A stretch of 41,681 nucleotides of DNA from a virus, in the IMG/VR virus record IMGVR_UViG_3300022839_000032, positions 1 to 41,681 of that record, one strand, 5' to 3'. Below are positions 1 to 41,681 of the stretch, piece after piece. A program made the translations under genes and the position numbers. Within the stretch, counting starts at the first letter, position 1, and each line of letters starts with the position of its first letter. The notes below the pieces were generated by a model. The model was given only the letters and a program-made list of their open reading frames with translations. It was not told the origin of the DNA and did no database searches.

Positions 1-99
1 AATGAGCTTGCTGGTATGGATGTTGAATGGAAATCAGTTGCCAAAGAGATCAACAAAAGAGCGGTAGCTTGGTTTAACATAAAGAATAAAATTCAATGA
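1..99 (+). CDS. 3' end of an upstream gene (partial), unknown function
   Basis: An open frame runs from the first base to a TGA at 97-99 and encodes the last 32 residues of a protein that begins outside the window. The tail is basic and amphipathic (ending FNIKNKIQ). The next gene starts at an ATG overlapping this stop in an ATGA arrangement, which suggests translational coupling. No family can be recognised from so short a tail. Confidence 0.6.
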   Translation, partial: NELAGMDVEWKSVAKEINKRAVAWFNIKNKIQ

Positions 100-347
100 A
101 TGAAATGGAATCACTAAAAAAAGAAAATGCAAGTCTATTAAAGGCTCTTGAAATCTATCAAAGAGAGCGTGATAGATTTCGACATGCCCACCCAGAAATC
201 AGTGGTTCTTTTTATTTGGCAGGTCGTCATGGAAAAACTGACGAAAACTTTCTTCCCGAATATATTGAGATTTCGCCTGCATATGGTTGTGGATGGGTCC
301 AGATATATGAAAAAACAGAAAAAACAATATCTTATGAAGGCAGTTAA
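96..347 (+). CDS. small conserved phage protein, unknown function
   Basis: This 83-residue protein has a charged, helical N-terminus (about residues 1-30, MESLKKENASLL) that could form a short coiled coil. A C-terminal half follows with Gly/Tyr/Trp-rich strands (AGRHGKTDENFLPEYIEIS, then GCGWVQIY). The start overlaps the stop of the preceding gene (ATGA). The overlapping frame from 148 lacks a ribosome site and is a shadow. I do not recognise a function; the context is a run of small early-type phage genes. Confidence 0.6.
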   Translation: MNEMESLKKENASLLKALEIYQRERDRFRHAHPEISGSFYLAGRHGKTDENFLPEYIEISPAYGCGWVQIYEKTEKTISYEGS

Positions 348-374
348 TTTAAAATAAAGATAGGAAATCTTAAA

Positions 375-530
375 ATGACTACAGCTAAACAGTATGCCAA
401 GTGGTGTATGATGCTACTTGAAGGTGAAAGTGATGAATACTTGATATTGGATATGTACAAAGCCATGTATCAAGATGGATTTGTTGATGATAAGGATGAA
501 TGGTATGAGGATGAAGAAGAAAATGTTTGA
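375..530 (+). CDS. tiny acidic protein, paralogue of the one at 6581-6742
   Basis: An ATG at 375 preceded by AGGAAA opens a 51-residue frame ending at TGA 528-530. The protein begins MTTAKQYAKW and ends in an acidic tail (EWYEDEEENV). The N-terminal two thirds match the product at 6581-6742: K-Q-Y-A-x-W, then L-x-E-G-E-x-D, then D-G-(F/Y)-V-D. The shared pattern in two separate loci supports both as real genes. The function is unknown; small acidic phage proteins often bind host proteins, but that is only a possibility here. Confidence 0.65.
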   Translation: MTTAKQYAKWCMMLLEGESDEYLILDMYKAMYQDGFVDDKDEWYEDEEENV

Positions 531-705
531 TATTTGGTTGGGAGCTTTTGTTTCTTCTATTTTTACCGTCGGGTTAATTATGGTTGTGTATGTCGCGCCA
601 CATACAACCGACAATAAAACTTGGCAAGGATTTGCTATTGAGCGTGGATATGGGCTGTACTGCCCAAACACCGGAAACTTTGCATGGATAGATGAATGTG
701 ATTGA
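511..705 (+). CDS. small single-span membrane protein
   Basis: The likely start is ATG 511 (MKKKMFDIW) or ATG 523; the frame also opens upstream at 475, but the GAGG at 507-510 argues for one of the internal starts. After a short basic N-terminus comes one hydrophobic segment (about residues 7-28, GAFVSSIFTVGLIMVVYVA). A C-terminal domain of about 35 residues follows (ERGYGLYCPNTGNFAW), giving an N-in, C-out pattern. Proteins of this layout are common in tailed phages but have no established function. It overlaps the end of the preceding tiny ORF. Confidence 0.6.
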   Translation: MKKKMFDIWLGAFVSSIFTVGLIMVVYVAPHTTDNKTWQGFAIERGYGLYCPNTGNFAWIDECD

Positions 706-757
706 CATTTGTGGTTATATGTGTTAATTGTAGTTTGTAACAATATAGGATGATGAG

Positions 758-2086
758 ATGATTTACGATATTATTGAAGAAATGTGTGCAAATAATAGTG
801 CAAATTATAAGATGGATGTATTGAAAAAGCATCAATCAAATACCCTACTTCAAAGAGTGCTTAAAATGACCTACGACAAAGTGGTGTATAATTATTATAT
901 GTCACTAAATCACTGGCATAAAAATGGGATTGTTTTTGAATCAGTACAATCTTCACATATTTCCTTTGAGCAAGGTCTCGACTTTATGGAAAATACATTA
1001 GCATCACGCAAACTTACTGGACATGCTGCAATTGATGCGATGAATGAAATTTTGAAATCCACTACAGACAAAGACCGCGATGTTTTGATGAAAATCTTGA
1101 ATCGTGACTTGAGAATCAACTGTGGTCGCACACAAATCAATAAGGTATTTTCGGGACTTATTACCAAGCCTTGCTATATGCGGTGCGGTGTTTTCAACGG
1201 AAAGTCAAAAAAGGATATTAATTTTCCTGCGATTGTCCAGTTGAAGGCTGATGGCACTTATCGTGAAATGCAAGTATTTGATGGTAAAGTTGAATTGTTT
1301 TCGCGCACAGGCGAGCAATATTTTTATGAGTTTGAAAATAATTTTAGTGATCTGCCTAACGGTCATTACACAGGTGAAATGATTGTAGAAGATGCTGAGA
1401 ATCGTGCTATTAGTAATGGTATGCTAAATTCAGATACGCCTCCTACAGATAAGATTATTTTTCACGTGTGGGATTATATCACACCAGATGAATACAAAAA
1501 CGCAATCACAAAAGTAAAAAACAAGATCCCATATTTTATGCGGTTGGTTCAACTGCGTGAAATCGTAAATGCGAAAAATGACCGTCAGCTTCAAGTAATC
1601 GAAACCTACGAAGTTTCAAACGTCAAAGAAGCTTTGGATTACGTTAGTATGTGGCTAAATGCTGGTCTAGAGGGCGGCGTTTTGAAAGATACTAATGGCC
1701 TATATAAAGATGGCACAAGTAAGGAGCAATTAAAGCTGAAACTTGAAATGGTAATTGATTTGCGGGTTAAAGGGTTCAAAGAAGGTAAAATCGGAACTAA
1801 ACGTGAAAACACTTTTGGCGCAATTGAATTTGAGTCAGATGATGGTAAAATTAAGGGCTTTACTTCTGGGTTCTCTGATGATATGCTTAATAAAATCAAT
1901 TCGAACCGTGATGCTTATATTGGTAAAATCATGGCAGTCAGCTGCAATGATATTACAAAAGGCAGAAACAATGAGCATTATGCACTGTCGCATCCACGTT
2001 ACGATGAGTTTCGTGATGATAAAGATGAAACGGATACTTTGGAACGCGCACTAGAAATCAAGAACATGGTAATGGAGTTCAAATGA
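758..2086 (+). CDS. 30: ATP-dependent DNA ligase (T4 gp30-like)
   Basis: This 442-residue protein has the ordered motifs of covalent nucleotidyltransferases. Motif I is LKADGTYR near residues 162-169, with the adenylated lysine at about 163. A motif III-like FSRTGEQYFYEF follows, then FHVWDYI (IIIa), LEGGVLKD (IV) and KLKLEM (V). It would seal nicks in phage DNA, joining Okazaki fragments and closing repair gaps in the cytoplasm. T4 ligase is 487 residues, so this is a slightly compact relative. The C-terminal OB-fold region (about 340-420) is present. The next ORF starts in an ATGA overlap with its stop. Identification by motif is strong. Confidence 0.95.
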   Translation: MIYDIIEEMCANNSANYKMDVLKKHQSNTLLQRVLKMTYDKVVYNYYMSLNHWHKNGIVFESVQSSHISFEQGLDFMENTLASRKLTGHAAIDAMNEILKSTTDKDRDVLMKILNRDLRINCGRTQINKVFSGLITKPCYMRCGVFNGKSKKDINFPAIVQLKADGTYREMQVFDGKVELFSRTGEQYFYEFENNFSDLPNGHYTGEMIVEDAENRAISNGMLNSDTPPTDKIIFHVWDYITPDEYKNAITKVKNKIPYFMRLVQLREIVNAKNDRQLQVIETYEVSNVKEALDYVSMWLNAGLEGGVLKDTNGLYKDGTSKEQLKLKLEMVIDLRVKGFKEGKIGTKRENTFGAIEFESDDGKIKGFTSGFSDDMLNKINSNRDAYIGKIMAVSCNDITKGRNNEHYALSHPRYDEFRDDKDETDTLERALEIKNMVMEFK

Positions 2087-2379
2087 AGGAATCTACAGAC
2101 TTGTCTTTAGTTTATATGAAGCAAGCAGATGTTATGAAATCAACTGGGCATTGTAACATTATTTTGAACAAATGGTTTGCCGTACATCCTGATACAGGTG
2201 ATTTGATGTTTTGGCAACCAATCAAAAAACGACAAGGTAAATTGTTGGGTGCTGCGCCGCAGTGCAACTCTTCTAGATTTACAGCTGAAATGATATATAA
2301 GAAAATATACCCTTGGGCTTCAATTGCGTTTTTTGAGCGTGTTGCATTTCCAATTTTAGCAGAGGATTACTTGCAATGA
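2083..2379 (+). CDS. hypothetical phage protein
   Basis: This 98-residue protein starts in an ATGA overlap with the ligase stop, so it is probably co-translated with it. It is rich in aromatic residues and has a central NKWFAVHPDTGDLMFWQP region resembling a small beta-sheet fold. No catalytic motif or membrane segment is visible. Its stop overlaps the following HAD gene start, so it sits in a tightly packed operon. The function is not recognised. Confidence 0.65.
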   Translation: MKESTDLSLVYMKQADVMKSTGHCNIILNKWFAVHPDTGDLMFWQPIKKRQGKLLGAAPQCNSSRFTAEMIYKKIYPWASIAFFERVAFPILAEDYLQ

Positions 2380-2909
2380 AAATCTTGTTTCTTGATTGTG
2401 ATGGAGTACTTAATGACAGTAACGATATGATGGTGACAGGTGATATTCGGCCATACTATGTGCTAAATTACAAAAAAATCGGTCATCTTCATCATATTAT
2501 CTCAAAAACCGATTGCAAAATTGTGGTATCATCTTCTTGGCGTATCATGAAAGACGGCATAGAAACATTAATTCGTCATGACATTCCAGTATTTGACAAA
2601 ACAGATTCTTTGTCTGGGCCGCGAGGAAACGAAATTCAAGCATGGTTGGATTGTCATCCCGATGTCACAAATTATACAATTTTAGATGATGATAGCGACA
2701 TGCTAATTCATCAACGACCACATTTTGTACAGACAGATTCTTCGGTAGGACTGAATGAAGTCTTAGCTTATCGCGCAATCCAGCGTCTCAATTTACCGAT
2801 CACACCTTCATTTGATCAATTGTTAGATTCTGTTAACGGCGATGCTAAAACAATCAAGACAATTCGTGATTTGTTAAATAAAACTTATCAAGATAAAAGG
2901 AGCACATGA
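2376..2909 (+). CDS. HAD-superfamily phosphatase-like protein
   Basis: The 177-residue protein opens with MKILFLDCDGVLND, the HAD motif I (DxDGV) with nucleophile D7 and acid/base D9. Motif II is VVSSSWR near residue 53, and a motif III/IV-like ILDDDSDM lies near residue 103. The SSSWR signature and the lack of an obvious cap resemble the HAD domain associated with Swiss-Army-knife RNA-repair proteins. Hydrolysis of a phosphorylated nucleotide or nucleic-acid end is the likely chemistry; the substrate is unknown. It sits two genes after DNA ligase, so end-healing is possible but inferred. It is one of three HAD genes in the window. Confidence 0.8.
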   Translation: MKILFLDCDGVLNDSNDMMVTGDIRPYYVLNYKKIGHLHHIISKTDCKIVVSSSWRIMKDGIETLIRHDIPVFDKTDSLSGPRGNEIQAWLDCHPDVTNYTILDDDSDMLIHQRPHFVQTDSSVGLNEVLAYRAIQRLNLPITPSFDQLLDSVNGDAKTIKTIRDLLNKTYQDKRST

Positions 2910-2910
2910 T

Positions 2911-3153
2911 ATGAAAAAAGAATTGCCTACACTGCCAGTCGTCGTTCTTGGTGCACAATACCCACAGTATTTAATAGATAATACGATGGAAAAAGTCACA
3001 AAAACTTCACCAGAAGAATACATGAAAGCCATTAAAGAATTGGGGCTTGAAATAAAAAGATACAAAGAATGCCTTGAGTTTAAGGGATTTAAGTTGTGTG
3101 GTGATGTTACAAGCACTGGATTATATGCAAAAAAAGAAGTATTTGTACAATGA
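2911..3153 (+). CDS. small hypothetical protein
   Basis: This 80-residue protein follows AAAAGGAG with good spacing and begins MKKELPTLPVVVLG. A helical middle (EEYMKAIKELGLEIKRYKECLEF) is followed by a short C-terminal sheet (GFKLCGDVTSTG). No motif is recognised. It starts one base after the HAD gene stop and overlaps the next start (ATGA). Confidence 0.6.
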   Translation: MKKELPTLPVVVLGAQYPQYLIDNTMEKVTKTSPEEYMKAIKELGLEIKRYKECLEFKGFKLCGDVTSTGLYAKKEVFVQ

Positions 3154-3668
3154 AGCCAATGCCCACAACATCTAAACTTGCAAAATTTGTAATGAGACTA
3201 ATGGGTTATTTTCCATTAGTTTCTGTAAAGACAAAGATCCTACTTGAATCAAAAGTGTATGATTTGAATATGAAACTTCAAGGTGAATCAGACCGAAACC
3301 GCAGTCTACAAAAAGACTATTTGAAATTGATTGGCAATATTTCAATTGGAAGTGCGCGCATGAAGGTAGACATAAATGAAAATAACATAGATACAATGGC
3401 AAAATACGTTAGGTTCACCGCAAATATAGAGCCTGTCAGTTATCATTTTATGATCCCAGAAAATGAGACAAGAATTAATATTGCGGACGAAACACATTAT
3501 ATGATACGAAAAGTCGCATATGAAATTTCAAAAAATATTGCAGACCAATACGAAGAAAATATATATCAACTTGCTACCGAAAAGTTTAACGTATTAGCCG
3601 AAAGTCCTTTAAGAAGTAGCCAAACATATTTCATAAACGAACTATGTACTAGAAAACATGAATGTTAA
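3150..3668 (+). CDS. hypothetical protein, 172 residues
   Basis: The start overlaps the preceding stop (ATGA). The first 60 residues are basic and helical, with possible short coiled-coil character (NMKLQGESDRNRSLQKDYLK). The remainder mixes strands and helices and is rich in Glu/Asn. No enzyme motif, signal peptide or convincing transmembrane helix is seen. The function is unknown. Confidence 0.6.
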   Translation: MKPMPTTSKLAKFVMRLMGYFPLVSVKTKILLESKVYDLNMKLQGESDRNRSLQKDYLKLIGNISIGSARMKVDINENNIDTMAKYVRFTANIEPVSYHFMIPENETRINIADETHYMIRKVAYEISKNIADQYEENIYQLATEKFNVLAESPLRSSQTYFINELCTRKHEC

Positions 3669-3679
3669 GGAGTGTAATA

Positions 3680-3841
3680 ATGGAATATGAAGATAAAAAT
3701 TTTCTACCAGAACCCAATAAAAATACGTTTTCGATAACTTGCGGAAAATGTAAAACGAAATTTGAAAAAGTTACGAGTTATTATTGCATACATAGTGATT
3801 GTCCCACGTTTACAAAATATGTTTTTAAATATGCAAAATGA
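3680..3841 (+). CDS. tiny zinc-ribbon-like protein
   Basis: An ATG at 3680 with TAAGGAG seven to thirteen bases upstream opens a 53-residue frame ending at 3841. It contains CGKCKTKF, then CIHSDC, so two Cys pairs plus a His form a plausible zinc-binding ribbon. The frame is easy to miss because of its length. Its final codons overlap the start of the next gene. Nucleic-acid or protein binding is possible, but nothing shows which. Confidence 0.6.
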   Translation: MEYEDKNFLPEPNKNTFSITCGKCKTKFEKVTSYYCIHSDCPTFTKYVFKYAK

Positions 3842-4166
3842 CCTTAGGGAGGCAGTTGAAGACTACAAAAAAGATTTTCAATCTGCACTTTGGAATTATG
3901 GACATGTAATTGAAGGGTGCTTGGATGAAATAGAGCAATTGGAAAAGTCTTGCTCTGGATGGGCAAACGTGTCACAGACAAATTTTCAACTTGCTAAAAG
4001 ATATGAAGAAACACTTGATAAGATCGCAAAGCCTAGATTTGGATTGCAAAGCATACAAGAAAAACATGAAAATGATACGTTGGAATACTACAAAGAGATT
4101 TCTGAATATTACCGCGTTATGGCAAATGATATGCAGAAATTAGCAAGAGAGGATATATATACATGA
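3831..4166 (+). CDS. coiled-coil hypothetical protein
   Basis: I place the start at ATG 3831 (MQNDLREAVEDYKKDF), which overlaps the end of the zinc-ribbon ORF. A longer frame opens at 3762, but it would read a hydrophobic stretch that is out-of-frame translation of that ORF. The 111-residue product is almost entirely helical and charged, with heptad-like spacing (LDEIEQLEKSC, later EYYKEISEYYRVMANDMQKL). Its function is not recognised. The stop overlaps the next start (ATGA). Confidence 0.6.
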   Translation: MQNDLREAVEDYKKDFQSALWNYGHVIEGCLDEIEQLEKSCSGWANVSQTNFQLAKRYEETLDKIAKPRFGLQSIQEKHENDTLEYYKEISEYYRVMANDMQKLAREDIYT

Positions 4167-4735
4167 AAATTAACTGGAACCAAAACCCATTATACTCTAC
4201 TATAGATGTAGACGATAAAGATAGACATATGATTTTATTGTCTTTACAAACGGATAAATATTCTGAATTGTTGTGTGATATTGATATGTACATCGAAACC
4301 TCCACCAAAAACACAACGCCTATTGACATGAAATACATAACCAACAAAATTTCTGGTTGGAGTGCAATTTGTGATATGGAAGTTGATGATGCTGAAGTAG
4401 AAAGATGTGTTTCTTTCCTACAAGTATCACACGGTGGAGATTGTACCTGTTGGCCTGCATCATGCATGAAATGTTATGCTGAGTCAATGTTAGGCGTCAA
4501 TACACTTGAAGGCTTGGGTAAGCACCCTGCAAATAAAATTATGGGCGCTTTTAGCAACGCTAATACAATATCTGACGCAATCAAAATTCTTGAAACAGAG
4601 CAGAGTTATACTAAGACCGCTCTTTGGGATATGTTCACACAAGAAGAATATGAAAAACACATCCCTAGATGGAAAAATGAAAAGGAAATAGCAGCTATTT
4701 GGTTAACCAAATACAAAGAAACGCACGGATTTTGA
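4163..4735 (+). CDS. conserved phage protein with Cys cluster
   Basis: This 190-residue protein has an N-terminal charged region with helices and a dense cysteine cluster around residues 94-106 (CTCWPASCMKCYAE) that looks metal-binding. GLGKHPANKIMGAF and a Trp-rich C-terminus (HIPRWKNEKEIAAIW) follow. From memory this pattern recurs in hypothetical proteins of tailed phages without an assigned function. It is the last gene before a consensus promoter whose -35 overlaps its stop region, so it probably ends a transcription unit. Confidence 0.65.
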   Translation: MKINWNQNPLYSTIDVDDKDRHMILLSLQTDKYSELLCDIDMYIETSTKNTTPIDMKYITNKISGWSAICDMEVDDAEVERCVSFLQVSHGGDCTCWPASCMKCYAESMLGVNTLEGLGKHPANKIMGAFSNANTISDAIKILETEQSYTKTALWDMFTQEEYEKHIPRWKNEKEIAAIWLTKYKETHGF

Positions 4736-4764
4736 TTGACAACAAATCGATTATGATCTATAAC
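4736..4764 (+). promoter_or_regulatory. sigma-70-type promoter
   Basis: TTGACA at 4736-4741 and TATAAC at 4759-4764 are separated by 17 bases. It lies between the Cys-cluster gene and the 4794 gene and would drive the latter and those after it by host RNA polymerase. Confidence 0.75.
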
Positions 4765-4793
4765 AATAGAAGGAAAACAAAAGGAATCCTGTT

Positions 4794-5105
4794 ATGAGCG
4801 CTTCAAAAATTATCGCACAAAAGATTGTCGACACTGCGGCCAAATACGGATGGGAAGTCATTGTTCGTGGTTCTATCTTGACCATCACAAAAACCGGAAT
4901 TGATTCTAAAGATGCTTTTGTTCGTGCTGACATGGAATACTATAGCGTACTTGGAATCTTGCCTTCTACCAGCCCAGGTAGCATTTGGGGCACTGATGGA
5001 GGTGGCATTGGTGCGCTTACAGCAATGAAAAGCGGCGTGTTTACAATGAATAAAAGTGGTGGTTCTACCCGTGTGTTGAACGCACTGAAGAAGATTGTTG
5101 CTTGA
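4794..5105 (+). CDS. hypothetical Gly-rich small protein
   Basis: This 103-residue protein has a strong ribosome site within AACAAAAGGAATCCTG. The N-terminal half is alpha/beta (KIIAQKIVDTAAKYGWEVIVRGSILTITK), like a small DNA- or ligand-binding domain. The centre is glycine-rich (SIWGTDGGGIGALTA), and the C-terminus (STRVLNALKKI) is basic. It is first in a transcription unit behind a consensus promoter. The function is not recognised. Confidence 0.65.
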   Translation: MSASKIIAQKIVDTAAKYGWEVIVRGSILTITKTGIDSKDAFVRADMEYYSVLGILPSTSPGSIWGTDGGGIGALTAMKSGVFTMNKSGGSTRVLNALKKIVA

Positions 5106-5157
5106 CACCGACAAAAAAACATTCTATTGTGATTATGGAAACAAAAGGAATCCTGAC

Positions 5158-5361
5158 ATGACATATGACATTTACGCAATGTATCCAGAAGCCTCTTATC
5201 TTGTATGTTCCAGTAATAATTCTTCGCATGGTGAAGCAATGGCTGATAAAATTTTGAATACATTAAATGAAAAACCTTTGGGTGTTGCGACACTGACTCG
5301 GGGCTTGCATAACATCAAAGGTAAAGTTCTGCAAGTATCGGATATTATGAACAAAAAATAA
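5158..5361 (+). CDS. small hypothetical protein
   Basis: The start is set at ATG 5158 (MTYDIYAMYPEAS), preceded by ACAAAAGGAATCCTG, the same leader as the 4794 gene. A longer frame from 5095 would overlap that gene and lacks such a site. The 67-residue product is alpha/beta with no visible motif. The function is unknown. Confidence 0.6.
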   Translation: MTYDIYAMYPEASYLVCSSNNSSHGEAMADKILNTLNEKPLGVATLTRGLHNIKGKVLQVSDIMNKK

Positions 5362-5383
5362 TTTAGAATGGGGATATTTAAAT

Positions 5384-6565
5384 ATGAGTAGACTACCAAA
5401 AAATCCAGACCCCTTTGATTTAAGGGGCTGTTACATTGCAGGTGGCACAATTTTGTCATTGGCGACAAAATCAGATATTAATGACTACGACGTTTATCCA
5501 AAAAATGCCGAGGGTTTTAGTAATGCTATTGATAAACTATTGGATAGTGGTTGTTTTGTCGTAAATGTATCTGACAGAGCAATTACATTTAAGTGCAACA
5601 CCGAAAAAAATAGCAAAGGCGAACGGGCAATCATACAGGTTATGACGTATGATTACTTCGATACCGCAGAAAAGATTTTTGATAATTTTGACTTTACTGT
5701 TTGTATGGGCGCGTTTGATTGCGACACGAGCAGCTATACTCTACATCAAGATTTCTATCCAGATATTGCAACAAAGACACTTCGTTTTAACCACAAAACA
5801 AAATATCCTTTGAATAGTCTTCTGCGCGTGAGTAAGTATAACCACAAGGGATTCTTCATGAGCAAGCCTGAATATGTCAAGATGGCACTTGCTATTGCAA
5901 AAGAAGGTATGCCCTCATCTTGGGAAGAGCTCGAAGATCAGATTGGCGGCAGTTATGGTCGTGAAATTGGATTGACCCGTGATGGTTTAGAATATAGTTT
6001 TGAAAATATGATTATGGTTCTTAGCGATATGGTATTTGACTTTGAAAATTATATCAATGCTGAAGACAAAGAATACGACAAACTCAGCGCAGATGATATT
6101 ATCAATTTTTACGACAAAACCAAAAAAGTAAGATTTTTCGAAATTGAACAGAAAGAAGATTACTTGAATGTTCGGAAAAAGCTACGATATACATTAGATG
6201 AAAACAACTGTGTACTAGGCGAAATGGATGGTAGGCTAATAAAAGAGTTTGGGATGCCAACGCACTTTGTAGATGTTTCAACTGAAAGGCTGTGCGCTTT
6301 CATCATATTGAAAGATAATGAGCAAAGTATTCTAAGAACAAATGACTATAAAAGTCCCGATTATGCTATCGGACATGAGACAATATTCTCAACTAACTTG
6401 CAAAAAACACAAATAACGGCAAACAGAAATGCAACTATACAAAAAAGCAGAGTCTTTGTAGCATCTTTTAATGCATATGATGTGGTCAGAGTATATGACA
6501 ATATAGTAAATGTCTCAAAAGTAAAAGTCGATACTGAAGTCGTCACCCCAACTGATAATAAATAA
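5384..6565 (+). CDS. nucleotidyltransferase-fold phage protein (predicted)
   Basis: This 393-residue protein has, near residues 18-38, a GG-containing helix start (AGGTILSLATKSDINDYDVYP). It fits the G-[GS]...DxD signature of the polymerase-beta/tRNA-nucleotidyltransferase superfamily, with DYDVY as the metal-binding acid pair. A later DFDFTVCMGAFD (about residues 103-114) could supply the third acid. The rest of the protein is mixed alpha/beta with no recognised domain. Similar GG/DxD proteins are common in large phages, and their substrates are unknown. Transfer of a nucleotide to RNA or protein is the family-level expectation only. Confidence 0.6.
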   Translation: MSRLPKNPDPFDLRGCYIAGGTILSLATKSDINDYDVYPKNAEGFSNAIDKLLDSGCFVVNVSDRAITFKCNTEKNSKGERAIIQVMTYDYFDTAEKIFDNFDFTVCMGAFDCDTSSYTLHQDFYPDIATKTLRFNHKTKYPLNSLLRVSKYNHKGFFMSKPEYVKMALAIAKEGMPSSWEELEDQIGGSYGREIGLTRDGLEYSFENMIMVLSDMVFDFENYINAEDKEYDKLSADDIINFYDKTKKVRFFEIEQKEDYLNVRKKLRYTLDENNCVLGEMDGRLIKEFGMPTHFVDVSTERLCAFIILKDNEQSILRTNDYKSPDYAIGHETIFSTNLQKTQITANRNATIQKSRVFVASFNAYDVVRVYDNIVNVSKVKVDTEVVTPTDNK

Positions 6566-6580
6566 AGGAACCCTACAAAA

Positions 6581-6742
6581 ATGGCAACTAAGCAGCAATA
6601 CGCAACATGGGCATTGAAACTATCAGAAGGTGAGGATGATTTTGTCGATGATCTATATGAATCTTTAATCGAAGATGGATATGTTGATTATCGTAATAAG
6701 TTGATCGTAACAGATCAAGATGATGATGATATGGAAGATTGA
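6581..6742 (+). CDS. tiny acidic protein, paralogue of 375-530
   Basis: An ATG at 6581 preceded by AAAGGAACC opens a 53-residue frame to TGA 6740-6742. It begins MATKQQYATWALKLSEGEDD and ends in an Asp-rich tail (DQDDDDMED). The match to the 375-530 product in sequence, length and acidic tail indicates gene duplication or shared ancestry. The next gene begins with TTG overlapping its stop. The function is unknown. Confidence 0.65.
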   Translation: MATKQQYATWALKLSEGEDDFVDDLYESLIEDGYVDYRNKLIVTDQDDDDMED

Positions 6743-6930
6743 AATTGTCACATGACTTTGAAATTGGAAGTTATGAGTATATCGGAAGTAGCATAGGAAA
6801 CGCATATTTTAGTGGCGTTTCCTATGCGCAATTATGGGATTGTATACTTATGGCACAAAACCGCGAAGAATTAGATGCCGCAGTTGATATCACCATAAAA
6901 ATGAACAATATATGTGGGAAGACAAAATGA
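6739..6930 (+). CDS. small hypothetical protein, TTG start
   Basis: The frame starts at TTG 6739, overlapping the preceding stop, with GGAAG just upstream, and encodes 63 residues. The C-terminal half is helical and acidic (ILMAQNREELDAAVDITIKM). The stop overlaps the next start (ATGA). No function is recognised. The unusual start codon suggests dependence on coupled translation. Confidence 0.5.
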   Translation: MKLSHDFEIGSYEYIGSSIGNAYFSGVSYAQLWDCILMAQNREELDAAVDITIKMNNICGKTK

Positions 6931-7352
6931 TAGAATTTTACCAAAAAAATATAAAAAATGAACCTTGGCTGTTTACACAAGAGCAAGTCGCCACAATCGA
7001 AAAAACAAAAAAAGCAAAATATGTATGTGACACCGAACAAAAAAATAACACAGTGGCAGTATTCTATGGGGAATCAGCACACCCCGTTTCTGGGAGTCGT
7101 TACTTCGCACTATATTATACACAGATAGATGGGAATTTAATGATAACAGATGGTTCTTTCATAGAATCACAAGAAATTGCTGGCGTAGTTGCTGACAATG
7201 GTGACATCATTTATTCGAGATTTCGCCATGATTATAGGGAAAGTAAAGATGGTAGTGTGATGGTAGACGGCGGAAGGAGCTACTTGAGGACAAATACCAA
7301 AAACACAATTAGGCTATACGTGAAAGATGGCCTCTTGACATATGATGAATAA
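6927..7352 (+). CDS. hypothetical phage protein
   Basis: I choose ATG 6927 (MIEFYQKNIK), in ATGA overlap with the previous stop and with GGGAAG upstream; the frame also has an in-frame ATG at 6912. The 141-residue product is mostly beta-strand-like, with YFALYYTQIDGNLMITDGSF and a C-terminal TIRLYVKDGLLTY. No catalytic motif or membrane segment is seen. The function is unknown. Confidence 0.6.
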   Translation: MIEFYQKNIKNEPWLFTQEQVATIEKTKKAKYVCDTEQKNNTVAVFYGESAHPVSGSRYFALYYTQIDGNLMITDGSFIESQEIAGVVADNGDIIYSRFRHDYRESKDGSVMVDGGRSYLRTNTKNTIRLYVKDGLLTYDE

Positions 7353-7394
7353 AAGGGTATGTTAAATAATAAATAAAATAACAAAGTAAGAAAA

Positions 7395-7706
7395 ATGTCA
7401 AAAAAAAGATTCGACATGATCGCAATTATATATGATAAACGCGGTCGTGTAATTTCGGTTGGAAAAAATTCTTATTTCAAAACCCACCCATTGCAACACA
7501 AACACTCTAATATTGTAGGACTACCAGATAAGCAATTCCTACATGCTGAAATACATGCTATCAGTCTATGTCGAAATATAAAAAAAGCACATAAAATTGT
7601 TGTTATGCGCTTTGATACACAAGGCAACCCTAAAAATGCTAAACCATGTCCGGTATGTCAAAATGCCATTGAATCTGTCGGAATTAAAATAATAGAGCAC
7701 ACCTAA
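7395..7706 (+). CDS. cytidine/dCMP deaminase-fold protein
   Basis: This 103-residue protein contains HAEIHAI (residues 51-57) and PCPVC (residues 86-90). These are the zinc-binding HxE and PCxxC motifs of the cytidine deaminase superfamily in the right order and spacing. It is shorter than T4 dCMP deaminase (193 residues) and lacks its extra zinc domain. Hydrolytic deamination of a cytosine-type substrate is the family expectation; a role in the dNTP pool or in base modification is inferred. It lies in the rightward small-gene region near glutaredoxin. Confidence 0.8.
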   Translation: MSKKRFDMIAIIYDKRGRVISVGKNSYFKTHPLQHKHSNIVGLPDKQFLHAEIHAISLCRNIKKAHKIVVMRFDTQGNPKNAKPCPVCQNAIESVGIKIIEHT

Positions 7707-7718
7707 AAGGAAAAAATA

Positions 7719-7802
7719 ATGTTCAAACTATACATGATATTTGTCAATATCTGCCCATCACACATCGCATCATCTATATTTTTCGCAACTCATATTTTAT
7801 AA
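7719..7802 (+). CDS. possible 27-residue hydrophobic peptide
   Basis: ATG 7719 preceded by AAAAGGAAAAAATA opens a short frame ending at TAA 7800-7802. The product is hydrophobic (MFKLYMIFVNIC, then IASSIFFATHIL) and could insert in a membrane. Support is only the ribosome site and composition. Its end overlaps a late-type promoter motif. Confidence 0.35.
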   Translation: MFKLYMIFVNICPSHIASSIFFATHIL

Positions 7803-7805
7803 ATA
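7798..7805 (+). promoter_or_regulatory. T4-type late promoter TATAAATA (plus strand)
   Basis: An exact TATAAATA lies 26 bases upstream of ATG 7831. The same octamer precedes most leftward structural genes in this window, so this may provide late expression of the small membrane protein and glutaredoxin. Confidence 0.55.
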
Positions 7806-7830
7806 TACCCATATAGGGGGAGATAAATAT

Positions 7831-8070
7831 ATGGATAAGTTTTATAAGTATTTAAAAAGAATAGGTATAGCACTGTCTATACTTTTAAACGTATTATTAG
7901 GTGGGTATAGTAATCAAACTTTTAGCGCAAGAAATTATGGATGGCATTTAAAAAACAAGCCAAACCTTGTTGTGGTTTTAGATTTTGTGTTTGATAAAGT
8001 TTTTAATGATCCATCACATTGCATAAAAGCTTGGAGTTATTGGTTAATCAGAAAGGAAATTGATTTGTGA
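7831..8070 (+). CDS. small membrane protein
   Basis: This 79-residue protein starts at ATG 7831 after AGGGGGAG. A basic N-terminus precedes one hydrophobic segment (IGIALSILLNVLLGG), then SNQTFSARNYGWHLKNKPNL and a C-terminal DPSHCIKAWSYW region. The NQTFSAR segment is of a type I recall in many tailed-phage hypothetical membrane proteins. The function is unknown. The glutaredoxin gene starts at a GTG overlapping its stop. Confidence 0.65.
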   Translation: MDKFYKYLKRIGIALSILLNVLLGGYSNQTFSARNYGWHLKNKPNLVVVLDFVFDKVFNDPSHCIKAWSYWLIRKEIDL

Positions 8071-8318
8071 TTAAAATATATGGTAATGAACGTTGTGTGT
8101 GGTGTATAAAAGCAAAAAATATGGTGAAGAATTACAACATCAAATACGAATGGTTGAATACAGATGAAAGTGAAGTAATAGCAGAGCTAAAAAACTTGCT
8201 ACCAGAAGCCAAAAAAATACCACAAATATGGTGGTATGATAGGTATATTGGTGGATATGACGAACTTGCAAGTGAAATAGAAAACACTGTAGGTGGTTAT
8301 GGCGAAGGCAAAATTTGA
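8067..8318 (+). CDS. glutaredoxin
   Basis: This 83-residue protein uses a GTG start overlapping the previous stop (GTGA). It begins MIKIYGNERCVWCIKAK, placing the CxxC redox site at residues 10-13 at the end of strand 1. The cis-proline motif (KKIPQIWW) and the GGYDEL glutathione-site motif follow in order, a complete short glutaredoxin. Phage glutaredoxins serve as reductants for ribonucleotide reductase and other thiol enzymes. No reductase gene lies in this window, so the partner is unknown. Confidence 0.9.
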   Translation: MIKIYGNERCVWCIKAKNMVKNYNIKYEWLNTDESEVIAELKNLLPEAKKIPQIWWYDRYIGGYDELASEIENTVGGYGEGKI

Positions 8319-8546
8319 ATGCAAAATGACTGCTATGAAACACGATTAATTTATATTATGTCGAAAAGTGATGCTACTTTGGTGGCATCACTAATATTTG
8401 ACATGTACCAAAACAATATCAACTTAATTGATGTTTTTGAAATGACAGATTATCTTGAATTGAAGCTAAATTCTGATATGGGCAAAGTTCAATTTTATAT
8501 GAATGTGTTGACTGGCATTCATCCGGATATGAGGTTGTCTAAGTAA
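8319..8546 (+). CDS. small hypothetical helical protein
   Basis: This 75-residue protein starts immediately after the glutaredoxin stop. An internal ATG at 8358 (MSKSDATLVASLIF) could be the true start. It is helical, with LNSDMGKVQFYMNVLTGI at the C-terminus. No motif is recognised. The stop is followed by the A/T-rich TAAATAATAATAAATA that recurs after several plus-strand genes. Confidence 0.5.
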   Translation: MQNDCYETRLIYIMSKSDATLVASLIFDMYQNNINLIDVFEMTDYLELKLNSDMGKVQFYMNVLTGIHPDMRLSK

Positions 8547-8582
8547 ATAATAATAAATACTTCCAAATAGGAGGTATCAATT

Positions 8583-9140
8583 ATGATAATATGCGGAATA
8601 GATTACAGTTTGACAAGCCCAGCAATATGCGTACATGAAGGCGACACTTGGAATCCAGAAAGTTGCACATTTCATTATATAGTAAACTCACAAAAAAAGG
8701 TGTTCAATACCGAAAAATTTAAAGGTGTTGTGTACCCAGATTACAACTGCGAAGCCCAAAGGTATGATAACTTATCTTCTTGGTCTACAAGAATACTGAC
8801 AGATTGTGGGGCTACCCGTACTTTCATAGAAGGGTATTCATATAACTCGGTCGGAAAGGTTTTCCAAATTTCAGAAAACACTGGCGTACTTAAATATAGC
8901 CTTTGGAAAAAAAACTTAAAATACTTTGTTTTCGCACCAACTGCCATCAAAAAATTTGCCACCACAAAAGGCAACGCAAATAAAGAGATGATGTATGCTT
9001 GCTTTCTTGAAGAGACAATGATAGACATAAGAAAGGAACTTGAAATAAAAAGCTTGAAGCAATGGAACCCTTTATCTGACATAGTAGATTCTTACTATAT
9101 CGCTAAGATGGGGTTTGAAAATACATTGACAATGGATTAA
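8583..9140 (+). CDS. RuvC-like Holliday-junction resolvase
   Basis: This 185-residue protein begins MIICGIDYSLTSPAICV, the RNase H-fold strand 1 with catalytic Asp (D7) followed by SLTSP. FIEGYSY supplies the second acid (about residue 80), and a C-terminal PLSDIVDSYYIAK the last acids of a RuvC-type DDE/D site. The AGGAGG ribosome site is strong. It would cleave branched DNA before packaging, the role of endonuclease VII (gp49) in T4, which many T4-like marine phages appear to replace by a RuvC fold. The packaging link is inference. Confidence 0.8.
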   Translation: MIICGIDYSLTSPAICVHEGDTWNPESCTFHYIVNSQKKVFNTEKFKGVVYPDYNCEAQRYDNLSSWSTRILTDCGATRTFIEGYSYNSVGKVFQISENTGVLKYSLWKKNLKYFVFAPTAIKKFATTKGNANKEMMYACFLEETMIDIRKELEIKSLKQWNPLSDIVDSYYIAKMGFENTLTMD

Positions 9141-9154
9141 AAATACTATATACT
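9126..9154 (+). promoter_or_regulatory. sigma-70-type promoter
   Basis: TTGACA at 9126-9131 and TATACT at 9149-9154 have exactly 17 bases between them. The -35 lies inside the last codons of the resolvase gene. It would drive the 9187 gene and the kinase that follows. Confidence 0.75.
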
Positions 9155-9186
9155 ACTATAATGGTTAGGTGAATGGAGTTATGTCG

Positions 9187-9402
9187 ATGTTGATTGAAAG
9201 AAAAAGTGCTATTAGTGGTACAGTACGAAAAAAAGATATTCCCGTAAATCCTGAAGATTATATGTCTTGGAAACTAGGGCATGGTTCTATTGATGATCTG
9301 ATGCCCTACCTCAGCAATGAGGATTCAGAATTTATTTTGTCTGGCATTGTCAAAGAAGAATGGGATGATTTTATAACTAGGGAAATGGCTACTATAGAAT
9401 GA
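9187..9402 (+). CDS. small conserved phage protein
   Basis: Starts at 9169, 9181 and 9187 are in frame; GGAG at 9175-9178 is best spaced for ATG 9187 (MLIERKSAISG). The product is 71 residues. Its pattern is a short basic head with SAISG, then PEDYMSWKLGHGSIDDLMPYL, then EFILSGIVKEEWDDF. It resembles a widespread tailed-phage hypothetical family known to me only by that pattern. It is the first gene after a consensus promoter, so early expression is likely. Confidence 0.65.
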   Translation: MLIERKSAISGTVRKKDIPVNPEDYMSWKLGHGSIDDLMPYLSNEDSEFILSGIVKEEWDDFITREMATIE

Positions 9403-10040
9403 TTATCATCTTCAATGGTCCACCTGGGAGCGGCAAAGACAAGTGCTGTGAACACATAGAAGAAAAAGGATTTATCCACTTATCTTTCAAAAAGATGCTC
9501 TTTGATAAAACAATAGAGTATTATGGTGTAGATACAGGCTGGTTCTTAGATGAATATAACAATCGCGAAATCAAGGAAAGAAAAGAAAATGCTTTATGTG
9601 GATTTTCAAGGCGTGAAGCTATGATTCATGTAAGTGAGAATATTCTAAAACCAGAATATGGTAAGGATTTCTTTGGTATAGAAGCAGCAAAACTGTTAGA
9701 AGATGGACTAGATTATTGTTTTAGTGATGGTGGGTTCGCAGAAGAAATACGACCTGTTATAAATAAGTGTGGTGCAGATAATATTTGTATAATCCAGCTC
9801 ACAAGAGATGGCTGTGATTTTTCATCTGATTCAAGAAAATACATTAATGGAAATTTGATAGAAAGTTTTGTATTAGGTAAAGCAACCACCATATCAAAAT
9901 CACACATACTACCCGAAGAGTTTTCAGTAAGAACTTACAGGGTACACAATAACGGGAATATCAAAGAACTATATGGGGCAATCGAACAAATTTGCGAAAA
10001 AGAAAGAAAGGGAGAGGGTTCTTATAGAGAACCCTTATGA
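9399..10040 (+). CDS. P-loop deoxynucleoside-monophosphate-kinase-like protein
   Basis: This 213-residue protein has Walker A GPPGSGKDK at residues 6-14 directly after strand 1 (MIIIFN), the layout of small-molecule kinases. A basic helical lid-like region (NREIKERKENALCGFSRREAM) follows, then FSDGGFAEE, which is like the substrate-side acidic motif. T4 gene 1 dNMP kinase is the closest functional model at 241 residues. It would make dNDPs for phage DNA synthesis; the substrate is inferred. The start overlaps the preceding stop, and the last codons lie in an 8-bp hairpin. Confidence 0.75.
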   Translation: MIIIFNGPPGSGKDKCCEHIEEKGFIHLSFKKMLFDKTIEYYGVDTGWFLDEYNNREIKERKENALCGFSRREAMIHVSENILKPEYGKDFFGIEAAKLLEDGLDYCFSDGGFAEEIRPVINKCGADNICIIQLTRDGCDFSSDSRKYINGNLIESFVLGKATTISKSHILPEEFSVRTYRVHNNGNIKELYGAIEQICEKERKGEGSYREPL

Positions 10041-10212
10041 TGTTGAATCAGTTTTTGAATCTTTAGAAATCGCAGGCAGATATGAAAAAGAATTGATATA
10101 CATGGATAGGCTAATAGCAAATCTAAGAATTGATTCGGACTGCGATCTAATAAACTTGAATTTTAAGATACTAAGTGACTTGGGATTAATTACGATAAAA
10201 CCAAAAAAATAA
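9973..10212 (+). CDS. small hypothetical protein, start uncertain
   Basis: The frame opens at ATG 9973 inside the kinase gene, giving 79 residues and a 68-base overlap. The convincing protein-like part begins at about ENPYDVESVFESLEIAGRY (from 10027). No normal start codon lies between, although GGGAGAGG at 10010-10018 would suit a start near the ATA codon at 10024. The product is helical (ELIYMDRLIANLRID), ending FKILSDLGLITIKPKK. The function is unknown. A hairpin at 10015-10035 covers the apparent initiation zone. Confidence 0.5.
   Translation: MGQSNKFAKKKERERVLIENPYDVESVFESLEIAGRYEKELIYMDRLIANLRIDSDCDLINLNFKILSDLGLITIKPKK
10015..10035 (+). repeat. 8-bp perfect hairpin at a gene junction
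   Basis: AGGGTTCT (10015-10022) pairs perfectly with AGAACCCT (10028-10035) around a 5-base TATAG loop. It spans the last codons of the kinase gene and part of the GGGAGAGG that could serve the next gene. No T-run follows, so it is not a classical terminator. Control of the downstream start is a possibility. Confidence 0.6.
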
Positions 10213-10235
10213 ATAATGAAATAGGAGTTATGATA

Positions 10236-10514
10236 ATGGCTAACAAATCTTCCGGAAATAAGTACACCTCTAAAGGTGAGCGTAACAACGTATCTAAGTC
10301 AACACTTTTGGCTATTAAAAATGACCGCGCTGCATTTGAACAAAATGTAAATATCCAAACAGCTTATTGGAAAGGACAAAATCCTTGGGTTACAATTGAC
10401 AATCCCAATAAAAGTGAAACTAATAAGCTAAAAGTCCGTGTCCGAGCAAATGATCTTTGGGGCAACGCAAAAGAAAGACTAAAAAATTCATACAGCATGA
10501 AATCTGCGAGCTGA
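10236..10514 (+). CDS. conserved phage protein (MANKSSG family), unknown function
   Basis: GGAG at 10224-10227 is best placed for ATG 10236 (MANKSSGNKYTSKGERNNVS) rather than the in-frame start at 10230. The 92-residue product is basic at the N-terminus, with a core AYWKGQNPWVTIDNPNKSETNKLKVRV followed by LWGNAKERLKN. I recall the same order (basic head, N-P-N-K-x-E-T-N-K, V-x-A-x-D-x-W-G) in many tailed-phage hypothetical proteins. It is highly positively charged, so nucleic-acid binding is plausible but unproven. Confidence 0.65.
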   Translation: MANKSSGNKYTSKGERNNVSKSTLLAIKNDRAAFEQNVNIQTAYWKGQNPWVTIDNPNKSETNKLKVRVRANDLWGNAKERLKNSYSMKSAS

Positions 10515-10519
10515 TTTAA

Positions 10520-10549
10520 CGCGCAATGTACAATGTTGCACATTGCGCG
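10520..10549 (+). repeat. perfect 10-bp inverted repeat between genes
   Basis: CGCGCAATGT (10520-10529) and ACATTGCGCG (10540-10549) are perfect inverted arms around a 10-base spacer that itself contains CAATGT. It lies just after the stop at 10512-10514 and 33 bases before the next start. No T-run follows. It could be an mRNA-stabilising stem or a dyad binding site. Confidence 0.7.
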
Positions 10550-10582
10550 AAATGCCAATAAGCAGCAAAGAAAGATCAATAA

Positions 10583-10936
10583 ATGGAAGATGACAACGTG
10601 GTGTTCTTACCTTTTGGCAAGAAAGACACAAATATTACTCCCCCAATCAAAACAATAGAAGATTATGCGGCGAAAGCGGCATCTTACCAGATTAGTTATT
10701 CGCAAGATTTCTGCGAAAGAATTTCTAACATGGTTTTTAAAGAAATGGAACGTGATGGTATTGATTTTCAAAATGACGACAGCTTGATACCAAGCACAAT
10801 ATTAGTTATGGAGTCCTTGCTTTCATTACATATGAAAGCAAATCAACTGGATCATTTTTTACAAGAATTCGCAGATGAAACTTTTGATCGGACACCCGAC
10901 GATTTTGATTTTATAGATGATGATGAAGAGGAATAA
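10583..10936 (+). CDS. conserved acidic phage protein, unknown function
   Basis: This 117-residue protein begins MEDDNVVFLPFGKK. It has a helical middle (SQDFCERISNMVFKEMERDG), a second helix pair (ILVMESLLSLHMKANQLDHFLQEFAD) and a strongly acidic tail (DDFDFIDDDEEE). Proteins with this start and acidic end occur in T4-like marine phages as I recall them, but no function is assigned. A promoter for RNase H starts at its stop codon. Confidence 0.65.
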   Translation: MEDDNVVFLPFGKKDTNITPPIKTIEDYAAKAASYQISYSQDFCERISNMVFKEMERDGIDFQNDDSLIPSTILVMESLLSLHMKANQLDHFLQEFADETFDRTPDDFDFIDDDEEE

Positions 10937-10939
10937 TAG

Positions 10940-10968
10940 TTGACTTTCATAAAGTATTCGTATAATAT
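10940..10968 (+). promoter_or_regulatory. sigma-70-type promoter before RNase H
   Basis: TTGACT at 10940-10945 is followed by TATAAT at 10961-10966 (15-base spacer). The overlapping TAATAT at 10963-10968 gives 17. It precedes the RNase H start at 10997. Confidence 0.6.
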
Positions 10969-10996
10969 TGTAGAATAAAATTTAATGAGGTTATGA

Positions 10997-11854
10997 ATGA
11001 TACTATTAGACTACAATCAAGTTATGCTTGCTGCATTATTTCAGAGTATAGGCAATCATCACAATGCAGATATAAACGAAGATATGATAAGACATATGTT
11101 TCTAAATTCTTTGCGCGCGAATAGAAATAAATTTGCCAAAAATTACGGCGAAATTGTTATTTGTGCAGATGGAAAAAGTTCTTGGCGCAAAGGCGAATTC
11201 CCCTACTATAAAGCAAATAGAAAAAAAACAAGGGATGAATCAGAGTTAGATTGGGGTGAGCTTTATCGGATTATAGCTTTGGTTCGTGAAGAGCTGGATG
11301 AACATTTTCCCTATAAAGTGATGCATTTTGATCATTTGGAAGCAGATGATATCATCGGTGCGATATGCGAAGAACTTGGCACAGAATTGAATATGGGCTG
11401 TGAGCAAATACTAATTTTGTCAGCCGACAAGGATTTTGTCCAATTACAAAAATATGCCAATGTTTCTCAATATGACCCAATACAAAAAAAGTCTATTGTA
11501 CATGGCGATCCATCATCGTACCTTTTTGAACATATATTGAAAGGTGATTCTGGTGATGGCATACCAAATATTCTTTCAGAAGACAATTGCTTGGTCATTG
11601 GCAAAAGACAAAAATCAATGACATCTAAAAAAATTGCCATGTTCACTAATGATTTTGCAGCCATGGAAGAGACAGAAAAGCATAGATTTATCAGAAACCA
11701 AAAGCTCATAGACCTAAGTTTCATTCCTGATAAATACAAAAAAGAGGTTACAGACAAATACGCAGAACCAAAAACGTTAGGCCGAACTAAGTTGTTTAAA
11801 TATTTTGTTAGTAGAGGCTTACGAAATTTGGTAGAAGATATTGGCGATTTTTAA
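10997..11854 (+). CDS. rnh: RNase H / 5'-3' flap exonuclease (T4 Rnh-like)
   Basis: This 285-residue protein carries the metal-ligand blocks of the FEN-1/T4 RNase H family in order. These are MILLDYNQ (first Asp), VICADGKSSWRKGEFPYYKANRKK (Asp plus the basic substrate loop), LEADDIIGAI, ILSADKDFVQL and KGDSGDGIPN with the helix-hairpin-helix metal site. It removes RNA primers from Okazaki fragments and trims flaps so that DNA ligase can seal. T4 Rnh is 305 residues, so this is full length. It follows its own sigma-70 promoter, separate from the ligase gene 9 kb upstream. Confidence 0.95.
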   Translation: MILLDYNQVMLAALFQSIGNHHNADINEDMIRHMFLNSLRANRNKFAKNYGEIVICADGKSSWRKGEFPYYKANRKKTRDESELDWGELYRIIALVREELDEHFPYKVMHFDHLEADDIIGAICEELGTELNMGCEQILILSADKDFVQLQKYANVSQYDPIQKKSIVHGDPSSYLFEHILKGDSGDGIPNILSEDNCLVIGKRQKSMTSKKIAMFTNDFAAMEETEKHRFIRNQKLIDLSFIPDKYKKEVTDKYAEPKTLGRTKLFKYFVSRGLRNLVEDIGDF

Positions 11855-11865
11855 AGGAGTTAAAT

Positions 11866-12303
11866 ATGTTACTTTCGCTTTCTGAAATAGTGAACAAAGC
11901 AGCAGCAATGAAGAAAAATAGTGATAAAGTTGAATGGTTACAAAAAAACAACACAATATCACTAAGAACAATACTAAAAATTATGTATGACAAAACCGTG
12001 ATAGTTTTGCTTCCAAAAGAACCACCACCGTATAATGATAGCCTTGCTGTTGGTATTGAAGGAATGTTATATAAAGAAACCCGCCGTCTAAAAATATTTG
12101 TGCAGGGTGGTGGTTATGACGATTTAAATCAGACAAAGCGCGAAAACCTTTTTATACAGCTTTTGCAAGATGTAGATAAAGGTGATGCAGCACTCTTAGT
12201 TAAAATGATTTCACAAAAAGGGTTGACAGGTCTTCCCATTAGTGTTATTAATGAATCCTTCCCGATGTTAATCAATGAAAAAGTAGAGAGAATAAATGAC
12301 TAA
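11866..12303 (+). CDS. conserved phage protein (DUF6433-like)
   Basis: This 145-residue protein follows AAAGGAG and starts MLLSLSEIVNKAAAMK. Its pattern is TILKIMYDKTVIVLLPKEPPPY, then LYKETRRLKIFVQGGG, then RENLFIQLLQDVDKGDAALLVKM, ending in INESFPMLI. It matches my memory of a T4-like marine-phage family of unknown function often labelled DUF6433, a label that should be checked. The stop overlaps the next start by eight bases. Confidence 0.7.
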   Translation: MLLSLSEIVNKAAAMKKNSDKVEWLQKNNTISLRTILKIMYDKTVIVLLPKEPPPYNDSLAVGIEGMLYKETRRLKIFVQGGGYDDLNQTKRENLFIQLLQDVDKGDAALLVKMISQKGLTGLPISVINESFPMLINEKVERIND

Positions 12304-12463
12304 ATCCTTCAAAAAATTTCGCGAACAAAGCTGTGACGAAGAGTGGACAGAAGATAATGAAGCATACTACGGAAAAAAAAGAAAGCTTGAAGACCGTCGT
12401 CAGCAACGCCGCGATAAGTCTGAAAGTAGGAACTCTGTATTAGACGATAATTCAGAAGATTAA
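12296..12463 (+). CDS. tiny highly charged protein
   Basis: ATG 12296 overlaps the end of the preceding gene and opens a 55-residue frame to TAA 12461-12463. The product begins MTKSFKKFREQSCDEEW and is almost entirely charged, with a basic middle (KRKLEDRRQQRRDK) and an acidic end. Small proteins of this kind accompany the preceding family in T4-like genomes as I recall. Nucleic-acid binding by the basic middle is possible. Confidence 0.6.
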   Translation: MTKSFKKFREQSCDEEWTEDNEAYYGKKRKLEDRRQQRRDKSESRNSVLDDNSED

Positions 12464-12478
12464 AATTAAGGGTATATT

Positions 12479-12958
12479 ATGAAAAAACAAAAAATCTTTA
12501 TCGATCTTGATGGTGTGATGGCCGATTTCGATAAACACTTCCCAGAAGCTTTTGGTGTTGATAAAGACACATTGTCTGATATTGAAATGTGGGCGATGAT
12601 CAATTCCAATCCAACATTCTTCTTAGATTTGCCATTGTGTGTGGGTGCAAAAGACTTTTTTGAGTCTGTAGAACACAAAGATCCTATTATTTTGACCGCA
12701 TGTCCAAAAAGTAATTATAAAGTTGCAGCGACGCAAAAGCGGGAATGGGTTCGAAATAACCTTTCCAAAGATGTTATCATAATGCCTATCATGGGTGGAA
12801 AAAACAAATGTCTATTCATGCATAGTGCTGGGGATCTACTTATTGACGATTTCGAAAAAAACTGTAAACCTTGGGATGATATGGGTGGAATTTCTATCAC
12901 GCATAGAAATTTTGGAGATACTGTTGCAGAAATGAAATGGTTTGGTTTTGATGTTTGA
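12479..12958 (+). CDS. HAD-family 5'(3')-nucleotidase
   Basis: This 159-residue protein has motif I IFIDLDGVMADF (residues 6-17; nucleophile D9, acid D11) followed by PEAFGV, typical of the 5'(3')-deoxyribonucleotidase (NT5C) family. Motif II is PIILTACPK, motif III is the lysine-containing GGKNKCLF, and motif IV DLLIDDFEKN supplies the metal-binding Asp pair. The predicted reaction is removal of phosphate from (deoxy)nucleoside monophosphates in the cytoplasm. Its stop overlaps the start of a second HAD gene. Confidence 0.85.
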   Translation: MKKQKIFIDLDGVMADFDKHFPEAFGVDKDTLSDIEMWAMINSNPTFFLDLPLCVGAKDFFESVEHKDPIILTACPKSNYKVAATQKREWVRNNLSKDVIIMPIMGGKNKCLFMHSAGDLLIDDFEKNCKPWDDMGGISITHRNFGDTVAEMKWFGFDV

Positions 12959-13535
12959 AAATGTAATTTTGGCTGATTATGATGGTGTGTTAGGGTATTG
13001 GGCACACTCTTTTGATTTGTGGATGCGCCGCAGTGACTACATCATCAAAAATTACGAAGCTTATGATATAGAGCATCGTTACGGTATTAGTTTAGATGAA
13101 TCTCTTTTCTTGATTCAGTGTTTTGATGAAAGCCCTATACTTGGCAAACTTCCACCATATAAGGATGCAATTAAGTACGTCAAAAAGCTTCATGAAGAGC
13201 ATGGGTATGTTTTTCATATCATATCTGCTGTTCCAAGCACTACTAAAGTATATAATTTGAGGCTAGAAAATATTCACAATTTGTTTGGGAATACTGCCGT
13301 AGAAAGCGTTATTTTGTGTGACAACAGTTTGAACAAGAAAAAACATCTCGAATTTTACAAAGGTAGTGGGTGCTATTGGATTGAAGATGTCCCTGCTAAT
13401 GCAGAATATGGGTTGCTTTATGGTCTTGAACCCATACTTATGGAACAGCCGTATAATAAAAGTTATGAAAATCCACATATGATAAAAAAAGTTCAAAATT
13501 GGAAAGAAATATACCATATTATTACTGGAGAGTAA
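12951..13535 (+). CDS. second HAD-family phosphatase-like protein
   Basis: The start is ATG 12951, overlapping the preceding stop (ATGTTTGA). The 194-residue product opens MFENVILADYDGVLGYWAHSF with the DxDGV nucleophile motif. FHIISAVPSTTKVYNLRLENI corresponds to motif II and its following helix, VILCDNSLNKKKHL to the lysine region, and GCYWIEDVPANAEYG to motif IV. All four positions remain plausible, so it may be active. The tandem arrangement with the nucleotidase suggests duplication with divergence of substrate. Confidence 0.75.
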   Translation: MFENVILADYDGVLGYWAHSFDLWMRRSDYIIKNYEAYDIEHRYGISLDESLFLIQCFDESPILGKLPPYKDAIKYVKKLHEEHGYVFHIISAVPSTTKVYNLRLENIHNLFGNTAVESVILCDNSLNKKKHLEFYKGSGCYWIEDVPANAEYGLLYGLEPILMEQPYNKSYENPHMIKKVQNWKEIYHIITGE

Positions 13536-13545
13536 TCTTATAATT

Positions 13546-13553
13546 GATAAATA
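13546..13553 (+). promoter_or_regulatory. possible late promoter GATAAATA (plus strand)
   Basis: GATAAATA occurs just after the second HAD gene. The same variant precedes gp21 and gp19 on the other strand. A terminator follows within 40 bases, so its use is doubtful. Confidence 0.3.
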
Positions 13554-13582
13554 AGATTGTAGATAATACAAATGACCTTTGA

Positions 13583-13614
13583 AAGGCGATCTACATTAGG
13601 TCGCCTTATTTTTT
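13583..13614 (+). terminator. Rho-independent terminator
   Basis: AAGGCGA (13583-13589) pairs with TCGCCTT (13601-13607) and is followed by a T-rich tail with six T at 13609-13614. It ends the unit containing the two HAD genes. The next gene start at 13629 lies just after it. Confidence 0.75.
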
Positions 13615-13628
13615 ATATAGGAGATATG

Positions 13629-13865
13629 ATGCCAATCTATTCGATTCGTAATAATGAGACTAAAGAAGAATATGAAGTTACCGTAAAGCTTTCCGAGCTT
13701 GAGGTATATCTTAAAGACAACCCCCATTTACAGCAAATTTTCAACAAGTTTCCAGGTATTGGTGACTCAGTACGTCTTGGGATTAGGAGGCCAGACGACA
13801 ATTTTCGTGATGTTCTAAAAAAAGCTAAATCTGCCCACAAATATAGCACGGTTAACGACTTCTAA
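13629..13865 (+). CDS. conserved T4-like phage protein (MPIY.. type)
   Basis: AGGAG at about 13619 fits ATG 13629 (MPIYSIRNNETKEEYEV); longer in-frame starts would run back through the terminator and are rejected. The 78-residue product has a short N-terminal beta-hairpin, then ELEVYLKDNPHLQQIF and a final GWK-like DNFRDVLKKAKSAH segment. The MPIYxxR-N-x-E-T pattern resembles FmdB-like small proteins of T4-like phages, but no zinc cysteines are present. The function is unknown. Confidence 0.65.
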   Translation: MPIYSIRNNETKEEYEVTVKLSELEVYLKDNPHLQQIFNKFPGIGDSVRLGIRRPDDNFRDVLKKAKSAHKYSTVNDF

Positions 13866-13891
13866 ATAAAAGAAGGCAAATAGGAGATTTT

Positions 13892-14623
13892 ATGACTAAA
13901 CATATGGCAAAGCGCAAGCGCATACAAATCACAAAAGAAACTGACCAACTAGTTAATACTAAGTTTGCAATGAAAAAAATAAATCCAATGACTGACAACC
14001 AAGCCAATTTGTTTGATTTATTTGATGAAGGCAAGCATATATTAGCAATAGGAAGTGCAGGGACAGGTAAGACATATATTTCTTTGTGGTTGGCCTTAAA
14101 ATCAGTTATGTCAGGTAAAGAGCAGAAACAAATAATCATAGTCCGTTCATCTGTGCAATCAAGAGAGCAAGGCCATATGCCAGGCAACGGTTCAGAAAAA
14201 ATGGCGTATTTTGAAATGCCATACGTAGACATAGTAAATGATCTTTTCGAAAGGGGTGATGGTTATTCTATCATGAAACAGAAAGGGATGATCAAATTTA
14301 TGAGTACATCGTTTATTCGTGGCTTGACATTTGACAATTCAATAATTATAGTGGATGAAATACAAAACATGACGGATAGTGAAATAAACACTATCATGAC
14401 AAGGGTTGGAAAAAATTCCAGAATTGTTCTTTGTGGCGACGTTAGACAAGATGATCTCGTTTTGTCTAAAAACAGAGCTGATGTTTCTGGATTAAGCAAA
14501 TTTATTAGGATTGCCCGAAAAATACCTTCCTTTGACATTATCGAGTTTGGGGTTGACGACATTGTAAGAAGTGGTTTAGTTCGTGAATACATAATTGCGC
14601 GTGAAGCAGAACTAAGTAACTAG
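13892..14623 (+). CDS. phoH: PhoH-like ATPase
   Basis: This 243-residue protein has Walker A IGSAGTGKTYIS (about residues 53-64). VRSSVQSREQGHMPGNGSEKM, the PhoH signature region, follows, then Walker B IIIVDEIQNM and GDVRQDD. These are the hallmarks of the PhoH/RNA-helicase-like ATPase family common in marine phages. It probably couples ATP hydrolysis to RNA or DNA handling; a phosphate-stress role in phages is often proposed but unproven. AGGAG precedes the start. The gene ends before a 9-bp hairpin. Confidence 0.92.
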   Translation: MTKHMAKRKRIQITKETDQLVNTKFAMKKINPMTDNQANLFDLFDEGKHILAIGSAGTGKTYISLWLALKSVMSGKEQKQIIIVRSSVQSREQGHMPGNGSEKMAYFEMPYVDIVNDLFERGDGYSIMKQKGMIKFMSTSFIRGLTFDNSIIIVDEIQNMTDSEINTIMTRVGKNSRIVLCGDVRQDDLVLSKNRADVSGLSKFIRIARKIPSFDIIEFGVDDIVRSGLVREYIIAREAELSN

Positions 14624-14633
14624 TAAATATAAA

Positions 14634-14660
14634 GTGGTGCAAGAATTGTTTTTGCACCAC
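14634..14660 (+). repeat. 9-bp hairpin after phoH
   Basis: GTGGTGCAA (14634-14642) pairs with TTGCACCAC (14652-14660). There is no T-run on either side, so it is only a weak terminator candidate. It separates phoH from the PAAR gene and may protect or process mRNA. Confidence 0.55.
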
Positions 14661-14680
14661 ACATAAAAAGGTAAGAAAAA

Positions 14681-14986
14681 ATGCCAGCATTAGCATTATG
14701 TGATGTAGATTTTATATCCACTGGACATGCCTGTGACACAACAGCGAAAATACAAGGAAATCTTCAAAGTAAAGTATCTGTAAATGGAAAGTTTGTTGCT
14801 GTTTTAGGTGACTCTATTTTTCCACACGATATTCTTATAAATTCTAGTTGTTTACCACACAATGCGTTCATAACAGGCGGTTCTTCTAAAGTTTTTATAA
14901 ATGGCATACCAGTGTCGCGCGTAGGTGATTCTGCGGATCAGGGAGCGATAATATCGGGCTCCGCAAGTATAACTGTTGGATCATGA
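14681..14986 (+). CDS. 5.4: PAAR-motif tail-spike tip protein (T4 gp5.4-like)
   Basis: This 101-residue protein consists of PAAR-type repeats with zinc-ligand positions. It begins MPALALCDVDFISTGHACDTT; PHDIL and LPHNAFITGGSSKVFINGIPVSRVGDS follow, then the final GAIISGSASITVGS strand. It would fold as a sharp beta cone capping the gp5 spike at the baseplate centre and piercing the host outer membrane. No other baseplate gene is in the window, so this tip gene is separated from its partners, as can occur in T4-like genomes. Length matches gp5.4 (about 97 residues). Confidence 0.88.
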   Translation: MPALALCDVDFISTGHACDTTAKIQGNLQSKVSVNGKFVAVLGDSIFPHDILINSSCLPHNAFITGGSSKVFINGIPVSRVGDSADQGAIISGSASITVGS

Positions 14987-14987
14987 C

Positions 14988-15464
14988 ATGAAAACACTTA
15001 AAGAATTCATGCAAGAAAGAAAGTACATTGCAGTTATTTACGATGATGAAACCCAAATAAAACTTCGTGAATGGGCGATCAATAATGGGTTCGATCTTAC
15101 CATTAACTACGATGGTGAAGCTCAGGAAGAAAAAGATTTCGATTTTCACACCACTATTTTTTATACCACTAATGAAGTATACTTAAAAAATAAAACAATC
15201 CCAGAACCCCCTACAGAAGTAAAAGTATCGGGAATAAAATTTCTTGGTGTGAATCAAGATGTGCCCGTATTGTCTGTATCATTGTCAGGCGGTGTGAAAA
15301 AAATTAGATTGCATTACGAGATGATGGGCTTGTTAGATAAATGGCCTTCTTATATGCCGCACATTTCATTGTCATATAGTAATGATAAAGTATTACTGGA
15401 TAATGTGGTATTACCAGATTTTAAGCTAAAATTTGATAAAATAGTAATAGAAGGATTGAAGTGA
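14988..15464 (+). CDS. 2H phosphoesterase, Acb1-like (anti-CBASS) candidate
   Basis: The start is ATG 14988 (MKTLKEFMQERKY). The 158-residue product has two H-x-[ST] motifs, FHTTIFYT (His at about 51) and PHISLSY (His at about 125), the catalytic pair of 2H phosphoesterases. The length and spacing fit Acb1/T4 gp57B, which degrades cyclic oligonucleotide signals of CBASS defence. The assignment rests on motif pattern and resemblance to T4-like homologues as I remember them; other 2H roles such as 2',3'-cyclic phosphodiesterase remain possible. The N-terminus resembles a T4 capsid-targeting sequence. Its stop overlaps a GTG start. Confidence 0.72.
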   Translation: MKTLKEFMQERKYIAVIYDDETQIKLREWAINNGFDLTINYDGEAQEEKDFDFHTTIFYTTNEVYLKNKTIPEPPTEVKVSGIKFLGVNQDVPVLSVSLSGGVKKIRLHYEMMGLLDKWPSYMPHISLSYSNDKVLLDNVVLPDFKLKFDKIVIEGLK

Positions 15465-16120
15465 ATTTTATACATGATGGTGCTTTTACATTTTCAGAGT
15501 TGAGTGTAGTTACTACCCCAAACGGAAGATTTTATACAACACCCCAAGGCAACAGTTACCCATCTGTCACCACAGTAATTAGTAAGGGTACTGACCAATC
15601 TTGGAAAGATAAATGGGTCAAAAAAGTTGGCGAAGCTGAAGCCAAAAAGATTTCTAAGATTGCATCCAGAAGAGGCGAATCCGTTCACGAGATAATTGAA
15701 AAATACTTAAAAAACGATCCAAATTACAAACAAGGCAAAAATATATTTGACATTCAAAATTTTGATGATATAAAAGATATATTAGATTCGAATATAGGAA
15801 ACATAGAAAAGCTCGAAGTCCCTTTATGGTCAAATTTTCTGCGAGTTGCGGGCAGGGTAGACTGCATTGCGCAATGGAATGGAACTTGGTCTATTGTAGA
15901 TTTCAAAACGAGCAAAAAACAAAAAACAAAGGATCAAGTATTTCATTATATGTGCCAAGAAGCAGCGTATGCTTACATGTTTTTTGAGATGACTGGAAAG
16001 CCGATTAGTCAGATAGTGACTATAATTACGGTAGATGATGATCAGCCACAAGTGTTTGTTGAGAGAACAAAGTCTTACCTTCCACATTTTATAAAAATAA
16101 GAGAATCAATAGAAATTTAG
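15461..16120 (+). CDS. PD-(D/E)XK exonuclease-like protein
   Basis: GTG 15461 overlaps the preceding stop (GTGA) and opens 219 residues. YPSVTTVISKG is followed by a helix with RRGESVHEIIEKYL (a RecB-nuclease-like RG-x-x-x-H), then GRVDCIAQWNGTWSIVDFKTSKK. This carries the D...(D)xK metal site, and QEAAYAYMF supplies the Q-x-x-x-Y motif. The order is that of RecB/Cas4/MGME1-type exonucleases, which act on free DNA ends. Recombination or host-DNA degradation are both plausible roles. Confidence 0.82.
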   Translation: MNFIHDGAFTFSELSVVTTPNGRFYTTPQGNSYPSVTTVISKGTDQSWKDKWVKKVGEAEAKKISKIASRRGESVHEIIEKYLKNDPNYKQGKNIFDIQNFDDIKDILDSNIGNIEKLEVPLWSNFLRVAGRVDCIAQWNGTWSIVDFKTSKKQKTKDQVFHYMCQEAAYAYMFFEMTGKPISQIVTIITVDDDQPQVFVERTKSYLPHFIKIRESIEI

Positions 16121-16129
16121 GGGAACAAC

Positions 16130-16432
16130 ATGAAATATCTGATAATTTGCGAAAAAAGAGGTGTCTTTTTAGGTACGTACTCACGACTTGGATTTTTCAG
16201 TTTACTTGACAATTTTGGTTCTTACAAAGCACCTGCCTTTGATAGCATAAAAGATGCCATAGATTATGCAGAAGAATTTATGAATATTGACAAAACACAG
16301 AAATTCATGTATCCTTCATTTAGCACAAAAGAAAAACACATATCAATAATTGACATTGCAAGATCCGGCTATGGCCAATATGCTGGTGATATGATGTCAA
16401 ACTTACCAAATTATTCTGAAACCATGCACTGA
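16130..16432 (+). CDS. hypothetical protein, 100 residues
   Basis: AGGGGAAC precedes ATG 16130. The product begins MKYLIICEKRGVFLGTYSRLGF, reads as a compact alpha/beta domain (FDSIKDAIDYAEEFMNI) and ends SGYGQYAGDMMSNL. No catalytic motif is recognised. It is the last gene before a promoter-like TTGACA element. Confidence 0.6.
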   Translation: MKYLIICEKRGVFLGTYSRLGFFSLLDNFGSYKAPAFDSIKDAIDYAEEFMNIDKTQKFMYPSFSTKEKHISIIDIARSGYGQYAGDMMSNLPNYSETMH

Positions 16433-16445
16433 AGTAAGAAACATG

Positions 16446-16474
16446 TTGACACGATTATGATTATAATATATGCA
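16446..16474 (+). promoter_or_regulatory. probable sigma-70-type promoter
   Basis: TTGACA at 16446-16451 is followed after 17 bases by TATGCA (16469-16474); a better TATAAT (16462-16467) is too close. It would serve the membrane protein, Pth2 and GapR genes. Confidence 0.5.
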
Positions 16475-16501
16475 TGTTAAGTATAGAAATTAGGAAAAAA
16501 T

Positions 16502-16846
16502 ATGAAACCAGTAGCAGCAACTATAAACGCATTGATTCAAGGGTTTGCCTTCGTAGGCATCTTTCAATTTAACATAGTATGGGCAATCTATCCTCTTATA
16601 ATGCTAACAGTATTACTTATACTGGCACAGACAATAACATCAGCATTTGCAATAGCAAACCTTGAAAACGCTATCAAAACACCACCTACCGACATTCATA
16701 TTGGTCTAAATGTTCTTGTTGGTTTTATGTATGCTGCATCTACATATCTTCTTTTCAGCTTAGGATATGTTTTTTTTGCGGGTGTTTTGTCAACGCATGT
16801 TGCAATATATCTTTTGACTATACTCTTTAAAAAGGAGACCAAATGA
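16502..16846 (+). CDS. multi-span integral membrane protein
   Basis: The 114-residue protein appears to have four hydrophobic segments: ALIQGFAFVGIFQFNIVWAI, PLIMLTVLLILAQTITSAFA, LNVLVGFMYAASTYLLFSL and YVFFAGVLSTHVAIYLLTI. A basic C-terminus (FKKETK) would face the cytoplasm. No transporter or holin signature is clear; a holin usually has one to three spans, so that role is not supported. The next gene starts within its stop (ATGA). Confidence 0.65.
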   Translation: MKPVAATINALIQGFAFVGIFQFNIVWAIYPLIMLTVLLILAQTITSAFAIANLENAIKTPPTDIHIGLNVLVGFMYAASTYLLFSLGYVFFAGVLSTHVAIYLLTILFKKETK

Positions 16847-17286
16847 CAGCCGTACTATACATAATTGCAAGAAATGACTTGGATTCTATGAACAGCGGCA
16901 AATTGGCTGCGCAATGTTCACATGCCTCTAATGCTTTCATCAACCATGCAAGAAAACATAAAATGCCAAATTATTCTGTAACTACCACAGCAGTATTGGG
17001 CGACAACTTTATTGATGACACCACAGCATGGGAAAATGAAACCACACAAGGATTTGGAACTGTCCTTGTACTTGAAGGAAGTATGAATAAAATCAAACCA
17101 GTTGTTGAAATCTTTAAGCGTTTGAAATATATTGCTGGTATCATACACGATCCGACATATCCTATTTTAGATGGGCAAGTCGTACACCACATACCGCTTG
17201 ATACTTGTTCATACATTTTTGTACCAAACAAAGAAGAGGATATACTTGCTAAGACACTACTACAAGATTTTCCACTACACAAATAA
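16843..17286 (+). CDS. peptidyl-tRNA hydrolase II (Pth2-like)
   Basis: This 147-residue protein contains SGKLAAQCSHAS near residue 18, the Pth2 signature (K-x-A-A-Q-x-x-H). The fold order of a central sheet with WENETTQGFGTVLVLEGS and a C-terminal DPTYPILDGQVVHHIPLDTCSY matches the family, though the family is normally about 115-120 residues. Pth2 releases tRNA from prematurely terminated peptidyl-tRNA. In a phage it could recycle tRNAs during intense translation. Start overlaps the membrane-protein stop. Confidence 0.85.
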   Translation: MTAVLYIIARNDLDSMNSGKLAAQCSHASNAFINHARKHKMPNYSVTTTAVLGDNFIDDTTAWENETTQGFGTVLVLEGSMNKIKPVVEIFKRLKYIAGIIHDPTYPILDGQVVHHIPLDTCSYIFVPNKEEDILAKTLLQDFPLHK

Positions 17287-17309
17287 ATAACCCTACAGGA
17301 GATTACATT

Positions 17310-17558
17310 ATGAACGATAACGCATATTCGGTAACAGCTGACGAACTACGTCAAATTATCGAACAATACGAAACCATGCAATCCGAAAAACAAGACGTGA
17401 ATGAACGCCAAAAAGAATTGATGGCAGACGCAAAAGGACGTGGATATGACACAAAAATTCTAAAGAAAATTGTAGCAATTCGCAAACGCAACCGTGACGA
17501 TATCGCGGAAGAAGAAGCCGTACAAGAAATGTACATGACTGCATTGGGAATGCTTTAA
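17310..17558 (+). CDS. GapR / DUF2312 family nucleoid-associated protein
   Basis: This 82-residue protein follows ACAGGAG and reads MNDNAYSVTADELRQIIEQYETM, a long helix, then KGRGYDTKILKKIVAIRKR, then EEEAVQEMYMTALGML. This is the full GapR/DUF2312 pattern (D-x-L-R...IE...E-K; A-K-G-x-G-[FY]-D; R-K; L-G). Cellular GapR is an Alphaproteobacteria-specific protein that clamps overtwisted DNA and helps topoisomerases. A phage copy could handle supercoiling during replication or modify the host nucleoid. It is the best host clue in the window. Confidence 0.9.
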   Translation: MNDNAYSVTADELRQIIEQYETMQSEKQDVNERQKELMADAKGRGYDTKILKKIVAIRKRNRDDIAEEEAVQEMYMTALGML

Positions 17559-17586
17559 CAATATATGGGGTCGGAATAAATGTGCT

Positions 17587-18975
17587 ATGAGTAGAAAAAT
17601 TCTGGTCCCACCAAAGCAAGAGCTAATAGATATCTATGCCAAAGAAGGAAATACCATTTCTTCTTTGGCAAGACTATACAACACCTCTAATCCTACAGTG
17701 AGAAGTTGGCTTGTAAAATATGAAATAGAACGAAAAGACCAAAAACAAGCATCAACAGAGGCCAACAATAGGCATAAAATACATTCAAAACCAACAAAAG
17801 AAGCATTGACAAAACTATATGAAGAATCTACTATAAAGTCACTATCATCATATTACAATGTGAGTCTTGCAACTATATATGAATGGCTATTAGAATATGA
17901 CATACAAACGCGAACATTGTCTGAATCAACAAAAAAATGCAAGCAAATTCAATATGAAAATATTCAGTTCACAAAAGAATATCTCGTATCACAGTATGAT
18001 ACCAAACAGTCTATATTAGTGTTGGCAGAAAAACTTGGCGTGTCAAAAACACATATTAGAAAACAACTTTTGATAAATGGCATAAAAATATTGCCCATCG
18101 ATCCATCTTGGAGAAGCAAAGCCGAAATATCACTTTACGAATATCTCACAGAAAACTTCCCCAATGACAACTGGAAAAACAATGATAAGTCTATAATACA
18201 ACCATTTGAATTAGATATTGTAAACATCGACAAGAAGATTGCTATTGAATATTGTGGCCTGTATTGGCATTCAGAAGCATCAAGTGGAAAGAAAAAAAAC
18301 TACCACAAGAATAAATATCTGATGTGCAAAGAAAAGGGTTATAAACTTGTAACCATATTCGAGTCTGATAATATGGAAAAAGTCAAAAATCTACTGCTAA
18401 AACTCTTTGGAAAAACTATAAAAATCGGCGCAAGAAATACTACTTTGAAAGCACTAACACCAACAATAGCAGGTAGTTTCCACAAAGAACACCATCTACA
18501 CTCATCAGTAGGTGCGGCACATCATTATGGTCTGTACCAAGGCGAAGAATTGGTAATGGCAGCATCTTTTGGTAAAAATAGATTTAGTGACAAGTACGAA
18601 TATGAATGTACCAGAATAACTTCGCATAGCAAATATACAGTTGTCGGTGGCGTCTCAAAACTGATCGCAAACTTCATAAAACTACAAAACCCACAAAGCA
18701 TAATAACATTTGCCGACTTGAGATTTGGCGATGGTAATGTATATCCAAAATGCGGATTTGAATTTGTCGGTCTTACTGATCCGAACTATTGGTATTGGAA
18801 AAAGAACACCAGTTTGCTATATTCAAGAGTGAAATTTCAAAAGCATAAACTTAAAGACCTGTTAGATTTTTTCGACCCAACAAAAACAGAATTTGAAAAT
18901 ATGCTCGAAAATGACTGGGATAGAGTTTGGGATTGTGGTAATGGAAAATATCATTGGATCAACCCAAATCAATAA
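17587..18975 (+). CDS. free-standing homing endonuclease, Vsr/EDxHD-like with HTH repeats
   Basis: This 462-residue protein has three N-terminal helix-turn-helix-like repeats (NTISSLARLYNTSNPTVRSWL; a second at about residues 75-100; ILVLAEKLGVSKTHIRKQL). A nuclease core follows with E in SKAEISLYEYL and LDIVNIDKKIAIEYCGLYWHSE, the E...D...H pattern of Vsr-like EDxHD homing endonucleases. A C-terminal half (about 280-460) with HHYGLYQGEELVMAASFGKNR and GGVSKLIANF looks like the acetyltransferase-fold extension found in large phage relatives. It would nick or cut a cognate allele to spread itself. It sits alone after gapR, converging on the gp23 side. Confidence 0.85.
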   Translation: MSRKILVPPKQELIDIYAKEGNTISSLARLYNTSNPTVRSWLVKYEIERKDQKQASTEANNRHKIHSKPTKEALTKLYEESTIKSLSSYYNVSLATIYEWLLEYDIQTRTLSESTKKCKQIQYENIQFTKEYLVSQYDTKQSILVLAEKLGVSKTHIRKQLLINGIKILPIDPSWRSKAEISLYEYLTENFPNDNWKNNDKSIIQPFELDIVNIDKKIAIEYCGLYWHSEASSGKKKNYHKNKYLMCKEKGYKLVTIFESDNMEKVKNLLLKLFGKTIKIGARNTTLKALTPTIAGSFHKEHHLHSSVGAAHHYGLYQGEELVMAASFGKNRFSDKYEYECTRITSHSKYTVVGGVSKLIANFIKLQNPQSIITFADLRFGDGNVYPKCGFEFVGLTDPNYWYWKKNTSLLYSRVKFQKHKLKDLLDFFDPTKTEFENMLENDWDRVWDCGNGKYHWINPNQ

Positions 18976-19002
18976 AAAAAGGGTGGAAAATATTTTCCAC
19001 CC
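18974..19002 (-). terminator. Rho-independent terminator for leftward transcription
   Basis: GGGTGGAAAA (18981-18990) and TTTTCCACCC (18993-19002) form a 10-bp stem. The run of seven A at 18974-18980 reads as a T-run on the minus strand, so it stops late leftward transcripts before they run antisense into the rightward genes. Confidence 0.8.
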
Positions 19003-19007
19003 TAGTA

Positions 19008-19029
19008 AAGACTGGTTGTATCCAGTCTT
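19008..19029. terminator. second hairpin in the convergent region
   Basis: AAGACTGG (19008-19015) pairs with CCAGTCTT (19022-19029), loop TTGTAT. Short T-rich flanks (GTTTAC on plus, TTTAC on minus) make it a weak bidirectional terminator, next to the stronger one. Confidence 0.5.
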
Positions 19030-19048
19030 GTTTACTATATACTACTAT

Positions 19049-19873
19049 TTATGATTTCCTCGGTTTCGATATTCCTAACTGTGATTTTCTTGCTTTGTCT
19101 TTGGAAGATTGAGTTCTCGGTGGTCTATTTTTAGCACCCTCACTCAAACGATTCTTTTGTTTACTGGCCCAAGATTCATCCGCCCATAACAATTTCAACC
19201 TTAAACTTGAAGCCAAGCTTTGTTCCTCAATTGTCATCAGAACGCGATTTTCTTTTTCTTTTTTGGGTTTAAGATCCATAACAGAATTATACCCCATAGC
19301 AGACACAACCTGTCTTATATGTTTTTTATGCGTACCAAAATACTTGCATATTTCTACTAAATCTTGTCCTTGAGCAAATAAATCTTTTAACTTATCAGTA
19401 TCTATGATAGGTCTCTTAGCAAGCCTCGCTTCTGATATTCTTTTAGCTTTATCAGTAGAACAAGGAATACTCACGCCAGATTTATTTTCTGATATTTTTC
19501 TGCCAATTTCTATAATACGTTCAGGATCAGAGTGCCAAGGATTTTTAGTCATGACGCACAAATTGTAATATCTAACTTTAGAATTTCTTTCGTGTACTGT
19601 TTTGTTATTGGTGTATATTTTATCTGGGTCTATCATAGACAAATATCTTTGCTCTTCTGCCAATAAATCTACCCTGCTCGTGTATATCCTAGACAATATT
19701 CTTCTCTTAAAATCGCCATTGCGTTTTTTATATGCCGCATTCATTATCCTTGAACTACATACATATTTGTCATTTTCATAACCCCAGTGCGAACCGACAT
19801 AATACATTTTCTTATTCGCGTCGAACCAAATATAAACAAACCCATATTTTGGATAAATAGTATTGCTAGACAT
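19049..19873 (-). CDS. GIY-YIG homing endonuclease (Seg-like)
   Basis: The start is ATG 19873 (MSSNTIYPKYGFVYIWFDANKKMYYVGSHWG), with AAGGAGAC upstream; the frame extends to 19972 but without a ribosome site. The 274-residue protein has the GIY-YIG module at residues 10-30 (GFVYIWF... YYVGSHWG). A catalytic Arg/Glu region follows (RRILSRIY... LLAEEQRYL), then repeated modular DNA-binding segments including HSDPERIIEIGRKISENKSG and an HTH-like DLVEICKYFGTHKKHIRQVV. It lies just downstream of the major capsid gene with its own late promoter. Confidence 0.85.
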   Translation of the reverse strand: MSSNTIYPKYGFVYIWFDANKKMYYVGSHWGYENDKYVCSSRIMNAAYKKRNGDFKRRILSRIYTSRVDLLAEEQRYLSMIDPDKIYTNNKTVHERNSKVRYYNLCVMTKNPWHSDPERIIEIGRKISENKSGVSIPCSTDKAKRISEARLAKRPIIDTDKLKDLFAQGQDLVEICKYFGTHKKHIRQVVSAMGYNSVMDLKPKKEKENRVLMTIEEQSLASSLRLKLLWADESWASKQKNRLSEGAKNRPPRTQSSKDKARKSQLGISKPRKS

Positions 19874-19949
19874 AATAGTCTCCTTAGATTGTTTGATGAT
19901 GTTTAGAGTAGTCGGGATAACCTGCCAAGAAATCCGTGGACTACACCTA

Positions 19950-19957
19950 TATTTATA
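19950..19957 (-). promoter_or_regulatory. T4-type late promoter (TATAAATA on minus)
   Basis: The plus-strand TATTTATA reads TATAAATA on the minus strand, 77 bases upstream of the GIY-YIG endonuclease start and just beyond the gp23 terminator. Confidence 0.65.
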
Positions 19958-19977
19958 CAAATAAATGTACATTCCAT

Positions 19978-20007
19978 AAAAAAAGGGGCAATAAATGCCC
20001 CTTTTTC
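19978..20007 (-). terminator. Rho-independent terminator of gp23, bidirectional
   Basis: AAAAGGGGCA (19981-19990) and TGCCCCTTTT (19996-20005) form a GC-rich stem. The A-run from 19978 gives a T-run on the minus strand, and TTTTT also follows on plus. It ends the major capsid transcript 20 bases after the gp23 stop. Confidence 0.85.
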
Positions 20008-20024
20008 TTAGTTTTTTGGTACGA

Positions 20025-21344
20025 CTACATTAAATTAGAAACCCGCATTTTCCGATAATAAACATTGGTGTTTGCAGTCAATCCACTTGGATTCCCACTT
20101 GCTGCGAATGCGTCAGCACCTTGTGCGAATGGGTTAGCAACCATACCGTAGCGGGTTTTGAAGCCGATTTTAGGTTGGAAACTGTTTTCACCAACGGCAC
20201 GGACCATTTGTAGTGGTACATATGGGCAATAGAACAAACCAGCATCAAATGCGCTTGAACCTTTGTAGCCAACAACAAGGTAGTTATTGCTTGCATAGGG
20301 GTCAATATAAACGCGGAAGCGGCCATTTAGAACACCTGCGAAAGTATTGCCTGTGTCGTCAATGTTCAAGTTGTTGCTATTAAGTGCGGGTGTATAGTCA
20401 AGAACACCAGCCATTTGTAGTGCAGATGCGACATCTGAAGAACAAATAACGATATTCCCTTTACCTCTACGAGTAGCTTTTGCGATAGCATTGGCTTCTT
20501 GCTCAATTTGGAACATAAGACCTTTGAACTTCTCTACTGACCAACGGCCATTAGCATCAACATCAAGGTCAAAAGTACCTGGCGCGGCGGTAGCGGCTGC
20601 ACCTACTACAGAAGTTTGATAGATGGTACGAACGACTTCGCGGTTAATTTCCACAAGGATTTCACTTGAAAGAATGTTAGCTAGTTCAGTTTCGGCGTCA
20701 AGACCATGAACAGCACGTAGATCTTGTGCAAGTTCAGTTGTGTATTCTGCTTTCAATGCGCGGCTTTTTGCTTCTACTGCAACTTTTTCAATTGAGAAAG
20801 CCATTTCAGCAAAAGCATCTCCACCAGCAGCACCAAGAGCTTCGGCTGCGGCAGTTGCCATACCAGTACCAAAGTTCACATCACCAGTTGCTGGAAACAA
20901 TTCAGTGTTTTGCGTACCAGTACCAGAAAATGCGGTGTTAGCTTCGTTATAGAAAGCTTCTGTACCCGATTGGCTTGTATACTTAGAACGCATAGCAAAG
21001 ATAAGACCAGTTGGGCCAGTCATTGGCTGAACACCAGCAATGTCGTATGCGATTAGGTTAGGCATAGCACGGCGAACCAAGCTGATTAGAACTGGGTCAT
21101 AACCTGCTACTGGACCACCAGCGGCTGAACCAGAAGTGAAACCACCAGTACCAGCGGCGTTTGTTGGTGTTTCCATCAACAGCGAGTTTGGTGACATAGT
21201 AGAACCTTCACGAAGAGCAATTTCTGTGTTCTCCAGAATTGTCGCGGTGACGGACTTTTTATGGTTATTTTCGATTGACGCGAAATTCCCATGCTCCAAA
21301 AGCGGACCCCACTTTTGAATTAGCTGCTCATTTGATAGAGTCAT
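20025..21344 (-). CDS. 23: major capsid protein gp23
   Basis: This 439-residue protein starts MTLSNEQLIQKWGPLLEHG, the classic gp23 N-terminus. It contains PVAGYDPVLISLVRRAMPNLIAYDIAGVQPMTGPTGLIFAMRS, the most conserved gp23 segment. The LLME sequence ending at residue 58 fits an (L/I)-x-E prohead-protease site, so mature gp23* probably starts at TPTNAAG. T4 gp23 is 521 residues, so this is shorter, as in many marine relatives. It assembles the HK97-fold head lattice on the gp22 core. It has its own late promoter and a strong terminator, consistent with very high expression. Confidence 0.97.
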   Translation of the reverse strand: MTLSNEQLIQKWGPLLEHGNFASIENNHKKSVTATILENTEIALREGSTMSPNSLLMETPTNAAGTGGFTSGSAAGGPVAGYDPVLISLVRRAMPNLIAYDIAGVQPMTGPTGLIFAMRSKYTSQSGTEAFYNEANTAFSGTGTQNTELFPATGDVNFGTGMATAAAEALGAAGGDAFAEMAFSIEKVAVEAKSRALKAEYTTELAQDLRAVHGLDAETELANILSSEILVEINREVVRTIYQTSVVGAAATAAPGTFDLDVDANGRWSVEKFKGLMFQIEQEANAIAKATRRGKGNIVICSSDVASALQMAGVLDYTPALNSNNLNIDDTGNTFAGVLNGRFRVYIDPYASNNYLVVGYKGSSAFDAGLFYCPYVPLQMVRAVGENSFQPKIGFKTRYGMVANPFAQGADAFAASGNPSGLTANTNVYYRKMRVSNLM

Positions 21345-21381
21345 TTTGTCTCTCCTTGTTTATTGTTCTCTTTGATACTTT

Positions 21382-21389
21382 TATTTATA
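21382..21389 (-). promoter_or_regulatory. T4-type late promoter of gp23
   Basis: TATAAATA on the minus strand, 38 bases upstream of the gp23 ATG, allows independent high-level late transcription. Confidence 0.75.
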
Positions 21390-21406
21390 AAACTCATGTT
21401 TTCTAA

Positions 21407-22375
21407 TTATTTGAGATTACGTGCATTTATAGCTGCTACAATCGCATTTACAGAATCATATTCAGAAACTCGCGTCTTAACACTGGTGTCTTCAGCAATT
21501 ATTTCATCTTCTTGGCCCATATCTTCTACTATGAAAGATGCTTTCTTGAAGAAAGATTCTTTGATTGTAGTTACGCCTTCTTTGTATGAATCAATATCGC
21601 TATGGTCTACTCTTTCAGAAAGAACACGCATTCTTTCAACTTGTGAAGTAGTCAAACCTTCGCAAATTTCTGCAAAAGCCATTTCTGACTTTAGATTTTT
21701 GATTTCTTCGGAAAGTTTAAGGCTTTTATTTATTAGTTTATTCTTAGCGACATTGGACTCTTCCAATTTAACTTCGAGGTCTGAAACAACATCAACAATT
21801 TCTTCGTCAATTTGTACATTGTGCTCGTAGAATAGACCTTTAAGACCATCCATAAATGACTCTGCCATTTCAACTTTAATTCCGCTTTCGATTGCGATTT
21901 TATTGTCGTCAAGCCATTCGGTTACAACGTAATCAAGATATGAATCAAGATTGCCAGTGATTTCTTCCATTGCTTCGTTAACGGACTCATTAAGTCTATT
22001 TTCAAACTCTTCTTCCAAAGATTCGGCTACTTGCAATGCACGGTCGGTTGCGGCCTCATTTACAGCGGCTTCAAAAACCAAAGAAACTTTGTCTTTGAAA
22101 TCTTCTGTTAGATCAAAACCTTCAAACAAAGATTCAATAGATTCTTTCATTTGCTTTTTGCTTTTTGCTTCGTCCATGTCTTCATCTTCCATGTCGTCTT
22201 CATCTTCATCATCCATATCATCACCTTCGGTAATTTTTTCCGCTTTTGGATCAATGGCTTTTTTGACATCTGTTCTACGCTTTTTTGGTAAACCGCCTGC
22301 TGGGGTTACTGGCTCTTCAACAGTAGAAATTCCATCATCTGATACGAACTTTTCATCTAATTCTCTATTTGGCAT
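21407..22375 (-). CDS. 22: prohead scaffold/core protein gp22
   Basis: This 322-residue protein is highly acidic and helical. A very acidic block at about residues 50-70 (GDDMDDEDEDDMEDEDMDE) precedes a long coiled-coil-rich region with repeated ESLEEEFENRLNESVNEAMEEI-type segments. A C-terminal SVNAIVAAINARNLK resembles the conserved gp22 end. Several (L/I)-x-E sites match digestion by gp21. It forms the prohead core around which gp23 assembles and is degraded during maturation. T4 gp22 is 269 residues; position between gp21 and gp23 confirms identity. Confidence 0.92.
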   Translation of the reverse strand: MPNRELDEKFVSDDGISTVEEPVTPAGGLPKKRRTDVKKAIDPKAEKITEGDDMDDEDEDDMEDEDMDEAKSKKQMKESIESLFEGFDLTEDFKDKVSLVFEAAVNEAATDRALQVAESLEEEFENRLNESVNEAMEEITGNLDSYLDYVVTEWLDDNKIAIESGIKVEMAESFMDGLKGLFYEHNVQIDEEIVDVVSDLEVKLEESNVAKNKLINKSLKLSEEIKNLKSEMAFAEICEGLTTSQVERMRVLSERVDHSDIDSYKEGVTTIKESFFKKASFIVEDMGQEDEIIAEDTSVKTRVSEYDSVNAIVAAINARNLK

Positions 22376-22415
22376 GTTACTCTCCTTTTATGGATTATCT
22401 AGTTATTCTTTATGT

Positions 22416-22423
22416 TATTTATA
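22416..22423 (-). promoter_or_regulatory. T4-type late promoter of gp22
   Basis: TATAAATA on the minus strand, 41 bases upstream of the gp22 ATG and inside the debris after the truncated endonuclease. Confidence 0.7.
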
Positions 22424-22473
22424 CGATGTGCATTTTCAGTTTTTATTGGTGTATAATCATAATCAGTGCGATA

Positions 22474-22854
22474 CTATTGGCCATATTTCTCAATGCATGT
22501 TTTTTTGCGTTTTTCTACTGCAATAGACCAATCAACACTGTTAGAACGGCTTTCTTTTGCACATCGAATATGATGATATACTTTTTTTCTTTGATTGCTA
22601 AGGTTGTAAAAGTCTAAATTACCACCACATAATGCGCAATTTGGAATAACACCAGAATTATTTACTACAATGTCTATTATTATTTCTATCGGAGCGGCAA
22701 TCCCATATATATTTTTAAATAATGAAATTACAATGGCATCATTACTACTGTTTCTTCTTGCATTTATAGTTTCGTTTTTTGTCAATAAACGAAGACCTTT
22801 TAAAAAAACTAAAAAGTCTTCGTTGCTTTTTATATCATCATATACATCAAACAT
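22474..22854 (-). pseudogene. truncated homing-endonuclease remnant between gp21 and gp22
   Basis: The 126-residue frame has a basic helical N-terminus (FLVFLKGLRLLTKNETINARRN), a Cys4-like finger (CALCGGNLDF ... HHIRCAKE) and ends KRKKTCIEKYGQ. The finger followed by K-x-T-C-x-E-K-Y-G is the N-terminal part of phage EDxHD-type endonucleases, in which E-K-Y-G-V-x-N-P normally leads into the nuclease domain. Here a TAG follows immediately and no nuclease domain is found in the next 98 bases. It is probably a decayed element, although a functional short DNA-binding protein is not excluded. Confidence 0.65.
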
Positions 22855-22862
22855 ATTCGCTA

Positions 22863-23567
22863 TTAACGATTTAAACGACCAATGAAGTTTTCAAAAATTG
22901 ATAACGCGCGATTCTCATTGAACGGCTTTACTGTCGCCTTTGTTTTAGGCTTAACATATTCTTTCTTGAGCTCTTTTACAGTTTCTTCAATGAATTCTTG
23001 TAATTGTTGTGGCCTCCAAGTATTAGAAGCAATGTCATAAAAATATTGAGTATTTTCCATGATGCCCTGAACAAAACAATCTGGCCCAGATGGATCGGTA
23101 ACTATGTCAACAGTTGCAAGGTGGAAATCTTCTTGTACTTCCATTATCCCATCTTTTGCTTGTTTTACAGAACCCAATCCACGTGTTGAAACGCCTATAC
23201 GAACGCCTTCATCTATAAATGTCTTGACTATTTCGCCCATAGGTGTGCTAAGTATTTTAGCTTTTCCCATGAAATTATTACCATCGCGTGTCATTTCAGT
23301 AATGAGGTGTGACACACGATCAGCATTAATTTGTGGTGTTTGCGGGTGGTTAAGTTCACCTAAAGCACGTTTTGTTTGAATGAAATCTTTGTTATATCTA
23401 TTCATTTCTTTTTCAAGAATAGATGATGGATAGATACGACCGTTGCGATTTTTCAAGTCACCTTGCATGAAAGTGCCAGTAACATAATGCTGCTTTTTGC
23501 CATTTTCGTTGGCTTCGATAAGAACTTCGCAGTCATCATTGAAAACTTCTGTAATTAATAGTGCCAT
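22863..23567 (-). CDS. 21: prohead core protease gp21
   Basis: This 234-residue protein shows the herpesvirus-protease-like catalytic elements of T4 gp21: GELNHPQTP with the catalytic His (about residue 74) and RIGVSTRGLGSV with the Ser (about residue 127). The N-terminal TGTFMQGDLKNRNGRIYPSSIL segment is typical of the family. It lies inside the prohead, cleaves gp22, gp23 and core proteins at (L/I)-x-E sites and finally itself. The C-terminal region (about 180-234) is charged and probably processed. T4 gp21 is 212 residues. Confidence 0.95.
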   Translation of the reverse strand: MALLITEVFNDDCEVLIEANENGKKQHYVTGTFMQGDLKNRNGRIYPSSILEKEMNRYNKDFIQTKRALGELNHPQTPQINADRVSHLITEMTRDGNNFMGKAKILSTPMGEIVKTFIDEGVRIGVSTRGLGSVKQAKDGIMEVQEDFHLATVDIVTDPSGPDCFVQGIMENTQYFYDIASNTWRPQQLQEFIEETVKELKKEYVKPKTKATVKPFNENRALSIFENFIGRLNR

Positions 23568-23592
23568 TTTGGTTGCTCCAATTGTTTTATTT

Positions 23593-23600
23593 TATTTATC
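23593..23600 (-). promoter_or_regulatory. late promoter variant GATAAATA before gp21
   Basis: GATAAATA on the minus strand, 26 bases upstream of the gp21 start, matches the octamer with one change. Confidence 0.55.
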
Positions 23601-23604
23601 ATTT

Positions 23605-23847
23605 TCATGATTTATATGAAACGGGGGTGCACAAGATAGTGGCGGAACCAGATATCGTGTTTTCCGGCCTCTTTTCAACAAAAGTTACAGACCCTGCTGG
23701 CGCTGTAAAAGAACCAACATCACCGTTAGAGTCTGCAATAGTTACTAAAGATAAGGAAGCTGCATATATACGAATTAGTTGCCCATTCGAAACAGTATTT
23801 GCACTCGTGACTGGTATTTCAATCGCTAGGGGTTTTACAATCATCAT
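23605..23847 (-). CDS. small beta-rich protein between gp21 and core protein
   Basis: This 80-residue protein (start 23847, or 23844 one codon later) has alternating strands: IEIPVTSANTVSNGQLIRIYAAS, LVTIADSNGDVGSF and SVTFVEKRPENTISGSATILCTPV. The pattern suggests a small beta-sandwich. I recall similar ORFs in the head clusters of T4-like marine phages without an assigned role. A head decoration or core function is possible from position only. Start overlaps the preceding stop. Confidence 0.6.
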   Translation of the reverse strand: MMIVKPLAIEIPVTSANTVSNGQLIRIYAASLSLVTIADSNGDVGSFTAPAGSVTFVEKRPENTISGSATILCTPVSYKS

Positions 23848-24452
23848 GTTGCCTCTTTTGCGAATTTTAGAATCTCATCAAATCCATTTTTATTTTTCAT
23901 TGCTGACCCCATCATTTTAGATTTGTTTGAAGCGTTTAGCTCGTCAAACATTTGATTTAAAGCATCGATATCTTGTCTTTTAAGTGTCACAGAAGACCCA
24001 TCATCAAGTTTCATCATGCCAACTTTGAAGTTTTCATTAAGAGATTCGTTCTTCTTATTTTCAGAATCCCAGCCTTTAAGCCATGCTTTAAGAAAAGGTT
24101 CTTGTTTTCCGGCGACCCGTCTTGCGTCATTGGCATCAATGAGTCTACCAAGATCAGGGTCAAGTGGTGGGCTTCTTCTTGTGCCCTCTTGGCTGGCAAC
24201 TTTACCGAGCATCATCGCCTTTTTAATTTCTTTGGCCATGTCTACGCTCTCATAAACAAAAGCATCTTCACCAGCATCATAATCCGCAATACGTTTGCCG
24301 CCTCTTTTCTTAACTACATTCTCTGCGCTATGTTGGCCTTCTTCACTTGCTGGATGCCCAATCATTTTAATTACATGCTTGGCTTTGAAGTCTATTTCGC
24401 CTTCGGCACTTGGCTGCGCGACTTCTGATATAATTTGCTTAAAAGTTTTCAT
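23844..24452 (-). CDS. probable prohead core protein (gp67/gp68 position)
   Basis: This 202-residue protein starts MKTFKQIISEVAQP, which looks like the T4 capsid-targeting/propeptide type with an I-x-E cleavage site after residue 10. It lies between portal and protease, where T4 has core genes 67 and 68. The remaining sequence is charged and helical, with AKHVIKMIGHPASEE and a lysine-rich C-terminus (NKSKMMGSAMKNKNGF). A core or internal head protein cleaved by gp21 is the likely role; sequence similarity to gp67/68 is not evident. Start overlaps the portal stop (ATGA). Confidence 0.65.
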   Translation of the reverse strand: MKTFKQIISEVAQPSAEGEIDFKAKHVIKMIGHPASEEGQHSAENVVKKRGGKRIADYDAGEDAFVYESVDMAKEIKKAMMLGKVASQEGTRRSPPLDPDLGRLIDANDARRVAGKQEPFLKAWLKGWDSENKKNESLNENFKVGMMKLDDGSSVTLKRQDIDALNQMFDELNASNKSKMMGSAMKNKNGFDEILKFAKEAT

Positions 24453-27400
24453 TTTTTGATTGGTCCTTTTGAAAATTTTGATACTATGCCTCTATTTATA
24501 AAAGACTCTTCCGCTTCCTGTTCTTCTGGTTCATCATCAGGTTCTTGATCGGTGTCGTCTTTAGTTGGTGGTGATACATCATCTTCGGGGCCATCCATCC
24601 CATCATCATAAAGACCATCAGCTTTTTCCTTTGCAATTTCTTTGTCCATGTCTTTAACTTCATCATCGGTAAAGAACAGCACATTCTTTTTTACCCAAGA
24701 CCTTGAAAAGTATTTACCTACATGTTCGTCGACTTCTCTTAAAGTAGTGAGCTTTTCACGAAGAATTTCGGACTCTTTCAATTCTTCAAAAAAGTTATCT
24801 TTCATGAAGTCATATCTAATGCTGTTTTGAATATCAGACCATTCATCTGGTGCTATGATGCCTTTTAGCACTAATTGTCTTTCAAGGCATTTATCAAAAA
24901 TTATTGAGAAGCGTATTCTTAGTCTTTTGATAAATTTACTAAACCGCAATTCTTCTCTTGTGATTTCAGAAGCTCTACCAAACGTGTACATATTTTCAGG
25001 TTGTAAGCGACCAACAGGGACATTCAAAGATCTATATAATTTATTTTGAAAATAACTTAACTGTTCATTGTCGCCTAATGTCCCAGCTGAAGGTAAAGTT
25101 TCAATTTCAGTAGTTCTCGAATTCATCACAAAAATACCAGAAGATAATGCAAAATTGTGATAGTCATGATATAGATGATCGCCATCAATTGTAAGCGTAC
25201 CAACGTCTATCAAATCATCACGATACGCTACTTTAACAACAGTATGGTTTCCAGATCTTTTAGATTTAGTCACATGTCCTAATCTTCTTTTAGAAGTGTA
25301 TTGAGCTCCACAATATCTATATATAAAATGCGATAAAGTCTCATAACCATGTGAAGACACGTAATACATCAAAGTAGAATATGATATATTTTTGCCAGTC
25401 ATTTCGCAGAACACATTGACAATATTTTTATTTTTAGCATTTACGTTTTTGCTAAGTACAGTTTTTAGTATTGATGCAAACTGCTCTAATGATATATCAC
25501 CAACTTTGTTGTTATAGTTTGCTCTTGAACCGCCCCTATTTGAATACTTCTGCTTAAATTCAGCTGCGGTAAGATTTTCTCTATCTCTTTTAATTTTTTC
25601 AACTGCCATTTTAGAAGCTTGGATACCGACTTCGGAAGTCAATCCCTTACTCCATTTAGAAAGATACTCATCTTTAGAAAGTATTTTCTTGTCTTCATCC
25701 CTTAGCATTTTTATAACTTCTCTACCCTTACGAAGGCCATTCCAAACAGCTTCCGATTGGTTATTGAAGTCAGTAATTTCTTTTCTTCTTTTAAATCCTG
25801 CATCGGTTTTGAAAAATTCTTTTCCAGCGATTGAAAGATTTTCACAATGCGAATCATAAACTTCATCTCTCCAACCATATTTCGCCATGCTGGTATGAAG
25901 TTTGAGGTGTTCTGTTTTCCCCATTTCAATTAGATTTTCAGGATTGTTATTGAAGCGATGGTTATCAATGTGATGAATTACATTGCCTTTTTGGGTAGGC
26001 CCATTGAAATATTCATTAACCATTCTGTGCGAATATACCCAAGATTCATCATCGTTATTTTGGACTTGCAGGTAGTCTTTTGCCCCCGCATTTTGATTTA
26101 TGCCTTTCATTTTCTTATTAAATGGCATTAATGAAGAACCAGAAACAAGATCCTTTGCTTCTATTTTTTCGCCTGTTCTCAATATAAATTTATGATCTGG
26201 TGTTGCAGTAATTATTTCACCATTATCTAAATATACATCCAAAACTTGTGTATCGTTTCTTGTCACACCAGCCCAAGAAATTTTACCTGGGACAACTTTA
26301 CCATCTGGTGAAATTGAAAATGTCCAATTTTCTTTGCCTGCTTTATGTTCCACAATAAGTTGGCCAATTTCAACAGAACGACCATCCAACAAATCAACTT
26401 TTGTTGACAAATCAAAGCAACCTTCTCTCCTCGGAAACCAGTAGTCTTCTGTCATAGTATTTTTGGTATATACCCCAGCATCTAAAAGATAAGTGTGGTG
26501 ACTATGATATGTTTCCTCGTTATCGATTGACATAGAACCAACAGTTATTCTATCATCCATTTTTTCTACAGATACTATTCTGCGTTCTTGTGCAACGATT
26601 GGTTCTTGTTGTAAATTAGAAGCAATAACTTGATGTGGCAGATCAACAGAAGAAGTTTGTTCATCTTTCCACTTGCCTATTTCATGATCAGTATATTCCC
26701 AAGTTTTTGTATCGTTCTTATATATTAATTCGATAGAAGAAGTTTGTTTACGATGACCTGGGATTATTGAATCTTCCGTTGTTAGGTACTGAGCTTCAAC
26801 AAACCCCTTATTCCAGACAGGAAATTTATGATCTGGCGTACAAATAACGCTTTTACCATTGTCAAAAGTGACTTTAACAACCTCGGAGTCGTGTTTAGTG
26901 ATTCCCGCCCAAGAAACTGGCCCAGGATAAAATTTTCCACTAATAGGGTCGCATGAATATACCCAGTTAGTTTTGCCATTTTCATGCTCTTCGATTATCT
27001 GTCTTAATTCTAATGTCCTACCATCAAGAAGTGGAATCTTAGTTCCCAAATCATAGCACATCATTTTTCTATCGTCGCGGATTTCACCACTTGTTGGATC
27101 ATAAACGACTTTGTTCTTATGCCTTGCCATCATATCATGTAGGTATTGTTCGGCTTTTGCTTTAGGTAAGTTACCAACATCTATATAAAAAACGCGTCTT
27201 TCGGGAGAGCGTACAAGTGTATAAATTACGTTGGCATCTTCCAGCATTCTCAACTGGTTCAGGGGCTTTATAGCTCTATGCAAATACGAAAACACCACAG
27301 AATTTGTTTCATTTAACAATCCAGAGGTGACTCTTATGATAGAATCTTTGGCTATGCGCAGTCCAGCAACTGATGAATTTGAACTTTGTGATGTTCCCAT

Positions 27401-28009
27401 AGCAGTACCAAATCCATTATCAGAATACATATAGTATTCGGATCTAACTCTTTTTGTAGTAGCTACCATGCCTTGGCCTTTGATTGGCGTCTGCTCTACT
27501 TCTCTAATCAAACGAATTTTTCTTGGGTCAAGATAGCGTAGTTCGACAATTCCTTTTTTGAGGTTTTTTTCGTCAATGACAGCATGATAGTTTAGGCGAC
27601 CATCTACATAAAATTTTGCAAAAATTTCATATGCATTATTTGAAAAATCAAGTAATTTGAGAATATTGTCAAATTCTTCAAAAATTCTTTCTTTGACGCG
27701 ATCAGCAACTTCAACATCATCTAATACTACTTCTACCACTTTTTCAAAAGTGTTTACGCTAATTGCCTCATTGACAACTTCATCTACCGCCTGTTGTATC
27801 TCGGGACTAAGTGTCATAGTCCGATATCTTGTAACTAGTTCAGCTTCGTTTTTAGCACTGCCTTCTAAATCTAAAAGCATACCGTAAGAACCACCCAAAG
27901 CAGTTCCTACGGTTAATGCACCATCATCATTTAGCGGTTCAGCGAAAGATGTGATCTGTGTTTCGACCGCATCTTCTTTTCTTTTTATCTCAAATCCGAA
28001 TAATTTCAA
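24449..28009 (-). CDS. 20: portal protein gp20 interrupted by two inteins
   Basis: The 1186-residue precursor contains T4 gp20-like exteins. Residues 1-317 end RHKNKVVYDPTSGEIRDDRKMM, 13 residues TMTEDYWFPRREG form a tiny middle extein, and residues 964-1186 begin SRTTEIETLPSAGTLGDNEQ. Joined, they give a 553-residue portal close to T4 gp20 (524), and the join restores the conserved M-T-E-D-Y-W...R-x-G...E-x-x-T-L-P-G/S-A motif. The portal is the dodecameric ring at the head vertex through which DNA is packaged and the neck attaches. The C-terminus is very acidic (about residues 1135-1165). Unspliced protein would have over 600 foreign residues in the core, so splicing must be efficient. Confidence 0.95.
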   Translation of the reverse strand: MKLFGFEIKRKEDAVETQITSFAEPLNDDGALTVGTALGGSYGMLLDLEGSAKNEAELVTRYRTMTLSPEIQQAVDEVVNEAISVNTFEKVVEVVLDDVEVADRVKERIFEEFDNILKLLDFSNNAYEIFAKFYVDGRLNYHAVIDEKNLKKGIVELRYLDPRKIRLIREVEQTPIKGQGMVATTKRVRSEYYMYSDNGFGTAMGTSQSSNSSVAGLRIAKDSIIRVTSGLLNETNSVVFSYLHRAIKPLNQLRMLEDANVIYTLVRSPERRVFYIDVGNLPKAKAEQYLHDMMARHKNKVVYDPTSGEIRDDRKMMCYDLGTKIPLLDGRTLELRQIIEEHENGKTNWVYSCDPISGKFYPGPVSWAGITKHDSEVVKVTFDNGKSVICTPDHKFPVWNKGFVEAQYLTTEDSIIPGHRKQTSSIELIYKNDTKTWEYTDHEIGKWKDEQTSSVDLPHQVIASNLQQEPIVAQERRIVSVEKMDDRITVGSMSIDNEETYHSHHTYLLDAGVYTKNTMTEDYWFPRREGCFDLSTKVDLLDGRSVEIGQLIVEHKAGKENWTFSISPDGKVVPGKISWAGVTRNDTQVLDVYLDNGEIITATPDHKFILRTGEKIEAKDLVSGSSLMPFNKKMKGINQNAGAKDYLQVQNNDDESWVYSHRMVNEYFNGPTQKGNVIHHIDNHRFNNNPENLIEMGKTEHLKLHTSMAKYGWRDEVYDSHCENLSIAGKEFFKTDAGFKRRKEITDFNNQSEAVWNGLRKGREVIKMLRDEDKKILSKDEYLSKWSKGLTSEVGIQASKMAVEKIKRDRENLTAAEFKQKYSNRGGSRANYNNKVGDISLEQFASILKTVLSKNVNAKNKNIVNVFCEMTGKNISYSTLMYYVSSHGYETLSHFIYRYCGAQYTSKRRLGHVTKSKRSGNHTVVKVAYRDDLIDVGTLTIDGDHLYHDYHNFALSSGIFVMNSRTTEIETLPSAGTLGDNEQLSYFQNKLYRSLNVPVGRLQPENMYTFGRASEITREELRFSKFIKRLRIRFSIIFDKCLERQLVLKGIIAPDEWSDIQNSIRYDFMKDNFFEELKESEILREKLTTLREVDEHVGKYFSRSWVKKNVLFFTDDEVKDMDKEIAKEKADGLYDDGMDGPEDDVSPPTKDDTDQEPDDEPEEQEAEESFINRGIVSKFSKGPIKK
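24493..24500 (-). promoter_or_regulatory. late promoter inside the portal 3' end
   Basis: TATAAATA on the minus strand lies 41 bases upstream of the core-protein start, within portal coding sequence. It gives the core protein and protease their own late transcript. Confidence 0.65.
25121..26419 (-). other. portal intein 2 (433 residues, HNH endonuclease)
   Basis: It begins at Cys (CFDLSTKVDLLDGR, block A). Block B is EIITATPDHKF, block F is HDYHNFALSSGIFVMN, and it is followed by Ser as the +1 residue. The penultimate residue is Met instead of the usual His. An HNH nuclease lies between the splicing blocks (VIHHIDNHRFNNNPENLIEM), followed by NUMOD-like helices. So this intein can probably both splice and home. 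Block A through B closely resembles portal intein 1. Confidence 0.92.
26459..27058 (-). other. portal intein 1 (200 residues, no complete endonuclease)
   Basis: It starts CYDLGTKIPLLDGR (block A), has KSVICTPDHKF (block B) and ends HTYLLDAGVYTKN (block F) before Thr as +1. The penultimate residue is Lys rather than His. The middle, about 100 residues, has no HNH, LAGLIDADG or GIY-YIG motif, so it is a reduced intein, probably a descendant of an endonuclease-bearing form. It shares D-L-x-T-K-(x)2-L-L-D-G-R, W-A-G-(I/V)-T and T-P-D-H-K-F with intein 2. Confidence 0.9.
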
Positions 28010-28035
28010 TTTTGTTCATCTCCTTGTTTATCACT

Positions 28036-28043
28036 TATTTATA
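28036..28043 (-). promoter_or_regulatory. T4-type late promoter of the portal gene
   Basis: TATAAATA on the minus strand, 27 bases upstream of the portal ATG and just after the gp19 stop. Confidence 0.7.
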
Positions 28044-28060
28044 ATCAAAAAAACACAAGA

Positions 28061-28597
28061 TTATGTAATAGAATTGCCAGTCACGCCGCCTGATATTCTC
28101 CATAGATCATATTGGAAAGTAACTGTAAATTCTTGAATGGTATCTGCTTGATCCCAACCAGTCGCCATTTCAGAAATCTGAATTGGGTGTATACCTTCAA
28201 AAGTATATTCCCGAAGGGCAGAACCGTCTTTTCCATATTGTGTTATTTGTGCTTGTGCTTTATATTCTAAAGGCGTAGCTCTCGTATTACTGATATGAGA
28301 ATTTATTGAGTTAGACCAAGCTTCCATTGCATTTCTGATTAGGAAGTCTTCATCGTTTATTACTGTTACTGTCCAATCATCAAAAGTCCTATCACCACCC
28401 ATTTTTATGGTACGACCAAAATATGGAACGGTAATAGGTCCAACAGTAGAGCTTGGTATTGCGGCGGCTTTTACCATAAATGGAACCTTAAAATCCGCCA
28501 CGCCGTTTATAGGGTTTGTAATCTGCACTTGGAAGAGTGATGGTCTTGCACCACCGCCCACCAATTGCGCTTTAAATTCATTTATGTTAAAACTCAT
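28061..28597 (-). CDS. 19: tail tube protein gp19
   Basis: This 178-residue protein begins MSFNINEFKAQLVGGGARPSLFQVQI and contains FKVPFMVKAAAIPSSTVGPITVPYFGRTIKMGGDRTFDDWTVTVIND. That is the conserved core of T4-type tail tubes, ending in WRISGGVTG. Hexameric rings stack to form the inner tube that delivers DNA. T4 gp19 is 163 residues, so this is slightly longer. Its start overlaps the end of an inserted endonuclease gene, which separates it from the sheath gene. Confidence 0.95.
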   Translation of the reverse strand: MSFNINEFKAQLVGGGARPSLFQVQITNPINGVADFKVPFMVKAAAIPSSTVGPITVPYFGRTIKMGGDRTFDDWTVTVINDEDFLIRNAMEAWSNSINSHISNTRATPLEYKAQAQITQYGKDGSALREYTFEGIHPIQISEMATGWDQADTIQEFTVTFQYDLWRISGGVTGNSIT

Positions 28598-29211
28598 GCT
28601 TCGTAATTCCTTTTTATTATGGCTATTTCTTGACTATTTATCATTTTCTTCACTATATAATAGGACATATTTTCTTTATCGGATAATTCTTTGATTGACC
28701 CATAAACCTTGTCTTTGTATAATACACGTAAAGAACGAGGGTTTTTTTCGCCAGACATATTAAAAGAATGTTCATCGCGTTTTTTACCCTTTAACCAATA
28801 ACAATCTCTATTTTTTAAAGAATTGCTTATAGCCCTTTTATGATCTTCCGAACGCTTCATTCCTTTATGGGTATTAGAAGCTTTCTGTCTGGTCTTAGTT
28901 TCCCACTTTGGGTAAGCAGCCTCCGGACATATCGCCGTATTATCACTTTTATTGACCCACTTATCATTTTGTATAACGCGAAGTTTTTTAAGAACTTTAC
29001 TTTCCCAAATTATAGCTTTTTTACCACACTCGAATTTTTTTCTTATCTGAATAACGTCAGGATCACCATTAACTTCCCGAAATCTTTTTACGTGTTTACT
29101 TGATGTGAAATAGCTTACCCATAGTTCGGATGGTTCGCAATTTTTAGAAAACCTAACCCCATAATACCACTTATCGAGGTTAGACCATCCTATTAAGTAT
29201 GTGTAAGCCAT
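28594..29211 (-). CDS. GIY-YIG homing endonuclease between sheath and tube genes
   Basis: This 205-residue protein begins MAYTYLIGWSNLDKWYYGVRF, the GIY-YIG motif (YLIGW... YYGVR). AIIWESKVLKKL carries the catalytic Glu, and NUMOD3-like GMKRSEDHKRAISNSLK and SGEKNPRS segments follow, with a C-terminal IKELSDKENMSYYIVKKMI helix-turn-helix. AGGAAA precedes the start. Its stop overlaps the gp19 start (ATGA), showing clean insertion into the late tail operon. Confidence 0.85.
   Translation of the reverse strand: MAYTYLIGWSNLDKWYYGVRFSKNCEPSELWVSYFTSSKHVKRFREVNGDPDVIQIRKKFECGKKAIIWESKVLKKLRVIQNDKWVNKSDNTAICPEAAYPKWETKTRQKASNTHKGMKRSEDHKRAISNSLKNRDCYWLKGKKRDEHSFNMSGEKNPRSLRVLYKDKVYGSIKELSDKENMSYYIVKKMINSQEIAIIKRNYEA
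28635..28642 (-). promoter_or_regulatory. late promoter variant GATAAATA before gp19
   Basis: GATAAATA on the minus strand, 38 bases upstream of gp19, lies within the 3' part of the endonuclease gene. It could keep gp19 transcription independent of the insertion. Confidence 0.5.
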
Positions 29212-29228
29212 TTTACAATTTCCTATGA

Positions 29229-31073
29229 TTAAAACGGCTGGCCCACAATTTCATCAAACTCTACTCCAGTTCTTGTAGCAATAAAAGTCAACTCGATAAA
29301 ATTGATTGTGCGGGCTGGTTTTATAAAGATATTACCTCTAAAAATATTTCTATCAATAACATCAGGCGTATTTATTGTAGAGTCACTGACAACTCTAAAA
29401 TCAATAATTCCGCGCTTACCTTGAATATCTCTTAGCAACGGTTCTACCAGATTCTTAAACTGTGTTTGTGTGAATTCATCGTTAAATTCGAACAAGAAAA
29501 TGCGTGATGTTGTAGCGATAGCTTTTTCGACAACAATAAACAATCTTCTGACATTCAATCTACTGAAAGCAGAAGGCGTACTAAGACCAGTCTTGTCACC
29601 AAATAGTAATGTTCCTTGGCCAGCTTGTGAAATTACTGGGTTCACATCTTTTCCATAAAGTACATCTCTTTGAGCTTTATTAGGATTGAAAGCCAATTTA
29701 ATTACGTTCTTAATTATGCCTCTTCTATATCCAGCGGCAGATTCCCATGGGTCAATACGTGCCCACAAACCTGCAATATCACCATTTAGCGGAACCCAAC
29801 GGTATACATCGTTATACTTATCATAGCGATATTTATAACCACTATCCATAAACCAATAAGATGAATTCTGTAGTTGATTTCTAAAATTTATAACAGAATT
29901 TAGCTTATCATTGGGGTTTGATGGCGTAACAACATCAGCCAATGATGGTGAAATAAACAGTACACAATCTTTTCTTACTTCGCATACATTGGCTATGATA
30001 TAGTTCGCCAAACCAGTATTGTTGGCACCACCCATAGCTTTGCCTTGTAGCACAAATGCGATGTCTATTTCTTCAGAATTGGTAAAACTATCATATCCAG
30101 CCGCTAAAGCGCCAAATGACAAGAGAGTGCTTGTATTTTCACCATTGCCGTCAGAACCACCCACGAAGTTAAAATGATATGGCAGATCAGAATCTACGAT
30201 GTTTTCATTTTCTACATGACTTACCCAAGAAGAACGATTCTCCAAAAGAACTTTGTAGTTATTGGTAGAACCATCTTCTAATCTTGCATTTTCTATAGTA
30301 GAAACATTTTCAAACACCTCAAGTATAGAACCAGCTAAATTGCTAATTTTACCATCATTGTCTGCCACTACGATATGGATAGAGTTTGTTGATGGGGCAC
30401 CACTAACAGAAGAATAATATTTCCAACGTCTTTCAAGAATTAAAGAAAGACCATCTTCTGTTGCTAATGTGTATCTGTTATTGAAATTCAAGGTGTATGT
30501 AAAAGCACCATCACCATCAGGACCAGCTTTGGCGAAAGAAGCAACGCGCATATCTTGATATCCGACGTTGTTATTACCAACTCTTAATATATCATAAGTT
30601 GTAATATCAGTAAGTGGCAAATCTTCTTGCGAAGTGAATACTAGTTGATTACCATTAAATACTATAGTAGCGGTAATACCATCTAAATCGAGATCGATGA
30701 TTTGTTTGGAATAAGCATCAGCAGAAGTTATGTAAGAAACATCTAAAGAATTGCCAAGTGAACCTTTATATTTTGCAACAAATGGGCTATCTATTGAATT
30801 AGCATTTACTGCGTCTTCTATTACGCGGGTAACATACAACGCATTTGAATATGCCAAAAAATCTGCGGCAACAAAAAAAGTCTCCGCATTAAAACCTGTT
30901 GGCTTGCCAAATCTTGAAGTCAAATCTTTTTCAGATGTAATCAAAACTGGCTCATTCTCTGGACCCCAAAGAAAAGGACCAGCAATTGCAGCTTGTGTTG
31001 ATGATATTGCAGGGATAACAGCGGTCGCATCTACTTCACGAACTGTTACAGATGGGCTTACAGAAAAAACCAT
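29229..31073 (-). CDS. 18: contractile tail sheath protein gp18
   Basis: This 614-residue protein begins MVFSVSPSVTVREVDATAVIPAISSTQAAIAGPFLWGP, the typical sheath N-terminus that interlinks subunits. The C-terminal domain shows the conserved AFNPNKAQRDVLYGKDVNPV, LFGDKTGL, SRLNVRRLFIVVEKAIATTSRIFLFEFND and PARTINFIELTFIATRTGVEF segments. It polymerises around the gp19 tube and contracts during injection. T4 gp18 is 659 residues. It has a late promoter just upstream and is intein-free. Confidence 0.97.
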   Translation of the reverse strand: MVFSVSPSVTVREVDATAVIPAISSTQAAIAGPFLWGPENEPVLITSEKDLTSRFGKPTGFNAETFFVAADFLAYSNALYVTRVIEDAVNANSIDSPFVAKYKGSLGNSLDVSYITSADAYSKQIIDLDLDGITATIVFNGNQLVFTSQEDLPLTDITTYDILRVGNNNVGYQDMRVASFAKAGPDGDGAFTYTLNFNNRYTLATEDGLSLILERRWKYYSSVSGAPSTNSIHIVVADNDGKISNLAGSILEVFENVSTIENARLEDGSTNNYKVLLENRSSWVSHVENENIVDSDLPYHFNFVGGSDGNGENTSTLLSFGALAAGYDSFTNSEEIDIAFVLQGKAMGGANNTGLANYIIANVCEVRKDCVLFISPSLADVVTPSNPNDKLNSVINFRNQLQNSSYWFMDSGYKYRYDKYNDVYRWVPLNGDIAGLWARIDPWESAAGYRRGIIKNVIKLAFNPNKAQRDVLYGKDVNPVISQAGQGTLLFGDKTGLSTPSAFSRLNVRRLFIVVEKAIATTSRIFLFEFNDEFTQTQFKNLVEPLLRDIQGKRGIIDFRVVSDSTINTPDVIDRNIFRGNIFIKPARTINFIELTFIATRTGVEFDEIVGQPF

Positions 31074-31127
31074 GTTTTTTTCTCCTTTGTGTGTATTAAA
31101 CTCGGATTTAAATCAAATTGCTAATTG

Positions 31128-31135
31128 TATTTATA
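31128..31135 (-). promoter_or_regulatory. T4-type late promoter of gp18
   Basis: TATAAATA on the minus strand, 55 bases upstream of the sheath ATG, lies just past the large-terminase stop at 31155. Confidence 0.7.
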
Positions 31136-31154
31136 TAAACGCCCTTTTCAATAA

Positions 31155-32963
31155 TCACCAGTTTACTACACCATCATCTTCTCTACCGTCTTGAATGAAA
31201 CCAAAAGGAAGCAATTCGGAATCTAACTGATCATCAGTTTTTTCTTTTAATCGCATTATTGTATTTATGTCGGTTATGTCTTTAAAATATGTCTGTTCAA
31301 CCAACCAAGAAAATAATACTAAGGTCATAACCATATCATCATGCGCACCGGACTCTGCTTCATATGATGCACCTTTTTTAGAAAACCTCGAAAGTTCTTG
31401 TATAGTGTCAAAATCACATACTATCATCTGTTCTTGTTCAATTAACATTTTCAATATAGAGCAACCAATTGACTTCACCGACTTTGTAGTACGAACGCCC
31501 CTATCTACATTCTTACCAAATCCGCCAGAAACCCGCTTTCCTGACCTTCCGGCATTTTCTGTAAATATTAAGTTCTCATACCCGAAATCTAAGTATAGAA
31601 CGTCACTAACCTGTCCACCAATGTCATTTATTTCAATCATCACATAGGCTTCGTTGTACAAATTAGCAAATCGAAAAATTATAGAGGCGAAATCAACTGG
31701 CCCTATGAAATTATCTCGAAAAGCACATACCTGTTTATATGGCATTTCAGTAACATCCATTATAGAAAAAGTCGAATAATCCAATCCTTTTCCTCTTGAA
31801 ACGTCCGCTATGAGAGTGTATATTCTTTCTTTTTGTGGCTTATCGTATTGCTTTATACCTTCACTTTGTGCAATCGGTATGAAAGGTGACAAATTTTTCA
31901 ATTTATGACCAGAAATTAATGTACCCGAACTGCCAATAAATTGACAATTATGCGATACTAACCCATTGGTGTAGTATTTGTGGCCTTTTTCTACATGCAA
32001 AGCATCATACACGGGAGCAATTTCGGAATCGTCTTTTTGAATAAAAGATACATTGGTAAAACCTTCACTGGTCTGTATCTCATCCCCAATAGCTAATTTT
32101 TTTGCTTCGATAAATCCACATCTCATTTGAAACTTATGGTCTAACGAACATTCAATAGTCTCAGCATTTTCAAACGATATTTTGATGATGCCTGTGGCAA
32201 TCTGTCTCCTAACCCCGTGAAAGTGCGAGAAGCCATCTGGTGTTAAAATTTCATACTTATCTTGCATCTTAGAAGGCCCGATCAACTGATCTTCATACAG
32301 TTTTTCTATATACATTGTTAATACCTTACCCGTTGTCTTGTCTCTTACTGTCACTAAAGCATTTCCCTTAACACAACAATATTCTTGATTGAACTTCTCT
32401 TCATCATGGTCTAAAGCTTCCAGTGTTTCTTTCTTCCATTTTTCACCACGGCCTGGGACATCATTCCACATTACTTTGACAAACTCATATCCGTTAGTAC
32501 CTTCTTCCGCCCCTTTACATGTCTTGTAAAAATGATTTAGACCTTTGGGGGTAGATGTCATAAGAAGTTTAGTATTTTCGCCAGATGAAATTGTTGGATA
32601 TACAGAAGCAAAAAATTCATCATACCCTTCAATAAATGCACATTCATCGAGATATAAAAATGCGCAGTTATGAACTTCTACGCCTTCAACCGTATAACTG
32701 TTAGTATCTTCCACTTCTATGATATCATAGACAGGTTCATCATAACCAGCTGGCTCGCAATTAATGAAATTTTTACCATATAAAACGTGGTCAGGCGTCA
32801 TATCAATAGCTTGCATCCATTCACCGCCGTCCGTCAAAAACTTATGGTCGGAAGTGCATCTGATGGGTTTTGTATCTTCTATATTGACAGTATATACTGG
32901 TTTATTACCCATGTACGAAACACCTTGGAAATTTCTGAATTCTCCTTGTGATAAAATTTTCAT
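31155..32963 (-). CDS. 17: large terminase gp17, third fragment: IntC-2 + ATPase end + mini-intein + nuclease
   Basis: The 602-residue product starts with the C-terminal half of split intein 2 (residues 1-99, ending SYTVEGVEVHN). It continues with CAFLYLDECAFIEGYDEFF, the Walker B and catalytic acid of gp17, and the coupling motif LLMTSTPKGLNHFY. A contiguous mini-intein (residues 197-339) interrupts the sequence KFNQEYC-CQFIGSSGTLISG. The nuclease domain then has DVSRGKGLDYS, MIEINDIGGQ and GAHDDMVMTL as metal-binding acids. Both splicing reactions are needed for the enzyme that cuts and pumps DNA into proheads. Start ATG overlaps the endonuclease stop. Confidence 0.93.
   Translation of the reverse strand: MKILSQGEFRNFQGVSYMGNKPVYTVNIEDTKPIRCTSDHKFLTDGGEWMQAIDMTPDHVLYGKNFINCEPAGYDEPVYDIIEVEDTNSYTVEGVEVHNCAFLYLDECAFIEGYDEFFASVYPTISSGENTKLLMTSTPKGLNHFYKTCKGAEEGTNGYEFVKVMWNDVPGRGEKWKKETLEALDHDEEKFNQEYCCVKGNALVTVRDKTTGKVLTMYIEKLYEDQLIGPSKMQDKYEILTPDGFSHFHGVRRQIATGIIKISFENAETIECSLDHKFQMRCGFIEAKKLAIGDEIQTSEGFTNVSFIQKDDSEIAPVYDALHVEKGHKYYTNGLVSHNCQFIGSSGTLISGHKLKNLSPFIPIAQSEGIKQYDKPQKERIYTLIADVSRGKGLDYSTFSIMDVTEMPYKQVCAFRDNFIGPVDFASIIFRFANLYNEAYVMIEINDIGGQVSDVLYLDFGYENLIFTENAGRSGKRVSGGFGKNVDRGVRTTKSVKSIGCSILKMLIEQEQMIVCDFDTIQELSRFSKKGASYEAESGAHDDMVMTLVLFSWLVEQTYFKDITDINTIMRLKEKTDDQLDSELLPFGFIQDGREDDGVVNW
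31947..32375 (-). other. contiguous mini-intein in the large terminase (143 residues)
   Basis: It begins CVKGNALVTVRDKTTG (block A), has TIECSLDHKF (block B) and ends GHKYYTNGLVSHN (blocks F/G) before Cys +1. No endonuclease domain is present. The stretch EILTPDGFSHFHGV matches KILSQGEFRNFQGV at the start of the nearby IntC-2, so the two terminase inteins are related. The site lies between two cysteines of the extein. Confidence 0.9.
32667..32963 (-). other. split intein 2, C-terminal half (99 residues)
   Basis: It starts MKILSQGEFRNFQG, has KPIRCTSDHKF (block B) and ends TNSYTVEGVEVHN before Cys +1. It must pair with the 27-residue half at 33919-33999. A very short N-half and long C-half is the arrangement of atypical split inteins such as AceL-TerL, also found in a terminase. 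Confidence 0.88.
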
Positions 32964-33898
32964 CTTTTATGTGTCATTCCCTTGACCCACCCATCTGGAA
33001 TTGGATTTTTAGGGTCATGTCTTGTATTTTTCTTTGTTGCCGTGTTTGTTATCCAAATCTTTCCGGTCTGTTTTTCTATCATTTTTTTTATTTTTTCGGG
33101 ATCTTTATTTATTTTATCCATACGGATTTTGTGTTGCTCTGGATTTTCTTTAATCCATCTAGATATAGATTCCCCTCGCTTCGCGTTAGACTCTGGTGTT
33201 TTTGGGACACCAGAGAATCTATCGCTGCATATCTTAGATTTTATGACATTTCTTTCAGCTTTTTCATCCAACCATTTTTGTCTTTCGTTGAATCTGTCTA
33301 TCATTCTTGTTTGCAGAAAATCGGATTTGTAGCGGCATACACCTTGTGAAAACAGGGTTGCTAAATTGTGCAGTTTTGTTTTTGTTGGCCCCACGTCACA
33401 CAAACCAAAATAATCGTATAGTTGTTCTCTGTTATAACATATCTCTCCGGTCTCCACGATGATAACTTCAGCCCATGTGAATGGCGTCGATTTAAAGGTC
33501 TCATTTCTTGCATTCTGAATCTGCAATATAGTTTCTTTCTTGTGTTTTTTGCCGAAAAAACTATTATTCTCTCCAAACAATACACAAACATTTTCACCTA
33601 AGCACAAGTTATAATTACTCTCGTCCAATACCCACTCAACATTAACTATATCTGCTTCGAATAATTCGGCATCTTTTTTATTATCTGTAACATATAAAAG
33701 CACCTGTTTCATATTTTCAGGACCGTACTTCATTAAAGCCTTTTTTATTAATACACCAGAACCTAGATACCCATCTCTAAAGATAGATCCTGATTCGCTC
33801 TCGACGCTTAAAATATCGCTTTTATTTTTTAAACCATGAAATCCGACGTATTCTTTATTATTAATTTTATTGACAGTTTTATATATAGAATATATCAA
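32960..33898 (-). CDS. GIY-YIG homing endonuclease within split intein 2
   Basis: The frame uses TTG 33898, with TAGGAG nine bases upstream, and encodes 312 residues. MIYSIYKTVNKINNKEYVGFHG is the GIY-YIG start, GYLGSGVLIKKALMKYG the Arg/Lys region and ELFEADIVN the catalytic Glu. Later parts contain NNSFFGKKHKKET (NUMOD3-like), RGESISRWIKENPEQ and a C-terminal GKIWITNTATKK segment. It occupies the break between the two halves of split intein 2 and ends in an ATGA overlap with the third terminase fragment. It probably created or exploits the fracture by homing into terminase alleles lacking it. Confidence 0.88.
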   Translation of the reverse strand: MIYSIYKTVNKINNKEYVGFHGLKNKSDILSVESESGSIFRDGYLGSGVLIKKALMKYGPENMKQVLLYVTDNKKDAELFEADIVNVEWVLDESNYNLCLGENVCVLFGENNSFFGKKHKKETILQIQNARNETFKSTPFTWAEVIIVETGEICYNREQLYDYFGLCDVGPTKTKLHNLATLFSQGVCRYKSDFLQTRMIDRFNERQKWLDEKAERNVIKSKICSDRFSGVPKTPESNAKRGESISRWIKENPEQHKIRMDKINKDPEKIKKMIEKQTGKIWITNTATKKNTRHDPKNPIPDGWVKGMTHKR

Positions 33899-33915
33899 TT
33901 ACAAATTCTCCTATT

Positions 33916-34620
33916 TCAACTATTTATGAGACTCTTTATTTCGACGAGGTAATATCCGCCATCCTTTTCTATACAAACTTTAGTGTCTCCAGTTACGCAA
34001 CTTTTTCCTCGGATTGCGGAAGATGATGTTGTTCCTGCATATATTTTGCAGCCATTTTCTAATTCTATACTATTTTTGTTCCACTCTTCGATCCCATGTT
34101 GCATCCAAGTAGGCAATGATTCATATGCAAGTTTTATTCTTGACAAAACTTCTTTAGCAGCATCACCTTTATTAGCAAGTATAGCGACTGTCTTATATTC
34201 ATTGAATAATATGTAATGTAGTATGACCGCAACTGCGGTAGTTGTATTATGTGAAAGAATATCTCCTGTATAATATGTATGATTTTCAGAATTTACTGTG
34301 ATATCATACATATTACTAGATTCGACTTTATTTTCAATTTTCAAAACTTTCTTGAAGCCATTTTTCGTAATTAACCGCGTAGTATTTGGAATAATATCTT
34401 TGGCGAATATCTCGTTATAGTTTTCGTCAAAAAGAATATGTGTATCTGCGCAAATTAATTCATAACCATCTTCTAACAGAATATACCATTCTTCATATTC
34501 TACAGTTTTATGAATATGAGAAATATCTTCCCAACCAGTATCAGTTTCTATTTCCCACTCGTCTTCGAGATGAATCGTATCTATGAACTTTCGTTCTACT
34601 GTGTCAGAAAGTTGATGCAT
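33916..34620 (-). CDS. 17: large terminase gp17, second fragment: IntC-1 + ATPase middle + IntN-2
   Basis: The 234-residue product has three parts. Residues 1-125 are the C-half of split intein 1 (ending HTYYTGDILSHN). Residues 126-207 are terminase (TTTAVAVILHYILFNEYKTV to GTTSSSAIRGKS), matching T4 gp17 between Walker A and Walker B. Residues 208-234 are the N-half of split intein 2 (CVTGDTKVCIEKDGGYY). So a single polypeptide must splice at both ends in trans. The terminase part retains the ATPase adenine-site/motif region, including A-N-K and SSSAIRGKS. GAGGGGG lies upstream of the start, inside the overlapping endonuclease gene. Confidence 0.93.
   Translation of the reverse strand: MHQLSDTVERKFIDTIHLEDEWEIETDTGWEDISHIHKTVEYEEWYILLEDGYELICADTHILFDENYNEIFAKDIIPNTTRLITKNGFKKVLKIENKVESSNMYDITVNSENHTYYTGDILSHNTTTAVAVILHYILFNEYKTVAILANKGDAAKEVLSRIKLAYESLPTWMQHGIEEWNKNSIELENGCKIYAGTTSSSAIRGKSCVTGDTKVCIEKDGGYYLVEIKSLINS
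33919..33999 (-). other. split intein 2, N-terminal half (27 residues)
   Basis: The half is only 27 residues, starting CVTGDTKV and ending EIKSLINS before the stop at 33916. Block A and its nucleophile Cys are present. The length is close to the 25-residue IntN of AceL-TerL known from the literature. Confidence 0.88.
33921..33928 (-). promoter_or_regulatory. late promoter variant CATAAATA before the GIY-YIG gene
   Basis: CATAAATA on the minus strand, 23 bases upstream of the TTG start, is embedded in the final codons of IntN-2. Confidence 0.5.
34246..34620 (-). other. split intein 1, C-terminal half (125 residues)
   Basis: It starts MHQLSDTVERKFIDTIHLED, has GYELICADTHILF (block B, with Ala in place of the usual Thr three before His) and ends TYYTGDILSHN before Thr +1. 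It pairs with the 41-residue half at 35563-35685. The break is early, after the first beta-hairpin of the intein. Confidence 0.88.
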
Positions 34621-35606
34621 TCTTTTATTGCCCCCTCTTTATCATTTTTATAATCTAATTCCCATACTCTATGAATCATGAAAGAATTTTCATTTGCTAT
34701 AATTTCTTTGTGATTTTCTTTAATCCATATTCCATTAGCCGTTTTTTTAGAAACTTTATTGTAAAAACTTTTGTTGTATACTCTAGGATTTGCGTGCCAA
34801 AAATCTCCATTATATTCTATAATTTTATTATCTAAGAAGATATCGTATGTATAATAATTTTTACCTTGGTTGTAATATAAAACTAAAGTTCTTTTTATAT
34901 TTTTTATATATTTTCCCAATTCTCCAAAAAGCTCTAACTCATTTTTGGAAACAGACGAACCCTTAGAATTCTTTAAAGAATTAATTCTTGTTCTTTCTTC
35001 TATTGGTTTATCATTTAAAGTTTTTTGCCACTTCAGTTGTCGTTCTTCCCATTTTTTAATGCCTTCCGATTCACCGTATCTTTCAATGAATCTATCAAGT
35101 CTGCCTACTGCCTGTCTTTCATGACGAGCATACATTGCTTGGCATAAACCCATCCCACGACGAAGATAATATTCGATATTAGTAGTATATTCTCTGTTTT
35201 TTGTTGCTTTTTGGATTGCTTCTTCTGAATAGTTCACAGATCCTTTTTTAAAAGGAGAATATTTACCTTTGTGATCATACCAAGGATTATTATTACCTTG
35301 TACACGACTAGACTTGATATCCATTCTTTTTTGTGCCTTCACTGAACAATTATAAAGGACAGTAAAATAATCTAATGTTTCTTGTCGGTTTTCCTTATAC
35401 TCTGATATCCTTTTGAGCCATTCTATTCTTTTTTGCCAAGATAAACCACTCTCGCATATTCTAATATGATTATCAACTCTGCCTATTCTTTTCAATTTTA
35501 GATCACTTACTTTTATCCAGTATCGGACATCAGATAAGTTCTTTATATACTGTCTTCGTTTAGTCAACATCATTTTTAAACTGGGTCTTTTTCTTTTCGT
35601 TTTCAT
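34596..35606 (-). CDS. EDxHD/Vsr-like homing endonuclease within split intein 1
   Basis: This 336-residue protein starts at ATG 35606 after AGGAG, inside the end of the first terminase fragment, and ends inside the start of the second (25-base overlap). The N-terminal 200 residues are very basic (MKTKRKRPSLKMMLTKRRQY). The C-terminal domain has NELELFGELGKYI (E), then YDIFLDNKIIEYNGDFWHANP (D...H), the E-D-x-H core of Vsr-like homing enzymes first described with split-intein 'fractured genes'. It occupies the fracture in the Walker A split intein and overlaps both terminase fragments. Confidence 0.87.
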   Translation of the reverse strand: MKTKRKRPSLKMMLTKRRQYIKNLSDVRYWIKVSDLKLKRIGRVDNHIRICESGLSWQKRIEWLKRISEYKENRQETLDYFTVLYNCSVKAQKRMDIKSSRVQGNNNPWYDHKGKYSPFKKGSVNYSEEAIQKATKNREYTTNIEYYLRRGMGLCQAMYARHERQAVGRLDRFIERYGESEGIKKWEERQLKWQKTLNDKPIEERTRINSLKNSKGSSVSKNELELFGELGKYIKNIKRTLVLYYNQGKNYYTYDIFLDNKIIEYNGDFWHANPRVYNKSFYNKVSKKTANGIWIKENHKEIIANENSFMIHRVWELDYKNDKEGAIKECINFLTQ

Positions 35607-35937
35607 AAAAATCTCCTATAGTAGTTTCGACTATTTCACCAGTCTTTTTATTCTTTATTTTTATAGGAGTATTTATATGAACGCATTTTCCACTTTGCCT
35701 TGCCGTAAGTACGGCTACTCTTCTGTTATCTGTTATCTTTTTAACTATTTCTTCTTGATAATCATACATATCAAAGGGTACTAATCCTCTATCAACATGG
35801 ACAATTTTGATATATTTCTTGGAAAAATATATTGGGTCTTGAGAACATTTAAAAAATTCTTGTACCATTTCTGGCGTCCACTCTAAAGGAGTGCCCGACT
35901 TTTTTAAATGCTGATTTCCAAGATACCCACCATTCAT
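35560..35937 (-). CDS. 17: large terminase gp17, first fragment: N-domain to Walker A + IntN-1
   Basis: The 125-residue product reads as terminase through residue 84 (SQDPIYFSKKYIKIVHVDRG ... DYQEEIVKKI, RRVAVLTARQSGK), ending precisely on the Walker A lysine. Residue 85 is the Cys of an intein N-half (CVHINTPIKIKNKKTGEIVE). The Walker Thr (TTTAV) is encoded 1.4 kb away on the second fragment. The start overlaps the gp16 stop (ATGA), as in a normal 16-17 operon. Joining the three fragments and removing inteins gives 84+82+97+263 = 526 residues, against 610 in T4. Confidence 0.93.
   Translation of the reverse strand: MNGGYLGNQHLKKSGTPLEWTPEMVQEFFKCSQDPIYFSKKYIKIVHVDRGLVPFDMYDYQEEIVKKITDNRRVAVLTARQSGKCVHINTPIKIKNKKTGEIVETTIGDFYENEKKKTQFKNDVD
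35563..35685 (-). other. split intein 1, N-terminal half (41 residues)
   Basis: It begins at Cys directly after the Walker A lysine and shows block A (CVHINTPIKIKN) and GEIVETTIGDFYE before the stop. A late promoter and the ribosome site and start of the endonuclease lie inside its coding sequence. Confidence 0.88.
35670..35677 (-). promoter_or_regulatory. T4-type late promoter before the EDxHD endonuclease
   Basis: TATAAATA on the minus strand lies within IntN-1, 64 bases upstream of the endonuclease start, so endonuclease and second fragment can be transcribed late. Confidence 0.6.
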
Positions 35938-36368
35938 GTCTGATTATCACCTTTCATCATTTTAAGTATGTCTGCGGTACTTAAAATGAGATTATTATTG
36001 ACTACATTTGTTTGAGCGGCAGGATGGTCTTCTTTTGCGTATTTTTTCTTTTCTGCCATAGCCACAAATTCTTTGTTTGCATCTAATAGCGTTTTCATCA
36101 TTTTAGACGCCACTTCAAATGCAGTTGGTGATTCCGATTGCTTGGCAAGTTCAAATATTTCATCTAAAGATGTATTGCCCTTTTCAATCATGTCTTTGAT
36201 GTTTTTGCGGGATAATTCTATATCTGCTGCCAATTCATCATCTATGGTAGTCATAAGGACTGGCACATCATCAAGTATCACTGGTAAATTTTCTATAATA
36301 TCATCATCATCTTCAATTTCTGACAGTGGCCTCAACCCTAATGCGCTCGCTATTTTTTCTTCACTCAT
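35934..36368 (-). CDS. 16: small terminase subunit gp16
   Basis: This 144-residue protein is acidic and helical. The N-terminal region (EDDDDIIENLPVILDDVPV) is followed by long central helices (DELAADIELSRKNIKDMIEKGN; SPTAFEVASKMMKTLLDANKEF). T4 gp16 (164 residues) also has a central coiled-coil oligomerisation core. A C-terminal VNNNLILSTADILKMMKGD ends the protein. It recognises DNA and stimulates the gp17 ATPase. Position before gp17 with an ATGA overlap and after gp15 confirms identity. Confidence 0.85.
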   Translation of the reverse strand: MSEEKIASALGLRPLSEIEDDDDIIENLPVILDDVPVLMTTIDDELAADIELSRKNIKDMIEKGNTSLDEIFELAKQSESPTAFEVASKMMKTLLDANKEFVAMAEKKKYAKEDHPAAQTNVVNNNLILSTADILKMMKGDNQT

Positions 36369-36377
36369 TATTTTTTC

Positions 36378-37184
36378 CTACTGTGGTTCTTCTTTTATTA
36401 CGATGACACCCCAATCGTCGTCTTCTATTATTTCAATATATGGGATAGTTTCGGTTATGTCTGTTGTTGGTTCGCCATTTACAGTCAGGCTTGGTTGTAT
36501 TGTAACTATAGATTTTTCAATAGCATCAGTATTTGTAGAAGTAAAATATCTTGTGTCTATGAATTTTATGACTTTTTTATCTCTGGTTGGCCCGAAGTAC
36601 CAAGCTTTCATAGAAAAATTTAACGTCCAAAGTAAACTACGTCTTGTTAAAAAATCTGATTCATACAAGTCTTCGATATTGGTACTTGTTAAAATAAGAG
36701 GTATATCTATTGGATCTATGTTATCTATTAACTTTACCGTTGTTGTCCACTCAGGTTTGAAAAATGGAATTATTTGTTCCATTATTTCTGCACCATCTTC
36801 ATAATTTTTTGCCATAATGCTTAATGTGAAATCTATATTGTAAGGTGCTGGTGAATATTGAAAATATGATTTTTCTGGATCATCAGAAGGCCCACCGCGA
36901 ATTTTCTTCAAAGAACCTATTTTTCTGGTCCCATCATATGACATCGATGTTATTTCAAAAGACATTCTTGGAAGTGTTATTGCGGTTTTCCTGTCAAGAT
37001 TTGGATCTTGAGTCAGGCGCGCAAGAAACTTTTGGTATGGCCCATAAGATATAGGAACTATCATACTTTGAACTTTTGCACCCTGTTGGTCCAACCTTTC
37101 AATAGTTATTTTATTGAAAATAGATCCAAACACCGCAACATATTTTTTTGTTGTCCCGTTGTAAAAGTGATTAACTAATGCCAT
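36378..37184 (-). CDS. 15: tail sheath terminator/stabiliser gp15
   Basis: The 268-residue protein starts MALVNHFYNGTTKKYVAVFGSIFNKITIER and contains VPISYGPYQKFLARLTQDPNLDRKTAITLPRMSFEI, the conserved gp15 signature. Toward the middle PAPYNIDFTLSIMAKNYEDGAEIMEQIIPFF continues the fold. It forms the hexameric ring that caps the tail tube and sheath and joins the tail to the neck. T4 gp15 is 272 residues, nearly identical in length. Confidence 0.95.
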   Translation of the reverse strand: MALVNHFYNGTTKKYVAVFGSIFNKITIERLDQQGAKVQSMIVPISYGPYQKFLARLTQDPNLDRKTAITLPRMSFEITSMSYDGTRKIGSLKKIRGGPSDDPEKSYFQYSPAPYNIDFTLSIMAKNYEDGAEIMEQIIPFFKPEWTTTVKLIDNIDPIDIPLILTSTNIEDLYESDFLTRRSLLWTLNFSMKAWYFGPTRDKKVIKFIDTRYFTSTNTDAIEKSIVTIQPSLTVNGEPTTDITETIPYIEIIEDDDWGVIVIKEEPQ

Positions 37185-37197
37185 TTTTATTGCCTAT

Positions 37198-37881
37198 CTA
37201 TATTTTACTGTCTGTTGGGCTTGTTATTATCTCGCTGAATGGATCAGACTCAGAAAAATCAACCAAATCTTTACTTTTTTCTTCGTAGAATATGTTTTTA
37301 GCAATAGGGTCAATATCAAATAGTGTTTCTAAATCGTCCACATTGTCTGTTCTATGTTCATCATAATGCTCGTCAATATATTCTACACCTGTAGAGAATC
37401 TTTCGTTTGAATATTCAAACAGTTCGCACTTAAGATCATATACTTGTAAGGAACCAAATTGATAAAATACAGATTCATGCTCAACAAAAGTGATCTTGAA
37501 GAATTTTTTATTCAATGGCATGTAAACCAAATCGCCTTCTTTTGGCCTTGTCAGATTTACATCTAACCTTGTCGCGTGTCTTTCAAATGTACTGACTGCG
37601 ACCGTAAAAGTTGCTTGGTCTCTTATTTGTAGACCAAAGCGACTAAGAAAATCGCCTTCACCCTCAAACCCATCTACAGATTTGATATAGACTTCCATTT
37701 GGTAAGCTGCATTGAAAAACGAAAGCCTGTCTTCATTCAAAATATCGTCAAATTCATCAATTTTTCTTGTGACGTAAAATGTGTCCACCCCATAGATTTG
37801 TATTGACTCTACTACAAGATCATCATAGAGATTTTGCGTATTCGAATGATCTGTGTTTTGAAAAAATACATTGGTCGCCAT
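37198..37881 (-). CDS. 14: neck protein gp14
   Basis: The 227-residue protein begins MATNVFFQNTDHSNTQNLYDDLVVESIQIYGVDTFYV and includes DEFDDILNEDRLSFFNAAYQMEVYIKSVDGFEGEGDFLSRFGLQIRD. It carries PKEGDLVYMPLNKKFFKITFVEHESVFYQFG, the conserved gp14 segment. It forms part of the neck collar between portal and tail, with gp13. T4 gp14 is 256 residues. A 186-base stretch with an opposite-strand promoter separates it from gp13. Confidence 0.93.
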   Translation of the reverse strand: MATNVFFQNTDHSNTQNLYDDLVVESIQIYGVDTFYVTRKIDEFDDILNEDRLSFFNAAYQMEVYIKSVDGFEGEGDFLSRFGLQIRDQATFTVAVSTFERHATRLDVNLTRPKEGDLVYMPLNKKFFKITFVEHESVFYQFGSLQVYDLKCELFEYSNERFSTGVEYIDEHYDEHRTDNVDDLETLFDIDPIAKNIFYEEKSKDLVDFSESDPFSEIITSPTDSKI

Positions 37882-37951
37882 TTTCTGTGCTATGCTTTCA
37901 TTTTTGGGTGTTGGTGCATGTAAAATAAGTTAAGTTTTTGCATTTTATGTC

Positions 37952-37979
37952 TTGACAAGTTTGAAAATCCTGGTATAAT
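37952..37979 (+). promoter_or_regulatory. consensus sigma-70 promoter facing right between neck genes
   Basis: TTGACA (37952-37957) and TATAAT (37974-37979), both perfect hexamers with a 16-base spacer, point away from the leftward late genes. No plus-strand gene follows; see the stem at 38011-38053. Confidence 0.7.
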
Positions 37980-38010
37980 CAATGTTAATGGGATGAAGAT
38001 GAAGTAACCT

Positions 38011-38053
38011 GAAGTTTATTTTTAAATATTCTAACAGATTTAAAATCAGCTTC
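38011..38053 (+). repeat. long imperfect inverted repeat downstream of the orphan promoter
   Basis: The arm at 38011-38027 (GAAGTTTATTTTTAAAT) pairs with 38038-38053 (ATTTAAAATCAGCTTC) with one wobble, one mismatch and one bulge, around a 10-base loop. No T-run follows. The region 37882-38067 contains no ORF on either strand; it holds this stem and the promoter. Confidence 0.5.
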
Positions 38054-38067
38054 CAAAAACCTACAAA

Positions 38068-38811
38068 TTATCCTGTAAAATTATAAACCATTGGCTGTAG
38101 TGAAGTTATGGCTTGTTCTTCTAATGCCCTTCTCTCTTCTCTTGCATCATTTAATATCTGTTCGCCATTGAACTGAATACCACCGACAAGTTGGGCATTT
38201 GTATACTTAGTGATATTTGTACCATACTGTTCTTTAATAAGAGCAGTTGCATAATTTTGCAACCATCTGTCACTCCACATATCCATATATTGATTGCCGT
38301 CAATAATATCATAAGCTTCAATTATCACATAAGAACCAACTACAAGTCTGCTCCATTGCATATCTATTTGGAGTCTGTTGATATGCTTGTTGTATCTTAT
38401 CATCGGCACACCAACTAAAAATTCTTGCATCATTCTAAGATTCTGCATAGACATATAGTAGTTTTGTATATTATAACCAGTCATGTCATTTATGTTATTA
38501 AGAACGAATTGATAAGTCACGTTAAACATACCTGTGCCAGATGATATAGAAGTACTCAAATCAAAAATTCTTACAACACCAAGAAGTCTTTCTGGGGCTT
38601 CAATATATTCGCGGTCAATATCTTCTTGTGTTATTTGGTGTTTGATGTAAATCAATTCGCTACCATTGTAATGATAATCATTCCAAAATGATATTGCCTC
38701 ATCAACCCTGTCATCAATTTGCTCATCAGATACGTTAATCTGTACGACAGGATGTCCAAGTTTCCTTAGACAAAATTGTTTGAATTCGTTTTTTGTTTGT
38801 GGTTTAGCCAT
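38068..38811 (-). CDS. 13: neck protein gp13
   Basis: The 247-residue protein begins MAKPQTKNEFKQFCLRKLGHPVVQINVSDEQIDDRVDEAISFWNDYHYNG, the gp13 N-terminal helix region. WSRLVVGSYVIIEAYDIID and YMDMWSDRWLQNYATALIKEQYGTNITKY, typical of the family, are followed by a helical end. It forms the dodecameric neck ring under the portal. T4 gp13 is 309 residues. A late promoter precedes it. Confidence 0.92.
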   Translation of the reverse strand: MAKPQTKNEFKQFCLRKLGHPVVQINVSDEQIDDRVDEAISFWNDYHYNGSELIYIKHQITQEDIDREYIEAPERLLGVVRIFDLSTSISSGTGMFNVTYQFVLNNINDMTGYNIQNYYMSMQNLRMMQEFLVGVPMIRYNKHINRLQIDMQWSRLVVGSYVIIEAYDIIDGNQYMDMWSDRWLQNYATALIKEQYGTNITKYTNAQLVGGIQFNGEQILNDAREERRALEEQAITSLQPMVYNFTG

Positions 38812-38830
38812 TTACAACACCCCTTTCACT

Positions 38831-38838
38831 TATTTATA
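38831..38838 (-). promoter_or_regulatory. T4-type late promoter of gp13
   Basis: TATAAATA on the minus strand, 20 bases before the gp13 ATG, followed by AAAGGGG as ribosome site. Confidence 0.7.
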
Positions 38839-38859
38839 TAAAATAATTGTTGTCTTTTT

Positions 38860-38937
38860 CTAACGATATATCCAAATGCGGCCTTCTGTGGCATCATGTT
38901 GGTTGTCGTGTGGGGCACATACCCAAAGCTTATACAT
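38860..38937 (-). CDS. possible 25-residue ORF
   Basis: ATG 38937 preceded by TAGGG opens a frame to TAG at 38860-38862 encoding MYKLWVCAPHDNQH followed by about ten more residues. Local GC content is well above the surroundings. Only the ribosome site supports it. Confidence 0.35.
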   Translation of the reverse strand: MYKLWVCAPHDNQHDATEGRIWIYR

Positions 38938-38964
38938 AGCGCCCTACGGCCAATTCACGCACTG

Positions 38965-39114
38965 TCACGCGCATGTATCAGTATCTTCTATAGCCTCTTG
39001 TTCATCACACCCTTTAGTTTCTATTATGAAAGGTGACTTCACCCATTCTTTCTGAAAAAAGAATGTCTGTTGATCTGTGTTTACGTCTATCTCACTTAGT
39101 AATATTACTTCCAT
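38965..39114 (-). CDS. small hypothetical protein, 49 residues
   Basis: ATG 39114 has GAAGGTAG upstream and the late-type CATAAATA at 39127-39134. The product begins MEVILLSEIDVNTDQQTFF, continues KEWVKSPFIIE and ends in an acidic stretch to TGA 38965-38967. It is too short for recognition. It lies between the glycosyltransferase and gp13. Confidence 0.6.
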   Translation of the reverse strand: MEVILLSEIDVNTDQQTFFFQKEWVKSPFIIETKGCDEQEAIEDTDTCA

Positions 39115-39126
39115 GTAGCTACCTTC

Positions 39127-39134
39127 TATTTATG
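39127..39134 (-). promoter_or_regulatory. late promoter variant CATAAATA
   Basis: CATAAATA on the minus strand lies 13 bases before the 49-residue ORF start, closer than usual, and just after the glycosyltransferase stop. Confidence 0.45.
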
Positions 39135-39141
39135 ACTAAAT

Positions 39142-39969
39142 TTAAAATCCTGTATGTTTGCTCCTAACAAAATCAAGATCGTACAATGAGTAACTGATAT
39201 CAACTTTTTCACTTTCAAAAGGTGTTGCGTTCGGCTGTACATTTCTCCAACCGATACCCCATTTTCTTGTCAAATAATCAATGTTCATTAGGTTAGATTT
39301 ATCAAGAATATTTTTCAGCTTCGTGTCTGATTTTTCAGTTTGTCTACCATGCTCGTAATAATCTTTTGCTTCACCAGTACCATGTAAATAAGTGTGTTTT
39401 AAGCCGACTATAGACTTGATGCCTTTGTTCTTCATTCTCATTATGTAGTCGGCATCTTCGCAATAAGCAGGATAAGTATTCTCATCAAAAAGTCCAAGTT
39501 GTTTTACTGTACTTTCATGTATAGCAAATAAATCCCAAGCCCCGATACCAAAGTCTCCTGAATTGGGGTGAATAGTACCTACAACATCGCTGCTTAACAT
39601 TATACCATGCATTTCTTTCAATAACCCAGAATTAAATGCCACATCATCATTTGCTATAATCCAATACGGCGAGTTCATATAGCATTTTATGATAAGATTC
39701 CAAGCGCCCCCACATCCGATGTTTGAAGGCATATGTACAACTTTTATATTGTCAATATGACGATGCTTCATCTTAACAATCATATTTAGTTCTTCATCTA
39801 ATTGGCCCCTACCATTGTTGTTGATTATCACAAAGTCCTTTACCGGATAATCAACGCTCAATAACAATCTATTGACCCAATAACTACTATTTACAACCGC
39901 TGTACCAATAACAGGTATTTTATCCACTATACATACCGAACATATATTTTTCGGCTTTTTTTGTGTCAT
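39142..39969 (-). CDS. GT-A fold family 2-like glycosyltransferase
   Basis: The core reads IPVIGTAVVNSSYWVNRLLLSV, VKDFVIINNNGRG, VHMPSNIGCGGAWNLIIK, then YWIIANDDVAFNSGLLKEM (the DxD-like metal motif ANDDV). YPAYCEDADYIMRMKNKGIK, with the catalytic ED of family 2 enzymes, follows. The start is uncertain: ATG 39969 gives 275 residues, but the first 14 are out-of-frame translation of the methyltransferase end, and GTG 39927 is equally possible. It would transfer a sugar from a nucleotide sugar to a phage or host surface glycan, or to DNA. Neighbouring methyltransferase and GH130-like genes suggest glycan work. Confidence 0.8.
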   Translation of the reverse strand: MTQKKPKNICSVCIVDKIPVIGTAVVNSSYWVNRLLLSVDYPVKDFVIINNNGRGQLDEELNMIVKMKHRHIDNIKVVHMPSNIGCGGAWNLIIKCYMNSPYWIIANDDVAFNSGLLKEMHGIMLSSDVVGTIHPNSGDFGIGAWDLFAIHESTVKQLGLFDENTYPAYCEDADYIMRMKNKGIKSIVGLKHTYLHGTGEAKDYYEHGRQTEKSDTKLKNILDKSNLMNIDYLTRKWGIGWRNVQPNATPFESEKVDISYSLYDLDFVRSKHTGF

Positions 39970-41179
39970 CACCTTTTACTGTAAGTTTTTTGATTATGTC
40001 GGCATCTACAAGATCTGGATGTACAAACCAATCTTCATATGGTCTAAAATCATCTGGTGATATATTAGATGCTACTAACACATATCCGTAAGACTTCAAA
40101 AATGCTCTTGCTTTTTCTCTTACATTAGTATGTGGTTGTGCATAATGGTCATGTTCAAATGTTATAACTGAAAATTTAAAAGTATCAAACGGCATGGAAT
40201 AAAGAACTTTTAGGGATATATCTGCTGGATCTACATCAATTTGTAGATAATCTATATTAGAAGGTAAATTCATTCCAGTAAAATACTTGTCGTAATTTAT
40301 TGTAGTCGCATCTTTTAATATAGCAGTATGGCTTCGTTCGTTACTATGTTGCGCAATGAAATTCTCATCTATATCTAACGAAAGTCCGCTCCATCCAAAT
40401 TCTTTTTCCAACAGATATGTATTGTTACCATATGAAGGATGACCTGAACCGATTTCAACATATGACCCATTTCTTTTGCCATTAGTTGCTGTCAAGACAA
40501 ACATATCTTGGTATGCTTCTGAATAGTTTCTTTTCACGTTTTCTGCTCCATCAAACTCTATCAAAAGATTTGGTAACTTGGTGATTTCATAGTTGATAAG
40601 TGACTTTGTATTGAATGCACCCATATTGATAAGATTATTTCTTACCGAAGTTTTATATTCTTCTGGCATATCATAGTTCATATGGAGATCAAGGAATATG
40701 GTTTTTGTTTCCTCATTGAGACCGTTCCACCAACCCATAATACCTTTTTGAAATAGTAGTTCATACTTGCCATGGTAATTTACCGAATTTCTAAGACTAT
40801 CCCCATCAAATTCACAAACTGTAATAGCAATAGAACATAATGTGTACGAATCGAGGTATCTTCCTTGATTGGCTTCGTTGTGTTCTTGCATTTTACTCAA
40901 AAGAAAGTAGGCTTCTGGTCTTTTCGGCAAAATTGATATTGCTTGCTGTAGCATTCCTTTGACTGTAAATCTACGCGTTCCTTGCATCTCAAAGCAATTT
41001 GCGCCATGTAACAGACATTCATATCTCAACAACAAGTTATCAGTTCTTTCCGCTGTTCTAATGTAATATGATACCGCAGAAGCAGTTTGCCCAATATTAT
41101 GATAATACCTTGCAAGTGCAAAATTTGTTTCGGGATCATTTGGCGAACACACAAATTGATTAAGTAAAGTATCTATCAT
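39920..41179 (-). CDS. TPR domain fused to FkbM-type methyltransferase
   Basis: I take ATG 41179 (MIDTLLNQFVCSPNDPETN) with AGGAATA upstream over the earlier 41230. Residues 1-120 show tetratricopeptide helices (DPETNFALARYYHNIGQTASAVSYYIRTA). From about 240, NVKRNYSEAYQDMFVLTATNGKRNGSYVEIGSGHPSYGNNTYLLEKEFGWSGLSLDID has the SAM-binding ExGxG loop and the acidic strand-2 end of FkbM methyltransferases, then YLQIDVDP and FSVITFEHD. It would O-methylate a sugar. The TPR probably binds a partner. The C-terminus overlaps the glycosyltransferase gene. Confidence 0.82.
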   Translation of the reverse strand: MIDTLLNQFVCSPNDPETNFALARYYHNIGQTASAVSYYIRTAERTDNLLLRYECLLHGANCFEMQGTRRFTVKGMLQQAISILPKRPEAYFLLSKMQEHNEANQGRYLDSYTLCSIAITVCEFDGDSLRNSVNYHGKYELLFQKGIMGWWNGLNEETKTIFLDLHMNYDMPEEYKTSVRNNLINMGAFNTKSLINYEITKLPNLLIEFDGAENVKRNYSEAYQDMFVLTATNGKRNGSYVEIGSGHPSYGNNTYLLEKEFGWSGLSLDIDENFIAQHSNERSHTAILKDATTINYDKYFTGMNLPSNIDYLQIDVDPADISLKVLYSMPFDTFKFSVITFEHDHYAQPHTNVREKARAFLKSYGYVLVASNISPDDFRPYEDWFVHPDLVDADIIKKLTVKGDDTKKAEKYMFGMYSG

Positions 41180-41211
41180 AGTATAATTATTCCTATAGGC
41201 TATTTGAAGAT

Positions 41212-41681
41212 TTATCTGCGAAACGCACAATTTATGTTAATGAAATCGAGCAAGTCTTTTAATGTAGTTTGTAAAATATATGCTGCGTTATCTTGAAAAC
41301 CAAATGTAATTAAAATTTCATCGTTTTCATCAAAACACATACCCACTGCAAATTCAACATGCCCATTCATCATTGAAAAATCATTTGTGTACTTTACAAT
41401 ATTCCAATCTTTATCCCATATTACAAAGCGATGTCTGTATACTGCATCTTTTCTGCCATGTTCGCTTTTAAAAAGATCAACTTCATGTATCAATGCAATT
41501 CTGTGACCATCATCACCAAATGGAATTACTTGTGTTCCACCTCTAAAATCATTCGGCGCATTTACAGCATTGCTAATATGTATGGTTCTAGAATTTCCAG
41601 TGCTTGGGTCAACTCTAACCAATTCAGTTGGGTTGGACCATTTTACATATGTGTAATCCATGTCAGTGACAGGCATCCAAT
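41212..41681 (-). CDS. C-terminal part of a GH130-like beta-propeller protein (partial)
   Basis: The frame is open to the window edge, and the residue before the first Met is Trp, so WMPVTDMDYTYVKWSNPTELVRVD continues a larger protein. Later RGGTQVIPF, RHRFVIWDKDWNIVKYTNDF and VEFAVGMCFDENDEILITFGFQD are blades of the five-bladed propeller typical of GH130-type glycoside phosphorylase-like proteins in phage sugar clusters. Catalysis cannot be judged from the tail. It is read toward the FkbM gene with 32 bases between. Confidence 0.7.
   Translation of the reverse strand, partial: WMPVTDMDYTYVKWSNPTELVRVDPSTGNSRTIHISNAVNAPNDFRGGTQVIPFGDDGHRIALIHEVDLFKSEHGRKDAVYRHRFVIWDKDWNIVKYTNDFSMMNGHVEFAVGMCFDENDEILITFGFQDNAAYILQTTLKDLLDFININCAFRR

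What the first reader, a model, noticed from the sequence alone, without database searches (positions are those of the whole stretch)
31155..35937. Large terminase encoded in three fragments joined by two different split inteins, plus a mini-intein
The sequence shows terminase ending ARQSGK then Cys of an intein half. A second gene begins with an intein C-half ending SHN, then TTTAV, and ends with a second intein N-half. A third gene begins with its C-half ending VHN, then CAFLYLDECAF. A complete mini-intein follows in the third piece. Joined, the exteins give a 526-residue gp17 with every ATPase and nuclease motif. Building the motor needs two trans-splicings and one cis-splicing. Single split inteins in phage genes are established ('fractured genes', gp41-1, AceL-TerL); two in one terminase with a third intein is, to my knowledge, exceptional.
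Basis: partly seen in the sequence, partly recalled or inferred. Interest (0 to 1): 0.97.

Follow-up and report, generated by a model that had tools for sequence, protein, structure and literature searches.

The report
Phage packaging motor in three pieces
A T4-like phage encodes the motor that packs its DNA as three separate proteins that two different self-splicing split inteins should stitch together (a third intein cuts itself out), and related environmental phages do the same with up to four pieces, so assembling one protein by several rounds of protein splicing looks like a recurrent natural state.

Summary
On the minus strand, TerL (gp17) is split into N (35937-35560), M (34620-33916) and C (32963-31155) genes. 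IntN1/IntC1 (41+125 aa) flank a Vsr-like endonuclease gene; IntN2/IntC2 (27+99 aa) flank a GIY-YIG endonuclease gene. A contiguous 143-aa mini-intein lies in C. The joined exteins give exactly 526 aa and align without a gap to intact TerLs.

It is not an assembly error: two other IMG/VR contigs (about 98% nt) carry the same break(s). In one, the first endonuclease gene is deleted, yet the intein halves stay in separate frames and the exteins are under strong purifying selection (18 synonymous, 2 nonsynonymous differences). No RNA intron was found.

It is rare but not unique. Seven other virus types have two or more split sites in TerL; two are in four pieces. Four insertion positions recur to the residue, as split, contiguous or empty.

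Best explanation: stacked "fractured genes", i.e. AceL/GOS-TerL-like atypically split inteins with homing endonucleases accumulating at neighbouring motifs of one gene. Trans-splicing is predicted here, not shown. Nearby loci show a possible route from contiguous to split inteins, including an endonuclease gene overprinted on an open intein frame.

The parts
35686..35937 (-). TerL extein 1 (84 aa, N-terminus up to ARQSGK of the Walker A motif)
   Evidence: PHROG terminase large subunit
35563..35685 (-). Split intein 1 N-half, IntN1 (41 aa, Cys1); stop codon 35560-35562
   Evidence: site-a IntN relatives at 64-70% identity
34596..35606 (-). HEN1: free-standing Vsr-like putative homing endonuclease, 336 aa; overlaps TerL-N and TerL-M
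   Evidence: no Pfam hit; motif KIIEYNGDFWH in alignment A8; profile hit to I-Bth0305I catalytic domain 3r3p E=0.0039; Foldseek best hits I-Bth0305I and Vsr, weak E-values
34246..34620 (-). Split intein 1 C-half, IntC1 (125 aa, ends SHN)
   Evidence: PDB matches gp41-1, VidaL, Cat inteins
34000..34245 (-). TerL extein 2 (82 aa, TTTAV... to AIRGKS)
   Evidence: Terminase_6N; T4 gp17
33919..33999 (-). Split intein 2 N-half, IntN2 (27 aa, Cys1); stop codon 33916-33918
   Evidence: 65% identical in L006
32960..33898 (-). HEN2: free-standing GIY-YIG putative homing endonuclease, 312 aa, TTG start with AGGAG upstream
   Evidence: NUMOD3 and SegE_GIY-YIG weak; PHROG homing endonuclease 8e-23; relatives
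32667..32963 (-). Split intein 2 C-half, IntC2 (99 aa, ends VHN); ATG overlaps the HEN2 stop (ATGA)
32376..32666 (-). TerL extein 3 (97 aa, CAFLYLDECAF..., Walker B to end of ATPase)
   Evidence: Terminase_6N; gp17
31947..32375 (-). Contiguous mini-intein (143 aa, C...HN), cis-splicing predicted
   Evidence: PT-HINT; Cat and VidaL inteins in PDB
31158..31946 (-). TerL extein 4 (263 aa, nuclease domain); stop 31155-31157
   Evidence: Terminase_6C; gp17 nuclease domain
35934..36368 (-). Neighbour: small terminase gp16
   Evidence: PHROG terminase small subunit
29229..31073 (-). Neighbour: tail sheath gp18
   Evidence: Pfam

Best explanation
The window carries a multiply 'fractured' T4-type large terminase. 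Three inteins sit at three conserved catalytic or inter-domain positions: inside Walker A (QSGK^T), just before Walker B (RGKS^C) and between ATPase and nuclease (EYC^C). The first two are atypically split, with short IntN (41 and 27 aa), and each has a free-standing homing-endonuclease gene, of two unrelated families, between its halves. The third is a contiguous mini-intein. Inferred mechanism: the genes are translated as separate, coupled cistrons; IntN1+IntC1 and IntN2+IntC2 fold into two Hint domains that are too different to pair crosswise; two trans-splicing reactions and one cis-splicing reaction yield the 526-aa motor. Inferred origin: sequential homing of separate intein-endonuclease elements into one gene, with splitting when the inserted endonuclease gene broke the intein frame. 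Shown here: anatomy, homology, reading frames, recurrence, selection, presence/absence polymorphism. Inferred: splicing, orthogonality, endonuclease activity.
For: Exact 526-aa join and gapless alignment. Intein homology by Pfam, PDB sequence and fold. No Rfam intron. L003 and L004: same breaks at about 98% nt in separate contigs; in L003 833 bp of HEN1 are gone but IntN1 and IntC1 stay out of frame; exteins 18 syn/2 nonsyn, p=6e-11. Insertion positions identical across viruses; junction overlaps conserved, 25 nt at site a in 58 of 75 loci and ATGA at most site-b loci. Other multi-split TerLs, scattered on the TerL tree. AlphaFold of a contiguous site-a intein has its only disordered stretch (43-61) where the window gene is split. 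No intact TerL in 77-, 126-, 142- and 208-kb records of relatives with split TerLs. The window's inteins share only 18-28% identity.
Against: No expression, peptide or splicing data. The window is a 41.7-kb fragment, so an intact gp17 elsewhere cannot be excluded. Cross-pairing of intein halves was not tested. HEN1 assignment rests on weak scores.
Confidence: 0.88

Rival explanations
1. Sequencing or assembly errors have broken one ordinary intein-endonuclease gene (three contiguous inteins).
For: Metagenomic contig; some relatives have contiguous inteins at the same sites.
Against: Same breaks in L003 and L004; dedicated stops and start codons, most with Shine-Dalgarno-like stretches; the 25-nt and 4-nt junction overlaps recur across divergent viruses.
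Confidence: 0.02
2. The pieces are joined at RNA level (group I/II intron) or by programmed frameshifting rather than by inteins.
For: Introns do split terL in other phages (Jug phages PMC12363816; ICP1 PMC10448857).
Against: No intron family near the locus at E<=1; Hint sequence covers both sides of each gap with catalytic ends intact; endonuclease genes start at their own codons in overlapping frames.
Confidence: 0.03
3. The fragments work as a non-covalent multi-chain motor, or the gene is decaying and not spliced.
For: T4-type nrdA split by mobE works without splicing (cited in PMC3653736); splicing not shown.
Against: Intein ends are intact; the Walker A motif is cut inside GK^T, which would not plausibly function unspliced; exteins are under purifying selection.
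Confidence: 0.05
4. The split has been co-opted to time motor assembly (regulation), not merely tolerated.
For: L003 keeps the split after losing HEN1; multi-split TerLs recur.
Against: Near-identical viruses differ by presence or absence of a split intein (L222/L220; L226/L224) and recent transfer is seen, as expected for selfish elements.
Confidence: 0.12

Closest known systems
Fractured genes (Dassa et al. 2009, doi 10.1093/nar/gkp095; paper not held, from memory and citations)
   Same: Conserved phage gene cut by a split intein with a free-standing endonuclease gene, including a Vsr-like family, between the halves.
   Different: Here two such breaks with two different endonuclease families plus a contiguous intein lie in one gene; relatives have three breaks.
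AceL-TerL and GOS-TerL split inteins (25/104 and 37/115 aa; PMC11766414)
   Same: TerL host, short IntN, Cys+1; the window's contiguous mini-intein is closest in the PDB to the Cat consensus made from them.
   Different: AceL/GOS are single split inteins as described; in the window the mini-intein most like them is contiguous and two further, different inteins are split.
Campylobacter coli phage vB_CcoM-IBB_35 terL (PMC3322345; HM246721)
   Same: Cultured phage whose terL is interrupted several times by intein sequence and endonucleases.
   Different: Published as an intein plus an intron with an endonuclease; my reading of the frames is a contiguous intein near site a and split inteins at b and b', with only 8 extein residues between them.
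Jug huge phages (PMC12363816) and ICP1 (PMC10448857) fragmented terL
   Same: terL in 2-3 pieces with endonucleases nearby.
   Different: There RNA introns with RNA-level splicing; here no intron, protein-level splicing predicted.
Artificial three-segment tandem protein trans-splicing (PMC12707363)
   Same: One protein from three segments with two orthogonal split inteins.
   Different: Engineered with unrelated inteins; here a natural gene.

Membership tests
Fractured gene (split intein with intervening endonuclease) | Conserved enzyme gene broken in two by complementary intein halves | tested here: met
   (twice in one gene)
Fractured gene (split intein with intervening endonuclease) | Free-standing endonuclease gene between the halves | tested here: met
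   HEN2 GIY-YIG; HEN1 Vsr-like
Fractured gene (split intein with intervening endonuclease) | Single break per gene | tested here: not met
   two breaks here, three in L155 and L222; not a strict requirement of the definition
Class 1 intein | Nucleophile at residue 1, C-terminal His-Asn, C/S/T at +1 | tested here: met
   Cys1 in all three; SHN|T, VHN|C, SHN|C
Class 1 intein | Hint fold | tested here: met
   Pfam, PDB sequence hits, Foldseek of the contiguous site-a homologue from L261: VidaL and gp41-1 top
Class 1 intein | Splicing activity in trans | not testable with these tools
   needs expression
Atypically split (short IntN) TerL inteins | IntN of about 25-40 aa with a long IntC | tested here: met
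   41/125 and 27/99 aa against 25/104 and 37/115 (PMC11766414)
Vsr-like (EDxHD) homing endonuclease | Vsr-fold catalytic domain with E-x-D/N-G-x-x-W-H motif | tested here: inconclusive
   motif present; profile E=0.0039 to 3r3p; Foldseek probability 0.94 but E=0.17
T4-type large terminase gp17 | ATPase with Walker A/B plus RNase H-like nuclease, in the gp16-gp17-gp18 order | tested here: met

The most novel reading that the evidence does not exclude
Natural tandem protein trans-splicing, with two or three mutually orthogonal split inteins assembling one essential motor from three or four chains, is a recurrent state in T4-like phages. Splitting proceeds from contiguous inteins by insertion of an endonuclease gene, passing through a stage where that gene is overprinted on an open intein frame.
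Probability: 0.5. Interest if true: 0.85.

Novelty: new variant of a known kind. Interest (0 to 1): 0.72.

Why it matters
Single natural split inteins are known and widely used as ligation tools; assembling one natural protein through two or three trans-splicing reactions is, in the literature I could search, not described as such. The set of loci gives ready sets of two or three co-evolved split inteins that must work side by side in one cell, a natural test of orthogonality. The same insertion sites occur empty, contiguous, contiguous with an in-frame or overprinted endonuclease, fused and fully split, so the question of how split inteins arise becomes directly testable. It also means that terL, a standard phage marker gene, can be missed or misread by annotation when it is scattered over three or four ORFs.

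Tried and rejected
Assembly error: rejected by independent contigs. RNA introns: Rfam gave only a spurious mir-190 match inside IntC1. Promoter and terminator scan: counts equal to shuffles, no use. First automatic site labels were wrong because domain ends ran into inteins; redone with wider margins and then anchored on intein ends. Careful maximum-likelihood tree did not finish; only the quick tree is used, and the scatter of multi-split rows is not distinguishable from shuffled labels. Full-length HEN1 model is poor outside residues 220-336, so its fold search is only supporting. L171 looked doubly split but its frame has several in-frame TGA codons, so it is not counted. L118 'split' is a bare stop, not an intein. 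Dassa 2009 and Thiel 2014 are not held, so prior mention of doubly fractured genes there cannot be excluded.

Full report
Observation. Extein lengths are 84, 82, 97 and 263 aa; the sum is 526. The join aligns from residue 4 to 520 with every position of a profile built from intact TerLs, without a gap. That profile includes the join as one of 83 rows, so the independent part of the evidence is that it fits at all three junctions and is 75% identical to the intact TerL of L083 over 516 columns. Neighbours are gp13-, gp14-, gp15- and gp16-like genes upstream and gp18 downstream, in T4 order.

Anatomy. IntN1/IntC1 are 41/125 aa and IntN2/IntC2 are 27/99 aa, both with a short N-half like AceL-TerL (25/104) and GOS-TerL (37/115) (PMC11766414). 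All start with Cys; they end SHN, VHN and, for the mini-intein, SHN; the +1 residues are Thr, Cys and Cys. Between the halves lie HEN1 (336 aa, Vsr-like) and HEN2 (312 aa, GIY-YIG). HEN1 and HEN2 start with good Shine-Dalgarno-like stretches (AGGAG); TerL-M has AGGGGG and TerL-C a more distant AGGGA. HEN1 overlaps both flanking genes; the HEN2 stop and the TerL-C start share ATGA.

Not an artefact. Contig 3300037606_000753 (L003) has the whole arrangement at about 98% nt; 3300022867_000804 (L004) has it up to its contig end inside HEN2. In L003, 833 bp of HEN1 (window 34710-35542) are gone and about 147 bp of HEN2 (33008-33154) are disrupted, yet IntN1 and IntC1 are still in different frames. 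Between window and L003 the exteins have 18 synonymous and 2 nonsynonymous differences (neutral expectation rejected, p = 6e-11), while the mini-intein has 4 and 11, no sign of constraint. Split-intein halves have too few changes for a firm statement (4 and 4 over both comparisons, p = 0.05).

Not an intron. Rfam with permissive settings finds no group I or II intron in 29000-38000.

Other loci. I collected about 300 IMG/VR loci with five scans and mapped TerL and intein segments by profile. Anchored on intein C-ends, the insertion points are the same TerL profile position in every virus: a = 83, b = 164, b' = 172, c = 261. Each site occurs empty, contiguous and split. Two or more split sites occur in the window/L003 virus; L154/L155 (a, b, c; four pieces); L176/L222 (a, b', c; four pieces) with sister L178/L220 (a, b'); L156 (a, b); L217/L218 (a, b); L253 (a, b; truncated contig); L173-L177 (b, c); L226 (a, c). 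I read the frames and termini of these by eye. On a quick TerL tree the multi-split rows need at least six changes of state; this is close to the shuffled mean (7.5), i.e. they are scattered. Records of 77 kb (L155), 126 kb (L251), 142 kb (L177) and 208 kb (L041) hold the TerL pieces once and no intact copy, though none is known to be complete.

Mobility. L222 and L220 are 98.8% identical over 7.7 kb and differ by an exact 420-bp split-intein cassette at site c. L264 and L257 have TerL flanks of about 70% identity but a site-a intein-endonuclease cassette that is 100% identical over about 1.2 kb: recent transfer, as homing predicts. Window against L004: synonymous difference 7 of about 104 sites in exteins but 1 of 189 in HEN1 (p = 0.003), consistent with recent conversion of that cassette.

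How splitting may arise. Site b shows the series contiguous mini-intein (L228), contiguous with the GIY-YIG domain in frame (L172), IntN-endonuclease fusion with separate IntC (L177, L222, L251), and three separate genes (window, L155, L006). At site a, L250/L251, L255/L257, L262 and L264/L265 keep the intein frame open through the whole Vsr-type endonuclease gene, which is encoded in another frame: 0 stops against 15-19 expected when codons are shuffled synonymously (0 of 5000 shuffles stop-free), in two lineages 65% identical. L261 is a close relative of L257 without the endonuclease insert. The AlphaFold model of L261's contiguous intein (pLDDT 84) has one disordered stretch, residues 43-61, exactly where split relatives are cut; its fold is closest to VidaL and gp41-1.

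Conserved junctions. The site-a endonuclease stop overlaps the IntC start by exactly 25 nt in 58 of 75 loci (not dereplicated); at site b the overlap is ATGA in most. This argues for translationally coupled cassettes, not random breaks.

Prior knowledge. Fractured genes and AceL/GOS-TerL establish single natural splits. Campylobacter phage IBB_35 terL was published as carrying an intein and an intron (PMC3322345); the frames read as one contiguous and two split inteins with an 8-aa extein between the latter, with one further frameshift that may be a sequencing error. I found no paper that describes a gene with two split inteins as such, but Dassa 2009 could not be read. Hence: new variant of a known kind.

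Limits. Splicing, orthogonality and endonuclease activity are inferred. HEN1's family rests on a motif and weak scores. Site counts come from searches seeded with this locus and are not prevalence estimates.

Noticed in passing
L250/L251 5180-6022; L257 2567-3412; L262 4755-5600; L264/L265 5177-6022: Vsr-type endonuclease gene overprinted on an open contiguous TerL intein frame: 0 stops in the intein frame against 15-19 expected, in two lineages 65% identical. Looks like selected dual coding and a possible step from contiguous to split intein.
   Followed up: partly
window 24449-28009 (-): Portal gp20 carries two inteins (27058-26459, 200 aa; 26419-25121, 433 aa with HNH) separated by only 13 extein residues, TMTEDYWFPRREG.
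   Followed up: partly
window 28594-29211 (-): Small ORF with GIY-YIG-like and NUMOD-like sequence between gp18 and gp19; the stretch 28642-29227 is absent from the 98% identical contig L003, so probably a free-standing endonuclease insertion.
   Followed up: partly
L222 8047-8466 vs L220 8043: Exact 420-bp split-intein cassette at TerL site c present in one and absent in the other of two 98.8% identical viruses; it has no endonuclease gene of its own.
   Followed up: yes
L264 5088-6400 vs L257: Site-a intein plus endonuclease 100% identical over about 1.2 kb in TerLs whose flanks are about 70% identical: recent horizontal transfer.
   Followed up: yes
L304 (HM246721) 2526-7799; L303 (HE815464) 2556-6842: Campylobacter phages IBB_35 and CP21: TerL with inteins at three points, two of them only 8 extein residues apart (CNIIVVDE); b' is split with an HNH endonuclease in IBB_35 and contiguous in CP21. 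Published as intein plus intron.
   Followed up: partly
L305 (MK962753, E. coli-propagated Shigella phage JK32) 3251-6362: Terminase annotated as two large-subunit genes is a split intein at site b' whose IntN is fused to a nuclease-like domain; tractable laboratory model.
   Followed up: no
L171 (contig 3300042267_000149, 133 kb) 5335-7554: TerL and endonuclease frames are interrupted only by in-frame TGA codons at several points, suggesting TGA recoding in this phage.
   Followed up: no
L156 3309-3940; L011 5809-6249: An extra truncated TerL-like ORF directly upstream of the fractured TerL.
   Followed up: no
A3/A8 alignments; L155 4275-5291, L222 4947-6005 vs window 34596-35606: Endonucleases at site a share the central region but end either in a Vsr-like domain or in a GIY-YIG/T5orf172-like domain: catalytic domain exchange at one homing site.
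   Followed up: no
window 31947-32375 vs L003 3268-3696: The contiguous mini-intein has 11 nonsynonymous and 4 synonymous differences between two strains, unlike the exteins: relaxed constraint or diversification.
   Followed up: no
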